From contig JACONQ010000009.1 in NCBI GenBank assembly GCA_014281115.1, forward strand, positions 1,922,001 to 1,986,000: DNA of 64,000 bases. Reading direction: 5' to 3'. The DNA comes from Laburnicola sp. R22_1 (taxonomy: Eukaryota > Ascomycota > Dothideomycetes > Pleosporales > Didymosphaeriaceae). How positions within the stretch are numbered: position 1 is the first letter of the stretch; each line of letters starts with the position of its first letter. Positions 1 through 64,000 of this stretch are shown here, one piece after another. Below the pieces are notes generated by a model. It saw only the letters and a program-made list of their open reading frames with translations, searched no databases and had not been told where the DNA came from. The translations under genes and the position numbers were made by a program.

Positions 1-413
1 TCTATGCACATGTAGGACTTTATGGGTTGTATAGCGCGCAGCACCTGCCTGAGTCGCGGAGATGGGTTACGGTGTATATATAGTACATATCGAATCTACA
101 TGGTACAGCTTGCTAGAATTGAGCCCGGAACGCCTGGTAATGCAGTACGATGCAAATGCCGTCCCAACTCTCGCGTTAACCACTCTTTTTGTACAACGCA
201 TAACTGCGTGCCTTGAGGTCTTACGTGCCCCTTCTAAATAACGCGCAGCATCCATCCTCCCATCTTCTCTTGCATGAAGCCAATCCACGACAATATCCTC
301 ACCAAGCCACACCCATCTGTCCATGACAACACTACTTCCTATCCAAACACCAGCCCTCAAAACCAACGTTGACCGAAGACAAAGGTAGGTAGGGAGGCGT
401 TTACGAAGCAGCT
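1..413. other. No gene recognised at the left edge
   Basis: Downstream of the minus-strand bS16m gene. I see no conserved coding segment on either strand; the overlapping minus-strand ORF here is only the wrong-frame read-through of the bS16m last exon. Confidence 0.5.
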
Positions 414-1106
414 TCAGGCTGCACGTGGGGTCTCGACGGGCTTGGGATTGTTGGGATGGATGAGCGATTTCGCGGCCGAATCTGCTTTTATCACTTTGCC
501 CTGTATTTGGCCGATGCGGTATTTGGGTTCGAGGATTCCGACCTGTCAACAACACTCGCCCTTAGTAACGTTTCGTCCATCTGTCATCTACCACCCAACA
601 TCCACCCTTCTCCTCTCGCTTGCCCCACACAACAAGCAAGCAAGCCCTCACACACACATGCCCGCATGTATTCCCCCCGTATCCATGGGGAGCTTTACGT
701 ACCATACTCAGCAGCCTCCAAGCCGTGTCGCTGGGCTGCGCCCCGACACCAACCCAGTATCTTGCGCGCGAGATGTCGAGCTGGATGTCTTTCCAGGGGC
801 GGCCGTGGGTGTCGCCTGGGCGGGGGGGTTTGGGGACTGGGTCGTAGGTGCCGAGGACTTCGAGGGGGCGGGAATTGCGCGCTGTTCTGGGGGGTGTTAG
901 TTTGTCGTTTTGTAGATGGGATATCGTGGGTGTTCTGAGGGGGTTGGTGGGCTTCGTGGAGAAGGCGCGATGGGCTTGCTTGGGGTAAGGTGGCATTATT
1001 GGGTGCGGAGGGCAGACGCGAGGGCGTACCGGGCGTGCGAGACGACTATGTTGTAGAAGGGGGCGTGCTTCTTGCCGAAGCGGGCGAGCCGTATGCGGAG
1101 GACCAT
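414..1106 (-). CDS. Mitochondrial small ribosomal subunit protein bS16m
   Basis: Structural protein of the mitochondrial 30S-like subunit, homologous to bacterial S16. Three exons on the minus strand: 1106-1030, 886-703 and 542-414. They are joined by GT-AG introns of 143 and 160 nt that leave a continuous 130-codon frame (129 aa plus stop). Exon 1 gives MVLRIRLARFGKKHAPFYN, the typical S16 N-terminus. Exon 2 continues with TARNSRPLEVLGTYDP and the fungal SRARYWVGVGAQPSDTAWRL block. Exon 3 gives VGILEPKYRIGQ and a short basic tail. The split Arg codon at junction 1 (CG|A) and the phase-0 junction 2 support the model. No cleavable presequence is obvious, as is usual for S16. It is transcribed away from the NNRE gene, with start codons 362 bp apart. 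Confidence 0.93.
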
Positions 1107-1468
1107 GGTGGTGGTGGTGGGTTTGCGCTGATTGATGGCTGACTGGGGGTGAGGTTGCGCGGTGAGGTTCTACATACTTTTTGGGCCGGGCGCGGGTGGG
1201 CACGTGATTAGTTGCTTTTCCGCAAATGCGAGGTTTTGATAGGTATTCTGTTATTCGTGTTTAAAAGAGTAAGTCAAAATGCTAATTTGAATGCGTGATA
1301 TGTTATTGAGAATAGGTCGCATGTAATTGAGGGGAGGTTCGCAGTTGTCGCGTAACTTTGACAGCAGTGATGCAATCGCATCACCTTACTACCCATCCTC
1401 ACCCAAGCACTTATATACTGAGTGTTCCCTCCCAAAAGTGAACATTACCATTGCACCAAAACCCAACT
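1107..1468. promoter_or_regulatory. Shared divergent promoter region of bS16m and NNRE
   Basis: A 362-bp spacer between two divergent start codons. A TATA-like ACTTATATACTG lies about 60 bp upstream of the NNRE start. The minus side is GC-rich and has no clear TATA box. Promoter function is inferred from position only. Confidence 0.4.
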
Positions 1469-2310
1469 ATGGCTCTCAGAGTAAGATGATTATCCGTTTG
1501 ATCATACAGCTGTTAATGGTTGTAGACGATTTCAGCAAAGAGCGCATCGGCGCTCGACCAAGAACTCATGTCGACAGGCGCTTTCTCCATCGACCAATTG
1601 ATGGAGCTTGCCGGTCTTTCCGTCTCACAAGCTGGTACGACCGATACCTGCATTGAAGTCTTTCAATCCTAAATCTATTATCGCTACCTTCTTCCAAGCC
1701 ACAACTGACAAGTGTACCAGTCTTCAAGCTACAACCTCTTAACAAAGGCAAGAGAATCCTCGTTGCCTGCGGCCCCGGCAACAACGGCGGCGACGGCCTC
1801 GTAGCAGCCCGCCACCTCTTCCACTACGGCTATCAACCCACCATCTACTATCCCAAGCAGAGCAAAAACGACCTCTACCAACGCCTCAAGAAGCAGCTTG
1901 AAGACCTCAAAGTACCCTTCACAGACGATTTTCCTAGTGCCCTGAACTCCACGGATCACATCGTCGACGCCATCTTTGGCTTCTCCTTCTCCGGCGAGGT
2001 GCGCGAGCCGTTTCCCAAAGTCATTGAAGCCCTGCGTGACACAAAGATTCCTGTCTTGGCTGTGGATGCGCCGTCAAGCTGGAATATTGAGGAGGGCCAG
2101 CCGAGTGAGGGCCCGGGGAAGGGTTTCATGCCGGAAGCATTGATTAGCTTGACGGCGCCGAAGCCGTTGGTCAAGGGGTTCAAGGGGAGGCATTTCCTCG
2201 GTGGGAGGTTCTTGAGCCCGGAAATGGCTGAGAAGTATGATTTGGATGTTCCGAAATATGAGGGCTTGGATCAGGTGGTTGAGGTCCCGGTTGAAGGTGG
2301 GAAGCTATAA
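1469..2310 (+). CDS. NAD(P)HX epimerase (YjeF N-terminal domain)
   Basis: Metabolite-repair enzyme that interconverts R- and S-NAD(P)HX so that the dehydratase can regenerate NAD(P)H. Exons 1469-1480, 1541-1634 and 1721-2310 give 232 codons (231 aa), close to the usual length for single-domain epimerases. Exon 2 carries the YjeF_N opening ALDQELMSTGAFSIDQLMEL. Exon 3 carries CGPGNNGGDGLVAARHL, then VDAIFGFSFSGEVREPF and VLAVDAPSSW, the conserved nucleotide-binding and catalytic segments. Exon 1 codes for only four residues (MALR), and the acceptor before exon 2 was chosen by frame, so the first ten residues are the least certain part. No second (dehydratase) domain is fused. Confidence 0.9.
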
Positions 2311-2717
2311 GGGCACACATTTTGGGTTCGCATCACTACTACGGGAAGAGTGGTTGAGGGGATGAACACACTTCAGTATGGTATGCTTCCAAATGAAGAT
2401 ATCTCGTAGGTCGTAAAAAGAGAATTCAAGTCTTAGTTTCACGATGATGTCCCTCCGCCTGCTCGCGGACCTCGGGAGCGGCTGTAGCTACCTACCTCTT
2501 TTGGCCTTAGCGCACATCCCCACACTGCAGTGCACCTTGACGTTCATCATTCGGCTACAGGCGGCTCACCACCCCAGCTTGTCTTCTTCGGCCGCGGTAC
2601 ATTCAGCTTTATTCTGTCTTCTCTGTAGCGAGTGCAGCTCCGCGTCCTACGGTCTCTTTCCCTTAGCAACCTAACAGCACGCCTTTTGGTGTGATCTGAA
2701 CCATATTGAACTCGGCC
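2311..2717. other. Intergenic spacer, tandem genes
   Basis: 3' flank of NNRE and 5' flank of MCCB, both on plus. C/T-rich stretches precede the MCCB start, as in many fungal promoters. No conserved coding potential seen. Confidence 0.5.
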
Positions 2718-4554
2718 ATGGCGCCCAAAGCACCCTCCCGCGAGGCCTTGACGCTGCTCAAACACTCCATCCGTCCCTCCAGTGCCCTACGTACGCAATC
2801 GCAGTGTCGTCCTATATACCCAGTCGCCCGCCCTACACCGTGGCTCCAACAACCCCAATTCACAAAGCAAACTTCTCGTGGGATAGCATCGTATACGCAT
2901 GCCCACCATGCCGAAGCCGTCTCCGTCCTCCCGACCGCTGTCGACACGAATTCCGAAGAGTTCAAGGAGAACAAGCGACAGATGGACGAGGCCTTGGATA
3001 GCCTGAACGTGCTTCACACCAAGATCGCGCAGGGCGGGCCGCAGAAAGCCAGGGATAAGCATATGCAGAGAGGCAAGATGTTGGTTAGAGATCGCATCAC
3101 AGCGCTGATAGACCCGGGGACACCGTTTCTCGAGTTCAGTCCAATGGCCGGATATGACATGTATCCTGGCGAAGACGTACCGGCCGGCGGCATTGTTACC
3201 GGCGTCGGAACTGTGAATGGTGTGCAGTGCATGATTGTCGCGAACGACTCTACAGTGAAGGGTGGCACGTACTATCCCATCACAGTCAAGAAGCATCTGC
3301 GGGCGCAAGCCATCGCGCAGGAAAATCGCCTCCCATGCATCTACCTGGTCGACTCTGGCGGTGCTAATCTTCCTCACCAAGCGGATGTGTTCCCTGATAT
3401 AAGCCATTTTGGACGCATCTTCTACAATCAGGCGATCATGTCGGGTATGGGTATTCCTCAGATCAGCGTGGTCATGGGTCCTTGCACCGCAGGTGGCGCC
3501 TACATACCTTCTATGAGCGACGAAAGCATCATTGTGGAAAACCAGGGCCATATCTTCCTTGCGGGTCCTCCGCTTGTGAAAGCTGCAACAGGCGAAATTG
3601 TCTCCGCGGAGGAACTCGGAGGAGGAAAGTTGCATTGTGAGGTCTCCGGTGTAACGGACTCTCTCGCCGTCGATGATGCTCACGCGCTGGTCCTGGCGCG
3701 GAGAAGCGTTGGCAATCTCAACTGGCATCGAAAACAGACCTTTTCGCCCTCCGCGCAACCAGCCTTCAAAGAACCATTGTACGATCCCGCTGAGCTCTCC
3801 GGCATCGCAGGGACCAACCTGCGTCGCCAAATTCCGATTCACGAAGTTATAGCACGCATTGTCGATGGCTCTGTCTTCTCGGAATTCAAGCCGCTTTACG
3901 GACCAACGCTTGTGACTGGGTTTGCATCTATCTACGGTCATCCCGTTGGTATCGTTGCAAACAACGGCATTCTCTTCTCTGAGTGTTCCCTCAAAGGCGC
4001 GCATTTTGTCCAATTATGCGGGAAGCGACAGATTCCACTGATTTACTTGCAGAACATCAGTGGCTTCATGGTCGGAAAAGATGCTGAAATGGGTGGTATT
4101 GCAAAGAACGGTGCTAAATTCGTCACGGCGGTCAGTTGTGTGGATGTGCCCAAGTACACAGTCATTGTTGGAAGTTCAGCGGGTGCTGGTAACTATGGCA
4201 TGTGGTAAGTTTTCCGTCCTCTCCACTTTCGAAAATGAAATCTAACGAGCAATCAGTGGCCGCGCCTTTTCACCTCGTCTACTCTTCACCTGGCCAAACG
4301 CTCGTACCTCGGTAATGGGTGCAGAACAGCTCTCTTCCGTCATGGAGGCCGTTGGAAAGCAAGTAGATCCCAAGCTCAAAGCTCGCATCGAGCACGAGAG
4401 TGAGGCTACGTTCGGTTCCGCGAGATTGTGGGATGACGGTATCATCCCACCAGAGCATACGAGGCGGGTGTTGGGCATGGGACTACAGATGGCGTGGGGT
4501 GGGCAAAATATGGGCGTCGAGAGGGAAACTAAGTGGGGTGTTTTCAGGATGTAA
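2718..4554 (+). CDS. Methylcrotonyl-CoA carboxylase beta subunit, mitochondrial
   Basis: Carboxyltransferase subunit of the biotin enzyme that carboxylates 3-methylcrotonyl-CoA in leucine breakdown; works with the biotinylated alpha subunit in the mitochondrial matrix. Two exons, 2718-4204 and 4257-4554, with a 52-nt intron splitting the Cys codon of GNYGM-CGRAFSP; 594 aa, slightly longer than animal homologues. Residues 1-75 are Arg/Ser-rich with few acidic residues, consistent with a mitochondrial presequence. Family landmarks: [79 protein letters not shown] and a C-terminal [11 protein letters not shown] start at the ATG at 2718 because codons upstream in frame offer only TTG. The alpha subunit gene is not in this window. 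Confidence 0.95.
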
Positions 4555-5911
4555 GATATTGTTGGTGCGAGGAAGTTTAAACAAAGAAATTAGTTTTTAG
4601 CAGGCCAGTTTTTCTTCTTGAATCATCACGAACAGATTTGTAGGAACAATACGCTCGAATAGCAGGTAGATATACGAAAGTTATAAGAATAATGTTCCTG
4701 TGCTCTGTGTGTACGAAGCTCGGATTGTGTTATAATGGTAGAATAGAAGTGAAGCCGGAGATATGCTGTCGTAAGCGATGGATTTGAAATTTAGCTGAGA
4801 AATGATAATAAGGCGAAGAGATGAATTTGCAGATAGATTTGAAGACTGCAGTGTTGTGGTAGACTGAATTTATAGTCGTAGATGAGTGGAAGGTGCATAG
4901 TTGTGCATGAAGTTGAACAATCAGATTGGATTGTTGGGTTGAAATGTTGGGTTGAAATAGAAGATTAGAGTACGAGGCTGAAATTTGAATGATTGGGTTG
5001 AGTGGTTGGGTTGAATGCGCAATTTCAGATAGGTCGGATCGCACCTATTTACGCATCACATTAAACAGTCAATTTGAATTACTAGGTTAAATTGTTAAGA
5101 AAAAATAGTAGGTTGAAGGACAAGGTTGAATTGTGAAGTGTTGTATTGAAATGGTAGGTTGACTTGCCAGGTTGAATCGTGAAGTGATATGGTGAAATGG
5201 TAGGTGGAAATGGTAGGGTTGAGTAGTTACGTTGAATAGTTAAGTCAAAGAAGGATTGAATTGTTAAGTCGTATTATTAAGTTGAATAATGGGTTAAATT
5301 AGTGCGTTTAACTATTAGTTAAGTTAAGTTAGTTAAGTTGGTTGAGTTAAGTTGGTTGAGTTAAGTTGGTTAAGTTGGTTCAGTTAACGTTGAATTAAAG
5401 TTGACTCAAGAAGTTAAAATTAAGAAAGGGGAGAAAGTTGATCAAAATCCAGCTGATTCACACGATTAACAATTCTAATCGAAGCAGCTGATATCATTGT
5501 CCATAGTATCAAAGCGAACCATGTATTTCCCTCATGAACCACCAATCACTGATGCTAGCAGTTGTGTTACTCTCATAGTGACTTATTCGCCTAAATGGCC
5601 AAGGCCATATATGCCGATTGAGTCGTACTCTACTAGCATACGTATCGCAACCGCTGCATGTCCTCACGTCCCATTCACGAGACGTCTTCATCGAAACGTC
5701 ATTTGCTTAGACAGTGGCCCAAATAGGACCAAGCTGACGAGGTTGCTGCAAAACTCATCAACATTATCTTCTGAGATTCAATCGGAAATGCCCAATGTCA
5801 CTCCTGTAAACACATGCATATGTGACCTCCGTCAAGTGGCTGTGAAGCGAAGCCTCGGTCCTATACACCTGCGCCATCATAATTCAGAAAGCTCGTAAGA
5901 AAAACCATTGC
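4555..5911. other. Convergent spacer, AT-rich, no gene
   Basis: Between the convergent MCCB and histidine kinase genes. The central part is a degenerate GGTTGAAT-type repeat (separate entry). 5460-5911 has an open frame on plus but no ATG-supported conserved protein, so I do not call it. Confidence 0.5.
4880..5460. repeat. Degenerate GGTTGAATTGTTAA-type tandem repeat
   Basis: About 580 bp dominated by variants of GGTTGAA(A/T)TGTTA and, at 5313-5395, a tighter array of GTTGAGTTAAGTTG units. Strongly strand-asymmetric (G and T rich on plus). Units are too diverged for a clean period; it looks like an old minisatellite. Confidence 0.7.
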
Positions 5912-8900
5912 TCAGTCGCCAGGCAATGGTAAAAGCATAGGCACAAGATTTTTGAACTTGAGAGGCTTCAGCAAAAACATGTCGAACCCGGAATCTCGCG
6001 CCATGGTACGGGCTTCCTCGCTACCAAGCCCAGTCAGCGCCATGATATGTGCGTGAAGCGCTGGCGATGATGATGCTGTATGGGGTTTTTCATCGACGAC
6101 AGTCTCTTGTTCGTGGAGATCCTGTTTGGGTTGTGGATGCTGCTGTTGCTCTTCAAAGCGACGGATTGCTGCCGCAGCCTGGAAGCCGTCCATGATAGGC
6201 ATACTTATATCTAGGAACACACAGTCGAAGGGTTCCGCTTCTTCTAGGACTGACTTCGTGTACAGACGCACAGCTTCGGCACCATCGGTTGCAGTGGAGA
6301 AAGGACGTCCGGTCCGTTTTACGAATCCGGCTAAGACTTTCAGGTTGATCGGGTTGTCGTCTACGAGGAGGAGACGCTCGAATCGGCAGATTACCGTGGG
6401 TACTGTGACCTTGATCGACGTGTGTGCCTGCTGCGAGGGCGCTATTTGTGGTAATATAGGGTTTTGGGAAGAGTTCTCCTCCGCATTTTGGCTGGGTTGG
6501 CATGACGTGATTCGCAGAGGGAGATTTGTGGTCTCGCTCTGGCTAATGGTGGGTTCATGTTCCACAGCTAGATCTTTCGCCATCGTTGGCTCGGAATACA
6601 CGTCTTGGTTCTCGGCGGTTGGTAATGGATCGAGAGTGTTTGATGTTGTGATGAGGTTTTGGTCCAAAGCCGCGGTGAAAGCAGCCCGAAGCGTTTTCCT
6701 AGTGATAGGTGAGTTTATCGAAATGGCTCCTTTACTGCCGAGAGCATATTCCAATTCCCTAGTGGTAGGTCCCAATATGACGACCGCCCGCGATAGTGCT
6801 GATCGTGCATCTTGAGGAAAGACTTCTGGTAAATGCGGCACATCCTCTGCAGAAAGTGAACGGGTATCGAGCAGAACAATGTCCTGCTGTAGCAACACGT
6901 CGATAATTTGATCATCCACGAGTGTCATCCCGAGATGTTCCTCGCATATATGACGAAGGGATTGCTGAAGCACTCTCGAAGGAGGTACAACAAGTAGGTT
7001 AGACTTGCCGTTGGGTGCGTCATAAGAAGCTATACCGATGACACCAATCGTCAAGCCCTGCATTTTCTCGCAGCGGACAGAGCTATCCACCACTGGCTCG
7101 TCTAACTTTTCTACTTCCTCCTCAAACGGGATGCTGATAGTAACTCGGGTCCCCTCGTATTGGCGACTTTCAACAAGAATGTCGCCGTCGAGTGACTCGA
7201 CAATACTTTTCACTATGGTGAGACCTAGTCCAGTGCCAGACACCAAGCTGCTCTCTTGCATAAAGGGTGTGAAGAGGTGGTATTTGAGGAACTCTTGACT
7301 CATTCCAATACCCGTATCAGTGACACACACGTTGATACATCGAGGAGCATCTTCTGATTGCTTCGACATTCTCAGGGCGACCTCGACATGTCCCGACTCA
7401 GTGTACCGAAGTGCATTGCTGAAGACACCTAACAAGATCCGCTTCCAGGCTCCGATATCCACATGTACGATCCAGCTGTGATTGTGCTCGATGTAGGTTG
7501 TAACCAGGGTTGGCATAGAGGCAGTACCTTGCAATTTGCCGGCAAACGATTCTTGACGTTCTCTTTTCAAGTCTGATGCCATTTGAGAGCCCGAGAAGTA
7601 ACCGAGCGACACTGTTTCTAGGATATCCTCTACGAGAGAGCCAAGGTCGATTGCGATATTCTTTGTAGTCGCACCGCCGGAATATCCGTGTGGCGTATCG
7701 CTTCCCTGACTGTTGATTCCTGAGAACTGTAAAAGATGATCAAAGGTATCCAGCAAAGTATAACTGCACGAATCAATCATTCCAATCATAGAGAGCAACT
7801 GTGGATCATTGATACTTTCTTGCATAAGTTCTGCAGTTGCCAGGATCCCGTGCAAAGGACTCCGTAGCTCGTGGCTAATAGATGAGACGAAGTCGGATTT
7901 CTGTTGCGTGTTCATGGCGGCCTCGAGGCGAAATATTTCGGCCATCAATGAGTTCCCGAATGCTGCCAGAGAATTGATATCGTTCGAATCCAAGGTCTTA
8001 CCCGTATCTGAAACCCAAGCTAGGCACGTGGAAAAGCACGTCTCCCTTTGATAATGCCATTGCGGCAGAAATATTGCATACCGGGCCTTTGGTATACACT
8101 CGAACAAATCCTTCCAACCGTTGTAGATAGCGGACTCGTTACTAGGGTGTTGATCTTCTGCCTCCGGAGCACCCGGCTCAAGGATACCATGTTCATCAAC
8201 AGTAAAGACATGACCGTAGGGATATGTAGCCGTCAGACGTCGTATGAGCGACTGATTGGGCCGGTGAACCATTTGTTGTTTGGCTGTAGTGCCTGCCCGA
8301 TACTCAGACAAAATCTCCGCGGGGAGATAGTCTCTGTGCGTTGTTGGCAACAAGCGCTCATTGTCTGTGGAAAAGGATGACCAAGAATGGCTTTCGTATC
8401 GAGTACCGGTCGCAACTGCATCAAAGAACACCAATCCGTCTAAATCCATGGCATGACCGATCGTATTTGCGGACTTGAAGAAAAGGTTACTAATCCGAGT
8501 GGACGTTTTTGGCATGGATCTTTTCATGTCGTTGTTCTTCTTTCTAGTCATGGTCGTAGCATCAGACAGACTGGGTGTAGGATCTGGGCCGCTCACTGTC
8601 GGAGTTTCCGAATCGATACTGTCATCGATCAGGCCATAAGGATTGTTTTCCATGTTTGAAATCGCGCTCATGTCACCATGGTTTTCAGCCGGGGAACGAC
8701 CATACTCTATCTGCTCGTTTACATGCGAGTTGGAGCTAGTCCACGATGTCTGCTCGAAGGCATCGAGATGAAACGGGGTTGCATTGGACTCTGTAGCGCG
8801 ATTTTCTTCTGAGAGTGTATGTCGAGCGGAACCTATGAACTGGCGGAGCCCATCCATCATCCTTTCCGATCGAATTCGGCCTCTCTCGGTGTGTTTTAGA

Positions 8901-9607
8901 TTCAAATATGAATTGATTGTTGCAGCTACTTCAGCAATGGCATGTAAAGCGTCTGGGTGTAGGAAATCCCTTGGCTTGTTGTCAACGACACAATAACTGC
9001 CTAATATGTGTCCAGAAAGAGAACGCAATGGAACTTCGATATAAGAAACCATGTGCGGGTAGCCGGCCACGAAAGGTCGCGATGCGAACATTTCGACTTG
9101 GCGGAAGTCTTTTATGTAGAAATACGATTCGTCGGCCACGATATACGGGGTTGCGGGCAACGTTACGTCCCGACCCAGGAAGATGGACATGGTATGTGGG
9201 CAGACGCCCCATTCGAGTGCGATGCGAGCCGTCCCCAACATAAGAGGTTGTGTCGGATCCTGGCCCTGGAGGGACTGGCCCCTCGTCATCTCGGCACATA
9301 TGAACTGGGTGTGGTTGTCGATGAAAGAGAGGAATGCGCGGTCACAGTCCAGCTTGTACACGCCATGCTGGACCAGCGCATTGAGCGTGAGGTCGGTACT
9401 TGGTACAGGTTTGGATGGGGGCCCAGCTGCGATGTCGAGGGGAAAAGAGGCTGCGGCCAAGTAACTAGGGCGAGTGCTCCTATTAGCATGATATATCAGT
9501 CGAGGGCGCTGGTGTCTTCCTTACGCAGCGATTTCGCGGGCTCGAACGCGTTCCGAGGTACCTATGACCTGACCAGACCGCGCACAAGCCGCCTCGGCAT
9601 CAGCCAT
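5912..9607 (-). CDS. Hybrid histidine kinase (GAF-HisKA-HATPase-REC)
   Basis: Two-component sensor: autophosphorylates on His, then transfers to its own receiver Asp and on to an HPt protein. Exons 9607-9525 and 9464-5912 (60-nt intron, branch-like TGCTAAT) give 1211 aa. The start is the first ATG after an in-frame stop; exon 1 supplies MADAEAACARSGQ up to RVRAREIAAYL. Order: GAF-like domain about residues 54-220 (LDCDRAFLSFIDNHTQFI), Ser/Thr-rich linker, H box SSISHELRSPLHG with H559, HATPase with N box (FSNALRYTESG) and G boxes DTGIGMS and GTGLGLTIVKS, a degenerate middle segment, and a C-terminal REC with VDDNPINL, phosphoacceptor D1113 in VFLDISMPIMDG, and LKPLK. No membrane segment, so a cytosolic sensor. 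I do not assign one of the named fungal HHK groups. Confidence 0.94.
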
Positions 9608-10957
9608 AGGATGCCTGCGTCTATCGAGTACAGCAGCGCGAAAGAGTTATTGCCGCATAGGATTTGCTTGCACCGGGGACGGAACAAAACATGTGTCATA
9701 TGGCGCGCAAATGCATCGCGAGACGGGCGTGGCGGGGCGAAGAAAACGGAGGGTTCCAAGGTTGCGCACCAATCACGTGCCCTTCTGCCAACCTTGGAAC
9801 CTTGGAACCTTCTTGGGACCTCGAACCCGCTTCTTCGTTCGGCATTGATCAAACTACCGACGACTATACTATAGTAAAAGAAAATCTAGCTATAACCTTT
9901 ATTTCTGTGTACTAGCTCTGTGCAAAAATCTCGAGTACATGTGAGATGCGCGCTGTTCCTATTGTGGCGCTTATGGCGAGTGTGTTGCAGGAGACTAGGG
10001 AGAAGTTTGGGAGGTGGGGATGAATGAGTGTTTGATGAGGCCGGTTACGATGGATTTGATTGAGAGTACGTTGATGAGGTGGGTTTGTGAGGGGAGGCGG
10101 GTAGGGGATGGACCTTTGTAATATCAGGTTGAGAGGAGGGCAGGGATGGGTTTTTGTGCTTGGTTGTCGTGTTGTAGAATATTGACAATGGGGGCTGGCT
10201 CGCAAGCGATGGAGCATGAAGCCAATTAAAATAGGTCTGAAAGTCACAGGCGGAGAAAGACAAAATGACAGTCGTCATGAATTTAGCGATAGAGAATTTG
10301 ATTGCATCACTTGACATTGTGCACAAAAGGTAATTGAGACTGTTCTAGCTATCACGAATGCCAGGTTTGGCTCTGGATCTTTACCAACCCAAACCCACTT
10401 CGCAAGATCACAACTCTCAGATCTGCCATTGTGGTTTCGTTCTCCCAACAAAACTCTATTCTGTCCACTGATCAGAAAGTGGGCCGTGTACTCGAATAAA
10501 TCTTCGCCAAGTTCAGTTTCCAGTGTAACATTAGGTAAACGCTGTAGGGTTGCTGAAAAGAAAAAACGCAAGTAGTTAGAAAGGAGGCACGTGAAAAGGA
10601 ATTGGGCACCTCGCTGTCCGTATGAGTGGCTGCTCACGACGGCGGTGAGTCGAAATCAGTCAAACATTTTGCATTGCAATAAGAGCGCCACGGACTTGCG
10701 TTCTCGATTGTGTGCGCTTGTTTTTTACTTGCCGTTGCTATCGAACCGTGGTTGTGCTGTTGAAGTCTCATAGTCTGTAAAAGGTTCAGTTGACTATAAG
10801 TGAATATGATCAAGCATGAGAAATTTCATCGGATAATTGCGAAAAAGCATTCGGAAAAAAAGGGGTAGATGACGACAAATTTGTACATTGCAGCAATGCG
10901 TCGCTGGAACACATCGAGGGCTTGTCGGTGACTGGGCGTGATTCATCCCGTCACTTT
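9608..10957. other. Mostly gene-free; one possible exon pair
   Basis: Upstream flank of the kinase gene and downstream flank of the phosphotransferase gene. Only 10275-10637 (minus) looks possibly coding (separate low-confidence entry). Purine/pyrimidine-skewed low-complexity sequence at 9960-10170. Confidence 0.4.
10275..10637 (-). CDS. Possible small hypothetical protein, incomplete model
   Basis: A candidate intron (10609-10553, GTGCCC to TTTTCAG) joins SSHSYGQRA to TLQRLPNVTLETELGEDL and then an open frame to 10275. The joined peptide has a normal amino-acid mix but no motif I recognise. No ATG lies in frame before an upstream stop, so at least one further 5' exon would be needed; otherwise it is a relic or chance. 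Confidence 0.22.
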   Translation of the reverse strand: MSSHSYGQRGAQFLFTCLLSNYLRFFFSATLQRLPNVTLETELGEDLFEYTAHFLISGQNRVLLGERNHNGRSESCDLAKWVWVGKDPEPNLAFVIARTVSITFCAQCQVMQSNSLSLNS

Positions 10958-12708
10958 CTACGTATACGGCTCCTCATCAAAGTCATCGAAAAGCCAGTGC
11001 TCACATAACCGCATTCTCTCTTCCTCGGTTTCAGACTCCCTAAGAGCATCGGCCTTCAGCTTGCTTACGCGTTCTTTCGCATCCTCGTACTGATCGCAAG
11101 GCACCCAGCCCTCAGCCCCGACGCCAACAACCTCTCTGCAAATATCAAGTTGCTCGTCTGATACGACATGAGCAGTGTTCAGGCGTAAACACTCTTCCAC
11201 CTCATCTTCCGAAAAGGCGATCGGACATGCGCTTGCGGGTTCTTTAGTAATGTTCGACCAGTTCTTGGTTACCTGTATTAGGTCGGCTTTCAAGGTTACA
11301 TTGTCGCCCTCCCATGGGTCACTTGCGTGACGAAAGGTCTTGCGCCGCAACACTTCGAAGTCGGATGCTAGAGCATGGAAGTGCGCCGAATTGAGCTCTG
11401 CAGTCTTTGCGACATAATAGTAGTGGGTTTGACGCTTTCGCAGGAGCGATACTTGCTCGAACTGTTCAATTTCGCTCAATTCGCCAACATTTTCGGGTAA
11501 ACTAGGGAGCGTCAACGACTCCGAGACGCTGTCACCGTAGTTCTGCAAGCTGTTGGGGACCCCACAATTTAGGAAGAGCGGCAGTGCTACGCTGTGTTGC
11601 CAGTCGATCAGGCCCGTGATTTTGAGGTCATCAGAAACGAATACGTTGTTGGGTTGGAGATCAGGATGTCGCATCGTTGGCTGTAGGAGAGCACCGTCAC
11701 CTTTCGGTATGAGGAAAGGGGCCACTTGTAGGTATTTTCCTAGACTGTCAAGGTGTTCCAAAGGCGATTGCTTTTGGTAGTTGAATACCTCTCTGCGCAG
11801 ATGTTGAAACGGGTGCAATGGTTGTCCAAACTTGGTCAAGTATGCAATTTCTTTTTTTGGCGCCGGCCACAAGAGCTGCTTCTGGCTCCTTATCTATTGG
11901 ACAGTCAGTCATGGTCGTTTATAATGAAGTGTTCCAGGGTAGCTGATGGATAGGAAGGGTCGGATAGGGATCATACGTACATGGCCCACGATCAACCTGA
12001 AGACCACCTCTTTTCCCATACCATAGGCCGAGTGTTGTATCAGGACCAACGCAGAAGCGACCACTGGGGACAGAACCAGTAGTAGGAATGTCGACTTTGT
12101 TAGGTCCTGTTTGCACATCTGCGTTATAATACAGACTCCCACTTGCGGGAAAACGAAGAGCGAATAGGCGAGACTCTTAACTCTACGATTTTGGTTACGA
12201 CGGTGATCCTGTCTTTCCCAGACATCTCATACCAAATGTCACCCAAGTTCGTGCCGCGAATCAGCTCCATGAAGATATATTCGGTGCCCGCAGCATTGTC
12301 ATCTGTCGCTGAGTAGCCGTAGATCTCAGGGACGGGTAGACCATGCGAGCGGAGAAAATCCATAGTAGCCGCTTCGCTAGCTACCACTAGGTGCTTTGGC
12401 TCGGTAACCGGATAGGGGATGCGACCAACGAATTGAAAGCCATCACGCATAGTGATCAAGAAGGTTCGGTTGAAACCTCCTTCAGCTAATTTCTCGAAAC
12501 CAGTAACGTCTTCCACATTTCGATCTATGCATGCCACTGCAAGGCGCTTGAATTCCGAGACATCAAAAATACGGCTCCTTTCAGAAAGCCGGAGTGCATC
12601 GTTATAACTTCAATCGATGATCAGCAATTAAGATTAGCATCAAACAAGAGAGATAATATACACCCATCTTCCAGACGTATAGTTGAACAATTCAGAATTG
12701 TTTTCCAT
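10958..12708 (-). pseudogene. Aminoglycoside phosphotransferase-like (Aim9-type) gene with two +1 frameshifts
   Basis: Member of the fungal APH/choline-kinase fold family related to Aim9; substrate unknown. Exons 12708-12662, 12607-11981 and 11893-10958 with 54- and 87-nt introns. Readable blocks: MENNSELFNYTSGRW, FEKLAEGGFNRTFLITM (nucleotide loop), a GTEYIFMELIRG segment, then MRHPDLQPNNVFVSDD with the catalytic HxDxxxxN and GLIDWQH. The frame breaks twice. At about 12177 one extra A separates KIVEL from ESRLFALRFPASGS. In the T7 run at 11852-11858 (A7 on the coding strand) one extra base separates EAALVAGAKK from EIAYLTKF. Without these two bases the exons sum to 536 codons. Either a recently inactivated gene or uncorrected indels in the assembly; the rest of the frame is well kept, which favours the latter or a very young lesion. 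Confidence 0.8.
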
Positions 12709-13477
12709 TATGTGACCAGCCAGGGAATAGGTTGATCAGACGAAGTGACGGAAGGCTCTGGGTGTAGATATAGCTTGTAGAAAAGAGCGGCTGATAGACC
12801 TGATGATCCACCGGCTCTTCAGATGCCGATAAAGCGCCATGATGTTGCGGAGAGAGCGTTTTGATGTTCGCACGGCTGGCCAATAGAACTCGCAGGGATT
12901 ATTCTTGGCGCGCGCTACGACCTCGACACGGCCCGAAAGTCAGACGGCTTTCGCATTCCACCGAGGCAACCGTCACTTCCAATGTGCTCGACGCTCGTCA
13001 CCAAAGTAGCCACGGTAGCGCGCAGTATGGGGACTAGGGTTAGGGTTCAAAATACCGTCTTCCCTCCAACAGTGGAGGGAGGAAAACGGTGGTACTCACG
13101 CTGTGATGGCTGTTGTCTATGTGAAGAAGAATGGCACCAAGGAAGAGGTCGAGAGGGCATTGAAGGAGCCAAAGCAAGTAAAGTAGCCAAGAGATGATGT
13201 CCTGGGGATGATTGCAGCTGAGCGCTGGACTCGCTTCAATAGGTGAAAGCAACACATCAGACGTCAGCCTTACGCTAGACAGACGTTCATCAGCCGGATT
13301 TCTTTGAGCATCCCGGTCTCACACAATGCTATCAATTACAAATTTCATGTTTCATGGATCTATATCGTGCTTGGCTGTGTGAATGGAGGCCAGTGCACCA
13401 GTGCAGCACGACAGAGAATGCCGCAGTGGAAACTATAAGATACGCAAACAGAGACTATAGACCGGACCATCGGCATC
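12709..13477. other. Intergenic, no confident gene
   Basis: Contains two tandem telomere-type hexamers (CTAGGGTTAGGGTTC) near 13033. A short coding-like stretch on plus (13125-13187, MAVVYVKKNGTKEEVERA) ends in a stop and has no recognisable partner exon. Confidence 0.4.
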
Positions 13478-14345
13478 TTAGACCTTGTTGACGAGATAGT
13501 ACAGCATGTAAAGGGCCACACCTATAAGTACGAACTTTATAGTTGAGCTAGCTAGCTGTATGCGCTGCCGTGAATAATACACTTCGGGGCCGGAGGAGGA
13601 CTTCTGCATTGTTTGCCGACCCCAAAGTAAGTACTGGGATACAGGGAGCATAGTGGGATTACCATACCTCATCTCCGAAGATCGACTCAAGAGCTGAGCA
13701 GTGAAACCACATTAGCAGCTTCTCGATCGCAGTCTACCCACGCGCGCTCACAGCTAGCTCGGGGCGTGATTAAGTCTTCCTTGTTGCGGTACCATGTAGA
13801 TTCGGCCTCGACAACTGACTTGCGATTATTCATGTAGTTCTTTATACTGGTGTAATTCTCTTCAGAGGGGCGATTTAACGCCATTATTTTCGCCGAAACC
13901 TCGAGAAGATTTGCTTGAATCAACATCAGCTTTACGTAGCAACATTTAATTCGAGGGTCGTATTACATTCGCCATATCCATGGAACCTTGGAAGAGACAA
14001 ACTCCCCCTCAATAGCGGCAAGCAATTTCCGCCTCAGATCTGCCTCATTGGACCGCAAATCCGCAGTTACCAGCCACTCAGGATTTGCCTTTGCTGCATC
14101 TTTATCAAACCTATCAAGCGCTTCTTCCAGTACGCGTAATTTGTCCTGCTTGTCGAGCAGGAGGCGTGCTTGGAGGTAGCCAAAGCGGCGGTAGACGGAG
14201 AAGTTCTCGTCGCTGTCAAGGAAAGCGGCAATATTGGGGTACCCGCGGGGGCAGGAGTCCACTGTTGTTCGTTAGAGGTTGGGTGCTGGTGGGGTGGATG
14301 GGGGGAGGTAGTGTAGATGTTCTTACGATTTGGTGGGTTGGACAT
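13478..14345 (-). pseudogene. DUF6594-type membrane protein with a frameshift
   Basis: Fungal-specific family of unknown function: an N-terminal GYPxxAAFL/YRRFGYLQARLLL helical region and C-terminal membrane helices. Exon 1 is 14345-14327 (MSNPPN), exon 2 starts at 14261 (GYPNIAAFLDSDENFSVYRRF) and ends near 14000, exon 3 runs about 13929-13668, and exon 4 is 13633-13478. Exon 4 ends with a single visible hydrophobic helix, IKFVLIGVALYMLYYLV. Within exon 3 the frame must shift by +1 at 13731-13734 to pass from CERAWVD to AIEKLLMWFHCSALESIF, which matches the family; there is no room for an intron. The exon 2/3 boundary is uncertain. The family normally has a larger C-terminal membrane part. 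Function not inferable. Confidence 0.72.
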
Positions 14346-15004
14346 GCGACATGGGTGGGCTTGGGCTTTACCATCGATAGCATGTTCATAGGGAGGCGTA
14401 GGGAGGTATAAGTGTACAAGGTCAGCTGTTGCGCTGATTAAGTAAGTTTGCTATTGATTTGCGCTTTGGTGGTGGTGGTGGTGGCGGGGGAAGACACGCA
14501 GTGCTCCTTCCTTATGCGATACCTTCCTCCCCTGTCAAGCCTTTACTTACTTCCTTGACACTTCACTATACATTCATCCTTTCCTGCCGCAGCGACCATC
14601 ACATACCTAGAGATACTCGCTCCACCCATAGCTCGCGAAAAGGAAATAAAACCATTCCAAGGCTCTGCTCTAATGACGCAGAAGATCAAAAACCAGATTC
14701 ATCATCACGGATTAGCGTCCCAATTCGCAGACCTGCACAAGCACTGACATAGGTACACCATATGGAAAATCAACGTCAGTATGCGGCTGTGTGTCGCTCA
14801 TTGGTATAATAACTAACTATCAGGACCTCTATAACATGGCGAACAATGTGTAGCCCACAGTTGAAAACAGATCGCGGGCCTAAGCCGGCAGCCCACGACG
14901 TGTTCCAAGAATTCAGATGTATCAACCCTCTACCACGGCCCCGCAGTCATCCGTGAATCGTTTACGGTATATAGGAAGTTCGTGAATCATAGCGTATAGA
15001 GAAC
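14346..15004. other. Intergenic, no gene seen
   Basis: Between two minus-strand genes. A GGT microsatellite at 14467-14488. No conserved coding segment. Confidence 0.5.
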
Positions 15005-16276
15005 TCAGTCAAGGTACCTCTGCCAGCCCTCTTTGTAAATCACCTTGCGTCCTGTATCATCTACACCCACGACGAACTTCTCCCACCGAGCATCCCGGCC
15101 TGCGCCAATAACTACGAGCGTCTGGTCATCCAGCCATCCTAGCAGACCTTTGGTAGGTCTTCCGCCGGGGACACCTGGAATGCCAGCGTAGAAACCGGTC
15201 GATCTGGACTGTGGACCCCAAACCGCGGGTTCATCACCCATTTCGAAGCGTGTAGACGCGCTGGAATAGGTATCGGAGAATGGGCGAGGGAGAAGTGGGA
15301 CCTTGGAAAGGAACCCGTATTTGTGTTTCTTGGGGTCTGCATCTGCAGCAGCATGGAGACCGGTTGGGATGTCGAAGATATGTAGGGTTGACTTGTCTGA
15401 AGTCGCTGCAAGCATCGAACCATTTGGCGAAAAAGCCAAGGAGAATATGGCAGCATCATCAATTCCGCGGCGGAACTCGGCTAGCTTCGTGGTGCTGGGA
15501 TAGGCCCACAGGCGGACTATCGTTCCTTTCTCGCTCGCCGTAGCCACCATGTCACCTCTCCTGTTCATGGCGAGCGCGCGTAAGGGGTTGGTGTGGGCCG
15601 GAATTATGGTGACATTGTGACCATCGAAAAGTTTCACCTGCCCTACGTTCTTGCCCATAAAAGCCACAATGTTGTTCCCAAGTGAGCACAAGCCGAATGG
15701 ATTGTCTACCGTCTCGTATTCGGCAATCTTGACGGGTGGACTCTTCATCTTGTATATCCCCACGCTGTTGAGCAGCACCACGATGAGGTAGTCCTTCGAT
15801 ATGCGGACCCGCTGGATTGTCGTCTTGAATTCGAGCGAACAGGCGACGACTCGAGTCGCATCGTTCCAGATTTGCACCTCGTAGCTGTCAGCGTTGGCAA
15901 GGACCCAGTCGGCATCCTCGGGGCAGCCTGGTACCTTGTTCTGGGGGAACTTGGGCTGCTTCCCTCCTCCGACTAGAGCGATGTAGCTGGTGGTGCCGAG
16001 CATTTCTGCGCAGCCAATGCCGCCACCGACCTCTGCGCGTTGTCAGGCAGCGTCCGAAATGCGGGTGAGGGGAAGCGTACCTCGGATGACCTTGGTTTCG
16101 CTGGTTTTGGCATTGACGACTGCCTCAGTTAGCTATCATGCCCCAAGATATGTAGACTGCGACTTGCCTCTGAAGCCCGACTCCAGTGCTACCGCGAAGA
16201 ACGAGCAGTCGAAATTAAACGAAGCGGACAGAGCATAGGGCCCCGTGGAGGAGTCCAGGATCGGTCTAGTATTCAT
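15005..16276 (-). CDS. Hsv2/WIPI4-like PROPPIN (PI3P-binding WD40 protein)
   Basis: Seven-bladed beta-propeller protein that binds PI3P/PI(3,5)P2 on endosomes and autophagic membranes. Exons 16276-16168, 16119-16081 and 16032-15005 (introns of 48 nt each) give 391 aa. Exon 1 reads MNTRPILDSSTGPYALSASF and exon 2 the blade segment VVNAKTSETKVIR. The signature basic loop FRRG is in KLAEFRRGIDDAAIFSLAFSP. Blade landmarks follow: NDATRVVACSLEFKTTIQRV, LRALAMNRRGDMVATASEKG. The length and the long insert after HIFDIPTG fit the Hsv2 branch rather than Atg18, which is longer. Intron 1 uses a GC donor (AGAG|GCAAGT), see findings. Confidence 0.92.
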
Positions 16277-17033
16277 GGTGGGCGGCGCGTCTATCCAGTA
16301 GCCTTGTCCTCAGGCGCGCGGTATCCTCGGGGGCTGCCGGTGGTGTTGGGGTCACCTGTAGGCGGCGAGCGAAGAGGGCGGCCCTGCAAGCGGCGTGAGG
16401 AACGGAAGGTAGGAAGTTGGAGTCATTTCAGGCCCATGCCCTTGAGGCCCAGGAAACGGCGCGGGTACGCAAGGCGGAGAAGAACCATGGGTGAAGGCAG
16501 CGGTGGGATGACGGCTCCCCGCGTGTCATCCGCCCGCGCTCCTCGGGCTAGCCGTATCGAGGCCGGAGCTATCGCACGTGAAGCTCGTCTTGGAGGGTTG
16601 AGAACTTTCACGCGGTGCATTATTGCGTTGCATACTAGCATTCCTAATGTATGATGCTTATGGAGAGAGCTGGGAGCGAGCGGGCATGGACAAGGCTACC
16701 AACATTCAATTTCCCTGTGTGAATTGGGTGAGTCGCACCTGCCTGCTCCGGATCGGTGCCCCGTGGAAGGCGCACCAGGTGGCCGCGGCCCGGATGGGGA
16801 GCGGCGACCGGGGTGGCGCCCGTTAGCGAGCCCCTTTGCATTGCGCCGGAGCCAGGAGCAGCTGCCCCAACGCTCCCAAATTTCCTCGACAGCACAACGA
16901 CACCTTCACAACTGTCTGTCCATCGCGCCGACGAACACGCCAGTTCCACCAGTCCCGCTCGCCCTGCCCGCCGCACACTTCGTGGGTCCGCCGTTCTGCA
17001 AGCACACAGCACGCTCGTCGCTCATCGCCCATC
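16277..17033. promoter_or_regulatory. Divergent promoter region, PROPPIN / septin
   Basis: 757 bp between two divergent start codons, GC-rich, without a conserved coding segment. Promoter role inferred from position; no specific element recognised. Confidence 0.4.
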
Positions 17034-18535
17034 ATGTCTTCGGTACAGCCAGCCCCCAGCACCCTGATCTGATGCATCCAGCTTGCGGCGCCTCCACGCC
17101 GCAATGCTTGCATCGGCCCATGGAGCGCGTGCGCTAATGCTTCGCAGATACTCAAGACGCGCAGAAAGAAGAATGTCAAGAAGGGAATCCAGTTCTGCCT
17201 GATGGTCTGCGGCGCCTCAGGAACAGGTGCGTGCCCGTGTTACACTCGCCATGGGTGGCCATGATGCTGATTGATGTGCTGTTCTCCCAGGCCGGACCAC
17301 GTTTGTCAACACGCTCTGCAACAAGCAGGTGCTCGAGCACAAGGACTCCGACGACCCGAACTCGGCACATGTCGAGGAGGGCGTCAAGATCCAGCCCGTC
17401 ACTGTCGGTACGTCTGCACGCGTTACCTTGTTAACGGGCTTTGCATTGACTTCCACCAGAGCTCGACGAGGAGGGCACTCGCATTTCCCTGACCATTGTC
17501 GACACCCCCGGGTTTGGCGACCAGATCGACAACGAGGCCAGGTAGGCACACGCGCACCATTCATGACCGTCAAGCCAAGCTTACCCCATGCGCAGCTTCT
17601 CCGAGATTGTTGGATACCTTGAGAGGCAATACGATGATATTTTGGCCGAGGAGAGCCGTATCAAGCGTAACCCCCGTTTCCGAGACAATCGTGTGCACGT
17701 CCTGTTGTACTTCATTACCCCGACAGGCCATGGGTGCGTTGCCTGCTGCCCTCTCCCTCCATGCAACCGTTCGCGCTAACATGCCCTAGCCTCCGCGAAC
17801 TCGACATCGAGCTTATGAAGCGCCTGTCCCCGCGCGTCAACGTCATCCCCGTCATTGGCAAGGCTGACTCCCTTACCCCTGCCGAGCTCGCCGAGTCGAA
17901 GAAGCTCGTCATGGAGGACATCGAGCACTACCGTATCCCCGTCTACAACTTCCCCTACGATATCGAAGAGGATGATGAAGACACCGTCGAGGAAAATGCC
18001 GAGCTCCGCGGCTTGATGCCCTTCGCCATCGTCGGTTCAGAGGACGTGATCGAGGTCAATGGCCGAAGGGTGCGTGCCCGACAGTACCCGTGGGGTATTG
18101 TCGAGGTCGACAACCCGCGCCACTCAGATTTCCTGGCCGTGCGAAGCGCCCTGCTCCACAGCCATCTGGCGGATCTCAAGGAAATCACACACGACTTCCT
18201 ATACGAAAACTACCGTACCGAGAAGCTCAGCAAGAGTGTTGAGGGTGGTACTGCTGTGTACGTTTACTCTTTGATTAATGTGGATGTTGTGCTAATTGGG
18301 CCACAGTGACTCGTCAATGAACCCCGAAGATCTTGCTAGCCAGTCCGTGCGTCTAAAGGAAGAGCAGCTGCGCCGTGAAGAGGAGAAGCTACGTGAGATT
18401 GAAGTCAAAGTGCAGCGCGAGATCAATGAGAAGCGACAAGAGCTGTTGGCCCGCGAAAGTCAGCTCAAGGAGATCGAAGCCCGCATGCACAGGGAGCAGA
18501 GCAGCCAGTTGGAGCACGAGGCCGACGAGGCATAA
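17034..18535 (+). CDS. Septin, Cdc11/AspA type
   Basis: Filament-forming GTP-binding protein of the septin ring/bar system at septa and growing tips. Seven exons: 17034-17042, 17148-17226, 17291-17407, 17460-17541, 17596-17733, 17790-18257, 18307-18535; total 374 codons (373 aa). Order: basic KTRRKKNVKKGIQF, P-loop GASGTGRTT (Arg replaces the usual Lys, as in Cdc11-type septins with weak GTP hydrolysis), DTPGFGDQ (G3), GKADSLT (G4, AKAD-like), septin unique element RARQYPWGIVEVDN, and a C-terminal coiled coil (LKEEQLRREEEKLREIE) of about 60 residues. The first exon codes for only MSS. Reading on past its GT meets a stop after nine codons, so a 9-nt first exon is required unless the start lies further upstream. 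Confidence 0.94.
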
Positions 18536-21500
18536 GCGCGTTATTATAGAGTGTGGTTGTTAAATGAAGAGTCGGCATGTGCCACCACTGTCGACGGGTG
18601 CGGTACGGAGTTCACTTGTAGCCACACGACGAGGAGCAAAAACGTGTGCTGCAAGGGGCGTTGGTAATGGTCGGCTTGCATTGCAGAAATCGAAGGGTAC
18701 GGGGTTGGAAGCCATGGGGATATTTTTCTTCTTGCCCCGGGGGTCTACGTTTCCTACCAGCAGGTACCTGTCTTAGCCTGTGTGTCTTCTCTTATGTTTT
18801 CTTACTTTTCGATATTTATTCCCCCTTTTGCATTCCATGTAGGAACTAGTAATCCGCTTGATCAACTATTAATACCCCAGTGGTCAGCTTTGGGTCTTTT
18901 CCGCGCCTGCCTGTCCGCACTGACGGCGCACTCTGCCCACTGTGTCCAGCAGAATGTGCCTGCCGTGATCGTCTAATGCCATTGCCCATTTTCATTGGCG
19001 GGCAGAGAGCTCGCGTCGCTGAGATCAGTAGGTGCGTCGTGCTCGGCCGCGCCTTCCGCGCTTTTTTTTTTCAGCGACGGTGGCATCATCGTGAGCATGT
19101 CTTCTAGGCTTCACCAAGCCCACACCCACACCCACACCCACCTCGCAAACTCATTCCACATTGGCACCGCCCCACCACTGTCCCGCCCTCCTGTCATCGC
19201 TTACCGTACCCGAGCTTGGCAATTTCAGTGTATATGCAGGCCTAACTTGCTGTTGCAGGTGAAGTACACCGTGAGGGGAACCTGGTGAGTACAGGGAGGG
19301 GAGCTCATGTTCATTGAATGCCAACGTCCTTCGCTCTGGTCTTCCTGCAGTCGGGAGAAGATTGTGTCGCCCAAGACGAGTGCATACTCAATGGGCTCGC
19401 ATGTAACTTTAGGTCGTCGTCACTGCGGCTATATATGCCGTCAGTACGCTAGGACATGTGCAGCCGATCTAACTTGCCACAGAGGACCGTATTCAAGAAG
19501 GATTTGTACCCAGTCAGCTCCACAATACCAGAACGGAAAACTCACAGGCGTCTTGGCCTCGAATCGACCTTGATGCTTCTTGCGAACACCAGTCCGTCAA
19601 CATGCACAACAAGTCTTGATAGTCTTCACGCTCCCGTTTACACTTCAATGATTGAGGCCAACGCATCGCTACCCTCGATCCTGGTCAAGGACGCCTGTAG
19701 GACGCCATGAGCAAGCTCTCTTTCCGGAGTTGCCACAGTAGTGATGAGCCAGATGCTTCCTCCTCGGCCGAGGAGAGTGGAAAGCAAGGTGACGTTGGGT
19801 GAATTGAGCTTTCAACTAAAAGCTGCATGCCCGCAGATGCATGTAAGGCAAGGTTGATGCCACCTCTTCAAGTCTAGCTGACAAGGTCTAGCTCACATAC
19901 CTTGTCACAGAGCTCTGGACCGCCGGGCCTCCCGCATACGCGTGCACTTGCATACACAACCGTCGCGCTTGCTTCACCTTGAAACTCTGGTGGTCTGCCT
20001 GATCGGTGACCGACCCAAACTCCCTGCTTCGTGCATATATGTGATCCAGTCTTTTCAGGCCACGCCATCAAGATTTTATATTCGGTGTCAAAATGCGAAC
20101 TTGGGTGGACGACCAAGGTCAGGAGGACCTTGACACATGAATGACGCCCAAACGCCCCTCGCAGTTCGACGAGGAGAATGCTACCTATCAGTCTTTTCAG
20201 AGAGATCACCCGGAAGAATCGACAAGCCGTATGTTTCACTAGGATACTGCCAACTGTTCATTTTGATTATGACAGCTCCGCGTTCGACCCGGTTTCCTCC
20301 AGGACCAATACACACTTCTTGCGCTCGCTCGACCAGCAAACTCTGAAAGATCCCCGGGTGTTCCTTGGCCAACACCTGTGCGGAATGCGTAGGTATTGCA
20401 GCTCCTTCGCCGCAAAATGCTGCCCAAAGGTCTCTAGGGCTCCAATAGATGTCAAATTGGTGACCATCTAAATGGTTTACCCTACGGATCAGGCCGTTTA
20501 CCCTCGCGAATCATGATCCCACGCACTGCAGCCTTCGGACCGTATTGTGAGCCATCCTGCAACTTCGGCATACCGAATACTGTATACTATCCCGAATGGT
20601 CCTACAGCCTCTCAGTAGTCCATGGTCAGCCAAGTTAAAACGACTTTGCAGATTCGTTGTGTTGGAGACCCGTTGAAGATGTCCGCGTTGCCTCGGTCTA
20701 CAAAGCCGCTGCCGATGAAAGCAAGGTTGCAGATGCAACCACTACGTGACAAAAAAAAAGCAGCACAGTGCTATGGCCGCGCAATTGCCGATTCGAGATT
20801 GACGACCTCGCGACAGCTCATTCAAAGTCAGTCAGCTCCAGTACGACGGCACCGAGTTGTACCAAGTAACCAGCGCGAAGGTTGGATATTTGGTCAGACT
20901 CAGGACTTTTTTTCTTTAACCGCGGTGGCCTTCGGTACTCCGCGCGAGATGGAGATAAGATTCCACGACATGGACCCGCTCGTGGTGTGTGCCCCACCGG
21001 CTTGTGCGACTACCAAAAGTGGACTGACGGGAAACGCGGCGTGCTGACCGCAGCGGCGGCAGGAATACTGCGTGAGACGGCAAGAATCGAGGCGGGCGTA
21101 CAAGTCTGAAAGGATCGGATCACAATGCCATGTCTGATGCGAGGCAATGGGTATGATAGGTCGATACTGAACTGTCAGAATCACATTTTCTGACCCCACC
21201 TGCATCGAGACTTGCGAACGGAGGTTCATCAATCGACAGGTCTTAAACATTTTGTCTGGGATAGCACAGACTTATTATTACCCGTCGGTTTAAAATAGAG
21301 GTAATTGTGTTGCGGTTTGCGCGCTTGTTGAGAAAAAGAAGAGGGGTTTATTAACTTTTGACTAATAATGTAAGGGTAGTGGGCTAATAACGCCCCGGGT
21401 ATAGCAAACAGGTAGTGCGGAACAGTGGAGCTGTGCGCTCCCGCTCACACCGTTTTTGAACGTTGCAGCAACATACTGAGGGCAGGTAGTCACGGTTTTC

Positions 21501-22862
21501 ACCAATTGCCACAGTATAACACGGGAATAACACGGGACAGAAACGACAGAACGGTTTGCGAAATCTCTTGAAGAAGGCGTTAGCGGACGTTGTCGGGCTG
21601 TCCTCGTTAACTCATTTGTGGCGACGTCTTCACGTCAGACCAGCGAGCGCTCGGATGGGGAAGAGCCTCCTGTCACCGTGGCCAGAAGCCTGGGCATCCA
21701 CACTATTCGCCGATCATTCTTCGCCGATCATTCGGAGGGTCGGATCCACCAGCGCGGCTCTGGGACACCAGGTGATACCGCCTGTCTCACCCTGGTACTG
21801 GTCCCGGCCTTTACGGCGGCACAATTGTCAGGCAATAGAGTTGCATTGCGTCAGCTAATGAAGAGATACCACAGCTGAGATCCGAGGGCTTCCGCCAGTT
21901 GATGGAGTGGTTCCTGAATCCTTGACGCCCCGGACGCCGGTCGGCTGAGGACCGCTTGCGGCGCCAAAGAGAGGCTTACTTTGAGCCCTTCCTTGCCAGG
22001 ATATTCATTGGAAGTCCATCATCCTTTCCTCTTCAAGCTGACATTATTCAACGTCTGCTAGCAGCCATCCTTGTCCGCATGATGCGTGTTTCCCATGCAA
22101 GCGGCAAACGGGGAACAGGTACCTCTTCCGCAATCTACTTGAATCGCCCTCTCACGCGCGATGGAGGAGAGCGCGGAGGTGCGCACAGATGTTCATCCTT
22201 GCCAACCGGGTTGCAGATCGGCTAGCCCAGTGATTCCTCGCTATTCCAGCCACTCACCACTAAGAGAACGCGAGGTCTCTCCAACGTAGCTCAGCCTCGA
22301 AAACGGAACCAGGGGAAACCTACCGCGAACCTCTATCCTCCCCTAAACTCTAGAACCCTCTATGATCTATCCGTGCGTAGGATTTGCCGCCTCCGCATCA
22401 TTTTTGCATGCGACTCTCGCGGTGAGCTAGCAAAATAATGCACGCCTCCTAACCTGTCACCTGTAGCCTGTGACACTTCATGCTTTTGTGGCAACCAGAA
22501 GCTCGCCAAGTATGCGATTGTCTAGGGCTGCGGCACTTTGGCAGCTCCGCTCATGGTGGGGACGTGGGTTCTTCCTACATTCAATGTCGTTCATATATTC
22601 CCGCTAGGCTCCACTATGCACCTGTTTGTGGTCATCGTGGCCCCCCGATGTCATATTGGTGCAGTTACAAAGCAAGCCGTACAGACATAGTTACAGCTAG
22701 TGGTATCTACTTCTACGCCATAAAGCCGCTGCCCTGTCCCCCCACCCCTCTTGGTCAATCGTTAGTGGATTATTTGCTTCCCCTTGATTTAGCTTCTTAA
22801 GTAGCCTATTTTTCTACATATCCTGGATACCTTCCCCACGCCTAAAACAGAGGTCGCAAATC
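18536..22862. other. 4.3-kb gene-poor region with decayed coding-like fragments
   Basis: No intact gene could be built. 18536-19000 is the septin 3' flank. A short CACACC array lies at 19118-19141. Several stretches on plus read like protein for 30-60 codons and then hit stops or shift frame. Examples are 20470-20640 (around FGIPNTVYYPEWSYSLS), 20643-20747 (DFADSLCWRPVEDVRVA) and 20808-20930. I do not recognise the family. 21540-22260 also has broken open stretches on plus. It could be eroded genes or an old element; no terminal repeats found. Confidence 0.45.
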
Positions 22863-24467
22863 ATGACGAAACCTCAAGAATCGATTCCACCGGTGGGTAC
22901 CGCTTGAAGCTTCTTGCAATACCATTTACTAATCCCAACGCACAGGCCGCAGATGTTCTCGGTGTATGACTTCAGCCGTATCTACCGCGAGCGAGTTGAC
23001 ACTGACAGATGTGTTCATGATTCTAGACCATCGGGACTGGTACGTATTTTCAGCGTATGATGTGATAAGAGACTGACTTCCCGCAGTGTAAGACGACCCT
23101 GACGGCTGTCGAATGAACCTGACACTGACATATTCTGGTCTAGCTGTTGGTGCATTCAGGTGAGACTGTAAGCATTTCGAGATTCGACTATATACTCACT
23201 CGTGATAGATAATTCCACAGTAAGTTCGCATTGTCGTCGATCAGGCAAACGCTCACAATCCCAAGAATATGGCACACATGGCGTCGAAAGAACACCGATG
23301 GTCTGCCTGGGACGATGCTAATGTTGTTCGCTGCCTGTAACTAGCCCGGCTCCTGTGTACCATACATCGGACTGAGATTTTTAGGCGCGGTACCATTCGG
23401 GGTGTATGCCATCGTCCAGGTATATCCCATCTGCATAACTGAAATCGCTACGTATACTAACGCTTGGCAGAAATTTAGTTTGGCTCTTCAGTTGCAACCA
23501 CAGTGTTTTGGTAGCCTCGGTCTCATTGCGTGGGGCCAAACGCTCTATTACGGCAAGTGAGTAGCCTACCGCTTTTAATACCAACATGGGCCTCATCTGA
23601 CACCACACAGTAAATGGAAAGCTTGGACGGCGACCGCAGCCACCCTGGGCATGGCCGCTGTATTCGCTGGAGTCCAAGCTACTCTCATTTTTACTCTTCG
23701 GGTTCGTTCTACACCACCTTCTGCGCCGAATAGACTAACGACTGCCAGATACCATATTACAGAGGCATTGAGTGGCCTATGATAATGATGGCTATTATTG
23801 CCTCGGTCATGCAATGCGTTGGTCTTATGATGCCATATTTTGAATTAGCTAAACGACAAGGGCGCGTTATTGGACTCGGTACGTCTTGAGCCGTGGATCT
23901 TTGGCTTTTTGGCTTATGGTTACAGACTTTTGGTTTCTCCTGATTGATTGGGCGGGTGCCTTCTTCTCGTTGATGGCTTTAGGTAAGTTTCATACGGTTC
24001 AACAGCTCCCAGGAAGGGATTACATCTGACTATTATAGTGGCCCAGCATACTTTCGACGCACTTGGCGGGTCCATTTATATCACGGCGTAAGTATAATAT
24101 TTGTCGTGATGCTTGAGTAATACTGACAGTGATTAGTATGACGCTCGAGACCGGTATTTTTATCAGCCAAGCCATTTGGCTTTGGCGCGTTCGACATATC
24201 CGTCGCGAAGCTAAGAAGTTGGGAATGAGTTATGATGAATATATCAACACATATCCTTCGAAAAAGCTAGCGCGGACCGAATCATCGGAAACAATTGTCG
24301 ATGCCGAAGCAGGCCACTCTGTCTCAACAGAAACCCCGCAACTTTCCGCGAAGACCCCCTCTATGCAATCGACAGAAGCAGTCGCGGACCAACCGCCGAA
24401 GACGGACACAACAAATACTTTGACTCTACCAGAGAAAGCGGCCAACGCGAACAACAATCACGATTAA
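22863..24467 (+). CDS. PQ-loop repeat membrane protein, 14 exons including a 1-nt exon
   Basis: Seven-helix PQ-loop family protein (relatives export cystine or cationic amino acids from the vacuole; substrate here unknown). Exons: 22863-22892, 22946-22963, 23027-23039, 23087, 23144-23159, 23209-23219, 23266-23336, 23385-23419, 23471-23556, 23611-23701, 23749-23878, 23926-23982, 24039-24087, 24137-24467. Together 939 nt = 313 codons (312 aa). The first PQ motif is in WCIQIIPQIWHTWRRKNT; hydrophobic segments follow, ending with a hydrophilic Ser/Thr-rich tail (about 80 residues). The single nucleotide at 23087 is needed: without it the sum is 938 and the conserved LGTIGTVCW block falls out of frame. 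It sits between an intron 23040-23086 (GTACGT to CCGCAG) and an intron 23088-23143 (GTAAGA to TCTAG). The 11-, 13-, 16- and 18-nt exons are equally well framed. Confidence 0.87.
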
Positions 24468-25673
24468 GGGCGACCACTTTGCTCCCGCTTCGACCTGCCA
24501 CCGACCACCTGTACAACTCACCGAATATACTTCTGGGCGTGCTGGACTCGACCACTTTCTTAGCGAAAAGCTTTCGATTATTCTTCTTCCACAACCAAAA
24601 GCGCTAGGCGTTCTGGATTTCGCTGTACTAAAACTAATTCTTCTTCAAAATATAAAGAAAAGCCGTCCGCTATTTCTTGTTCAAAAATATCGGCATTGTG
24701 ATTATCTCGGGGTGGAAACTCTACTTCTGGCCTCGGCCATTGCGACGACATTGCGACAAAGGGACTAGTTCAATTTTTTCAATGGCAATGGCGAATTTGG
24801 AGTTCGGCTTCCTCGGTTAGGGTGTGATTCACCATGGGGTTTGCGTTTATGGAGGAGGGTGGAGGTCCAAAATGGGTGGCCTTGATTGAGCGTTTCAGTC
24901 GTATCTCTATTGCAATACTAATTTTTTATTACTATCCAACTTGTGCGAATCTCACGGTGCCTATGCCTGTGCCCGTGGTACAGTTCAGAGCGAAGTTCAG
25001 AGCGAAGACTCACGCGGTAGCGGTCGAGAACCTCGATATCAGAGCAGAGTGCGGCTAGTGCCCCTGGGTGGGGGTGGTGGGGTGATGGCTAGCCGACCAT
25101 ACCGAACCGAGGGACGAAGAGGACTTTTGGACAAGCGGCGACACTTGAGCTAAGCTAGAATAAAGCTAGAATAACCTCATCGGCTGCAGAAGACCCATGG
25201 TGCCGCAGAAACGCTATGTGGTTCTGTAACAGGTAGGTAGTCTATCAGCATCTGAAGGATCCAATCGGCTAGTCGCTTCTGATGACGGCCGCCGGAGCAA
25301 GTCCAAGTCATCTGGCCTCTGGACACACTTCCACGTAGCCCGCCACAAACTCATTGTACGTTTACGGATACACTCACGTCTCATCGCAATTTTTTTTCGT
25401 GCTGCAGGATAAGAGCGAGCTTCCTTACTGGATCCTTCGATCGTACATACGCGCGTCGAGAAGACCACCAAGAACCTCAGGAAGAGCGAGCAACGGAAGA
25501 GATACCTACAATTACCTACTGTATACGGTACGTGGAGGATTTTGAGATAACTGCGTCAGAGCCACACACCAAATATCGCACGTGCTCATCGTTCAAACAC
25601 TCTATCCGATCCCACATCCCCTCTTTCTCCCCGAGGGAAACCGCAGGACGCATAACCAGGGACATCTTCAGCA
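24468..25673. other. Intergenic, no gene seen
   Basis: 1.2 kb between two plus-strand genes; no conserved coding segment. T-rich runs near 25390. Contains the promoter of the phosphatase gene by position. Confidence 0.5.
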
Positions 25674-26884
25674 ATGGCTTCGGCTGAAAACAACGGGACG
25701 CCAACGGAGACGCAACCGCATCTTCCTTCACCGCCTTTCTTCACCGTCCCAGGTCTAAGCAACTTGCGCGATGCGGCGCTGGGATGTGGGGGTATGAAAA
25801 CGGCGGACGGGAAGAGCATTAGGCCTGGGGTGTTATTCCGGAGCGCAGAGGTGAGCAGGTTGAATGCCGAAGGGTGGAAATTGGTGCATGATATCGGGGT
25901 ATGTTTGACCCTTTCTTCACACCATTCTTCCAAAATGGAAACTCGTATTGGGATTTAGAGGTGCTGACCAAGTCTACCGGCAGGTCGCCCACGTATTCGA
26001 TCTAAGGAGCAAACCCGAAGTAGACAAGGGATGGACGGGTATCTCAGGACAGCAGGGCGAGAAAGACGATACTCGCCACGGGTGGGAAGAGGGGCTGAAA
26101 AAGGCGGGCGTGGAGAGGAGTTGGGTTCCTGTTTTCACCGAGGCGGATTATAGTCCTGAGAGGTTGGCGGAACGATACATGGTACGTTCTTACCCCTTCC
26201 CCTATATATACTTCCCTTTCATCCATGCCCACCCACCCATCCATATCCCCACACCTCCAACTCACCATCTACCAGAAATACCTCGACGAATCCGTAACCG
26301 GCTTCATCCAAGCCTACCACGACATCCTCCTCCACGCCGGCCCCGCCTTCACCACAATCTTCAAATACCTCGCCTCCCTCCCTCCTCCGACCCAAGCCCA
26401 AAGCCAAAGCCAAGAAGGAGCCCAGCACCGCAAAATCGGCGCCCTAGTCCACTGCACCGCAGGCAAAGACCGCACAGGCATCTTCTTCGGCCTCCTCTTC
26501 GCCGTCCTCGGCGTCCCCGTGTCACAAATCGCAGACGAATACAACCTCACGGAGCGCGGTCTCGCGCATGTGCATGAGCAGGTTGTGCCGCGGTTGATGG
26601 CTAGTCCCGGGTTTAAGAGGTACTTTTTGAGCCAGATGGAGGAGGGGTTTGGGGAAGCGGAAGATGTAGATATAGAGAGGGAGGTTCCGCCTGAGGTTGT
26701 GGAGAAGTGGAGGAGGGCGGCAATGAGGATGTTGGGGGCGAGGAGGGAGAGTATGTTGGGGGCTTTGGAGATGGTGGGGAGGGAGTGGGGGGGTGCGGAG
26801 GGGTATTTGAGGGGGGTTTGTGGGTTGGGAGACGAGGAGGTGGGGGCGTTGAGGAGGAATTTGGTGCTGGAGGCCGAGTTGTGA
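25674..26884 (+). CDS. Tyrosine/serine protein phosphatase (IphP-like, Y_phosphatase3)
   Basis: Cysteine-based phosphatase of the fungal/bacterial IphP-like family. Exons 25674-25898, 25984-26181 and 26276-26884 give 343 aa. Landmarks: GLSNLRDAAL at the N-terminus (the NxRD opening), FRSAEVSRL, HVFDLRSKPE, and the active-site loop HCTAGKDRTG (HCxxGxxR, catalytic Cys in exon 3), then NLTERGLA. The C-terminal 80 residues (from about DIEREVPPEVVEKW) are helical and charged. Codon use shifts visibly inside exon 3, from C-rich third positions to G-rich ones near 26560, but the frame is unbroken. Physiological substrate unknown. No membrane segment or targeting signal seen. Confidence 0.93.
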
Positions 26885-28186
26885 TGGGGGTTATGTGTGG
26901 GCTTGGATCTGTAGGTGTCCATGATGCCAGCTTTCTGCAACGGTGGCGTGTTTGTAGTATTGTAGGGAGTAGATATAGAGTAGAAGAGAAGTTTGGTAGA
27001 TGCCTGTACAGGGCTGGTTTAGTATTTCTTCTTCGGGGAATGGTAAGAATTCAGCTTGAACGGGGCTTTCCTTGTCCCATTCCATGTCTTCGTCCCATTT
27101 CAACACCTGCGGCCATGGGAGTAACCACGAAAGCGCCTTTGCATGCGATTGCACCCTTGACGCCTACCCCGCCATCTTCGGCGAACTAAAGAATTGCGGC
27201 GCCGCTCTTTTCACTACTACATCCATCCTACATTGTTTTCATTCTGCCTACTCTGTCGTCGCTTCTTTATCTCTCGATACGCCTGCTCTCGCTGGGTCTC
27301 CTCCCGTTGCTGCGGAACCCCCTGTCGCAATTCTCTACAACAAAATCCCCAAATTAAAAAAACCTAAATACCAAGAAGAAAATAAGAAGCGCAGCGACAA
27401 GGCCTCTGAAGCTTGGGCAGTGAGTTCAAGCAACGTACCCACAGTCGTCACCCTAAGCATTTACCAACTGTCTGGCATCTATATTATCTATCAACCCCCA
27501 GCCACCTTAACAACTCAAAAAACCCTCCCAGAGCTCCCAACAATAAACCAAAATGAAAAAAGACAATATTTAAAAAACCTTCCACATCATCACCACCAAT
27601 CCTACACAAACACCCCCTCCGTGCCATAGCTAGCAGAGAAGTAAAAGTCCTATACCCAGAAAGGAGGGCCAGTTGAGCATCTCATTAGCAGGGTAGGTAT
27701 GCTCGAGCTCTTAAGATTTCCCAATTGGGATGTGTTGCTGGTAGCGCGTCTCGAAAGCGCTAATTTAAAGGGCGATATTCCTGCGAATGTTTGTAGAAGC
27801 ATCAATATTTCCAAAGAATAGATACATATCGCCCAAGCACAAATTCAGTATGAACAGATCAATGCAGCACAACAGACCCGTCCCAATCCCATGCCTCATG
27901 AATGACTCGCGACGCAGCCGAAGATCCCCCCATGCCCCAATCCCATCCATCCCGCGCGCCACCTACGACGGTCCACTATCCACACGCCCGAAGTCACACC
28001 GGCGCTTACAATTTCCCCGACAGGACATCAACAACACCAACCCACCCTCACAGATTCACAAGCCCGCCACCCCCGCGAACCACACAGCAAAATCCCCAGA
28101 CCCCAGACCCCAGACCCGGCCCCCAAACCCCAGAACCGACCCCGATCCATATACCTAGCTAGCCACGTGCTAGCCCCATACCCACA
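26885..28186. other. Spacer with one weak ORF
   Basis: 1.3 kb between the phosphatase and the zinc-cluster regulator. Holds the weak ORF 27084-27629 (separate entry), an A-rich tract at 27350-27400, and C-rich sequence upstream of the regulator. Nothing else supported. Confidence 0.4.
27084..27629 (+). CDS. Hypothetical ORF, weak support
   Basis: 181-codon uninterrupted ORF beginning MSSSHFNTCGHGSNHESAF. The N-terminal half has a natural-looking composition with several Cys/His residues. The C-terminal half is low-complexity (Lys-, Pro- and His-rich) and probably not structured. No family recognised. It could be a single-exon orphan, or only the first part may be coding. Confidence 0.3.
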   Translation: MSSSHFNTCGHGSNHESAFACDCTLDAYPAIFGELKNCGAALFTTTSILHCFHSAYSVVASLSLDTPALAGSPPVAAEPPVAILYNKIPKLKKPKYQEENKKRSDKASEAWAVSSSNVPTVVTLSIYQLSGIYIIYQPPATLTTQKTLPELPTINQNEKRQYLKNLPHHHHQSYTNTPSVP

Positions 28187-30176
28187 ATGGCCACCCCATC
28201 GCGCCCCCGACCCAAGCGATCCCGAGCAGGCTGTCTAACATGCCGGACCCGCCGACGAAAATGTACGTCCTAGTCCTACCATGCACTGCAATTCATGCAT
28301 GTAAGACTGACTCACCGCGACGAAAGGCGACGAAAATAAACCCAAGTGCGAGAATTGTGTCGCGAAGGCGTTGGAGTGTCGCTATGCGCCTGCTATTCAG
28401 ATTCTGGGGCGGAATAATTATACGCCTGATGTGCCGAGTGGTGGGACGTCGTATGCGAGCGTTCAAGTAAGTTTGGAGGAGTGGGGTTGTGTGCTTGTGG
28501 GGAGAGGAGTGGTTTTGCTATGCTGACAAGTGCTAGTTTGTTCCTGGGGGTAGTGAATCAAAAGACCGTGATCACGTTAAAGATAGTGGGAGACGTGTGC
28601 CACAATCCGAGGTCGCAGCTAGCCCAGCTTCAGGACCGGCAGTACCGCAGTCAACGTCGCCAGAAGGACCTCAGGGCGTGGAAACGTCGCCTGGGCCTCC
28701 AAGTCCATCAGTGCAGCGTTACCAGTTTGCATTAGATGGCCTTATTGCGTTGGGAGGTGGGCAGGGTAGCGGAGGGACTGCTGAGTCCGAAGCCAGTTTT
28801 GAACCCATGGTGTTCCCGGACAGAGGACAAGCAGCATCCATAGACCGTACTATTGTCCCTATGGAACGCCCGCAAACGACAGCGGATGTGCTCAATGTTG
28901 GGGAGTATAGAGCTACACCAACAATGCAGTCTTGGTCGTCAATAAGTGGAACGTCCCCTATCGGGCTTTTCGAGTTGACTGACGAACGTACTTTGGAATT
29001 GCTCAAGCATTATAGGTACAATATCGCGCCATGGGTACGTCACTCCACCAGTGCTCAATGCATCTATCTGACTCGATGCAGATGGACATTTGCGATATGA
29101 ACCAATTCTTTGGCTGCGAAGTGCTCCAACTATCCAAAGAATCTTTCCGAATCAGGTCCGAAATTTTGGCGCTCGCAGAAAGATCACTCAACGTTCGCCA
29201 TTTGGGTTCGAATTTAGATGTGCACCTTCAGCGACAGAAAGACGCTGCAAACGACGAACTTAGCGAGGCGCTCTTGGACGTGTTAGATATGGCCAAGGCT
29301 GTTGTTGTAGACCTGTCAGAGCTCTGGAGGCAGGAAGGTAGTGCTTGGGCTGCGGATCGACTGCTGGAACCTCTACTGCCCGAGGTTAACAATGGAAGTT
29401 TGAAAACTGCAGTGTTTTGGTTGATGGCGAGGCTACGTAAGCTGTACATCTGCTCTCGGTGTGACACATCACTGACCATCGGTATAGAGCTGAGCGTTGC
29501 ATTGATGAGTCCATCCCCTGTGCGGATACCGCTACCAAACTCATCGACCTCGGCGTGGGAGTATCTGTCTGCCGGTAAATCAGAACGTGTCTCTCGATAC
29601 GTTCACGATGCTGTAGCATTGTGCATCGATGCAACTGTGTTTAGCCGTGGAGACGAGGACAGATGGCTTCAGCAGCAATACGGACTGAGCCGTGCCGAGC
29701 TGTGGGAAACACTTATTGCTGGCTTTGAGCGATGGTACAAACACCGTCCTCAAGAGTTCCTGCCCATCATTGAACTGTATCCAAGGGACGGTGTCGACTC
29801 CGAGGACGGATTTCCTGAGATAGTGTTCTCTTGTGGTGCGACAATTTTAGCAAACCAGTTATACCATACTGGAATGCTCCTCTTGTTGCAGAACAAACCA
29901 CGGTTCATAGATCGAGCACGCTCTCAGTCACCCTCTATGTCGACGCTGTGGCACGCCCGCCGTATCTGCGGGATCTCTCTAAGCAACGATCGATGGGATT
30001 GTTGGGATCCAAGCATGGTGGCAGCGCTCTTTGTGGCTGCGAAGACGGTGACGCACCAGAGTCAGCACAAAGCCATAATGCGTACGTTGGAGAACGTTCA
30101 GCAACGCACTGGATGGAATACTGCACATTACATTGAACAGCTCGTACTTGAGTGGCAGAATGCGGAAGGATGGTGA
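28187..30176 (+). CDS. Zn2Cys6 transcription factor
   Basis: Fungal binuclear zinc-cluster regulator. Exons 28187-28262, 28327-28466, 28537-29034, 29082-29436 and 29488-30176 give 586 codons (585 aa). The zinc cluster is at residues about 15-43: CLTCRTRRRKC from exon 1 into exon 2, then CENCVAKALEC, preceded by basic RPKRSRAG. A Ser/Pro/Gly-rich linker follows, then the regulator middle homology region (LFELTDERTLELLKHYRYNIAPW, HARRICGISLSNDR). Its C-terminal half is recognisably related to the convergent gene at 30206-31669, whose stop is only about 30 bp away. Position at the edge of the transketolase/polyol dehydrogenase/sugar transporter group suggests it regulates that group; inference only. 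Confidence 0.92.
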
Positions 30177-30205
30177 GTATTCTCGAACGAAGAAGAACCA
30201 GGGTT

Positions 30206-31669
30206 TTAAACGACTCCCTGGATCTTATGGCCATATAATTGCTCGAGATCGCGTGCACGCCAGCACGCAGTCCACCCGGTCATAGCTTCGATCTGACGGA
30301 TTGTTTTAACAACTAGTGTCTGCTCTGAGCTATGGCTTAGAAGCCGACCAGCGATCCAAAGAGGTTGAATGGCGTTGTTGAGACAGCCTTCGTGTGGATT
30401 AGCCAAGGATATTCCACAGATCCGCTTGGCATGCCAGAGGATAGAAGAAGTCGGAGAAGGTACGAGTAGGGACTTGTGCTTCGGATTGGCAGATAGAAGA
30501 AGTACACATGCAGTGTGATATAGCTGGTTTGAGGAGATAGCTCCCCAGTGGGCGAAGAAGCTTTGGGGAAACGGCGTCGATGCGGTGGTGATAATTGGTG
30601 AGATCTCTTTTGGCCGATAGGTAGCCCAGTTCGCAAGCTGATCCCAAAGGCGTGACCAACGGCTCTGAAACTGGTCTGCATCGCAGCCGTTGTCTTCTCC
30701 AAGTTCAACGAATTTGTTGCGCTCGGAGACGAGCTCGCACGCCTTAGCACAAAGGTAGACGGCGTAGTTGGCATACATATCAGGAGATGGCGAGTTCCGG
30801 AACAAGGACTCGGCGAGATTTTCTGGAGTGTCGGGAGGCAACCATTTGGAAGGCTTGAGCAATGTACTCTCAGCACCGTCCGAGATCATCGCACCACAGA
30901 CGTCCATCCTCGCATAGCACCAGAATACGGCCTGTAGAATGTCGTCGCTGAAGCCATTGACAGCAAAGGCGTCAAATACAGCAGCACATCCCTCCAGATG
31001 ATGACGCCAATCCTGCGCACTGGCAGAAAACATCTCCAGACAGCACAGCACCACACAAGCAGCGATGACCTGGGTATCTCGGGCCTGGAGGAGGGGCGTG
31101 AGCAGCCGAATCGCTTCTTGGTATAGCTCTAGGCTGTCAAATGACGACTGCGTTTTCTCCTTCCGCTCTAGCTGACGAGCGCCGATGGCAAGCAGGGCAT
31201 ATAGCAGAGGCTGCGACTCTTTCGCCAGTGCTGGCAATTGAATGCCAAAGGTGCGATTTTGGTCAAACATGTCAAGCCATGGCGCCACGTGCGCGATGTA
31301 GTTCTTCAGGTACTGGACGCGCCTCCCTTTGGTTACTACTTGCTTGATGTTGGATGATGGCTCAGAAGCATTTTGCTCGTCATCAACAGGGGTCCCGACG
31401 CGCGTAGGAGCCGCAGAGCGTGCAGTAGTGAATAGCAATGCACGCAGCTCTTCTTGTGATGCGAGGTAGTTCGGATCATGTGCAAACTCATCGATGCACC
31501 AGCTCGCAGCTGGCGATAGGAAAGGATCTATGTTGTGTAGACTGCTTTCGGTTGGAAACTGGCTTTCGGTGGTTGGCGGTGGGAGGAAGTTGCAGAGGAA
31601 GTCGTTGGAAGGAGATGCTTCGTGAGTGAAGCGCGGTCGCTTGGGGGGAGGCCCGATGTCGTCAGGCAT
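30206..31669 (-). CDS. Transcription-factor-like protein lacking a zinc cluster
   Basis: Single-exon gene of 487 aa from ATG 31669 (MPDDIGPPPKRPRFTHEAS). In-frame ATGs continue upstream to about 31800 and cannot be excluded. It contains the fungal regulator middle homology region (YLKNYIAHVAPWLDMFDQ, IGARQLERKEK, VIAACVVLCCLEMF) and a C-terminal block, SILWHAKRICGISLANP, that parallels the neighbouring zinc-cluster gene (HARRICGISLSNDR). No CxxCxxxxxxC cluster is visible upstream on this strand before the next gene, so it probably cannot bind DNA alone, or depends on a partner. PPPKRPRF may be a nuclear localisation signal. Tail-to-tail with its paralogue; perhaps a duplicated, truncated regulator acting as a modulator (inference). 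Confidence 0.85.
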   Translation of the reverse strand: MPDDIGPPPKRPRFTHEASPSNDFLCNFLPPPTTESQFPTESSLHNIDPFLSPAASWCIDEFAHDPNYLASQEELRALLFTTARSAAPTRVGTPVDDEQNASEPSSNIKQVVTKGRRVQYLKNYIAHVAPWLDMFDQNRTFGIQLPALAKESQPLLYALLAIGARQLERKEKTQSSFDSLELYQEAIRLLTPLLQARDTQVIAACVVLCCLEMFSASAQDWRHHLEGCAAVFDAFAVNGFSDDILQAVFWCYARMDVCGAMISDGAESTLLKPSKWLPPDTPENLAESLFRNSPSPDMYANYAVYLCAKACELVSERNKFVELGEDNGCDADQFQSRWSRLWDQLANWATYRPKEISPIITTASTPFPQSFFAHWGAISSNQLYHTACVLLLSANPKHKSLLVPSPTSSILWHAKRICGISLANPHEGCLNNAIQPLWIAGRLLSHSSEQTLVVKTIRQIEAMTGWTACWRARDLEQLYGHKIQGVV

Positions 31670-31940
31670 CGCCACCGGATGCAGGTGCCAGGTGGAGAGG
31701 ATGTTGGGGAAGGTGCAGGGGGGCAATATACAATGAATCGGAAGGTGCAGAGTTACACGAGTCATGCCTAGACCTCGGCACAACGGCTGCATCTCCATCG
31801 CGTCATGTCGTTGCACGCGTCACTACCCAGCACATTCGTCATGTTTGATCGTTTGCGCTTCATTATCTATTCATTCTTCAAGGGCCCATGGGGCTACCAA
31901 CCGAAAACGCCTGGAAATGCAGTACTGCGTCCGCATTCGC

Positions 31941-34279
31941 TCAAAGCTCAACAAACTCGTGGCGTAGGACATCATCCGCCGGCATCTTCTCGAGATAGTC
32001 ACTGACCTTCGCAGTCATGGTTCCCACGTCGAACCCGAAGAACTTGTAGGCGGCCGTGCCTGGCAAGCTGTGGCCGAAGCTCTTCACGCAGATGGCCGCA
32101 TTGGCATACCGCTCCCAGCCGTTCGGCGCGTACGGCTCGATGACAACGGCAGGGACGCGGTGCTTCCTCAGCGTGTCCCGCCTGTACTCCAGTGACTGTG
32201 TCTCGAACAGCCGCCAGCACGGGAAGCTGACGACGCGCACCTTGACGCCCTTGGCCCTGAGCTCCTGCGCGACGTCCACGGCAAACGTGAGCTCCGCGCC
32301 CACGCCAATAAGTGTCACATCGGCGTCCTCGACCTCCTCGAGCACGTAGGCGCCCCTTGCCACACCGTCTCTTCGCGTCTGGGCCAGCTGTGGTAGTGCA
32401 TGCCGCGACGTCGAGATGATGGTCGATGTATGCTTGGCCTCGATGGCCGTAATCCACGCGCCTGCCGTCTCCTCGCTGTCACCCGGTCGGATATAAAGCA
32501 GGCTGGGCATGGCCCTGTAGAGGTTCGCCAGCTCGATGGGCTGGTGAGTGGGGCCGTCCTCACCCATGCCAATGGAGTCGTGGGTGGCGGCATGGATAAT
32601 CTGCAATTTCTGCAGGGCGCCCATGCGGACTGCCGGGGCTGCATACAAATAAAACATAAAGAACGACGATGTAACCGGCACGAATGTGTTTGGCGCAAAG
32701 GCAGCAAGACCGTTGGAAATGGCGCACATGGCGTGCTCACGTACACCGTAGTGGATGTATCGGCCGCCGTAGTTGCCCGTAATGCCACACGTCGTCTTCA
32801 AGCCAGGCTAACAGAGGTCAGTATACGGCATTGGAGCCACTTTTAGGACGACTTACATGCTGGAAGTCGACCTTGCCTTTCCAGATCATGTTGACAGAGG
32901 GCGACAAATCAGCAGTGCCGACCATGAAGTTATTGCACGCCTGCGCGATAGGATTGAACACAAGCCCGGAAGAAGCTCGTGTTGCTGTAGGTTTTTCTGG
33001 GAATGACTCCTTGTTTGGGATTAAGTCCTTCCAGTTCTCCGGCAGACGACCCTCGACGCGTCTGCGGAACTCTGCGCCCAGCTCGGGGTATTGAACCTCG
33101 TACTCTTGCACCGTCCTCTCCCACGATCGCACTAATTCCTCTCCCCTCGCAGGAATGTCTTCAAAGAATTCACGAACTTCTTTCCCGACGACGAAGTGCT
33201 CTTCCGGGTTGAACCCATACATCTTCTTCATGTTGGCGACATCTGCATCTCCAAAAGCCGCTCCATGGGCAACGGCGTTGCCCGCGACAGCGCTTCCCAG
33301 GCCAATCACTGTTCGGACATTGATGAATGCGGGCTTGTCGGTCGCTGCTCGTGCTCTGTTCAATGCTCCTATCAAGCCCTCGATATCGAAACAACCGTCC
33401 TCGATGTCAATCACATCCCACCCACAAGCCCTCATTTTTGCATTGACGTCTTCCGTATTCGTCAGATCAACACTGCCATCGCAAGTAATCTGGTTGTTAT
33501 CATATATAATGGTAAGGTTGTTGAGCTTGAGATGGCCCGCGAAGGAGATGGCCTCGAGCGCGACACCTTCTTGCAAGCATGCATCGCCGATCATGCACCA
33601 CGTGTGATTTGAGACGACATCGAAGTCGGGCTTGTTGTACGTGGCTTGGAGATTCTTCGTTGCCATCGCGAGTCCAACTGCGTTCGCCACACCCTGTCCA
33701 AGCGGCCCAGTTGTGACTTCAATACCCTCGTGTTCGATTTCCGGATGCCCAGGGCAGAGCGCATCGACGCGATCCGAATGGTAAGATTTCAGTTGATCAA
33801 AAGTCATGGCCTTGAAGCCCACGAGGTGGAGGAAAGTGTACTGAAACAAGCATGTATGACCTATACACAGTGAGCCTTTCCTATCCAACACAATGTTGTG
33901 CAGCCGATGAATGACTTACCATTTGACAAAACGAAACGGTCTCGGTTGAAATACGTTGGCGTGTGTGGTGCGTATCGCATAACGTACTTCCACAAGGCCA
34001 CACCAGTTGCTGCCATGCCAATCGCACCTCTACTCTTCATCAGTTCTGGCTTTTGTTGATCGCTCGCCCGACTTACCCAGGATGGCCGCCTTTGAACTGC
34101 TGGCATAGATCTGCAATTAGCAGTCTGAAGGTTTTCAACACTAGGACATGTTCGCTTGACAATTTCTGCACCGGGGATTTCTCAACCTCTTCTTCTTTCT
34201 TCAATCCATCAATTACATTCTTTCCGTACTCGGTCTGGCTTCTGCCGTTGACCTGCGGTGCGCCGCTGGCGAGATGCAT
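31941..34279 (-). CDS. Transketolase / dihydroxyacetone synthase-like enzyme
   Basis: Thiamine-diphosphate enzyme moving two-carbon ketol units between sugars. Exons 34279-34077, 34029-33920, 33860-32857 and 32807-31941 give 728 codons (727 aa). Landmarks: FKGGHPGGAIGMAATG, HSDRVDALCPGHPE, TTGPLGQGVANAVG, GDACLQEGVALEA (ThDP/Mg motif), YDNNQITCDG, then the pyrimidine domain with YGVREHAMCAISNG and DSIGMGEDGPTHQP, and a C-terminal domain ending in FGFDVGTMTAKVSDYLE. The N-terminal extension and substitutions relative to housekeeping transketolase (for example CPGHPE) resemble the DHAS-like paralogues of fungi. The C-terminus FVEL is not a classic peroxisomal signal. Flanked by a regulator pair and a polyol dehydrogenase, so probably pathway-specific rather than the general transketolase. 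Confidence 0.92.
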
Positions 34280-34888
34280 CGCTGCGCGTTTAGGGGGACG
34301 TAAAGGATCGGAAAAAGGTGGACAAAAGCCCAAAAGAAAGCGAAGGACAAATTCGCTCGCGAATCGACGCCAAAAGATAGCTTTACCGCGGTGTGCCTTT
34401 GTTTAACTTTCTCCCGCTCGCTGCAATTGCCCCTCGAGCAAAGCTGGGTGGCACGTTCCCAACCTGGTAACTACAAGCACCGCATCCTAAAAAGGTATCT
34501 TTAACCATCGAGTCAACCAATCGTGGTCGATAGGTTCGAGACCCCGGCATGGTTACTACCTACGCATACTACCCCGCGGACCCTAGCATACGACGGTCTG
34601 TCCTGAGGATGCAAGACGCGGCAACATTTTCTGCACGCGTTGACACCTCCTTCAATATACCTCGAATGCTCAGGTAACGACACGCTGACATTCGTTCACG
34701 GTCTTTCGCTCTTGGAGTCCCTTTTAGACTCATTGCGCCTTATCAAGATAAACCCAGAGCGATTCTGCGAGCGAGTTTATAAACAAGAATCTTCTTTAGA
34801 ATGTCTCCGGCAAGTAGGAGTGGAATGCTACCTCTGTGCGATCGTGGCTAATATGATACAGCAGACTGCGAACGGCATCGTGAAATCG
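34280..34888. promoter_or_regulatory. Divergent promoter region, transketolase-like / polyol dehydrogenase
   Basis: 609 bp between divergent starts. An open frame extends upstream of the dehydrogenase ATG to 34640 but lacks family similarity. The shared upstream region would allow co-regulation (inference). Confidence 0.4.
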
Positions 34889-36172
34889 ATGAAGACCACA
34901 ATCTCCACGCCTTTACCGAACCCTTCACTTCAGGTGACGGCTGATCACAAGTTGAAGCAAGAAGAAGCACCAGTATATGCGCCGGGCGTGGGAGAGGTTC
35001 TGCTACACATCAAGGCTACGGGTGTCTGCGGGTAAGTCAACAATGAAAGGTCTGTATGCTGGACGAAAGCTAACGGCGCACAAGGTCTGATATTCACTTT
35101 TGGAGAACTGGCAGGATAGGTACACTTGTAGTCGAGGGAGATTGCATATTAGGCCATGAAGCAGCGGGCATAGTCCTACAGTGTGGACAAGGCGTCTCCA
35201 ATCTCAAGCCAGGTAGATCAACTCGTGCTCGCGAAAAAAGCCAGTGTCTAATACATGCTAGGCGACCGCGTAGCCGTAGAGCCAGGCGTTCCTTGCGGTG
35301 AATGCTTTCTCTGTATGGAAGGTCGTTACAACCTCTGCGAAGACGTCCAATTCGCCGGTGTATACCCCTACCACGGCACGATCCAGCGCTACAAATGCCA
35401 CCCCGCGAAATGGTGCCACAAACTCCCCGACAACGTCTCGTTCTTAGAAGGCGCGCTGCTCGAGCCACTTTCCGTCGTCATGCACGGGGTAAAAACCGCA
35501 GGGTTGTCACTTGGTCGCGGCGCTGTCGTGTGTGGCGCAGGCCCCATCGGACTCATCGCCGTAGCAGCAGCAAGAGCAAGCGGTGCGCATCCCGTTGTGG
35601 TCACAGATCTTGAGCCTACAAGACTGGAGTTTGCGAAGAAGTTCGTGCCGTCGGTCCTGACGTACCAAGTTCAAAAGAATCTCCATGCGGAAGAGAACGC
35701 CAAAGAGATTAGGAAGCTATTCGATGTCGAGAGCGTGGGCGAGTATGGTGCTCCAGAGGTCGTTCTTGAGTGTACGGGGGTGGAGAGCAGCGTCGTCACA
35801 GCGTGCTATACTGCGCGAAGAGGTGGAACCGTCATGGTCATTGGTGTGGGGCGCGAGATGATGAATAACCTTCCGTTCATGCACTTGTCGCTTGCGGAGG
35901 TACGTTATCTTCCAAGTATTCCCCAATGCGAAGTGTGTGTTTTTCCAGCGCGCTGACACAATGTCTAGATCGGCCTCAAGTTCATCAACCGATATCGCGA
36001 TACCTGGCCAGCGGGCCTACAATGTCTCGGTGGCGGTATCCTCGATCTCAAACCTCTTGTCTCGCATACGTATCCTTTGGAGAAGGCGCTGGATGCGCTG
36101 CACACATGTGCGGATTTGAGTAATGGAAGTATCAAGGTACAGATTGTGGATGAGCAGGAGAAGGTGTTGTGA
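34889..36172 (+). CDS. Zinc polyol dehydrogenase (L-arabinitol/xylitol/sorbitol dehydrogenase type)
   Basis: Medium-chain NAD(P)-dependent dehydrogenase that oxidises sugar alcohols to ketoses. Exons 34889-35031, 35085-35212, 35262-35899 and 35969-36172 give 371 codons (370 aa), the normal size. Catalytic zinc site: GVCGSDIHFW (Cys), GHEAAG (His-Glu). Structural zinc lobe: the four-Cys run in CGECFLCMEGRYNLC. Cofactor fold: VCGAGPIGL, then DLEPTRLEFAK with an acidic residue at the end of beta-2, which favours NAD over NADP. I start at ATG 34889 (MKTTISTPLPNPS); ATG 34853 is in frame and possible. Which polyol is used cannot be read from the sequence. Product ketoses would feed the neighbouring transketolase-like enzyme after phosphorylation. 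Confidence 0.92.
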
Positions 36173-36906
36173 GTGCGACAGCTTGCTTTGGTTATCTAAC
36201 CGAGGCGTATGGCGATGTGGCTGTATAAGCAGAGCGAGTAATCGTCTTTCTAGCGAGTGGAGGCGATGGACTCTCAGTCTCGACACTGAGCGCTGAGGAG
36301 TCACTCACGATAAACCCAATTAGTCACTAGCACATGGATCATAGGCAGGGTAGGTACCTAGGTACTTTGACAGACGTGGAACTGCCCGCCTCCGCGCCTC
36401 TACACCATTACACCATCGGAAATCAATACCACAACCAGATCATGCTCCCCCGCAATACGAGTCACAGCAGTGCCCATGAACCCCCAGTCGAGGAATTTAC
36501 GCGCCAGGCTTGACCCGAACGGCAGAACTTCGGTAGTCTGGTTCCACATTGGACGAATCGGGCATGCGTCCGCACCATTCACTAGACGGGTCTAGTTTCC
36601 CTTGGAGTGGACACTTGTTGTGCGGACGGGCCTCGCGATCCGGGGAAGTGCCTTGGAAATGACACTGCGGAAATTCCGCCACGCGACGTATGCATGATGT
36701 TCTCCACGCGTGCGGAGGCCCGCTTTTACTCTCCAGATATAAAAACGATGCTTCGCCCCTATGTATCTGGCACGACCCACAGCAGCGCAGGGTCGGAAAC
36801 CACTGTCGTGGGTCGACCTACAACAACATCGTCCGACGTTTGTTTCATTTAAGTCCTTGACATTTGGATTTTGTTTCATCTACTCCTCCTCCTCCTTCTC
36901 GTCGAA
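36173..36906 (+). promoter_or_regulatory. Upstream region of the sugar transporter
   Basis: 734 bp without a gene. A TATA-like GATATAAAAACG lies at 36736-36747, about 165 bp before the start codon, and a C/T tract (CTCCTCCTCCTTCTC) directly precedes the ATG. Both are common in strongly expressed fungal genes. Confidence 0.45.
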
Positions 36907-38576
36907 ATGTCCTCCGATAAATCGGCCACCGTTGAGGCCAATGAGCACGTCGCGCAAACCGTTGCAGAAACTTCACACCTTGGCCATCTCGCCAATGCAG
37001 AGGACCACGAGGTTGGCAAACTTGCTTCATTCCGCAAGTACCCTTGGGCATGCGCTTGGAGCTTCTACGCTGTCTGGGTCGTGTTGCTTGTCAGCTTCGA
37101 AAACCAAGCTGCAGGCAATGTGATCAGTATTCCACAGTTCAGAAAGGATTTTGGGAGTGAATATACCGATGCAGATGGGAACCCGGCTTATGTGCTGGAT
37201 GCTAAGTGGCAGGCTGCTTTCCAGGGTGCACCCGTGGCTTCGTAAGTTACTCAGATGCCCAGGCGAGTTTCCTTTTCTCGGATTGAGTGCTAACAGCTTG
37301 TAGAGCTGTCATCGGTGCCTTAGGATGTGGTCAGCTTGCAGATTGGTTGGGTCGTCGTGCAGTCGTTATGCTCTGCTTGGTCGTCACGTTTGCGGCCGTC
37401 TCCATGGAGTTCATTGCAACAACGAATGAGCTCTTCTTTGGAGGCAAGTTCTTGAACGGATTTGCTACCGGTGCTCTCGCTTCCATCACAGTCACATATG
37501 TAGGAGAGATTGCACCACTCGCTCTTCGAGGTATGCTCACGTGCTTGACGGCGCTCGCCTACACCTTCGGCCCTCTCACCGTAGCACTCATTGTCAACTC
37601 CACCGGCACCTACACCAACCGCTGGGCCTACCGCGCTGTCTTCGCCGCTCAGTACGGGTTCGCAGTCGTGGCCGCCATCTTCGTGCCCTTTATGCCCGAG
37701 TCGCCATGGTGGCTTGCCGGCAAGGACCGCTCCGAGCGCGCACTGAAAGCTCTCAAAGGCCTGGGATACACCCCCACCGAGGCGAAGAAGAAACTCGCGC
37801 ACATGCAGGTCACGCTCGAAGAAGTAAAACGCGAAACCGAGGGCGTGACCTACTTTGAATGTTTCCGCAAATCCAACCTACGCCGCACCATCATCTCGGT
37901 AGCTCCGCTCTCCATCCAAGCACTGTCCGGCATCGCCTTCGCAGCCAGCTACTCAACATACTACATGCAGCTCGCGGGCTTCACCACCGAGATGAGCTTC
38001 AAGCTGCAGATCGTGCAGCAAGTTATCTCCTTGATCGGAAACGTCATGTCCTGGTACCTAGTCGACCGCATGGGCCGCCGCAACCTCACCTTCTACGGGC
38101 TCATCATCCTCACCATCATCCTCTTCGTCATGGCCGGCTGCGCCGTCCCCGAAACCCCCTCGGGCTCCAAAGCCGCCGTCAGCATGATCCTCGTCTACTG
38201 CTGGTGGTACAATGTGACCATCGGCGCGACCGCATACACGATCCTCTGCGAAGTCTCCACCTCGCGCCTCCGCATCAAGACCATCGCCATTGGCCTCGCG
38301 CTCCAAAACTTGCTCAACATGATGTGGTCCTTTGTCCTGCCTTATCTTTTTAACCCGGATAAGCTCAACTTGGGCGGCAAGCTGGGGTTTATCTTTGGAG
38401 GCTTGAGTGTTGTTTGTTGTGTGTATCTTTGGGTGTATCAGCCGGAGACGGCGGGGAGGACGTATGAGGAGTTGGATGAGATGTTTATTAAGAGGGTGCC
38501 GGCAAGGAAATTTAAGGCGTATAGGACCGAGGCGCAGGCTGAGGGGGAGGCGGCGAGGGAGAAGGAGGCGTTGTGA
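36907..38576 (+). CDS. MFS sugar transporter (sugar/H+ symporter family)
   Basis: Twelve-helix major facilitator of the sugar porter family in the plasma membrane. Exons 36907-37241 and 37304-38576 give 535 aa. A hydrophilic N-terminus of about 55 residues is followed by the first helix (ACAWSFYAVWVVLLVSF) and AAGNVISIPQFRKDFG, which resembles the alpha-glucoside permease branch. Sugar-porter motifs: GQLADWLGRR, MPESPWWLAGK after helix 6, and DRMGRRNLTFYG after helix 8. The last cytoplasmic tail (PETAGRTYEELDEMF) is the family ending. Hexose, disaccharide or polyol specificity is not decidable from motifs alone. Third structural gene of the putative utilisation cluster. Confidence 0.93.
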
Positions 38577-39312
38577 TGTGTAGGGTTTGGGGAGAGGGTT
38601 GCATTGTGTAGTCAACTACGATACGCGTTTTAGTATTTTTGATGGAATTATGTTCCTCGTGTGCAACAGAGATCCTGCAGCTGCGTTCGTGATGCTGGTT
38701 GTATGCAACGCCTCGAAGTCATCATCGATCAACCCACTTCCCCCGGCAATTTTCTAATTCCCTCTACCTTTAAAAACATTTTAGTGTGATATTATTTTAA
38801 GACAAAAGCTTTTGTTATTCTACAACAGGTAGAAAGAAAATGCGACGAGACATGCTACGCAGCAACCTAGTGTCGTAGTAGCTGTAGTCTAAACAATCAA
38901 TACAATTGTTCGTCACAAACCGTGCACTGTGTGAAACTTAATAAAATATTTAATAAATCTGCATTGAAGATCTCACGCCCCACCTACAAAACACATCCCT
39001 TACACAATATATACCGAAAGACGAGCCGTCGTGACCTTTCGGTACATGGTGAAACGCTGTGAGGGAAAGCTGTCTGGGCGACGAAGAACGTATATACACA
39101 ATGCGCTCACTTCTTTCATTCTTTCCTTCTTTGCATGTTGCATAGTATATCCCAAATTCTCTCACTTCGCGTAGTACCGGCACAATTCACAGCATTCTCC
39201 CTAGCATATAAGAGCGATGGGAGGCGGGGGGAGAGAAGTATAACTCACTTGACTGAGTACTGCTACAAGCAACCTTACATCTACATTCAACTCTCAGCCC
39301 ATAGTTCTCATT
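38577..39312. other. Intergenic with one copy of a dispersed repeat
   Basis: AT-rich spacer. 39035-39073 carries one copy of the CCTTTCGGTACAYGG-type repeat (see repeat entries). No gene. Confidence 0.5.
39035..39073 (+). repeat. Dispersed short repeat, copy 1
   Basis: CCTTTCGGTACATGGTGA followed by AACGCTGTGAGG. Related to copies at 41173-41212 and 47019-47057. Differences are mostly transitions. Possibly the remnant of a small non-autonomous element; termini not defined. Confidence 0.5.
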
Positions 39313-40959
39313 ATGCCGGCCGAGCTGTGGAAACCGAAAAAGCCAGTAGGGGATGAGGTTGTGAATGACGAGGTACCACGACTTACTAAGGAGGTATGGG
39401 AGTTGGCGTCGTCGTCGACCCAGTCAGGTGGCGGTGGCAACGTGACGTCGCGGCAGGAAGCGGAAGCGCAAGCACCGCCAACACTGCCCGATCTTCTGAG
39501 TTTCCAGTACCCACACCTGCAAGACAAGATTCTCTCCTCCCTACCAGGTAGCGACGCTATGAATCTTCGGCAGTTATCCAAAGGCATCAAAGACAACATC
39601 GACGACGCCTACAGCTGGGACAAATTCCTCGGGTACTTCTTCGAAGACGCGAAAGCCTTTCGATCTTTGCAAGCGAAGACCAGCACTCTCGTGACTGGAG
39701 ACTTGCTCATCGACTTCTTCATGCGCACCAACCAGTTATTGAAGAATGAGCCTTTACTGGTGCTGATTGTCCCGCGATGGAAAGACGAGATCGTAGAAAA
39801 TTTTCTCAAAGCCGCGGGGTACGTGAAGAAACGCCTTCCCGTCCTCTACGTCGCAGAAGGATTTCCATACGTAGAATCTGCCATGTGGGATGACTTGAAA
39901 CCCTACTATGAGCATCCGATGCGTACATTGCACGGAAAAAAGGTGGCAATCAGCATCATCAACGGACACGAAAATAGTAGCGACGGCATCAATCACATGT
40001 TCGGCCGCGACGGGGCCGTCAGCATGGGCATGAACCTCGCAAGCTGGAACAAAGTATACTCTCTCTTCCCAGTGCCAACCTTCGATCTAAAGGAAGGGTA
40101 TCCGTTCGCCACCTTCTTAGACGAGGGTATGGCAGCGACGTTGAAGTACTTCGACGAAGCTGGGTTCAGCGTTAAGTCTCATCATTGGGACGAGGACTTG
40201 AACCGCCTGAATCTTAATATCAAGTGGATTCGATTTGATTCAGGAACCGGTTACGCAGACTCGAAGATGCCGTACTTTGGCGCCCGCCGTATAGGCGACG
40301 AGCACTGCTGGGTCATCAAACTGGATACAGAGGGCGTCGACAAGCCTGTGCATCCTACATCAGATGACGTCCTCGAGCTCACGTGCTTCGAGGTGAAGAT
40401 CTGTTGTTATAGGGACACGGCAGTGGCTGACTGGCCGATTGTCGATACGTGCTATCGAATCCAGGCCTTTGGTGAATTTAAGCATCCTGCGTTACAGCAC
40501 AGTTATCGGGTTGACGATACGGACAGCTTTGAGACCGCGCCTCTCCGAGCGCAGGATAAAGACAAGATGGAAGACACGCCGAGTGAGTGGGTCTCGTTTC
40601 TGAAGCCTCATTTGGACAAGGCAGCTCGCGCAGAAGCTCACAAGCTCGAGTTGAAGCCAGAGGAAGAGCGTCCTCCGCGTTTCAACGAACTCATTGCTTG
40701 GAATGCCGCGGTGCCTTGGGATGGTAGCTCCGACCTTTGGGATTTCGAGAAGCCGGATGACTGGAAGTACTGGGATTCGGACTTCATCAAGTTCATCAAG
40801 ACGCAGCAGCAGAAGGTGCGGAAGGAGCGGGAGGAGAAGGTGAAGGTGAATCCGATGGATACTGAGATGTTCGGTATGGATAGGCATCACCTGATTGTCA
40901 AGTTTCCTTTGCGGCAAGTTCTCGACATCGCGGCACGAGTTGCGCCTTCTGAGCTTTGA
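39313..40959 (+). CDS. Uncharacterised fungal protein with F-box-like N-terminal segment
   Basis: Single-exon gene of 548 aa starting MPAELWKPKKPVGDEV. After a Gly/Ser linker, residues 57-105 (LPDLLSFQYPHLQDKILSSL, NLRQLSKGIKDNID) look like a degenerate F-box: two short helices with a Leu-rich start and a conserved Ser-Lys. The rest is an alpha/beta region with no motif I recognise, and a C-terminal charged helix (TQQQKVRKEREEKVK). The acidic/aromatic mix and clean codon use support a real cytosolic or nuclear protein. If the F-box reading is right it could be a substrate adaptor of an SCF ligase; weakly supported. No link to the sugar cluster is evident. Confidence 0.8.
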   Translation: MPAELWKPKKPVGDEVVNDEVPRLTKEVWELASSSTQSGGGGNVTSRQEAEAQAPPTLPDLLSFQYPHLQDKILSSLPGSDAMNLRQLSKGIKDNIDDAYSWDKFLGYFFEDAKAFRSLQAKTSTLVTGDLLIDFFMRTNQLLKNEPLLVLIVPRWKDEIVENFLKAAGYVKKRLPVLYVAEGFPYVESAMWDDLKPYYEHPMRTLHGKKVAISIINGHENSSDGINHMFGRDGAVSMGMNLASWNKVYSLFPVPTFDLKEGYPFATFLDEGMAATLKYFDEAGFSVKSHHWDEDLNRLNLNIKWIRFDSGTGYADSKMPYFGARRIGDEHCWVIKLDTEGVDKPVHPTSDDVLELTCFEVKICCYRDTAVADWPIVDTCYRIQAFGEFKHPALQHSYRVDDTDSFETAPLRAQDKDKMEDTPSEWVSFLKPHLDKAARAEAHKLELKPEEERPPRFNELIAWNAAVPWDGSSDLWDFEKPDDWKYWDSDFIKFIKTQQQKVRKEREEKVKVNPMDTEMFGMDRHHLIVKFPLRQVLDIAARVAPSEL

Positions 40960-41456
40960 GTGTGTCCTTTTTTTGTTTTATAAACTGGTCGAGAATTGAG
41001 GACTTCGCAACAATAAGCAACAAGAGAGTTGTTTATTCTCGGGTCTTGAAGCTCTCGCTCTTGTCCTGCTATTTTTTGCTGTTTTGTACAACCTATACCC
41101 TCCAATATTGAGTTGGCTTACTAAATATAAGCAAATCAATACTATCAATACTATTATAAACAAGACTTCGCGCACGTTGGGTACACAGTATAACGCTGTG
41201 ATGAAATATGTTCTACATAATCGAATTTACCCTTTAGATGTTTAACACAAGTAAAAACTTGTACATACATTCTTATTAGCGCATAATATTTAGTGATTAA
41301 GGAATAAAGAGTTAATCTAAGCAAGCATACTTCTTGAAGTGAGTGATATCAATGTAGCAAAGATCGGACCAAATGAAAAAAAAACTCTCCAAAATACATA
41401 ATTCAATAAGCATAAACAGAATGCTCAAACATCCATGCAGTATACTGATCCTTCCT
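40960..41456. other. Convergent spacer with one dispersed-repeat copy
   Basis: 497 bp, AT-rich, no gene. Holds the second copy of the short dispersed repeat at 41173-41212. Confidence 0.5.
41173..41212 (+). repeat. Dispersed short repeat, copy 2
   Basis: CACGTTGGGTACACAGTA followed by TAACGCTGTGATG; the most diverged of three copies. Confidence 0.4.
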
Positions 41457-43200
41457 TCAACCCTCTGACAAATCCTTCCCAGCATCTCCTCTCGGTCGAA
41501 ATTTCAATAGTGGCCCAGTATGTCGCGAGCCGACTTGGTCTTCCATCTGAAATACAAGCGGTCTCTCTCTCTCTGCACTATCCTTGTCGTTACCATCCCT
41601 CTCAAAATCAAAATACCACAATGTCCTCGCCAGAACCAGACTAGCCTCAGCATACGCCACGGGCGTTCCGGCACAGTTGCGCGAGCCTCTAGAGAATGGC
41701 ATGAAGGCACTATGCATGGCCTTTGTCTGCTCAGGGTCCAGTCCACTCTCTGCTGGCAGCCATCTTTCTGGTTTGAATGTGAATGGTGAAGGGAAGTAAG
41801 CTTCATTGTGGTGTAGTGCATAGATGTTGACGCCGACTTGCGTTCCTGGGGGGATATCATGTCCGTCAACGATCACTGGGGCCGAGGCGGTATCGGTCGG
41901 CACGTCGCGCCATAGGGTTGTGCCTGATGGTGGACTGATTCGGAGGGTTTCATCAATGCACGCACGAAGGTAACTGCAACCCGACAGCTTTGGGCCGGCT
42001 CGTATCTCGTCTGCACTTGCGAAGGTATCACGGACTTCGGTGGAAAGTCTCTCATACACGGTGGGATGACGAGATAGATAGAAGAACGACGCGGATAGCA
42101 GCGATGCGACAGTGTCGCCACCTATAGGTCTCTTCAGCTCGGTCACAGGCGGGAAAAGTAACACACATACCTGCTGGAATGAAAAACGTTGATTCGTACC
42201 AGAGTTCCCGTCGGCTCAAGCCTTGCCCGCTCTCTGGGTCTTTGAAGTCGGATGTAGCCGCGAACAAATCAGGTCTTGCATCCTTCTCCTTAGACAAGCG
42301 AGCTTCGATCATAGCGCTGATCAGTTTGTGAAACCGGACAACCTTGGGCAGCAATAGTGGTTGCAGCACTTTCTCCCACCCAGTGTACTTGATCCCTGGG
42401 AACTGTATGTAGACGTTGATACGCCAGTTAGACGTGGATATGCCTTTGGGCAACCATCTGTTCCTGGTATCGGTTTGCAGATTGAAACTGCGTCCAAATC
42501 CGAGTTCTCCACTGACATCGAGGGTAAGCCAGCTCAATGTTTGGCTCATGTTTATTGCACGATCCTCCGTGGAAGATTTCAGCAGTTGGCGCAGATATAT
42601 AGTGATTTGTTCTTGCATAACTGGCTCGAAATGGCGGACGGCTCTCTCGTTGACACCTTGGCCAACGATTCGTCGTTTTGTTCGATGCAATTGCTTGTCA
42701 ATGACGTTGAAAAGGTTATACACCGAAGGAGCTATCTGCGTAACGAGGTACGCCCTTGATTTGAGCAGTCTGTCATTGTGGTAGATGTCTAATGGCATTA
42801 GCTTTAGCTTCGCGAACTCGAGTTAACATACTCTGTACTGCCTGAACCGAACTGAAGACCAGTTTGTTAGGTCCCTGTCTGATTACCGGGCATGAAGTGT
42901 TTTTGTCAGCTAGTAGCAGATTTCGTGTTGACCTCATGATCATACCATATTTCTGATGATTTTGATATGTAATCACATGGAGGCGTCGCTGAAGGGAATA
43001 GTACGCGCTATACCAATCCGAGAACTTGGCTATGAAAGGACCTGGGTACGACTGTAGAGGATGGACTAAGTAGCGGTATGAGTATACAACAAGGCACTGT
43101 TTTGCATCAGTATTGTAGGCACGACGAATTTGAGAACACGAACTCTTAGCCCGAACGCCGCAAACAAAGCTTGCGCGAGCAAGAACATGAGGTCTTTCAT
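41457..43200 (-). CDS. Cytochrome P450 monooxygenase
   Basis: Membrane-anchored haem monooxygenase of the fungal multigene class. Exons 43200-43144, 43096-42832, 42788-42171 and 42121-41457 give 535 codons (534 aa), a full-length P450. The N-terminus (MKDLMFLLAQALFAAFGLR) is the ER anchor, followed by YPGPFIAKFSDWY. Later blocks: FVNxxGKY-equivalent KVVRFHKLI, I-helix GGDTVASLL (oxygen-binding region), K-helix ETLRISPP, PERW in FTFKPERWLP, and haem loop FSRGSRNCAG with the axial Cys. The stretch between HQKYG and PVIRQGPNKLVF has about 18 extra residues; a 36-nt intron (42945-42910) may remove part of it, so that junction is uncertain. No biosynthetic backbone gene is nearby, so substrate cannot be guessed. 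Confidence 0.9.
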
Positions 43201-44926
43201 TGGGAAAATGCGACCGTGTGGTGATAAGAAGGTGTAGAAACCAGATGTTCGAAAGTAATAATTGAGCAGAATGGAGAGATCCGACAGATCTGTGAGCTAA
43301 AAGCTGTTAGAAAAGGCCACGAAGTTCCGGGTGGTCGGCAGGCAAAGGGTATGGCAAAGCGTGCTGTGCCACAGCACCCCTGTGCACCCAACTAGGGTCC
43401 GCACGTCCGCGCCTCATCTGTGATCTGACTCCTACCAAGTCTAAGCCTATCAGACACACCGAGATATATTGGGCATTTGAATGCAGCCAGACCCAACACT
43501 TAGGTAGAAAACAGTTTGACACGCATGGGCTGAGCCGATGAGATGCGAAAAGAGCGTGCATGTGTGGTGTGAGTTTTCGATACACGACAAGGCGCTATAA
43601 AAACCATAGCGACCTATGAACTTTCGAAGTAAGAAAGTTCCCCACCTGATGATGCCGCATGTGCTCCAATTTTTTGAAGTGTCGATGTGCTTTACGCGGT
43701 AACTTTTATTATCAAGGACAATAGCACAAATTATATATACATGTCCTTTTTCTCACAACCTTCAAATACGCTTTTCTATGATATAACAGCAGTAGAATTA
43801 GTGCTATTATTTGAACTCTTTTAATTAGAAAAACACTTAGTCGCAAAAAAAAAGCCTATTTATATACATGTAAGGTCAATATCCCATCGCACGACTCAAT
43901 ACTACAGCCAGTTCTCTTTTCCGTTGCTAAATTCTTGCTTGGCCCGCCTGGCCTATCTTGCTAAGCTGGTATTCCAAGGATTCTGCCTCTGAAGCAATCA
44001 CTTGACCTTCCTTAGCCTCAACAGGGCATCCACGGGATATATATAGTTAACGCAATCCTAGTATTGAGCGATGCATAACTCTTCGACGACTCCCGCCGCG
44101 GCAGTAGCAATTTCACAATAAGTTTATACATACCGCTGGGCGACTTTTTATCGTCGAATTTCACCGACTATGTGAGCATGAATGAAATTATCTATGTAGA
44201 TTGCAGCTTTACTTTCTTAATTAAGACACCTAACATAATCTCCCTAGGATTAATACATAATTATTATAATATTAAGTCTAGAAATAGGCTAGGCTACGGA
44301 AAGTACAAACTAAACTATGTATAGCTTATGTAATTTCATTCTAAAATAAGTACATATATACAAATAATAAATCACTTTTCTCTCCACGCCTCTTCTTTTC
44401 TCACTCTAATCCCCCGGCTAAATTACCCCCAATGTGAAGAAAAATATGGAGTGTCGTAGAGAAGAATACGGAGTGTAGTGAAGAAGAACGTGGATTTTTT
44501 TTGTGTTAATGCTTCATTCAGCGGTGAAACAGCTCGCTCTTGGTCATTTACTTTCGTTTGATCAACTCCTATCGTGAAAATTTCTTCTTAAATAACTGTT
44601 AGGTCATCATGCAAGCTCTCCCCAACGCTATGTCAATTGTCTTATTTTTTTCAAACTGTTTTTCCACCGTACCACATTTTACTTGCGTAGTTTGCACATA
44701 TATCATATCAAAACCATATCGCATTTTTCTGCTCTTCCATCCAAAGTATCTATCATGCACGAGCGTTCATCGTCAACGCACGCACTGAACCATGACATGT
44801 CATATCCCAACTAAAATTCAGACAAAGTAGTAGGCTTGGCTTCAACAAAATACCAGCACTAACACTCCGTCTCCACAAACACCTCCATCAAGCCTCCTCA
44901 TCTTCCACGCCCCCAACCCCATAATA
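43201..44926. other. 1.7-kb gene-free region, AT-rich in the right half
   Basis: No coding segment supported. 43680-44400 is very A/T-rich with short TA-rich runs, possibly an eroded RIP-treated repeat; no termini found. Confidence 0.5.
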
Positions 44927-46459
44927 TCATAGGTAATCCTGGTGGTCCACATCCACCTCCACCTCCCCCTCCTCGTTCTCCTCGTCCTCCTCTTCCATCT
45001 CTTCCTCGTCCTCCTCCTCCTGCTGCTGCTGCTTCTCCGGATTTTGAACAACATTAAAACCCCCACCCTCAGCATGAATCGCACCAATTTCATTGGATTG
45101 ACCGTATTGTATGATGTCAAGTGTGCCTCCGCGTCCGTGTACATGTACACCGTCGACGGAATTGTTGATTCCGGAAGCCTCGTCGTTGTCGGCGACGGTC
45201 TCGGGGTTTGCGAGCTCGGACTCATGCTGGTCGTTGGACTTTTCGTGGGCGGCGGCAGGGGGGTTTGCGAGCTCGGAACGAGGCACCCTGGGCTCTGCGT
45301 GGCCGGTCTGGGAGTGTAATGGCTCGACTTGTTGTGCTTGGACTGGAGGCTCCTGGACTTGCGGAGGGCCGTACAATGATGGCAAGAGGGAATAATACTC
45401 GACCCATGCCTGGCCTTGATCTTGGACTTGCGGTGCTCGACCTAGCGGTCCTTGAGGTCGCCTTCCTCGGCCTGCTCGGCGTTGCGAACCTGGGTTTCGT
45501 GCTTGGTCCTGCGGCGCCTGGCGTTGTGCCTCCTCTCGCAGTATCTGAGCGTGTGCTTCTCGCATTCTCTGACCTTGGGCATCCTCAAAATCCGGCTGCT
45601 GCACCCATGCCTCGGCATCGTTGCCATGCGAAGCGCCCAGCATCCTCGGATCATGCTGGAACTTCAACCTCAAGTCGTTATGATACGACCAAAAGTCTCT
45701 AATCGCCCGCGTGAGAGGCAAATCGCCCGCCATCACACGGCCCTGTATCATACTTGAGACATAGCACTCGATCCAGTCATCGCCAACGGCTTCGTGGTTC
45801 CTACACGCCCACGTATTCTGTCCCAAGGTAGCATGGAACCCGGTGCCTGTCCCGCGCACGAGGACTTGCACAAGGTTGACATAGCTGCCGTTGTGCTCGG
45901 TGACGTCCTGGAAGCGGAGAATCGTCTCGTCCATCAGCCATCTACCTGCGGGCGTGAAGTCAGCGGGGTAGAGGAACGAATTGTCTATCACGGAGGCATC
46001 GTCTACTTCGGCGGCAAGTTCGGCTGCCTGTTCGTCAGTGAGGGGATGCGGGATGCAGAGAATGCTCCTGCACAGGGGACATGTGTCGCGGTTCCAGGAC
46101 GCAGACCGCAGCAGCTCGAAGATGCAGTCCTCGTGGAAGTGATGGCCGCACTGGGGCATGCGGAAGATGACCTGAGGGCCTGGGACTTCCTCGGGTCCTT
46201 CGCTGCTGTGGATGGTGAAGGTGTTGCCTTCCTGGCAGATGACGCATGTCCAGCCGGGCGGTGGGGTGACTACTGGGAGGTTGTCGTAGAAGACTTCGGC
46301 GGTCTGAAGGTGAGGAGGGGGAGGGTGGTGGGCGGGTGTACTAGAAGGATCACGAGAATCAGCGGATGATAGCAATTGATGTGGATCTCCAACAGCAGCG
46401 TGGAACGGGTCACCGTGGTGGTGCTCGGCATCTTGTGGGGAATTGGCGTCAGCGGACAT
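44927..46459 (-). CDS. RING-H2 finger protein with C-terminal QxGxxN segment
   Basis: Probable E3 ubiquitin ligase. Single exon, 510 aa. The RING-H2 lies at about residues 72-126: CVICQEG, then MPQCGHHFHEDCIFELL and CPLCRS, giving the C-C-C-H-H-C-C-C ligand pattern with an insertion between the first two pairs. A middle region (residues about 150-290) has no recognised fold, then come Gln/Arg/Pro-rich low-complexity segments. Near the C-terminus is NSVDGVHVHGRGG, DIIQYGQSNEIGAIHAEG and FNVVQN, one to two copies of a V-H-x-H-G / Q-x-G-x-x-N repeat related to the interrupted gene at 58939-63463. The tail is polyglutamine then strongly acidic (EEEDEEEMEEEDEE). It flanks the NLR locus on the left. 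Confidence 0.87.
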   Translation of the reverse strand: MSADANSPQDAEHHHGDPFHAAVGDPHQLLSSADSRDPSSTPAHHPPPPHLQTAEVFYDNLPVVTPPPGWTCVICQEGNTFTIHSSEGPEEVPGPQVIFRMPQCGHHFHEDCIFELLRSASWNRDTCPLCRSILCIPHPLTDEQAAELAAEVDDASVIDNSFLYPADFTPAGRWLMDETILRFQDVTEHNGSYVNLVQVLVRGTGTGFHATLGQNTWACRNHEAVGDDWIECYVSSMIQGRVMAGDLPLTRAIRDFWSYHNDLRLKFQHDPRMLGASHGNDAEAWVQQPDFEDAQGQRMREAHAQILREEAQRQAPQDQARNPGSQRRAGRGRRPQGPLGRAPQVQDQGQAWVEYYSLLPSLYGPPQVQEPPVQAQQVEPLHSQTGHAEPRVPRSELANPPAAAHEKSNDQHESELANPETVADNDEASGINNSVDGVHVHGRGGTLDIIQYGQSNEIGAIHAEGGGFNVVQNPEKQQQQEEEDEEEMEEEDEENEEGEVEVDVDHQDYL

Positions 46460-47565
46460 CGTTGGGTTCGACGGTTCCTGTCAGGTGAAGTCGATTGTTG
46501 TTGAGAGGTTGAGTTTTCCGCTGTTGTGTAGCGGGAAGAATATCGTCCGGATTTATATATGGGCCGGCGTGACTTGCACTCTGCTCGGACGGACCTAGCT
46601 CAGGTTGGTGGTCTCGGTAAAACCAACTCTTTCCATGCAAATTGTGCCATTCACCAAATCTCGAGCACCCAGTAATCTTGAATCATATGACTTCGCGCAC
46701 CTTTAGTACGGCTCATTGTACAAGAAGGTAACACTGTGCCAACGCCATTAATACATTATCAACGGACATCAATCATCTCGCTCCAGCGGGCTTAACTTAG
46801 CCACACTTCTTCTAGTCATCTATAAACTTATCATAGTACCAAACAGGCTCTAGCTTCGCGGGAAAAGTCGTATCTAAGGACCTCTGCTAAGCAACCTAAC
46901 AACGCTAGAACTACAATATATACTTATAATTTATATAAATAAGCCCCTATAAAATTCTATAAACTTAGGAAATAATAATAAGCTTAAAATTAAGTACTAG
47001 AAAGAAAATCTTCGCAAACCTTTCGGTACACGGTAAAACGCTGCGATGCAAAGCTGTTAAAAGTAAGTATATTTATTAAGAACTGCGAGTTCTATAAGCA
47101 ATACAATAGCTGTCCTTAGGTATGACGTTTTCTGCGACGCGAGCGACAGGATATATATATCAATCTCACAAAACAATCTTCTCATTTTCTACTCTCATAA
47201 TCGCACCATAATGCGTACGATCGAGGCATTCCATTTCACAATCATCAAGCCTGCCTAGGTACCTACTGCTGATTCAGGTTGCCTTCTTCATCAGCGAGAA
47301 AATGCTGCGGTAGGTGCCCGCGGCATTGTCGGGATTGAGGTCCTCGGTATCGGTGAAGATGATGTTGTCGCTACCGCCGTGAGTGGTGTCCTCGGCATCG
47401 TTGGGAGCGGTGTCCTCGTCATCGTTGGGATTGATGTCCTCGCCATCTTCATAGTTGAGCTCCTCATCATCTTCGTAGTTCTGCTCCTCGCCACCGCCAT
47501 GATCAACTCCCTCGCCATCATCGCCATTCCAGCCCTCCCCACCGCGGGTCTCTTGCCGACCACCC
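46460..47565. other. Spacer left of the NLR locus
   Basis: 1.1 kb. AT-rich at 46900-47010, with dispersed repeat copy 3 at 47019-47057. At 47330-47520 an imperfect 30-bp repeat could encode an Asp/Glu-rich peptide on minus, but that frame has no usable ATG. No gene called. Confidence 0.5.
47019..47057 (+). repeat. Dispersed short repeat, copy 3
   Basis: CCTTTCGGTACACGGTAA followed by AACGCTGCGATGC. Very close to the copy at 39035. Confidence 0.5.
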
Positions 47566-47691
47566 AGCGTTGACAACGTACCGTAGCGAGTACGGCCGCA
47601 AGTACGGCCGAGCCGTGCACAGATTGTACTGTGGTATCCGGCCGAAGTAGTGTAGGTGGGTCGCGCACAGCAGGGGTGCGCATCCTATGTA

Positions 47692-48888
47692 ATTAAATGC
47701 AACCTTTTTGTTTCTGTCTAATATTACATACAAATTTCAGTACTTTGTATGACCGCCTTCGGCATTAATTACAGCCTAGCATTGAGCTGGCATGCTATTA
47801 ATAAGCTCCCTTAACTGTTCTACAGTGATCGACTCCTAGGCTTCCTGTACTATCCTACGCAGTTGATCATATGTTGGCTGCCTCCCACCTTCTTAATTAG
47901 GGTAATTTACCTCTATATAGTCCTTTATCTTGTTCCACACAGCTTTAATAGGGTTAAGATCTGGGGAGAATGCTAGCTAGAAGATAGGATAAATCCCTCT
48001 TTGAGAAAGCTCCTCTATTGTGTACGCAGCTGAGTGCCCTAGTGCCCTATCTTGCATGAAGCTTAGGTGAGGATTTAGACGTAACCAGCCATTAATAAGT
48101 GGTACAATCCGCTCACAGTAGCTCTCCTTATTAATTAACTTCTACTCCTTCTCCCAGAACAGATGAGGACCTTTAGACATGCCAGAGAAGCAGCCCCAGA
48201 ACATCCACCCACGCTTTCTGCAGATCTTCTCTACTAGGCAGGTATCCTCTAGCTCCTCTCCTAGTCGCCTTGTTACCCATACTTTTCTGTGACGTCCACC
48301 CGTGATCCATGTTTCATCGCTCCATAGGATCCTCCACCATTGCTAGGGTTCCTAGTTAATATGAGCCTCTGCCCACGCAAGGCGTATCTGCCAATTTTGC
48401 TCAGTAAGAGGAGGCTTAGCACAGGCTACACAGCGTCTGTACCCTCTCCTTCGTAGAGCACTCCTAATTGTATATTCGCCAACTCCCCAGTGCTCAAAAG
48501 GTCCCTTAGCAAGCTGGAGATAGCTTAGCTGCCTATTACTACGCGAGGATCGTATATATGCCTCAAGTTGATCAACTTAGGCATCTGTAAGGCGAGGTGG
48601 GCGACCAGAGCGCTTCTTGGGCGTGACGCGATCCTTAGTAACTGCGTAGCCAACTTGTCTCTCTGTACATTGAAGCTAGTTAGCGATAAAGTCGTAGGTA
48701 TGGCCTGCTCGACGTAGGGCGCGTGCCTCTACAGCCTCATCGCAGGTAAGGTATTAATAGCGAGGTGTAGAAGGTGGTTCGGACATTATGCGGGTGACGT
48801 AAGGATAAAGAAGCGCGACAAAGAAACACGTATCTCTATACAAATTGGGTGACGCTAAATGTGGATTTGTCAGAAAGTCGTATTTAAT
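47692..48888 (-). mobile_element. RIP-inactivated Tc1/mariner element, 1197 bp, with TA duplication
   Basis: Flanked by TA (47690-47691 and 48889-48890). The matching place in the right arm (around 58838-58839) reads CCTATGTACAGTGC without the insert, so both ends are defined to the base. The termini are imperfect inverted repeats starting ATTAAAT. Inside is a minus-strand transposase relic (separate entry). AT-rich with numerous TAG/TAA codons. Confidence 0.9.
47737..48786 (-). pseudogene. Tc1/mariner transposase, killed by RIP-type stops
   Basis: One continuous frame from ATG 48786 to TGA 47737 reads as a transposase: TDRVTPKKR-like basic HTH linker (KRSGRPPRLTDA), ILWSDETWITGG (first Asp), FMQDRALGHSA (second Asp) and FSPDLNPIKAVWNKIK (catalytic Glu region). 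It is broken by about ten internal TAG/TAA codons, nearly all where Gln is expected (for example before LAFSPDLNPI and in NxEPxQWW). CAG/CAA to TAG/TAA is the C-to-T change of RIP. No frameshifts needed, so it was killed by point mutation. Confidence 0.9.
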
Positions 48889-49185
48889 TACAGTGCTGAC
48901 CGTTATCGGTTTCCGGATCTTGCACTTCGCTTATTCTCACCGCACGGTCCTCTACCAGGTCGCTTATCATATTAGGACTAGTCTTGCAAGGGATCTTCCT
49001 GTATTTAATTATCTTTCGTACACTCAGGATTACTTAGTCATCTTCTCTGACTCGCGCACGAGGTGTATTTCCTCATAACAGAGAGAGCGCGATGTGGCAA
49101 ACTTTCTTAAAGTCTTTTATTTTAAGATTATAACGTTAGTACTGTATTGCTAAGCAAGCAGGCACGAGGTTGATTGTATACACTA

Positions 49186-51201
49186 CTATTGGTTATACTC
49201 TTTCACATAGATCTCAGCACTAGAAAGAGATTCTAAAGATGGACCCTCGCCGTGGCCTGGCCTGCTTTGCTCAACCTCTTGTTGCATAGCTACGAAATGC
49301 TCGCGACATGCGATAGTTATTGGATGCTCGGGATTAAGCTGTTGGGCGTACCCGTCGCATGCTCGTTGGTACAGCTCTGCTGCTTCTGTGTAGCGACGCA
49401 GCGCGTGCAAGAGATGAGCGAGGCAGTAGACGGAAGTCAGCGTATCTGGGTGCTGCACCCCAAGCTCCTTCTCCTTCCCTTCCAGCGCTCGCCGGTTGAG
49501 CTTCTCTGCTTCCTCGTACTTCCCCTGGGCCTGCAGCACCAACGCCAACACCTCCACGCTGACCAATGTCTGTTGGTCGTCTAGCCCTACTGCTTTCTCC
49601 CTAGCGGCAAGCGCCTTTGCTGCTATCTCTTGTGCGATGCTGTAGCTCCCTCGCATCAACAGATACCACGCTGCATTTGTGAGCACCTGCGCCCATGCCT
49701 TGAGCGCCTCCTTAGCAGCTGGCTCGCTGTTGAAGAGCGGTTCAACGTGGGGAAGCAGCTGCTGGCATGTTCCCCAGTTCTCATACCCTCCGCTAGGCAA
49801 CTCTTGCGCCATCAGCGCCACGAATCTCTGCTCCCACTGCTCTGCGTCGCTGAACGAAGATAGCCAGACTTGCGTGCAGAACTGCACAAGAGCGTGCATC
49901 TCACATGCATCGTTGTCTGCCGTCATCGATACCATAGAGTACGCCTGCAGAGTGTCTAGGTCTTCGTCGAACGCGCCGTCCGCCTCTTCATCATCATCAA
50001 GCTCTGCCGCTCCTGCCTTCTCTCTGCTGTGTCTTCGCAGTGTCGACTCTGGTATGCCCTGCGGGTTGAAGAAGCTCATCAGCGACAGCAGCTCTGCCGC
50101 CGACCGCCGCTCCCGCCGGATCTGCTCGAACGACATCTGCCACGTCGTCACCACCGAGTTCGACGCGCTCCCGTCGCGACGCAGCTTGCCCGCGTCCCAG
50201 TTGAGCAGGCTCTCTCGCTTCTTGCTGTTTCTTCGAAACTCATCTAGATAGCGTGCGATCGTCATGCGCGCGCGCCGGCTGATGTACGCAGCCGCTTGGG
50301 TGATCGCAAGAGGTATGCCGTCGAGCGCGCACAATAGCTCTATAGCGCTCTCTTCGTTCGGCGGGTCGCGCAGCTTGTTGCGAAGCAGCTGCAGGCCTTC
50401 GCTCTCGTCCATCGCGAGCACCTCCTTGATCTTGTTGTCGCCTCCCGCTAGTCTGGCTGCTGCGTCTTTGCTGCGAGACGTGACTAGTATCGCTCCGTTG
50501 CGGCTTTGTGGCAGGTATGTGGCAAGCGGTACCTGCGCGCTCGTGTCTGCCTCGCTTCGCCGGCGCTTCCGCGACAGGAAGGTCTCCACGTCGTCAACGT
50601 TGTCTACGACCATCACCCACCGTCCGTTCGTCTCATCCCGCAGCCAGTCGCTGACCAGCCGCAGCACGTTCGCCTTCGCGTCGCTCCTCCCCGGCAGCTC
50701 CAGCCGGTCTGCGATGTCTCTGTAGGCTTCCTCGAACCGAGCGCGGGTGTTGGCGTGCACCCAGAAGACGAACGTCTGCGGGCTCGCATCGCGGATGCTG
50801 TGGGCGTACTGTATGGCGAGCTGCGACTTGCTGTTGTCTATTAGTATTGCAGTGCGCATGGAGATGATATGGCGACGTCGACATACCCTACCCCGCCAAG
50901 ACCCACCAGCGCTGCCCGCGCGCCTGGTCCCGCGCACTTGTCGCGCACCCACGCGACGATCTCAGGCCGGTCGACAAAGTCCGGGTCCGGCGCAAACGGC
51001 ACCGTCGAGAAGGGCTCGCGCGGTCGGGCGGGTTGATCTACTTGCTGGTGTTAGTGGAGAGACCCTAGTGACGATAGCGCACCTACGCTGTGTCGGCGGG
51101 CAGCCGAAGTTGAAGTTGGTCGTCCCGCCGGCCGCGGTATGGGTCCCTGGTATCACATATTGACCACTGGTCGGCCCGTGAAACTCGCTCATGTGCTGCA
51201 T
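49186..51201 (-). CDS. NLR 1: NB-ARC/TPR STAND protein with N-terminal Gly/Asn motif
   Basis: Fungal NOD-like receptor. Exons 51201-51087, 51040-50887 and 50830-49186 give 638 codons (637 aa). Residues about 13-35 form the short motif GQYVIPGTHTAAGG-TTNFNFG, coded by exon 1. Then VPFAPDPDFVDRPE, the P-loop VGLGGVGKSQLAIQYAHSIR (split by the second intron), Walker B-like WVMVVDNVDD, sensor ILVTSRSKD, and GIPLAITQAAAYIS (the GxP motif). The C-terminus has just two 42-residue TPR units (49548-49297), against nine in its paralogue. All three exons are intact. The second intron (56 nt) starts inside the P-loop Gly codon. Divergent from the transposase-type gene 206 bp away; NLR 2 is its inverted copy. 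Predicted to sense a ligand through TPRs and template a motif-bearing effector (inference from the family). Confidence 0.88.
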
Positions 51202-51407
51202 TTCATATCAGAGTAGGGGAGAAGCAGGAGTTTTTGTCAACCTGAAGCGGCTGAAGGGAAGCGAGCGCTTGCAACGACGTGCTGCCGCGTGATCCCCGTG
51301 GCAAGGCTGAGCTACTCGATCGGCCACGGCGCTGACAGGGTCGCTTCTGCCAGCTGTCCTGAGCGACGCTTTCTCCATGATACCCTACTCCGTGAGACAC
51401 CCTGAAG

Positions 51408-52373
51408 ATGGCGCCCAATCTTGCAATATCGCAACATGATTTGATACGCGACATGCTCCTCGATGGGTCTTTGTCACAGGTTGATATGGCCAAGGTTGCT
51501 GGTTGCAGTGATCGCACAATTCGCAACATAGCCGCTAACCTTCGACTGTTTGGCAGGACGAAAGCGCCAGCGAACGGTGCTGGACGGCGACGACGTATCA
51601 CTCCACCTATGCTCGCCGCGCTCTGTGACCGACTGATCGAGAAGCCGGGTCTGTATCGCGACGAGATGGCCGTATTCTTATATGACGAGTTCCAGGTCCT
51701 TGTCTCCCTCTCCAGCATCAGCAGGGCTTTGGCGTCCATCAAGTGGACCAAAAAAGTCGTGCAACGCATCGCCAGCGAACGGAACGCCGACCTCCGTGAC
51801 TTCTACCTCCACAAGCTCTCTGCTTTTCGCTCGCAACAGCTGGTTTATGTAGATGAGTCTGGATGTGACAAGCGCATCGGCTTCAGGCGCACAGGTTGGT
51901 CTCCGCTTGGGGTAGCACCTGTAGAGGTCACTCGTTTCCATCGAGATCGTAGATATCAGATTCTGCCCGCGTACACTCAGGACGGGGTGCTGTTTTCGAA
52001 AGTCTTCCAAGGCTCGACTGATGGTGAGGTGTTCGAGGACTTTGTAGAGCAGCTGCTCCACCACTGCAGCCCCGATGCCGTCCTAGTCATGGACAACGCG
52101 TCGTTCCACCACAGCGAGCGTATTAAAGAAATGTGCCTCAAAGCAGGCGTCGAGCTTCTGTATCTGCCGCCCTATTCGCCAGACCTCAACCCGATCGAGG
52201 AGTTCTTCGCAGAGCTGAAAGCGTTCATTAAGAAGCAGTGGCATGAGTACGAGAGCTGCCCGCACCAAGAGTTTGGGGCCTATCTCGAGTGGTGCATCGA
52301 GGTGGTGGGAGGTAGCCAAGATAGTGCGAGGGGTCACTTTCGGCATGCAGGCGTGACAGTTGAAGCATATTGA
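51408..52373 (+). CDS. Intact IS630/Tc1-mariner-type DDE transposase
   Basis: Single-exon 321-aa transposase with no internal stop. N-terminal helix-turn-helix of homeodomain-like type (HDLIRDMLLDGSLSQVDMAK, GCSDRTIRNIAANLR), a second HTH-like part (RRRRITPPMLAALCDRL), then the DDE core: LVYVDESGCDKR (first Asp), VLVMDNASFHHSERI (second Asp) and YLPPYSPDLNPIEEFFAELK (Glu, DD34E-like spacing). No convincing terminal inverted repeats or TA pair were found around it. It is not RIP-mutated although RIP has clearly acted nearby. It may be a recent single-copy arrival, or a host-captured gene now paired head-to-head with NLR 1. Confidence 0.88.
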   Translation: MAPNLAISQHDLIRDMLLDGSLSQVDMAKVAGCSDRTIRNIAANLRLFGRTKAPANGAGRRRRITPPMLAALCDRLIEKPGLYRDEMAVFLYDEFQVLVSLSSISRALASIKWTKKVVQRIASERNADLRDFYLHKLSAFRSQQLVYVDESGCDKRIGFRRTGWSPLGVAPVEVTRFHRDRRYQILPAYTQDGVLFSKVFQGSTDGEVFEDFVEQLLHHCSPDAVLVMDNASFHHSERIKEMCLKAGVELLYLPPYSPDLNPIEEFFAELKAFIKKQWHEYESCPHQEFGAYLEWCIEVVGGSQDSARGHFRHAGVTVEAY

Positions 52374-52493
52374 TGCCATTGCACGTTGTTAGGCACTTTG
52401 CTGTTGAGACAAGCATTTAATACATTCGATGTAGTATAATAGAAATCAATCTAAGATCACAGCCCTAAAGGAATGTCACTCCTGGTCTACCAA

Positions 52494-53870
52494 CTAAGCG
52501 TCGTAAGACAGCTTGTATCGCTTAGCCCACCGATCGATGTCACTCACAAACCGGCGAGCAACGCCCCTTTTGACACCGCTTTGAACGAAGAAGCCAGGGT
52601 CCTGGTCTTCGTATACCTGCTCGAGATCCAATCCATCCTCCAAGGTTGCAACGCAGGCTTTTCGAAACTCGTCTTTCAACGCTTCATCCTCAACATTGGA
52701 TTGCTGCCACTCACTATACGCTATGACTGCAGCGTCTCGCGGGCCAGGTATGTCGAGATCAAGACTCTTCGAATGTTGCTTCGTGATTGTCGCATTACCG
52801 TCGGTGACCCTCGTCACGGGAGACTCATGGGGCTGAGATGGCATAACGTTAGTGATACTGATGGGCGGAAGGCTTGGTGTGGGCGCGCTGGCGGTCGTAG
52901 ATTGTTGCTGTCGCCGCTGATGTTCCTCTGTATACAGCTGTTCACGGATGTCTTCAGGCACGTCGTCGTGGCTCTTTAAAGCATGGCCCTGCTGCACAAG
53001 TCCAACAAGCGCCTTAAGATGGTGGGTCCGCAGCTTGTAATGCCGCTTGCCGAAGGGATCGCGCCAGCAATGTGGACCTAGATTGCACGGCGGACCCGGA
53101 CATCGCATAAGAGCGTACACTTCCTGCCAGACCGAAGGGCTTCCACTCGTTTCTTGCTCGTCTTCAACGTAAACTGTTCGGTCAGCGAGCATCCTTTGTG
53201 TGGCCGATGAGCCGCGCTTGTTCCCACGGTTCGCTGCGCTAGCTATCTGCGAGGATGCGTCTAAATAGTTGAAGGAAAGATCAACCCTTAGCCTCTTACC
53301 AGCGCGAAACAGCTCGCCCCACCGAAGCAGCTGCTTTTCTACCACTGACCAGTCAATATCTATATTGTCGAACCGCTTGATCAGATCACGCTCCGAGCGA
53401 TCGTTCACGGATACAACAACGCTAGTGTCGTCAAAATCCACGTGCCTGTTGTGGGGTACCTTCCTGCTCGAGAGTTTCTCCACCTTGGGCTTCAGGTACA
53501 TATGCCAGTATGCAACAGGCACGAGGACAAGGTCTTGCTCTGTGTCCTTGGCAACCACCCTGTTGTTGACAGTCACCTTCCACTCGATAGAGTACCGCAG
53601 ACGGCTAGGTATCTCCTCTTCATAGCTGTTGTACTCGTCCCACTCGGCCAGGGAAAGGAACCCAAGCCTGTTAGGCTCCAGCGGCGTTGGCCCGCGCGCA
53701 GCTTCAGCTGCACCTCTACGTATCGATCGGCTCGTTGCGGTTCCCTGCGAGACTAATGGGCTGCCCAGCAGTGTTGTGTTGCATTCGTCTATCACCTGTG
53801 CATCGTGGAAGGTATCCCATCGCTGGGTCAAGCCGTACGGAGTGTCTGGTTCATGGGATGAGGGGCTCAT
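52494..53870 (-). CDS. Uncharacterised fungal protein with Cys/His cluster and C-terminal helical domain
   Basis: Single-exon gene of 458 aa (MSPSSHEPDTPYGLTQRW). Middle region with IEWKVTVNNRVVAKDTEQDL and DFDDTSVVVSVNDRSERD. A compact Cys/His cluster CPGPPCNLGPHCW followed by DPFGKRHYKLRTHHLKALV could bind zinc. After Gln/Ser/Pro-rich sequence, the C-terminus (DPGFFVQSGVKRGVARRFVSDI) is helical and conserved-looking. I recognise the overall layout as one seen in multicopy fungal genes of unknown role, but cannot name a family. Intact frame. Lies in the loop between the two NLR arms, convergent with the transposase gene. Confidence 0.75.
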   Translation of the reverse strand: MSPSSHEPDTPYGLTQRWDTFHDAQVIDECNTTLLGSPLVSQGTATSRSIRRGAAEAARGPTPLEPNRLGFLSLAEWDEYNSYEEEIPSRLRYSIEWKVTVNNRVVAKDTEQDLVLVPVAYWHMYLKPKVEKLSSRKVPHNRHVDFDDTSVVVSVNDRSERDLIKRFDNIDIDWSVVEKQLLRWGELFRAGKRLRVDLSFNYLDASSQIASAANRGNKRGSSATQRMLADRTVYVEDEQETSGSPSVWQEVYALMRCPGPPCNLGPHCWRDPFGKRHYKLRTHHLKALVGLVQQGHALKSHDDVPEDIREQLYTEEHQRRQQQSTTASAPTPSLPPISITNVMPSQPHESPVTRVTDGNATITKQHSKSLDLDIPGPRDAAVIAYSEWQQSNVEDEALKDEFRKACVATLEDGLDLEQVYEDQDPGFFVQSGVKRGVARRFVSDIDRWAKRYKLSYDA

Positions 53871-54455
53871 CGCAGTCGCGCCGCCGGTTTCTGCAGCTCT
53901 GTAGCAGTGGAAGTCAGTGCTTTACTACACGTAGCGTCACTTCTCCTAGGTGGCTCTGGTATAGGTAGAGCTGGGGCAATGGTCACTCTACGAGCCTTCT
54001 TCTACGGTGCAATGGAAAGGCCAACGTGGGCTGTGGAGTTACGGGCAGCAGGTGCTAGTCGCCTAAAAATAGCCACCCGCGGTCAAGAACGCCAAAATGC
54101 TGGCTGAAGGTCAAGACCACAGCTCTTGAGACACAAGTCTGATCGTCGCAGCAATCCTTTTAATCCCATCGACGCGCAAGTGAACAGAGTACAATGAATA
54201 ACAAGACTATCCTACATTGTCTATCCAAGCGACCTCAGTCGGGGTCATCGCTCGAAGATCGTTCGCTAAAGCAAGAGCCACTTGCCTCACTTCTGCCAAG
54301 GTTCAACATCTCGTGTGCGTACCTAACATGTACCTTGAAGCGTCTGTCAAATATTGTGCTTGTGTTCACTGGCTTATTTGTAGAAAAATTTGGCATAGAA
54401 ATTAAGGCTACAGTAAGTTGCGTTGCTGCTCGCTTTTATCGACGGACATTGCGCC
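53871..54455. other. Spacer inside the NLR loop
   Basis: 585 bp between two minus-strand genes (upstream of the uncharacterised gene, downstream of HET). No coding segment supported. Confidence 0.5.
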
Positions 54456-55352
54456 CTATCCGAAGTTAAAGTTATTTGTACCCCCGGTAACGTGAGTCCC
54501 TGATACCACATAACGACCTGATATAGGCCCATTAAATACAGCTCCATTATACGATTGGGCAGCCTGGCTTTGATTTCGTGACGTCACGTTCTGAGGCAGA
54601 GACGGCTCTTCTCTAGAACGTGCGTTAATCTCCTTCTGCAACCGAGCTGATGCGTTTCCCCGGCCTTCCCCATATATAAGTGGCATGTATACTTTGAAGA
54701 TACCTAGCAGCGAGTACACCATGTCTTCCTCGCGCTTTGTCTGGCGTCTCCCCACCCACGACATGCGCTCATCAACGCTGAACTGGTCTAGGGGGATTCC
54801 TCGGAGAGCTTCCACGCTGATCCCAGTAATGCCATGGAGCTCTTGCACCAACTTGTATTTGTTCCCAAGTCGCTCGCCTTCGACCGAAAAGAACTCGACC
54901 GATGTCGGTGCCAACAACTCTTGGAGTGTCCAGCCTCGCGTGAACCACCTGCTTTGCTGAAACGCAGGGTACCAGTCTTGTCGGACAGGCTTCCTGCTGC
55001 TGAGATCGCCGGTCGAAACGTCGGACAGATACGCGTAGCATTGAGTAGCCTTGCGGTACCATTTAAACATAGAATTGATCGCCTCGGTGAGCTCTACACT
55101 GCTCGTCTTGTCGATGCAGCAAGTGTCTACCCAGAAGTAGCGGAGATCGTCCTTGGCAGCCTGGTCTGCGCAGAATTGTGGTTTCTTGTAGCCTGCCTTG
55201 GTCATGTCTGTATCTTTCTCCAGGTCTCCAAGGGTGACTTTGTCGCGATCCGCACCCCAAGTATGAGACAAGATAGCGTAATAGGGAATGGCATCGCCTG
55301 TGAACTCTGTCAGAGTGTACCTGCCATCGTTGTTGCGTTGCAGAAGGCGCAT
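54456..55352 (-). CDS. HET-domain effector ending in the NLR motif
   Basis: HET domain proteins trigger heterokaryon-incompatibility cell death. Single exon from ATG 55352, 298 aa: MRLLQRNNDGRYTLTEF, then the HET signature AILSHTWGADRDKVTL, FWVDTCCIDKTSSVELTEAI, SMFKWYRKATQCYAYLSDV and WFTRGWTLQELLAPTSVEFF, with REEDMVYSLLGIF. After residue about 240 comes a Gln/Ser/Asn-rich linker, and the protein ends at NGPISGRYVVSGTHVTGG-TNNFNFG. This last segment matches the N-terminal motif of both NLRs position by position, which is the expected layout of an effector activated by amyloid-type templating from an NLR. Start codon: MRLL is the normal HET opening; the longer upstream frame has no similarity. 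Divergent from NLR 2, starts 265 bp apart. Confidence 0.9.
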   Translation of the reverse strand: MRLLQRNNDGRYTLTEFTGDAIPYYAILSHTWGADRDKVTLGDLEKDTDMTKAGYKKPQFCADQAAKDDLRYFWVDTCCIDKTSSVELTEAINSMFKWYRKATQCYAYLSDVSTGDLSSRKPVRQDWYPAFQQSRWFTRGWTLQELLAPTSVEFFSVEGERLGNKYKLVQELHGITGISVEALRGIPLDQFSVDERMSWVGRRQTKREEDMVYSLLGIFKVYMPLIYGEGRGNASARLQKEINARSREEPSLPQNVTSRNQSQAAQSYNGAVFNGPISGRYVVSGTHVTGGTNNFNFG

Positions 55353-55617
55353 AGTGGGTGGGACGAATCGGAGGGCCAGCTCTAGGTGAGATGTCTTTGA
55401 AAGAGAAGGCAGAATGAGGACATGAGATGACGGAAAGCATGAAGATCCACATAGACGGCCGAACATGTTCTGTAAGCGCCCAAGGCTGAGGCTGAAGCCT
55501 GCTTGGCATCCATCTAGCAGGCGCAGCTGCAGAACGTCTCCGCCATTCATCTACCCTCTCCTCTAACCTCCGCACGACCTCGGGGTTTCTCAAGACACAC
55601 ACCATCTCACTTCATCG
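55353..55617. promoter_or_regulatory. Shared divergent promoter, HET effector / NLR 2
   Basis: 265 bp between the divergent start codons of the motif-matched HET and NLR genes, a head-to-head arrangement typical of fungal effector/NLR pairs. No specific element recognised. Confidence 0.4.
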
Positions 55618-58204
55618 ATGGGAAGCACGTTCCAGGCGCAGATCGATGGTCAGTATGTGATACCAGGGACCCATACCGCGGCCGGCGGGACGACCAACTT
55701 CAACTTCGGCTGCCCGCCGACACTGCGTAGGTGCGCTATCGTCACTAGGGTCTCTCCACTAACACCAGCAAGTAGATCCACCCGCCCGACCGCGCGAGCC
55801 CTTCTCGACGGTGCCGTTTGCGCCGGACCCCGACTTCGTCGACCGGCCTAAGATTGTCGCGTGGGTGCGCGACAAGTGCGCGGGACCAGGCGCGCGGGCA
55901 GCGCTGGTGGGGCTTGGCGGCGTAGGGTATGTCGACGTCGCCATCTCCGTGCACCCTATAATACTAACAGACTACAGCAAGTCGCAGCTCGCCATACAGT
56001 ACGCCCACAGCATCCGCCATGCGAGCCCGCAGACGTTCGTCTTCTGGGTGCACGCCAGCACCCGCGCTCGGTTCGAGGAAGCGTACAGAGACATCGCAGA
56101 CCGGCTGGAGCTGCCGGGGAGGAGCGACGCGAAGGCGAACGTGCTGCGGCTGGTTAGCAACTGGCTGCGAAATGAGACAAACGGACAGTGGGTGATGGTC
56201 ATCGACAATGTAGACAATGTAGAAACCTTCTTCCCATCGCGGAAGCGCCAGCGAGGCGAGGCAGACGCTAGCGCGCAGATACCGCTGGCCACCTACCTCC
56301 CCCAGAGCCGCAACGGAGCGATACTGGTCACGTCGCGCAGCAAAGACGCAGCAGCCAGACTGGCGGGAGGCTATAATAAGATTAAGGAGGTACTGGTGAT
56401 GAACGAGAGCGAAGGCCTGCAGCTGCTTCGCAATAAGCTGCGCGACGAGCCAAGTGAAGAGAGCGCTGTGGAGCTGCTCCGCGCCCTCGACCGCATACCG
56501 CTTGCGATCACCCAAGCGGCTGCGTACATAAACCGGCGTGCGCGCATGACGGTCGCATGCTATCTAGACGAGTTTCGAAGAAACAGCAAGAAGCGAGAGA
56601 GCCTGCTGAACTGGGACGCAGATGAGCTGCGGCGCGACGAGAGCGCGTCCAACTCGGTGGTGACAACGTGGCAGATGTCGTTCGAGCAGATCCGGCAGGA
56701 GCGGCCGTCGGCGGCAGAGCTGCTGTCGCTGATGAGCTTCTTCAACCCGCAGGGCATACCAGAGTCGACGTTGCGGAGATACAGCAGAGAGGCTACAGGA
56801 GGAGCAGAGCTAGACAATAACGAGGAGGCTGAGAGCGCGTTTGAGGAGGATCTGGACATCCTGCAGATGTACTCTCTGGTGTCGACAACAGTAGATGACG
56901 ATACGTGTGAGATGCACGCTCTAGTGCAGTTCTGCACACGAGTTTGGCTCTCGGCGTACAGCGATGCAGAGCAGTGGGAGCAGAGGTTCGTGACGCTAAT
57001 GGCGCAAGAGCTGCCTAGCGGGGAGTTTGAGAGCTGGGCAAAGTGCCAGCAGCTGCTCCCGCACGTCGAACCGCTTTTTGTCGCAAAGCCAGCTGCCGAA
57101 GAAGCGCTTAAGGCATGGGCACAGGTGCTTACAAACGTAGCGCGTTATCTGTGGTTGCGAGGGAGCTACAGCATCGCACAAGAGATAGCAGCAAAGGCGC
57201 TTACCGTCAGGGAGAAAGCACTAGGGCTAGACGACCAACAGACACTAGTCAGCCTGGAGGTCCTGGCGTCGGTGCTGCAGGACCAGGGGAAGTACGACGA
57301 AGCAGAGAAGCTCAACCGAAGAGCGCTGGAAGGGAGGGAGAAGGAGCTTGGGGTGCAGCACCCAGATACGCTGACGAGTGTGAACAACCTGGCGTTGGTG
57401 CTGCGTTATCAGGGGAAGTACGACGAAGCCGAGAAGCTCAGCCGGCGAGCGGTGGAAGGGTACGAGAAGGAGCTTGGGGTGCAGCACCCAAATACGCTGA
57501 TAGCTGCAGGTAACCTTTCGACGCTATTGCGGATAGTGGGCAAGTACAGAGAGGCGGAAGCGATAATCTTGCGAGTGCTGCAAGAACATGAGAAGGAGCT
57601 TGGGCTGCAGCACCCTTCTACGCTGACGAGCGTAAGCAACCTAGCGGGAGTGCTGCGTTATCAGGGGAAGTACGACGAAGCAGAGAAGCTCAACCGAAGA
57701 GCGCTGGAAGGGAGGGAGAAGGAGCTTGGGGTGCAGCACCCAGATACGCTGACGAGTGTGAGCAACCTGGCGTCGGTGCTGCAGGACCAGGGGAAGTACG
57801 ACGAAGCAGAGAAGCTCAGCCGGCGAGCGGTGGAAGGGAGGGAGAAGGAGCTTGGGGTGCAGCACCCAGATACGCTGACGAGTGTGAACAACCTGGCGTT
57901 GGTGCTGCAGGACCAGGGGAAGTATGACGAAGCAGAGAAGCTCAACCGAAGAGCGCTGGAAGGGAGCGAGAAGGAGCTTGGGGTGCAGCACCCACATACG
58001 CTGACGAGTGTGAACAACCTGGCGTTGGTGCTGCAGGACCAGGGGAAGTATGACGAAGCAGAGAAGCTCTACCGAAGAGCGCTGGAAGGGAGCGAGAAGG
58101 AGCTTGGGGTGCAGCACCCACATACGCTGACGAGTGTGAGCAACCTGGCGTCGGTGCTGCGTGACCAGGGGAAGTACGACGAAGCAGAGAAGCTCAACCG
58201 GTGA
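55618..58204 (+). CDS. NLR 2: NB-ARC/TPR STAND protein, prematurely stopped in the TPR array
   Basis: Inverted paralogue of NLR 1. Exons 55618-55726, 55773-55926 and 55978-58204 give 829 aa. N-terminal motif GQYVIPGTHTAAGG-TTNFNFG after MGSTFQAQID; then VPFAPDPDFVDRPK, P-loop GLGGVGKSQLAIQYAH across the second intron, WVMVIDNVDNVET, ILVTSRSKD and RIPLAITQAAAYIN. The TPR array begins at 57263. At 58202-58204 a TGA replaces the CGA (Arg) found at this place in other units. The same frame then continues for 102 codons to a stop at 58510, through a ninth TPR unit and a tail (RLAQGEGLSLGSL) matching the end of NLR 1. So the ancestral protein was about 931 aa. Whether the truncated form still works is unknown; the nucleotide-binding part is intact. 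The second intron is 51 nt, so retention keeps the frame open. Confidence 0.88.
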
Positions 58205-58396
58205 GCGCTGGAAGGGTACGAGAAGGAGCTGGGAGAGGACCACCCCAACACGCTGACATCTGGCTACTGCCTCGCTCATCTCTTGCACACGCTGCGCCAG
58301 TATACAGAAGCGGCAGAGCTTTACCAACGAGCGTGCGACAGCTACACCCAGCAGCTTGGCTCTCAGCATCCAACGAGTGTGGCGTGCCACAATTCC
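57263..58396 (+). repeat. Nine 126-bp TPR-coding repeats
   Basis: Exact 126-bp period: unit starts at 57263, 57389 and so on to 58271. Units 1 and 4-8 are near-identical at DNA level (GKYDEAEKLNRRALEG, KELGVQHPDTLTSV). Unit 2 is slightly and unit 3 and the last unit more diverged. Unit 8 carries the TGA. High internal identity points to concerted evolution or recent unit gain. NLR 1 has two units. Confidence 0.93.
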
Positions 58397-58510
58397 TTCG
58401 CAGCTATGCAGCAAGAGGCAACACAAGCTAGGTTAGCGCAAGGCGAGGGTCTATCTCTAGGTAGCCTTAAACGTGTTTCTGATACGGAGACTTGTAAGAA
58501 AGATGTGTAG

Positions 58511-58938
58511 TCAAAAGTAACATTTACAGCATAGCCTGCCCGCCTAACAACACAATAGAGCGATGTTAACAAGACAGTAATTTAAAGCATGTTGCACTAC
58601 TCTCACTCCCTCTCCGCCTGTCTCTCACACACTCTCTTCCGTGTTGCTAGGAATCACGCATCATACACAAGTCAAAGATAATGACTAAGCTTTGTTAGTG
58701 CGTAAGACTCAGGATATATTACAGCAAGACCCCTGTTCAGCGCTAGGACTAGGACGGTAAGCGCTTTGTTGGCGGACCGTGCGGTGAGAACAAGCGAAGT
58801 GCAAGACCCGGAAACCAATTTCGGTCAGCACTGTACATAGGATGCGCACCCCTGCTGTGCGCGACCCACCTACACTACTTCGGCCGGATACCACAGTATA
58901 CACCGTGCACGGCTCGGCCGTACTTGCGGCCGTACTCG
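58511..58938. other. 3' flank of NLR 2 within the right arm
   Basis: 428 bp homologous (inverted) to 47588-49185 without the mariner. No gene. Contains the empty mariner target site. Confidence 0.6.
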
Positions 58939-59080
58939 CTACGGTACGTTGTCAACGCTGCGACCACCCCCATCCCCATCCCCATGTATATGCACATCAA
59001 AAACCCTATTCCACTCTCCCCGCTGAACAACAGTAACCATCCCCCAGACATGCATATCGCGGATACAATTCCTCTCTCCA

Positions 59081-59088
59081 CGCTGCAC
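59081..59088. repeat. hAT target-site duplication, left copy
   Basis: CGCTGCAC immediately before the element; identical to 63144-63151. Confidence 0.93.
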
Positions 59089-59399
59089 CAGTGTGTCCAA
59101 CAGTCAGTTACTGAACGTTTTTTGGCCTTTTTCTAGTGAACACTGCCGTCACGTGCCTACTAACTGTACTGTTAACTAGGGGTGTTACACTAGTTACTGT
59201 CGCCTAATAGTAACTGCTTTAACGTTGTTAGTTACTGTACTATTAGGGGTAGTTACTGCAGTAACCTAAGCGTTAGAAGGCTCCTAGAGCACCTTAAGTT
59301 AGCTTATAAGGTTCTAGAGTTCGCTAAGTTTACTATAAATTACTTTATTTTATACTTAATTTTGCTATAATTGCAAGGCTTTAATTATTAAAAGAGAGA

Positions 59400-61840
59400 A
59401 ATAGTTTCTTAGGGTAGTAATTATTTGTTTAGTAAGGCTAAAACACCTCTTACACTTACAGAAGATGGCTAGTATTATAAGAAAGTTAATAGTAACTTTA
59501 TATAGTATAAGGTAATATATACACCTAATATTAAGCCACTAATTAAGCAGCTGCTTTTTAATTGCGTTACCCTTTTTAGCAACCTATAAATTATTCTTAA
59601 TATTATTAATATAAGTCTTAACTTTAGTAAGGCCTTTAAAGCGCTTATAGGAGCGTTTATTAGTAAATAGGTTAAGGTTAATAGCTATTAGATCTTTATT
59701 AGAGTTCTTATACTTAATATTACTACTAGAGATCTTATATTTACTAGGGGACTCTAGAACCTCTTTCTCCTCTACTACCTCCTTATTATTAATATACTGT
59801 TAGTATACAGTCTTAAGCGATTTTTCTACCTACTTATACTAAGATTGCTAGGCTAACTAGTAGTTCTTAAAGAATAATATGTGGAGGATAGAGTGTAAAG
59901 TAGTAGTAATATAGGCCTATAAGATAGTGGGCATTATTACTAACTTTTTAAAATATATTATTGACTTTTATATAGCGAATTTAATAGCGTTTTTAATATA
60001 GAAGTTTCTTAGTATAGTATATAGGTTATGCTACTAGGTATAGAGCTTCTACTATATTCTTTATAAGTAAGGCAGCGTCTACTAAAGACTGCTATACCTA
60101 GACTTACTAGTCTTATCCTCTAACTTAATTATTATATTGCTAAAGACTTTAAGGTACTTAATAAGCTACGCAACCTTATCCTAATTATTCTTACTTAGCG
60201 CGTTAGTAAGAGAATTATAATTATTATAGGCGTTAGTAGTATTATTAAAGTCTCTAAGGCAACGCATAAAGTAATATATTACGTTCTTTAACTTATAGTA
60301 GCGCTTAAGTATAGCGTACATAGAGTTCTACCTAATACCGCTATTCTAGATTAGATAGGCGCTACTATATTACTAAAGTGAGTTCTTATTAGTAAGCTCT
60401 CTTTATATGCCCTTAAAAAGCTTATAGTGTTTATAAGATACTAAAATTATATTTATAAAGTTGTAGCACTTGCTAATAACTCTATACTTTCTATATAGTT
60501 AGAATTACTCCTATAAAGCTGCGCGCGCAATCTTCGCCTTAAAGCTACTAGCTTTTCTATATAGAAAGGCTTTAATAATAAGGTTAATTATATAGCTAGC
60601 GTAGTAAAGGCAGTTATCTATTATAAGGTTAATATTAGGGTCTTCGCATAAACTAGTAATAAGCTCCCTATTATTACTAGTAGTATTATTAGCTATAAGA
60701 TAGTAGATTTTTAACGCATAGTTATAGTTAGTAATAGTAGCGCGAGTTTTCTAAGTAATTACAGCCCTAGAGTAGTCTTCTAGAAGATTTTTAATGGCAA
60801 TAAGAATATTAGTAGGCTTGTTATTATAATTTAAAATCTTATAAGTTAAAATTACTATAATTTATAGTAATTTACGCTAAGTACGCGCTAGTGACTTAGC
60901 TATATCTAAAAAGTACACAATAACTCCTAAAAAGAAGTAATAGTTAAAAGAAGTCTACACGTCTAGGCTTAGCGCAATTTTACTATATAATATTTTAGTA
61001 CTATTTAAATCTCTTCTTTCTGTCGCACTATACCCTATATAATATAAGTAGAGAGTATTATAAGGAAGGATAGCAATGCAGCTAAAAGATCCTATTATTG
61101 CTATAAGATAAGGTCCTAAAAATCTACTAATAATACTAGCTAAAAGCTAATATTATTAATAACTATAAAGTTAACTAACGCCTTTAATAACTCTAGCGCT
61201 CTTTATAAGGCATACAATGCGCTTAGTGCCTTTATAGTAATCTTTTATAAATTACTACTCTTTAAGCTACCTATTAGTATTAACTAGCTACTATTAGGGT
61301 GTATCTAGTAGACAGATACTAAGTAGCTAAGTATATAGGTAGTTATTAAGATTCTTTTTAGTACTAACTTATCTCTAAATAAATAGCAAAGTTTGCATAA
61401 GTATAGCTTTATACACTAATTACTAACTATATAGATAAGATCTACGCTATATTTCTATATAGGCGATATTTTTGTCTTTAATAATAAGCTTCTTAATAAG
61501 AAGACGTAATAACCTATAGAGTTAGGATCTAGACGCCTCTTATTTAACTATAGCTTATTTTATTATATAGGAAACTTTAGGCCACTATTAGAATTACCTA
61601 TAAAGGGATATATATGCAAGCTTATATTAGGGAGCTCTTGCGTAGATAATAGTAGTAATAACGCCCTAGATAATAGGATAGAGAAGGGGTCTAGCAACGT
61701 CCTTTCTTTGCCTTTATTAGTCTACTAAAGAGAGGACTATAGCTAAGTGCTAGGATCTGCGTAGGCAGTAGGCGGGCGTTAAGTACCCTAAACAATACTA
61801 AGTTGGCTTTAGCTAGGTATAATAATAGGTAGATAAATAA
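59400..61840 (-). pseudogene. hAT transposase relic with RIP-type stops
   Basis: Read on minus with TAG/TAA taken as former Gln, one long frame appears. It opens with a BED-finger-like stretch (YSVDLIYIVSN, LYLCKLCYLF, around 61385-61460). Later come NNRELI, a block like the hAT RNase-H middle (TSKSRYSSL) and Lys/Asn-rich sequence. Nearly every GC-rich codon has drifted to A/T. Boundaries are approximate. Element class is decided mainly by ends and duplication; protein similarity is supportive only. Confidence 0.65.
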
Positions 61841-61981
61841 ATATTATAATAGAAATAAATAAAGGCTACTAAATAAGTTATAAAGGCTGCTATATATATA
61901 GTGTAAGAGTACTAAAAATTTAGTGTAGGTAAGGACCTTTCTAGCTACATTAGGAAAGTTTTTTCCAGAGAGGCTACTTAA

Positions 61982-62092
61982 CCGTGCGCAGATGTGCGCA
62001 TCTGTGCGCATTTTTGCATAGGCAATTTGCTAGCACAAAAATGCTTAGAGATGCGCAGACATGCGCAGACTTGCGCAAATGTGCACAAATAG
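61982..62092. repeat. TGCGCA-rich island inside the hAT element, copy 1
   Basis: About eight TGCGCA or close variants in 110 bp (CCGTGCGCAGATGTGCGCA, GATGCGCAGACATGCGCAG) in an otherwise A/T-rich element. Could be transposase-binding subterminal-type repeats. Confidence 0.7.
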
Positions 62093-62699
62093 TTTCAATA
62101 AGTAATTTTTTTAAAGCTTTATAACTTTGTTACTAGTAAAGCTATAATTTTAATTTTTTAATAGATTTATAGAGAAAATACTAATCTTTAATTATTTAAT
62201 TTAAAAATACCATTTTTATTACGTAATTAGTTAGTAATTCATAAAAAACTCTTTATTTTACTAGTTATTATATATATTACGTAATATTATTATATAAATA
62301 TATAGTACTAATAATATAGTATATATATAATTTTAAAAAGGTTTTAATAAAAATAAAGTAGTTAAAAAGTTATTAAAGTTTATACTTTTAAAATAGCGTT
62401 CTTTGCTAAGTCACTAATTTTCGCCTAATCTAATTCTTTTAAATAATTATAAAACTATATTTTTCTATTTTTAAACCTACAAAATCTAGAATTTAGGATT
62501 AGATAGAAGTTCTATATAACACGTTAGTAATTAGTACTATTATATTAACTAGTAATTACTATCTAGTAAGAGACTTTAACTTTATACTTTAAGAAATCTT
62601 TTCTTTAAAAGCTTACTAAGCAGCTTACTAAGTAGCTTACTAAGATTTTTTTACATTCTAGCCAATTAAAGAGCTTTATTTGCTGACTAATCAGCATTA

Positions 62700-62886
62700 T
62701 TTTAATAGCATAGGTGCCATAGGTGCCCTAGGTGCCCTAGGTGCACTGGCGGCATAGGTGCGCATCCTTGCGCAGCCTTGCGCATGCGCACGCTAAAAAA
62801 AAAGTAGTATCGCGGGTGCGCTTGGAGCGCTTTTGGTGCGCAGGCGTGCGCAGAGCCGCCCAGGTGCCACAGGTGCGCACGCGCGC
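62700..62886. repeat. TAGGTGCCC and TGCGCA island inside the hAT element, copy 2
   Basis: Starts with four tandem TAGGTGCC(C/A) units, then multiple GTGCGCA and TTGCGCA motifs with some inverted pairs. Second GC-rich island of the element. Confidence 0.7.
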
Positions 62887-63143
62887 TCAAAATTTTTCCT
62901 GATGTAGCGTTGTTATACGTTGTTATACAGCATTTTACTTTACTAAATTAGGCGTGAACTTAGGCGCTAACACTAAAAACTATCTCTAATTACCTAATTA
63001 GGTAAGTTTAATAGTCTTACTACGGTTACTAGCATATTACTGTACAGTTAGTTACTGCCCTAACATGCCTAACTACTGTACTGTCCACCAACAGTCGATG
63101 AACAGTCAGTGACCGGCAGTAAGACTGACTATTGGACACACTG

Positions 63144-63151
63144 CGCTGCAC
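63144..63151. repeat. hAT target-site duplication, right copy
   Basis: CGCTGCAC immediately after the element; its reverse complement is the GTG CAG CG of the VQR codons of the host gene. Confidence 0.93.
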
Positions 63152-63463
63152 CATGACCCTCCCCAAGACAGGCCGGCCGCGGACAGCGTTCCAGTCTCCA
63201 CGCTGAACAATGGTCAGACTACCATGGACACGCAGGCCGCGGATGGTGTTGTGGTGTCCACGCTGGACGATGGTGAGATTGCCGTGGATAGTCTGGTTGT
63301 GGATGGTGCTGTCTACTCCATGCACGTTGCGCGTCGAGGACTGGGGGTTTGGTCCACGACCTGGGCGGCGGTAGGGGTGCTGGCGCGCGGGAGTGGCGCG
63401 TGTGCGACTGTTCCCGCTGTGCGAGGCATCTGGGATGGGGTGGTCCGGGGGTTCGTCAGACAT

Positions 63464-64000
63464 ATTTGATGTTTTTGAAGGTGCTGGTGTTTGAGGTACA
63501 AGAGTTGTGTTGTGAGTACTGTGATTCTACCTAGTCGGGTATCAAGTGAAGTTGGCCGGTGTGTTGTGGTCGAGGGGTGAAAATCTTTCTGTTCGGGAAA
63601 ATATTAACCTGTATACTTTCGAGTCATCAAAATGCACTTTCACAGGAAATACCGAAATCTTGGCAAGAGGCCACTGTGAATGCGTGCTATCAACCAAGGC
63701 GTGAGCGGTGGGGTGTAGTTGAACAAGGCAAGTGAAAGATCGGATGAGATGGTATTTTGTGTACAAGGTGAAATGGAATGCCTTCCTGGTATACGCGATA
63801 GGTTTGATAGAAATATAAGGATAGACGGCAGTCTGATTGTCCATGGAATGGAAACTCGTGCAAATTAATTAGGATGGTGCCCGCTGCGGTACTTTCACCG
63901 CGTGTCATTTTTAGCAGTGGTAATGAGCAAATACGATGCCACTCACACACCTCCTCACGTTGGGTCGTATGTGGTGTTGTGTAGGCATAGCGCGTATGAT
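63464..64000. other. Upstream flank of the QRGxxN gene, right edge
   Basis: 537 bp; promoter of the interrupted gene by position. Open frames here show no family similarity. Confidence 0.5.

Follow-up and report, generated by a model that had tools for sequence, protein, structure and literature searches.

A terminal motif common to a HET-domain protein and two flanking NLRs marks a candidate amyloid-signalling locus in the fungus Laburnicola sp. R22_1

At a locus of Laburnicola sp. R22_1, a motif of about 26 residues is common to the C-terminus of a HET-domain protein and the N-termini of two neighbouring NLRs. The locus probably encodes receptors and an effector that signal through an amyloid motif of a new fungal family, in the manner of NWD2/HET-S except that the effector is a HET protein. 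With less assurance, we lean slightly towards a wider claim, namely that the motif represents an undescribed family by which NB-ARC-TPR receptors switch on HET domains (TIR-related and possibly NAD-consuming) in trans, and elsewhere SesB-like hydrolases and PNP_UDP; these would be the first amyloid-templated HET executors in fungi, and the motif might propagate as a prion. The candidate pair had been proposed in an earlier note on this DNA, and it is supported because the motif recurs, because it is placed at receptor N-termini and effector C-termini, because it is shared across unrelated effector domains, and because a PP system elsewhere in this genome is arranged in the same way.

Three genes and their common motif

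The window, that is, the whole stretch of 64,000 nucleotides analysed, contains a locus of three genes, in which two NB-ARC-TPR NLRs flank one HET effector:

54456..55352, minus strand: likely coding sequence of the HET-domain effector (298 aa in one exon), stop at 54456-54458, Pfam HET E 5.2e-13
54459..54536, minus strand: effector-side motif FNGPISGRYVVSGTHVTGGTNNFNFG, at the extreme HET C-terminus, directly before the stop
55353..55617, no strand: HET/NLR1 head-to-head interval, 265 bp
55618..58204, plus strand: NLR1, a motif-NB-ARC-DUF7779-TPR receptor; introns modelled at 55727-55772 and 55927-55977, stop at 58202-58204
55630..55710, plus strand: receptor-side motif of NLR1, FQAQIDGQYVIPGTHTAAGGTTNFNFG, within exon 1
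58205..58510, plus strand: TPR-coding frame beyond the in-frame stop of NLR1
49186..51201, minus strand: NLR2, a motif-NB-ARC-DUF7779-TPR receptor; 637 aa, introns modelled at 51086-51041 and 50886-50831
51201-51087, 51040-50887 and 50830-49186, minus strand: NLR2 exons (splice model)
51103..51183, minus strand: receptor-side motif of NLR2, FHGPTSGQYVIPGTHTAAGGTTNFNFG
51396..52373, plus strand: transposase-like open frame between NLR2 and HET, Tc1/mariner-like by eye

The introns of both NLRs are splice models derived from the sequence rather than from transcripts. In the effector, the Pfam HET domain (PF06985) reaches 50 bits against a gathering cut-off of 22.5. Its open frame extends as far as 55550, which had been taken as the gene start; the start is instead probably at 55352, because the equivalent Met (MRLLQ) is the first residue in 13 of 16 HET homologues, the other three being one N-terminally partial protein and two with longer models. 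The head-to-head arrangement described earlier is confirmed, with the HET and NLR1 starts 265 bp apart. This interval is possibly a shared promoter, and its 150 bp or so nearest NLR1, when translated, align with the start of a Bimuria NLR model (P0006).

Both NLRs have the two features of STAND/NLR proteins, i.e. NB-ARC (Pfam E 4e-8 and 1e-7) with the Walker A motif GLGGVGKSQ, and superstructure repeats, here TPR. The TPR array of NLR1 consists of 126-bp units in 7.7 copies, and the gene is cut short by the in-frame TGA at 58202-58204. The earlier note was right about the motif of this receptor; two introns are now modelled in its gene, and the TGA truncates the protein. Likewise, its single pair of HET and NLR1 exists, but the second receptor, NLR2 on the minus strand, whose start is 3.3 kb away from the HET stop, had been missed.

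The matching motifs lie at the HET C-terminus (54459-54536, minus strand) and at the N-terminus of the divergent NLR (55630-55710, plus strand), as had been read from the sequence. When all 1289 ORFs of at least 30 aa in the window were compared, the HET tail scored 98 and 91 against the ORFs with the first exons of the two NLRs, the runner-up scoring 38. The Smith-Waterman z values of the HET tail against the two NLR N-termini are 17.4 and 17.7, and none of 2000 shuffles scored as high. In a search of its own genome (E<=10, four candidates scored, the counts being lower bounds), the non-self matches listed for the HET tail are NLR2 (E 7.7e-6), NLR1 (8.2e-5) and, on C24, a broken copy (0.029), the last being a receptor fragment and the only match listed elsewhere in this genome. 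The NLR2 motif is closer than that of NLR1 to the HET tail (FHGPTSG.. / FNGPISG..).

Recurrence in other fungi and neighbouring systems in this genome

Database searches found the motif again in other fungi, at NLR N-termini and near the C-termini of HET and other effectors: 9 more receptors on the one side; 16 further HET proteins, 11 hydrolases of the SesB-like kind and a single PNP_UDP protein (P0037) on the other. The effectors came from one search with 15 HET proteins and 1 hydrolase, and a further one with 10 hydrolases, 1 HET protein and the PNP_UDP protein; the third protein search took a hydrolase tail as its query, so that its yield leans towards hydrolases, and the protein searches rely on shared 5-residue words, so that remote relatives escape them. 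In 14 of 15 HET proteins of the first effector search, no more than 14 residues follow the motif before the C-terminus, and in 8/9 homologous NLRs the core of the motif starts at residue 16-19. All nine of these NLRs carry the motif N-terminally, NB-ARC being listed in 8 and TPR in 7. Bimuria and Ophiobolus each have both proteins, with the copies on contigs of unequal size; adjacency of HET and NLR genes with the common motif is known from the present genome. The motif is modular across unrelated effector domains, i.e. HET, SesB-like hydrolase and PNP_UDP (one protein), and a single short motif carried both by receptors and by three unrelated effector domains is what characterises amyloid signalling motifs in fungi. 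Its composition (G 19%, charged 4%) agrees with the traits given for such motifs in the consulted part of PMC3321046.

Mean column conservation is 0.82 in the HET core, 0.59 in the linker before the motif and 0.84 in the motif, the last value being biased since the sequence set was gathered by the motif. HET residues 248-298 have pLDDT <50, so the tail is unstructured in the AlphaFold monomer model, itself modest; for a TIR fold of the HET protein, the VIA alignment list is too weak to serve as proof. Sequence searches of the PDB gave 0 matches at E<=1 with the HET profile, and only 2 weak ones (E 0.53 and 0.87) with the motif profile.

Elsewhere in this genome, the genes at C5 are arranged as they are at the HET locus, with a HeLo protein bearing a PP motif between two PP NLRs. 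At three chosen loci, the effector tail matches the NLRs of its own locus in 6/6 pairs (z 3.6-17.7), against 0/12 matches among cross-locus pairs (z <=2.0). For SesA-domain proteins beside NLRs at two further loci (L038 and L041), six-frame translations read by eye gave no matching NLR start between the genes, and a scan of viral contigs for linked HET and NLR loci returned nothing of use. In an all-against-all ORF comparison of eight stretches, TPR repeats swamped the result and no count was drawn from it.

Known motif families and alternative explanations

The comparison with HRAM, sigma and PP that the earlier note had called for was made with 40 motif instances. None of them matches the Pfam models of HET-s, PP or sigma at E<=10, with sigma and PP as positive controls: the published sigma peptide reaches E 1.7e-11 on NACHT_sigma, and PP pieces of this genome match. 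For PP, both the Ses_B model (PF17046) and the NxGxQxGxN core are matched by 0/40. The HET-S model PF17108, which had no positive control, gave no genome match over its cut-off and none at the motif. PUASM, compared by its pattern FxGxGxQxxGxGxF, fits 0/40 instances even with 2 mismatches, and of the BASS3 type, one BASS3 peptide is matched at z>3 by 2/40 and one BASS3-like peptide by 0/40. The sole Pfam match among the motif pieces, Myco_haema (1/40, E 0.19), was taken as noise; HMMER filters discard the majority of matches with E over 0.1. By these tests the 40 instances fall outside sigma, PP, HRAM and PUASM; a remote sigma origin is possible.

In organization, the locus is like NWD2/HET-S (HRAM) of Podospora in that adjacent genes carry the same motif at the NLR N-terminus and the effector C-terminus, and in that the effector tail is apparently unfolded ahead of templating. 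However, the effector here is HET (TIR-related) instead of HeLo and has one motif copy instead of two, the receptors are NB-ARC-TPR instead of NACHT-WD40, and the HET-S Pfam model does not match. As in the sigma system of Nectria (het-eN/sesA/sesB), one motif is common to several classes of effector, among them SesB and UDP-phosphorylase, and there is a weak GGTxNxN resemblance, but a HET effector is unmentioned for sigma in the part of PMC3321046 consulted. The PP system (PNT1/HELLP/SBP), seen here at the C5 HeLo locus, also places an effector between two NB-ARC-TPR receptors. PNP_UDP, an effector for the present motif in P0037, is the one domain with which the Pnp_Udp-associated motif PUASM is reported in the available text of PMC9815663. 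Bacterial BASS motifs are sometimes joined to a TIR-type domain (PMC7889193, in part), whereas the present motif is fungal and HET is only remotely TIR-like. The pair survey of PMC9815663 covered effectors with HET and DUF676 domains, and its text, as far as available, gives no motif for HET; one of the motifs that it left unassigned, e.g. NLR34 (29 sequences, without an effector partner), might in principle be identical with the present one. In the open-licence literature, supplements aside and as far as its text was available, a HET-domain effector with such a motif was not found.

That the motif is a divergent sigma branch and not a new family is in our view fairly unlikely. With GGTxNxN it locally resembles the B submotif of sigma (GGTQNINT in the consensus of PMC3321046, consulted in part); that paper likewise ties sigma to SesB and UDP-phosphorylase and to proteins with NB-ARC or TPR. 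With 2 mismatches the submotifs A (GxGxQFN) and B (GGTQNIN) fit 31/40 and 24/40 instances. With at most one mismatch, however, both fit 0/40 (repeat order aside); 0/40 instances reach z>3 against the published sigma peptide; and NACHT_sigma (PF17106), on which that peptide scores so clearly, matches 0/40 at E<=10 and 0 places in this genome. The earlier description of the motif as reminiscent of sigma yet perhaps distinct is borne out on both points. It is quite unlikely, too, that the motif mediates an ordinary receptor-effector contact, by homotypic beta-augmentation or a third-party adaptor, in which no templating occurs. The computed results do not separate ordered binding from amyloid, and by reading, the little Q (1.9%) and much T/H/P look less prion-like than sigma or PP; but the low charge and much Gly speak for amyloid signalling, into which the placement, the sharing across three effector domains and the PP-system layout also fit.

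Whether the system is intact in this strain is a separate matter, and a decaying remnant appears distinctly improbable. The TPR frame runs on past the TGA of NLR1, the transposase-like frame separates NLR2 and HET, AT-rich sequence adjoins (GC 0.43 in the 58-60 kb bin and 0.30 in the 60-62 kb bin), and a broken motif copy lies on C24; yet the HET and NLR2 frames are open, both NLRs retain Walker A, the motifs are kept, and TPR number is strain-variable in Podospora NLRs as well (PMC4986451, in part). That the motifs match by chance or by composition, or through recent conversion between the neighbouring genes, is extremely improbable, although the motif is short and Gly-rich. The effector form (GTHVTGGT) lacks one residue relative to the receptor form (GTHTAAGGT) throughout the aligned instances (29/29 effectors, 11/11 receptors). 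The motif DNA of HET and NLR2 shows 69% identity, and 9 of the 18 identical residues are encoded by different codons; this fixed length difference and these codons make gene conversion unlikely. Together with the shuffles and the ORF ranking in the window they led us to rule out both explanations, and gene conversion confined to this locus, which the earlier note had named among the readings that would overturn its proposal, is further contradicted by the recurrence in other genomes.

A possible mechanism and what it would mean

Under the preferred reading of amyloid signalling, the HET tail would be unfolded at rest behind its variable linker. A ligand sensed by the TPR domain would cause the NB-ARC domain to oligomerise the receptor, and the crowded N-terminal motifs might then fold into a beta-arch or amyloid seed. 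This seed would template the HET tails, and the clustered HET (TIR-related) domains would be activated, with regulated cell death as the outcome.

HET-domain genes are numerous in fungi, with 125 loci in P. anserina and 69 in the N. crassa reference genome; the same source (PMC10197012, in part) calls open both the way in which HET domains kill and the function of most HET genes. If the reading is true, a motif linking stand-alone HET proteins to NLRs offers a testable activation route; amyloid signalling of the sort seen in necroptosis would meet an effector related to TIR, such as plants and animals use in immunity; and one motif family would be added to the four or five given for fungi in the consulted part of PMC12261475. 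Such a motif further suggests that, within a single genome, receptors of related type address HeLo, HET and perhaps SesB-like effectors by distinct tail codes. At least four open frames of this genome join HET and NB-ARC on one strand (equal open-frame lengths), and all-in-one fusions of effector and receptor are described for other effectors in PMC3321046, as far as consulted.

The HET gene and its two receptor neighbours

Own-genome searches covered 63.9 Mb in 26 contigs, in which the window is C26:1922001-1986000. The locus consists of the following genes.

51201-49186, minus strand: NLR2, an NB-ARC-TPR receptor whose N-terminus starts with MQHMSEFHGPTSGQYVIPGTHTAAGGTTNFNFG
54456-55352, minus strand: HET, the effector gene, with the motif at its C-terminus
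55618-58204, plus strand: NLR1, a receptor with NB-ARC, DUF7779 and TPR domains after modelled introns

The HET gene is one open frame ending at 54456, with a Pfam HET match (E 5.2e-13); by comparison with its relatives, 55352 is the likely start of translation. As the earlier note had described, the HET protein and the head-to-head NLR1, whose start lies 265 bp away, have a common terminal motif: the final 26 residues of the former are FNGPISGRYVVSGTHVTGGTNNFNFG, and residues 5-31 of the latter are FQAQIDGQYVIPGTHTAAGGTTNFNFG. NLR2 had been overlooked; the HET gene is thus situated between two divergently transcribed receptors with the same motif. A transposase-like frame stands between NLR2 and HET. 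An in-frame TGA at 58202-58204 falls inside the 126-bp TPR array of NLR1, the TPR frame going on to 58510, and because this stop cuts NLR1 short, NLR2 may be the working receptor of the locus. The GTGAG at the stop has an alternative reading as a splice donor.

Elsewhere in the window, a 165-aa open frame at 63029-63526 (minus strand) contains HGNLTIVQRGHHNTIRGL and HGSLTIVQRGDWNAVRG, which by eye are like beta-solenoid or curli-type repeats, and a weaker copy is seen at 59002-59094 (minus). The RING-finger protein at 44927-46480 (minus) has a C-terminus, GTLDIIQYGQSNEIGAI, resembling these repeats by eye and found only at its own place among the genome matches listed. The stretch 60001-62000 is AT-rich (GC 0.302), possibly representing mutated repeat remnants.

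Strength of the match and gene conversion

The HET tail aligns with NLR1 and NLR2 at Smith-Waterman scores of 91 and 98 (z 17.4 and 17.7), each reached by none of 2000 shuffles, and among 1289 window open frames these receptors are its top two non-self matches, the third scoring 38. In the genome the motif was found at no fewer than four places, such counts being lower bounds: three in the HET/NLR locus and one in a receptor fragment on contig C24. HET-like and NB-ARC-like matches at E<=1e-10 occupy at least 55 and at least 43 places, some of them pieces or broken. The sole motif-bearing HET found adjoins the only two non-fragment motif-bearing receptor genes found. The C24 copy (L003/L043, G000:C24:1215720) lies between two transposase-like frames.

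Recent gene conversion between HET and NLR, with no recurrence elsewhere, was one explanation that the earlier note had set against a signalling pair. The motif DNA of NLR1 and NLR2 is 90% identical, which makes these two recent relatives. That of HET and NLR2 is 69% identical, with different codons at 9 of 18 identical residues, and the effector form GTHVTGGT is one residue shorter than the receptor form GTHTAAGGT in 29/29 effector and 11/11 receptor instances, with small letter variations. The codons and the fixed length difference argue against recent HET-NLR conversion, and the motif recurs in other fungi.

Recurrence and relation to known amyloid motifs

With residues 1-45 of NLR2 as the query, a database search found 9 proteins from 10 candidates; all nine have DUF7779, eight a precomputed NB-ARC and seven TPR domains. 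They come from Phaeosphaeria, Curvularia (two species), Plenodomus, Alternaria, Bimuria, Melanomma, Byssothecium and Ophiobolus, which belong to the Pleosporales. With the HET tail as the query (residues 322-364), 16 proteins were found from 20 candidates. Fourteen of these carry a precomputed HET domain; the other two are a partial Bimuria HET protein, 92% identical to the window HET over 204 residues, and an alpha/beta hydrolase, P0024 (Lindgomyces). Searching with the tail of P0024 brought back that protein and 12 others. Ten of them are further sequences of hydrolase type, of which six have a precomputed hydrolase domain and the four shorter ones were assigned by reading; the remaining two are the HET protein P0036 and P0037, a PNP_UDP_1 protein named Fusarium solani. 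The motif is therefore present in 9 receptors, 16 HET proteins, 11 hydrolases and 1 PNP_UDP protein elsewhere, and with the window included there are 40 instances (17 HET, 11 NLR, 11 SesB-like, 1 PNP_UDP).

Their consensus is SYxGPVFNGPISGRYVIPGTHTTGGTxNFNFG, with F7, G13, T26 and F29 (HET-piece numbering) invariant. The motif crosses domain lines: those of the HET proteins P0036 and P0022 have hydrolase motifs as their nearest neighbours. In 14 of 15 HET proteins of the HET-tail search at most 14 residues follow the motif; in the HET protein P0025 there are 93. Column conservation in the HET alignment is 0.84 for the motif, partly built in because the set was gathered by motif, 0.82 for the HET core and 0.59 for the linker. 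Bimuria and Ophiobolus have both motif HET and motif NLR proteins, on contigs differing in size, and when translated, roughly 150 bp ahead of the start of the Bimuria NLR can be aligned to the interval between HET and NLR1.

None of the 40 pieces matched the Pfam models for HET-s, PP (Ses_B) or sigma (NACHT_sigma) at E<=10, whereas the controls for sigma (a published peptide, PMC8086366, E 1.7e-11) and PP (two pieces from contig C5, 7.4e-9 and 5.2e-7) were recognised. No piece exceeded z 3 against the sigma peptide; the median z was 1.0, and in the best alignment GGTQNIN pairs with GGTTNFN. The sigma submotifs were found in 0/40 with one mismatch, and in 31/40 and 24/40 with two. From these comparisons the motif looks sigma-like in flavour and outside the sigma model, in agreement with the earlier suggestion of a possibly distinct family. 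Against a bacterial BASS3 peptide z exceeded 3 in 2/40.

Effectors named as amyloid-coupled in the consulted parts of the literature are HeLo, HeLo-like/Goodbye, SesA, SesB, NAD and PNP_UDP (PMC9815663, PMC5485727, PMC8086366, PMC12261475, PMC3321046, PMC12881547, PMC7889193, PMC10197012, PMC4986451). HET is among the seed domains of PMC9815663, and the text consulted there names no HET-linked motif; an earlier description of the motif is possible. No amyloid, binding or death assay on this motif was found in the portions of published work covered.

Other NLR-effector loci of the genome

On C5 (L035, G000:C5:1356500-1366400) two PP-motif NB-ARC-TPR receptors flank a HeLo protein (Pfam HeLo E 1.4e-54) that has a PP motif of its own (Pfam Ses_B E 4.5e-8), a PP system of known type. 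On C20 (L036, G000:C20:3159000-3168900, about 3437-6153) two divergent NB-ARC-TPR NLRs flank a SesB-like hydrolase, so assigned by reading. Its tail NNDGTITNLAQGDMRI shares a weaker motif with the NLR starts, with z 4.4 for NNAHIGNLAQRDINI and 3.6 for NNYGNIGNMAERINI, which would make this a second candidate NLR-effector pair. Two pieces of the C20 motif had no match in a Pfam scan. When three tails were compared with six N-termini, pairs within a locus had z of 17.4, 17.7, 12.5, 10.6, 4.4 and 3.6, and cross-locus pairs z<=2.0 in 12/12, in loci picked after reading ten stretches and the window and hence a biased sample serving as illustration. Receptors of one family, sharing 45-52% identity with NLR2 across the NB-ARC region, thus have, at these three loci, differing N-terminal codes, each fitting its own neighbour.

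In L037, L038 and L041 a SesA-type protein with a G/N-rich tail (Pfam SesA E 1.3e-25 in L038, by likeness in the other two) adjoins an NB-ARC NLR and a HET-type open frame; an NLR start matching the SesA-protein tail was not seen in L038 and L041. HET and NB-ARC matches fall in one open frame in at least four frames (C7, C20, C1, C24), as judged from same-strand matches whose open frames are equally long, and correspond to the fused alternative described for other effectors in PMC3321046.
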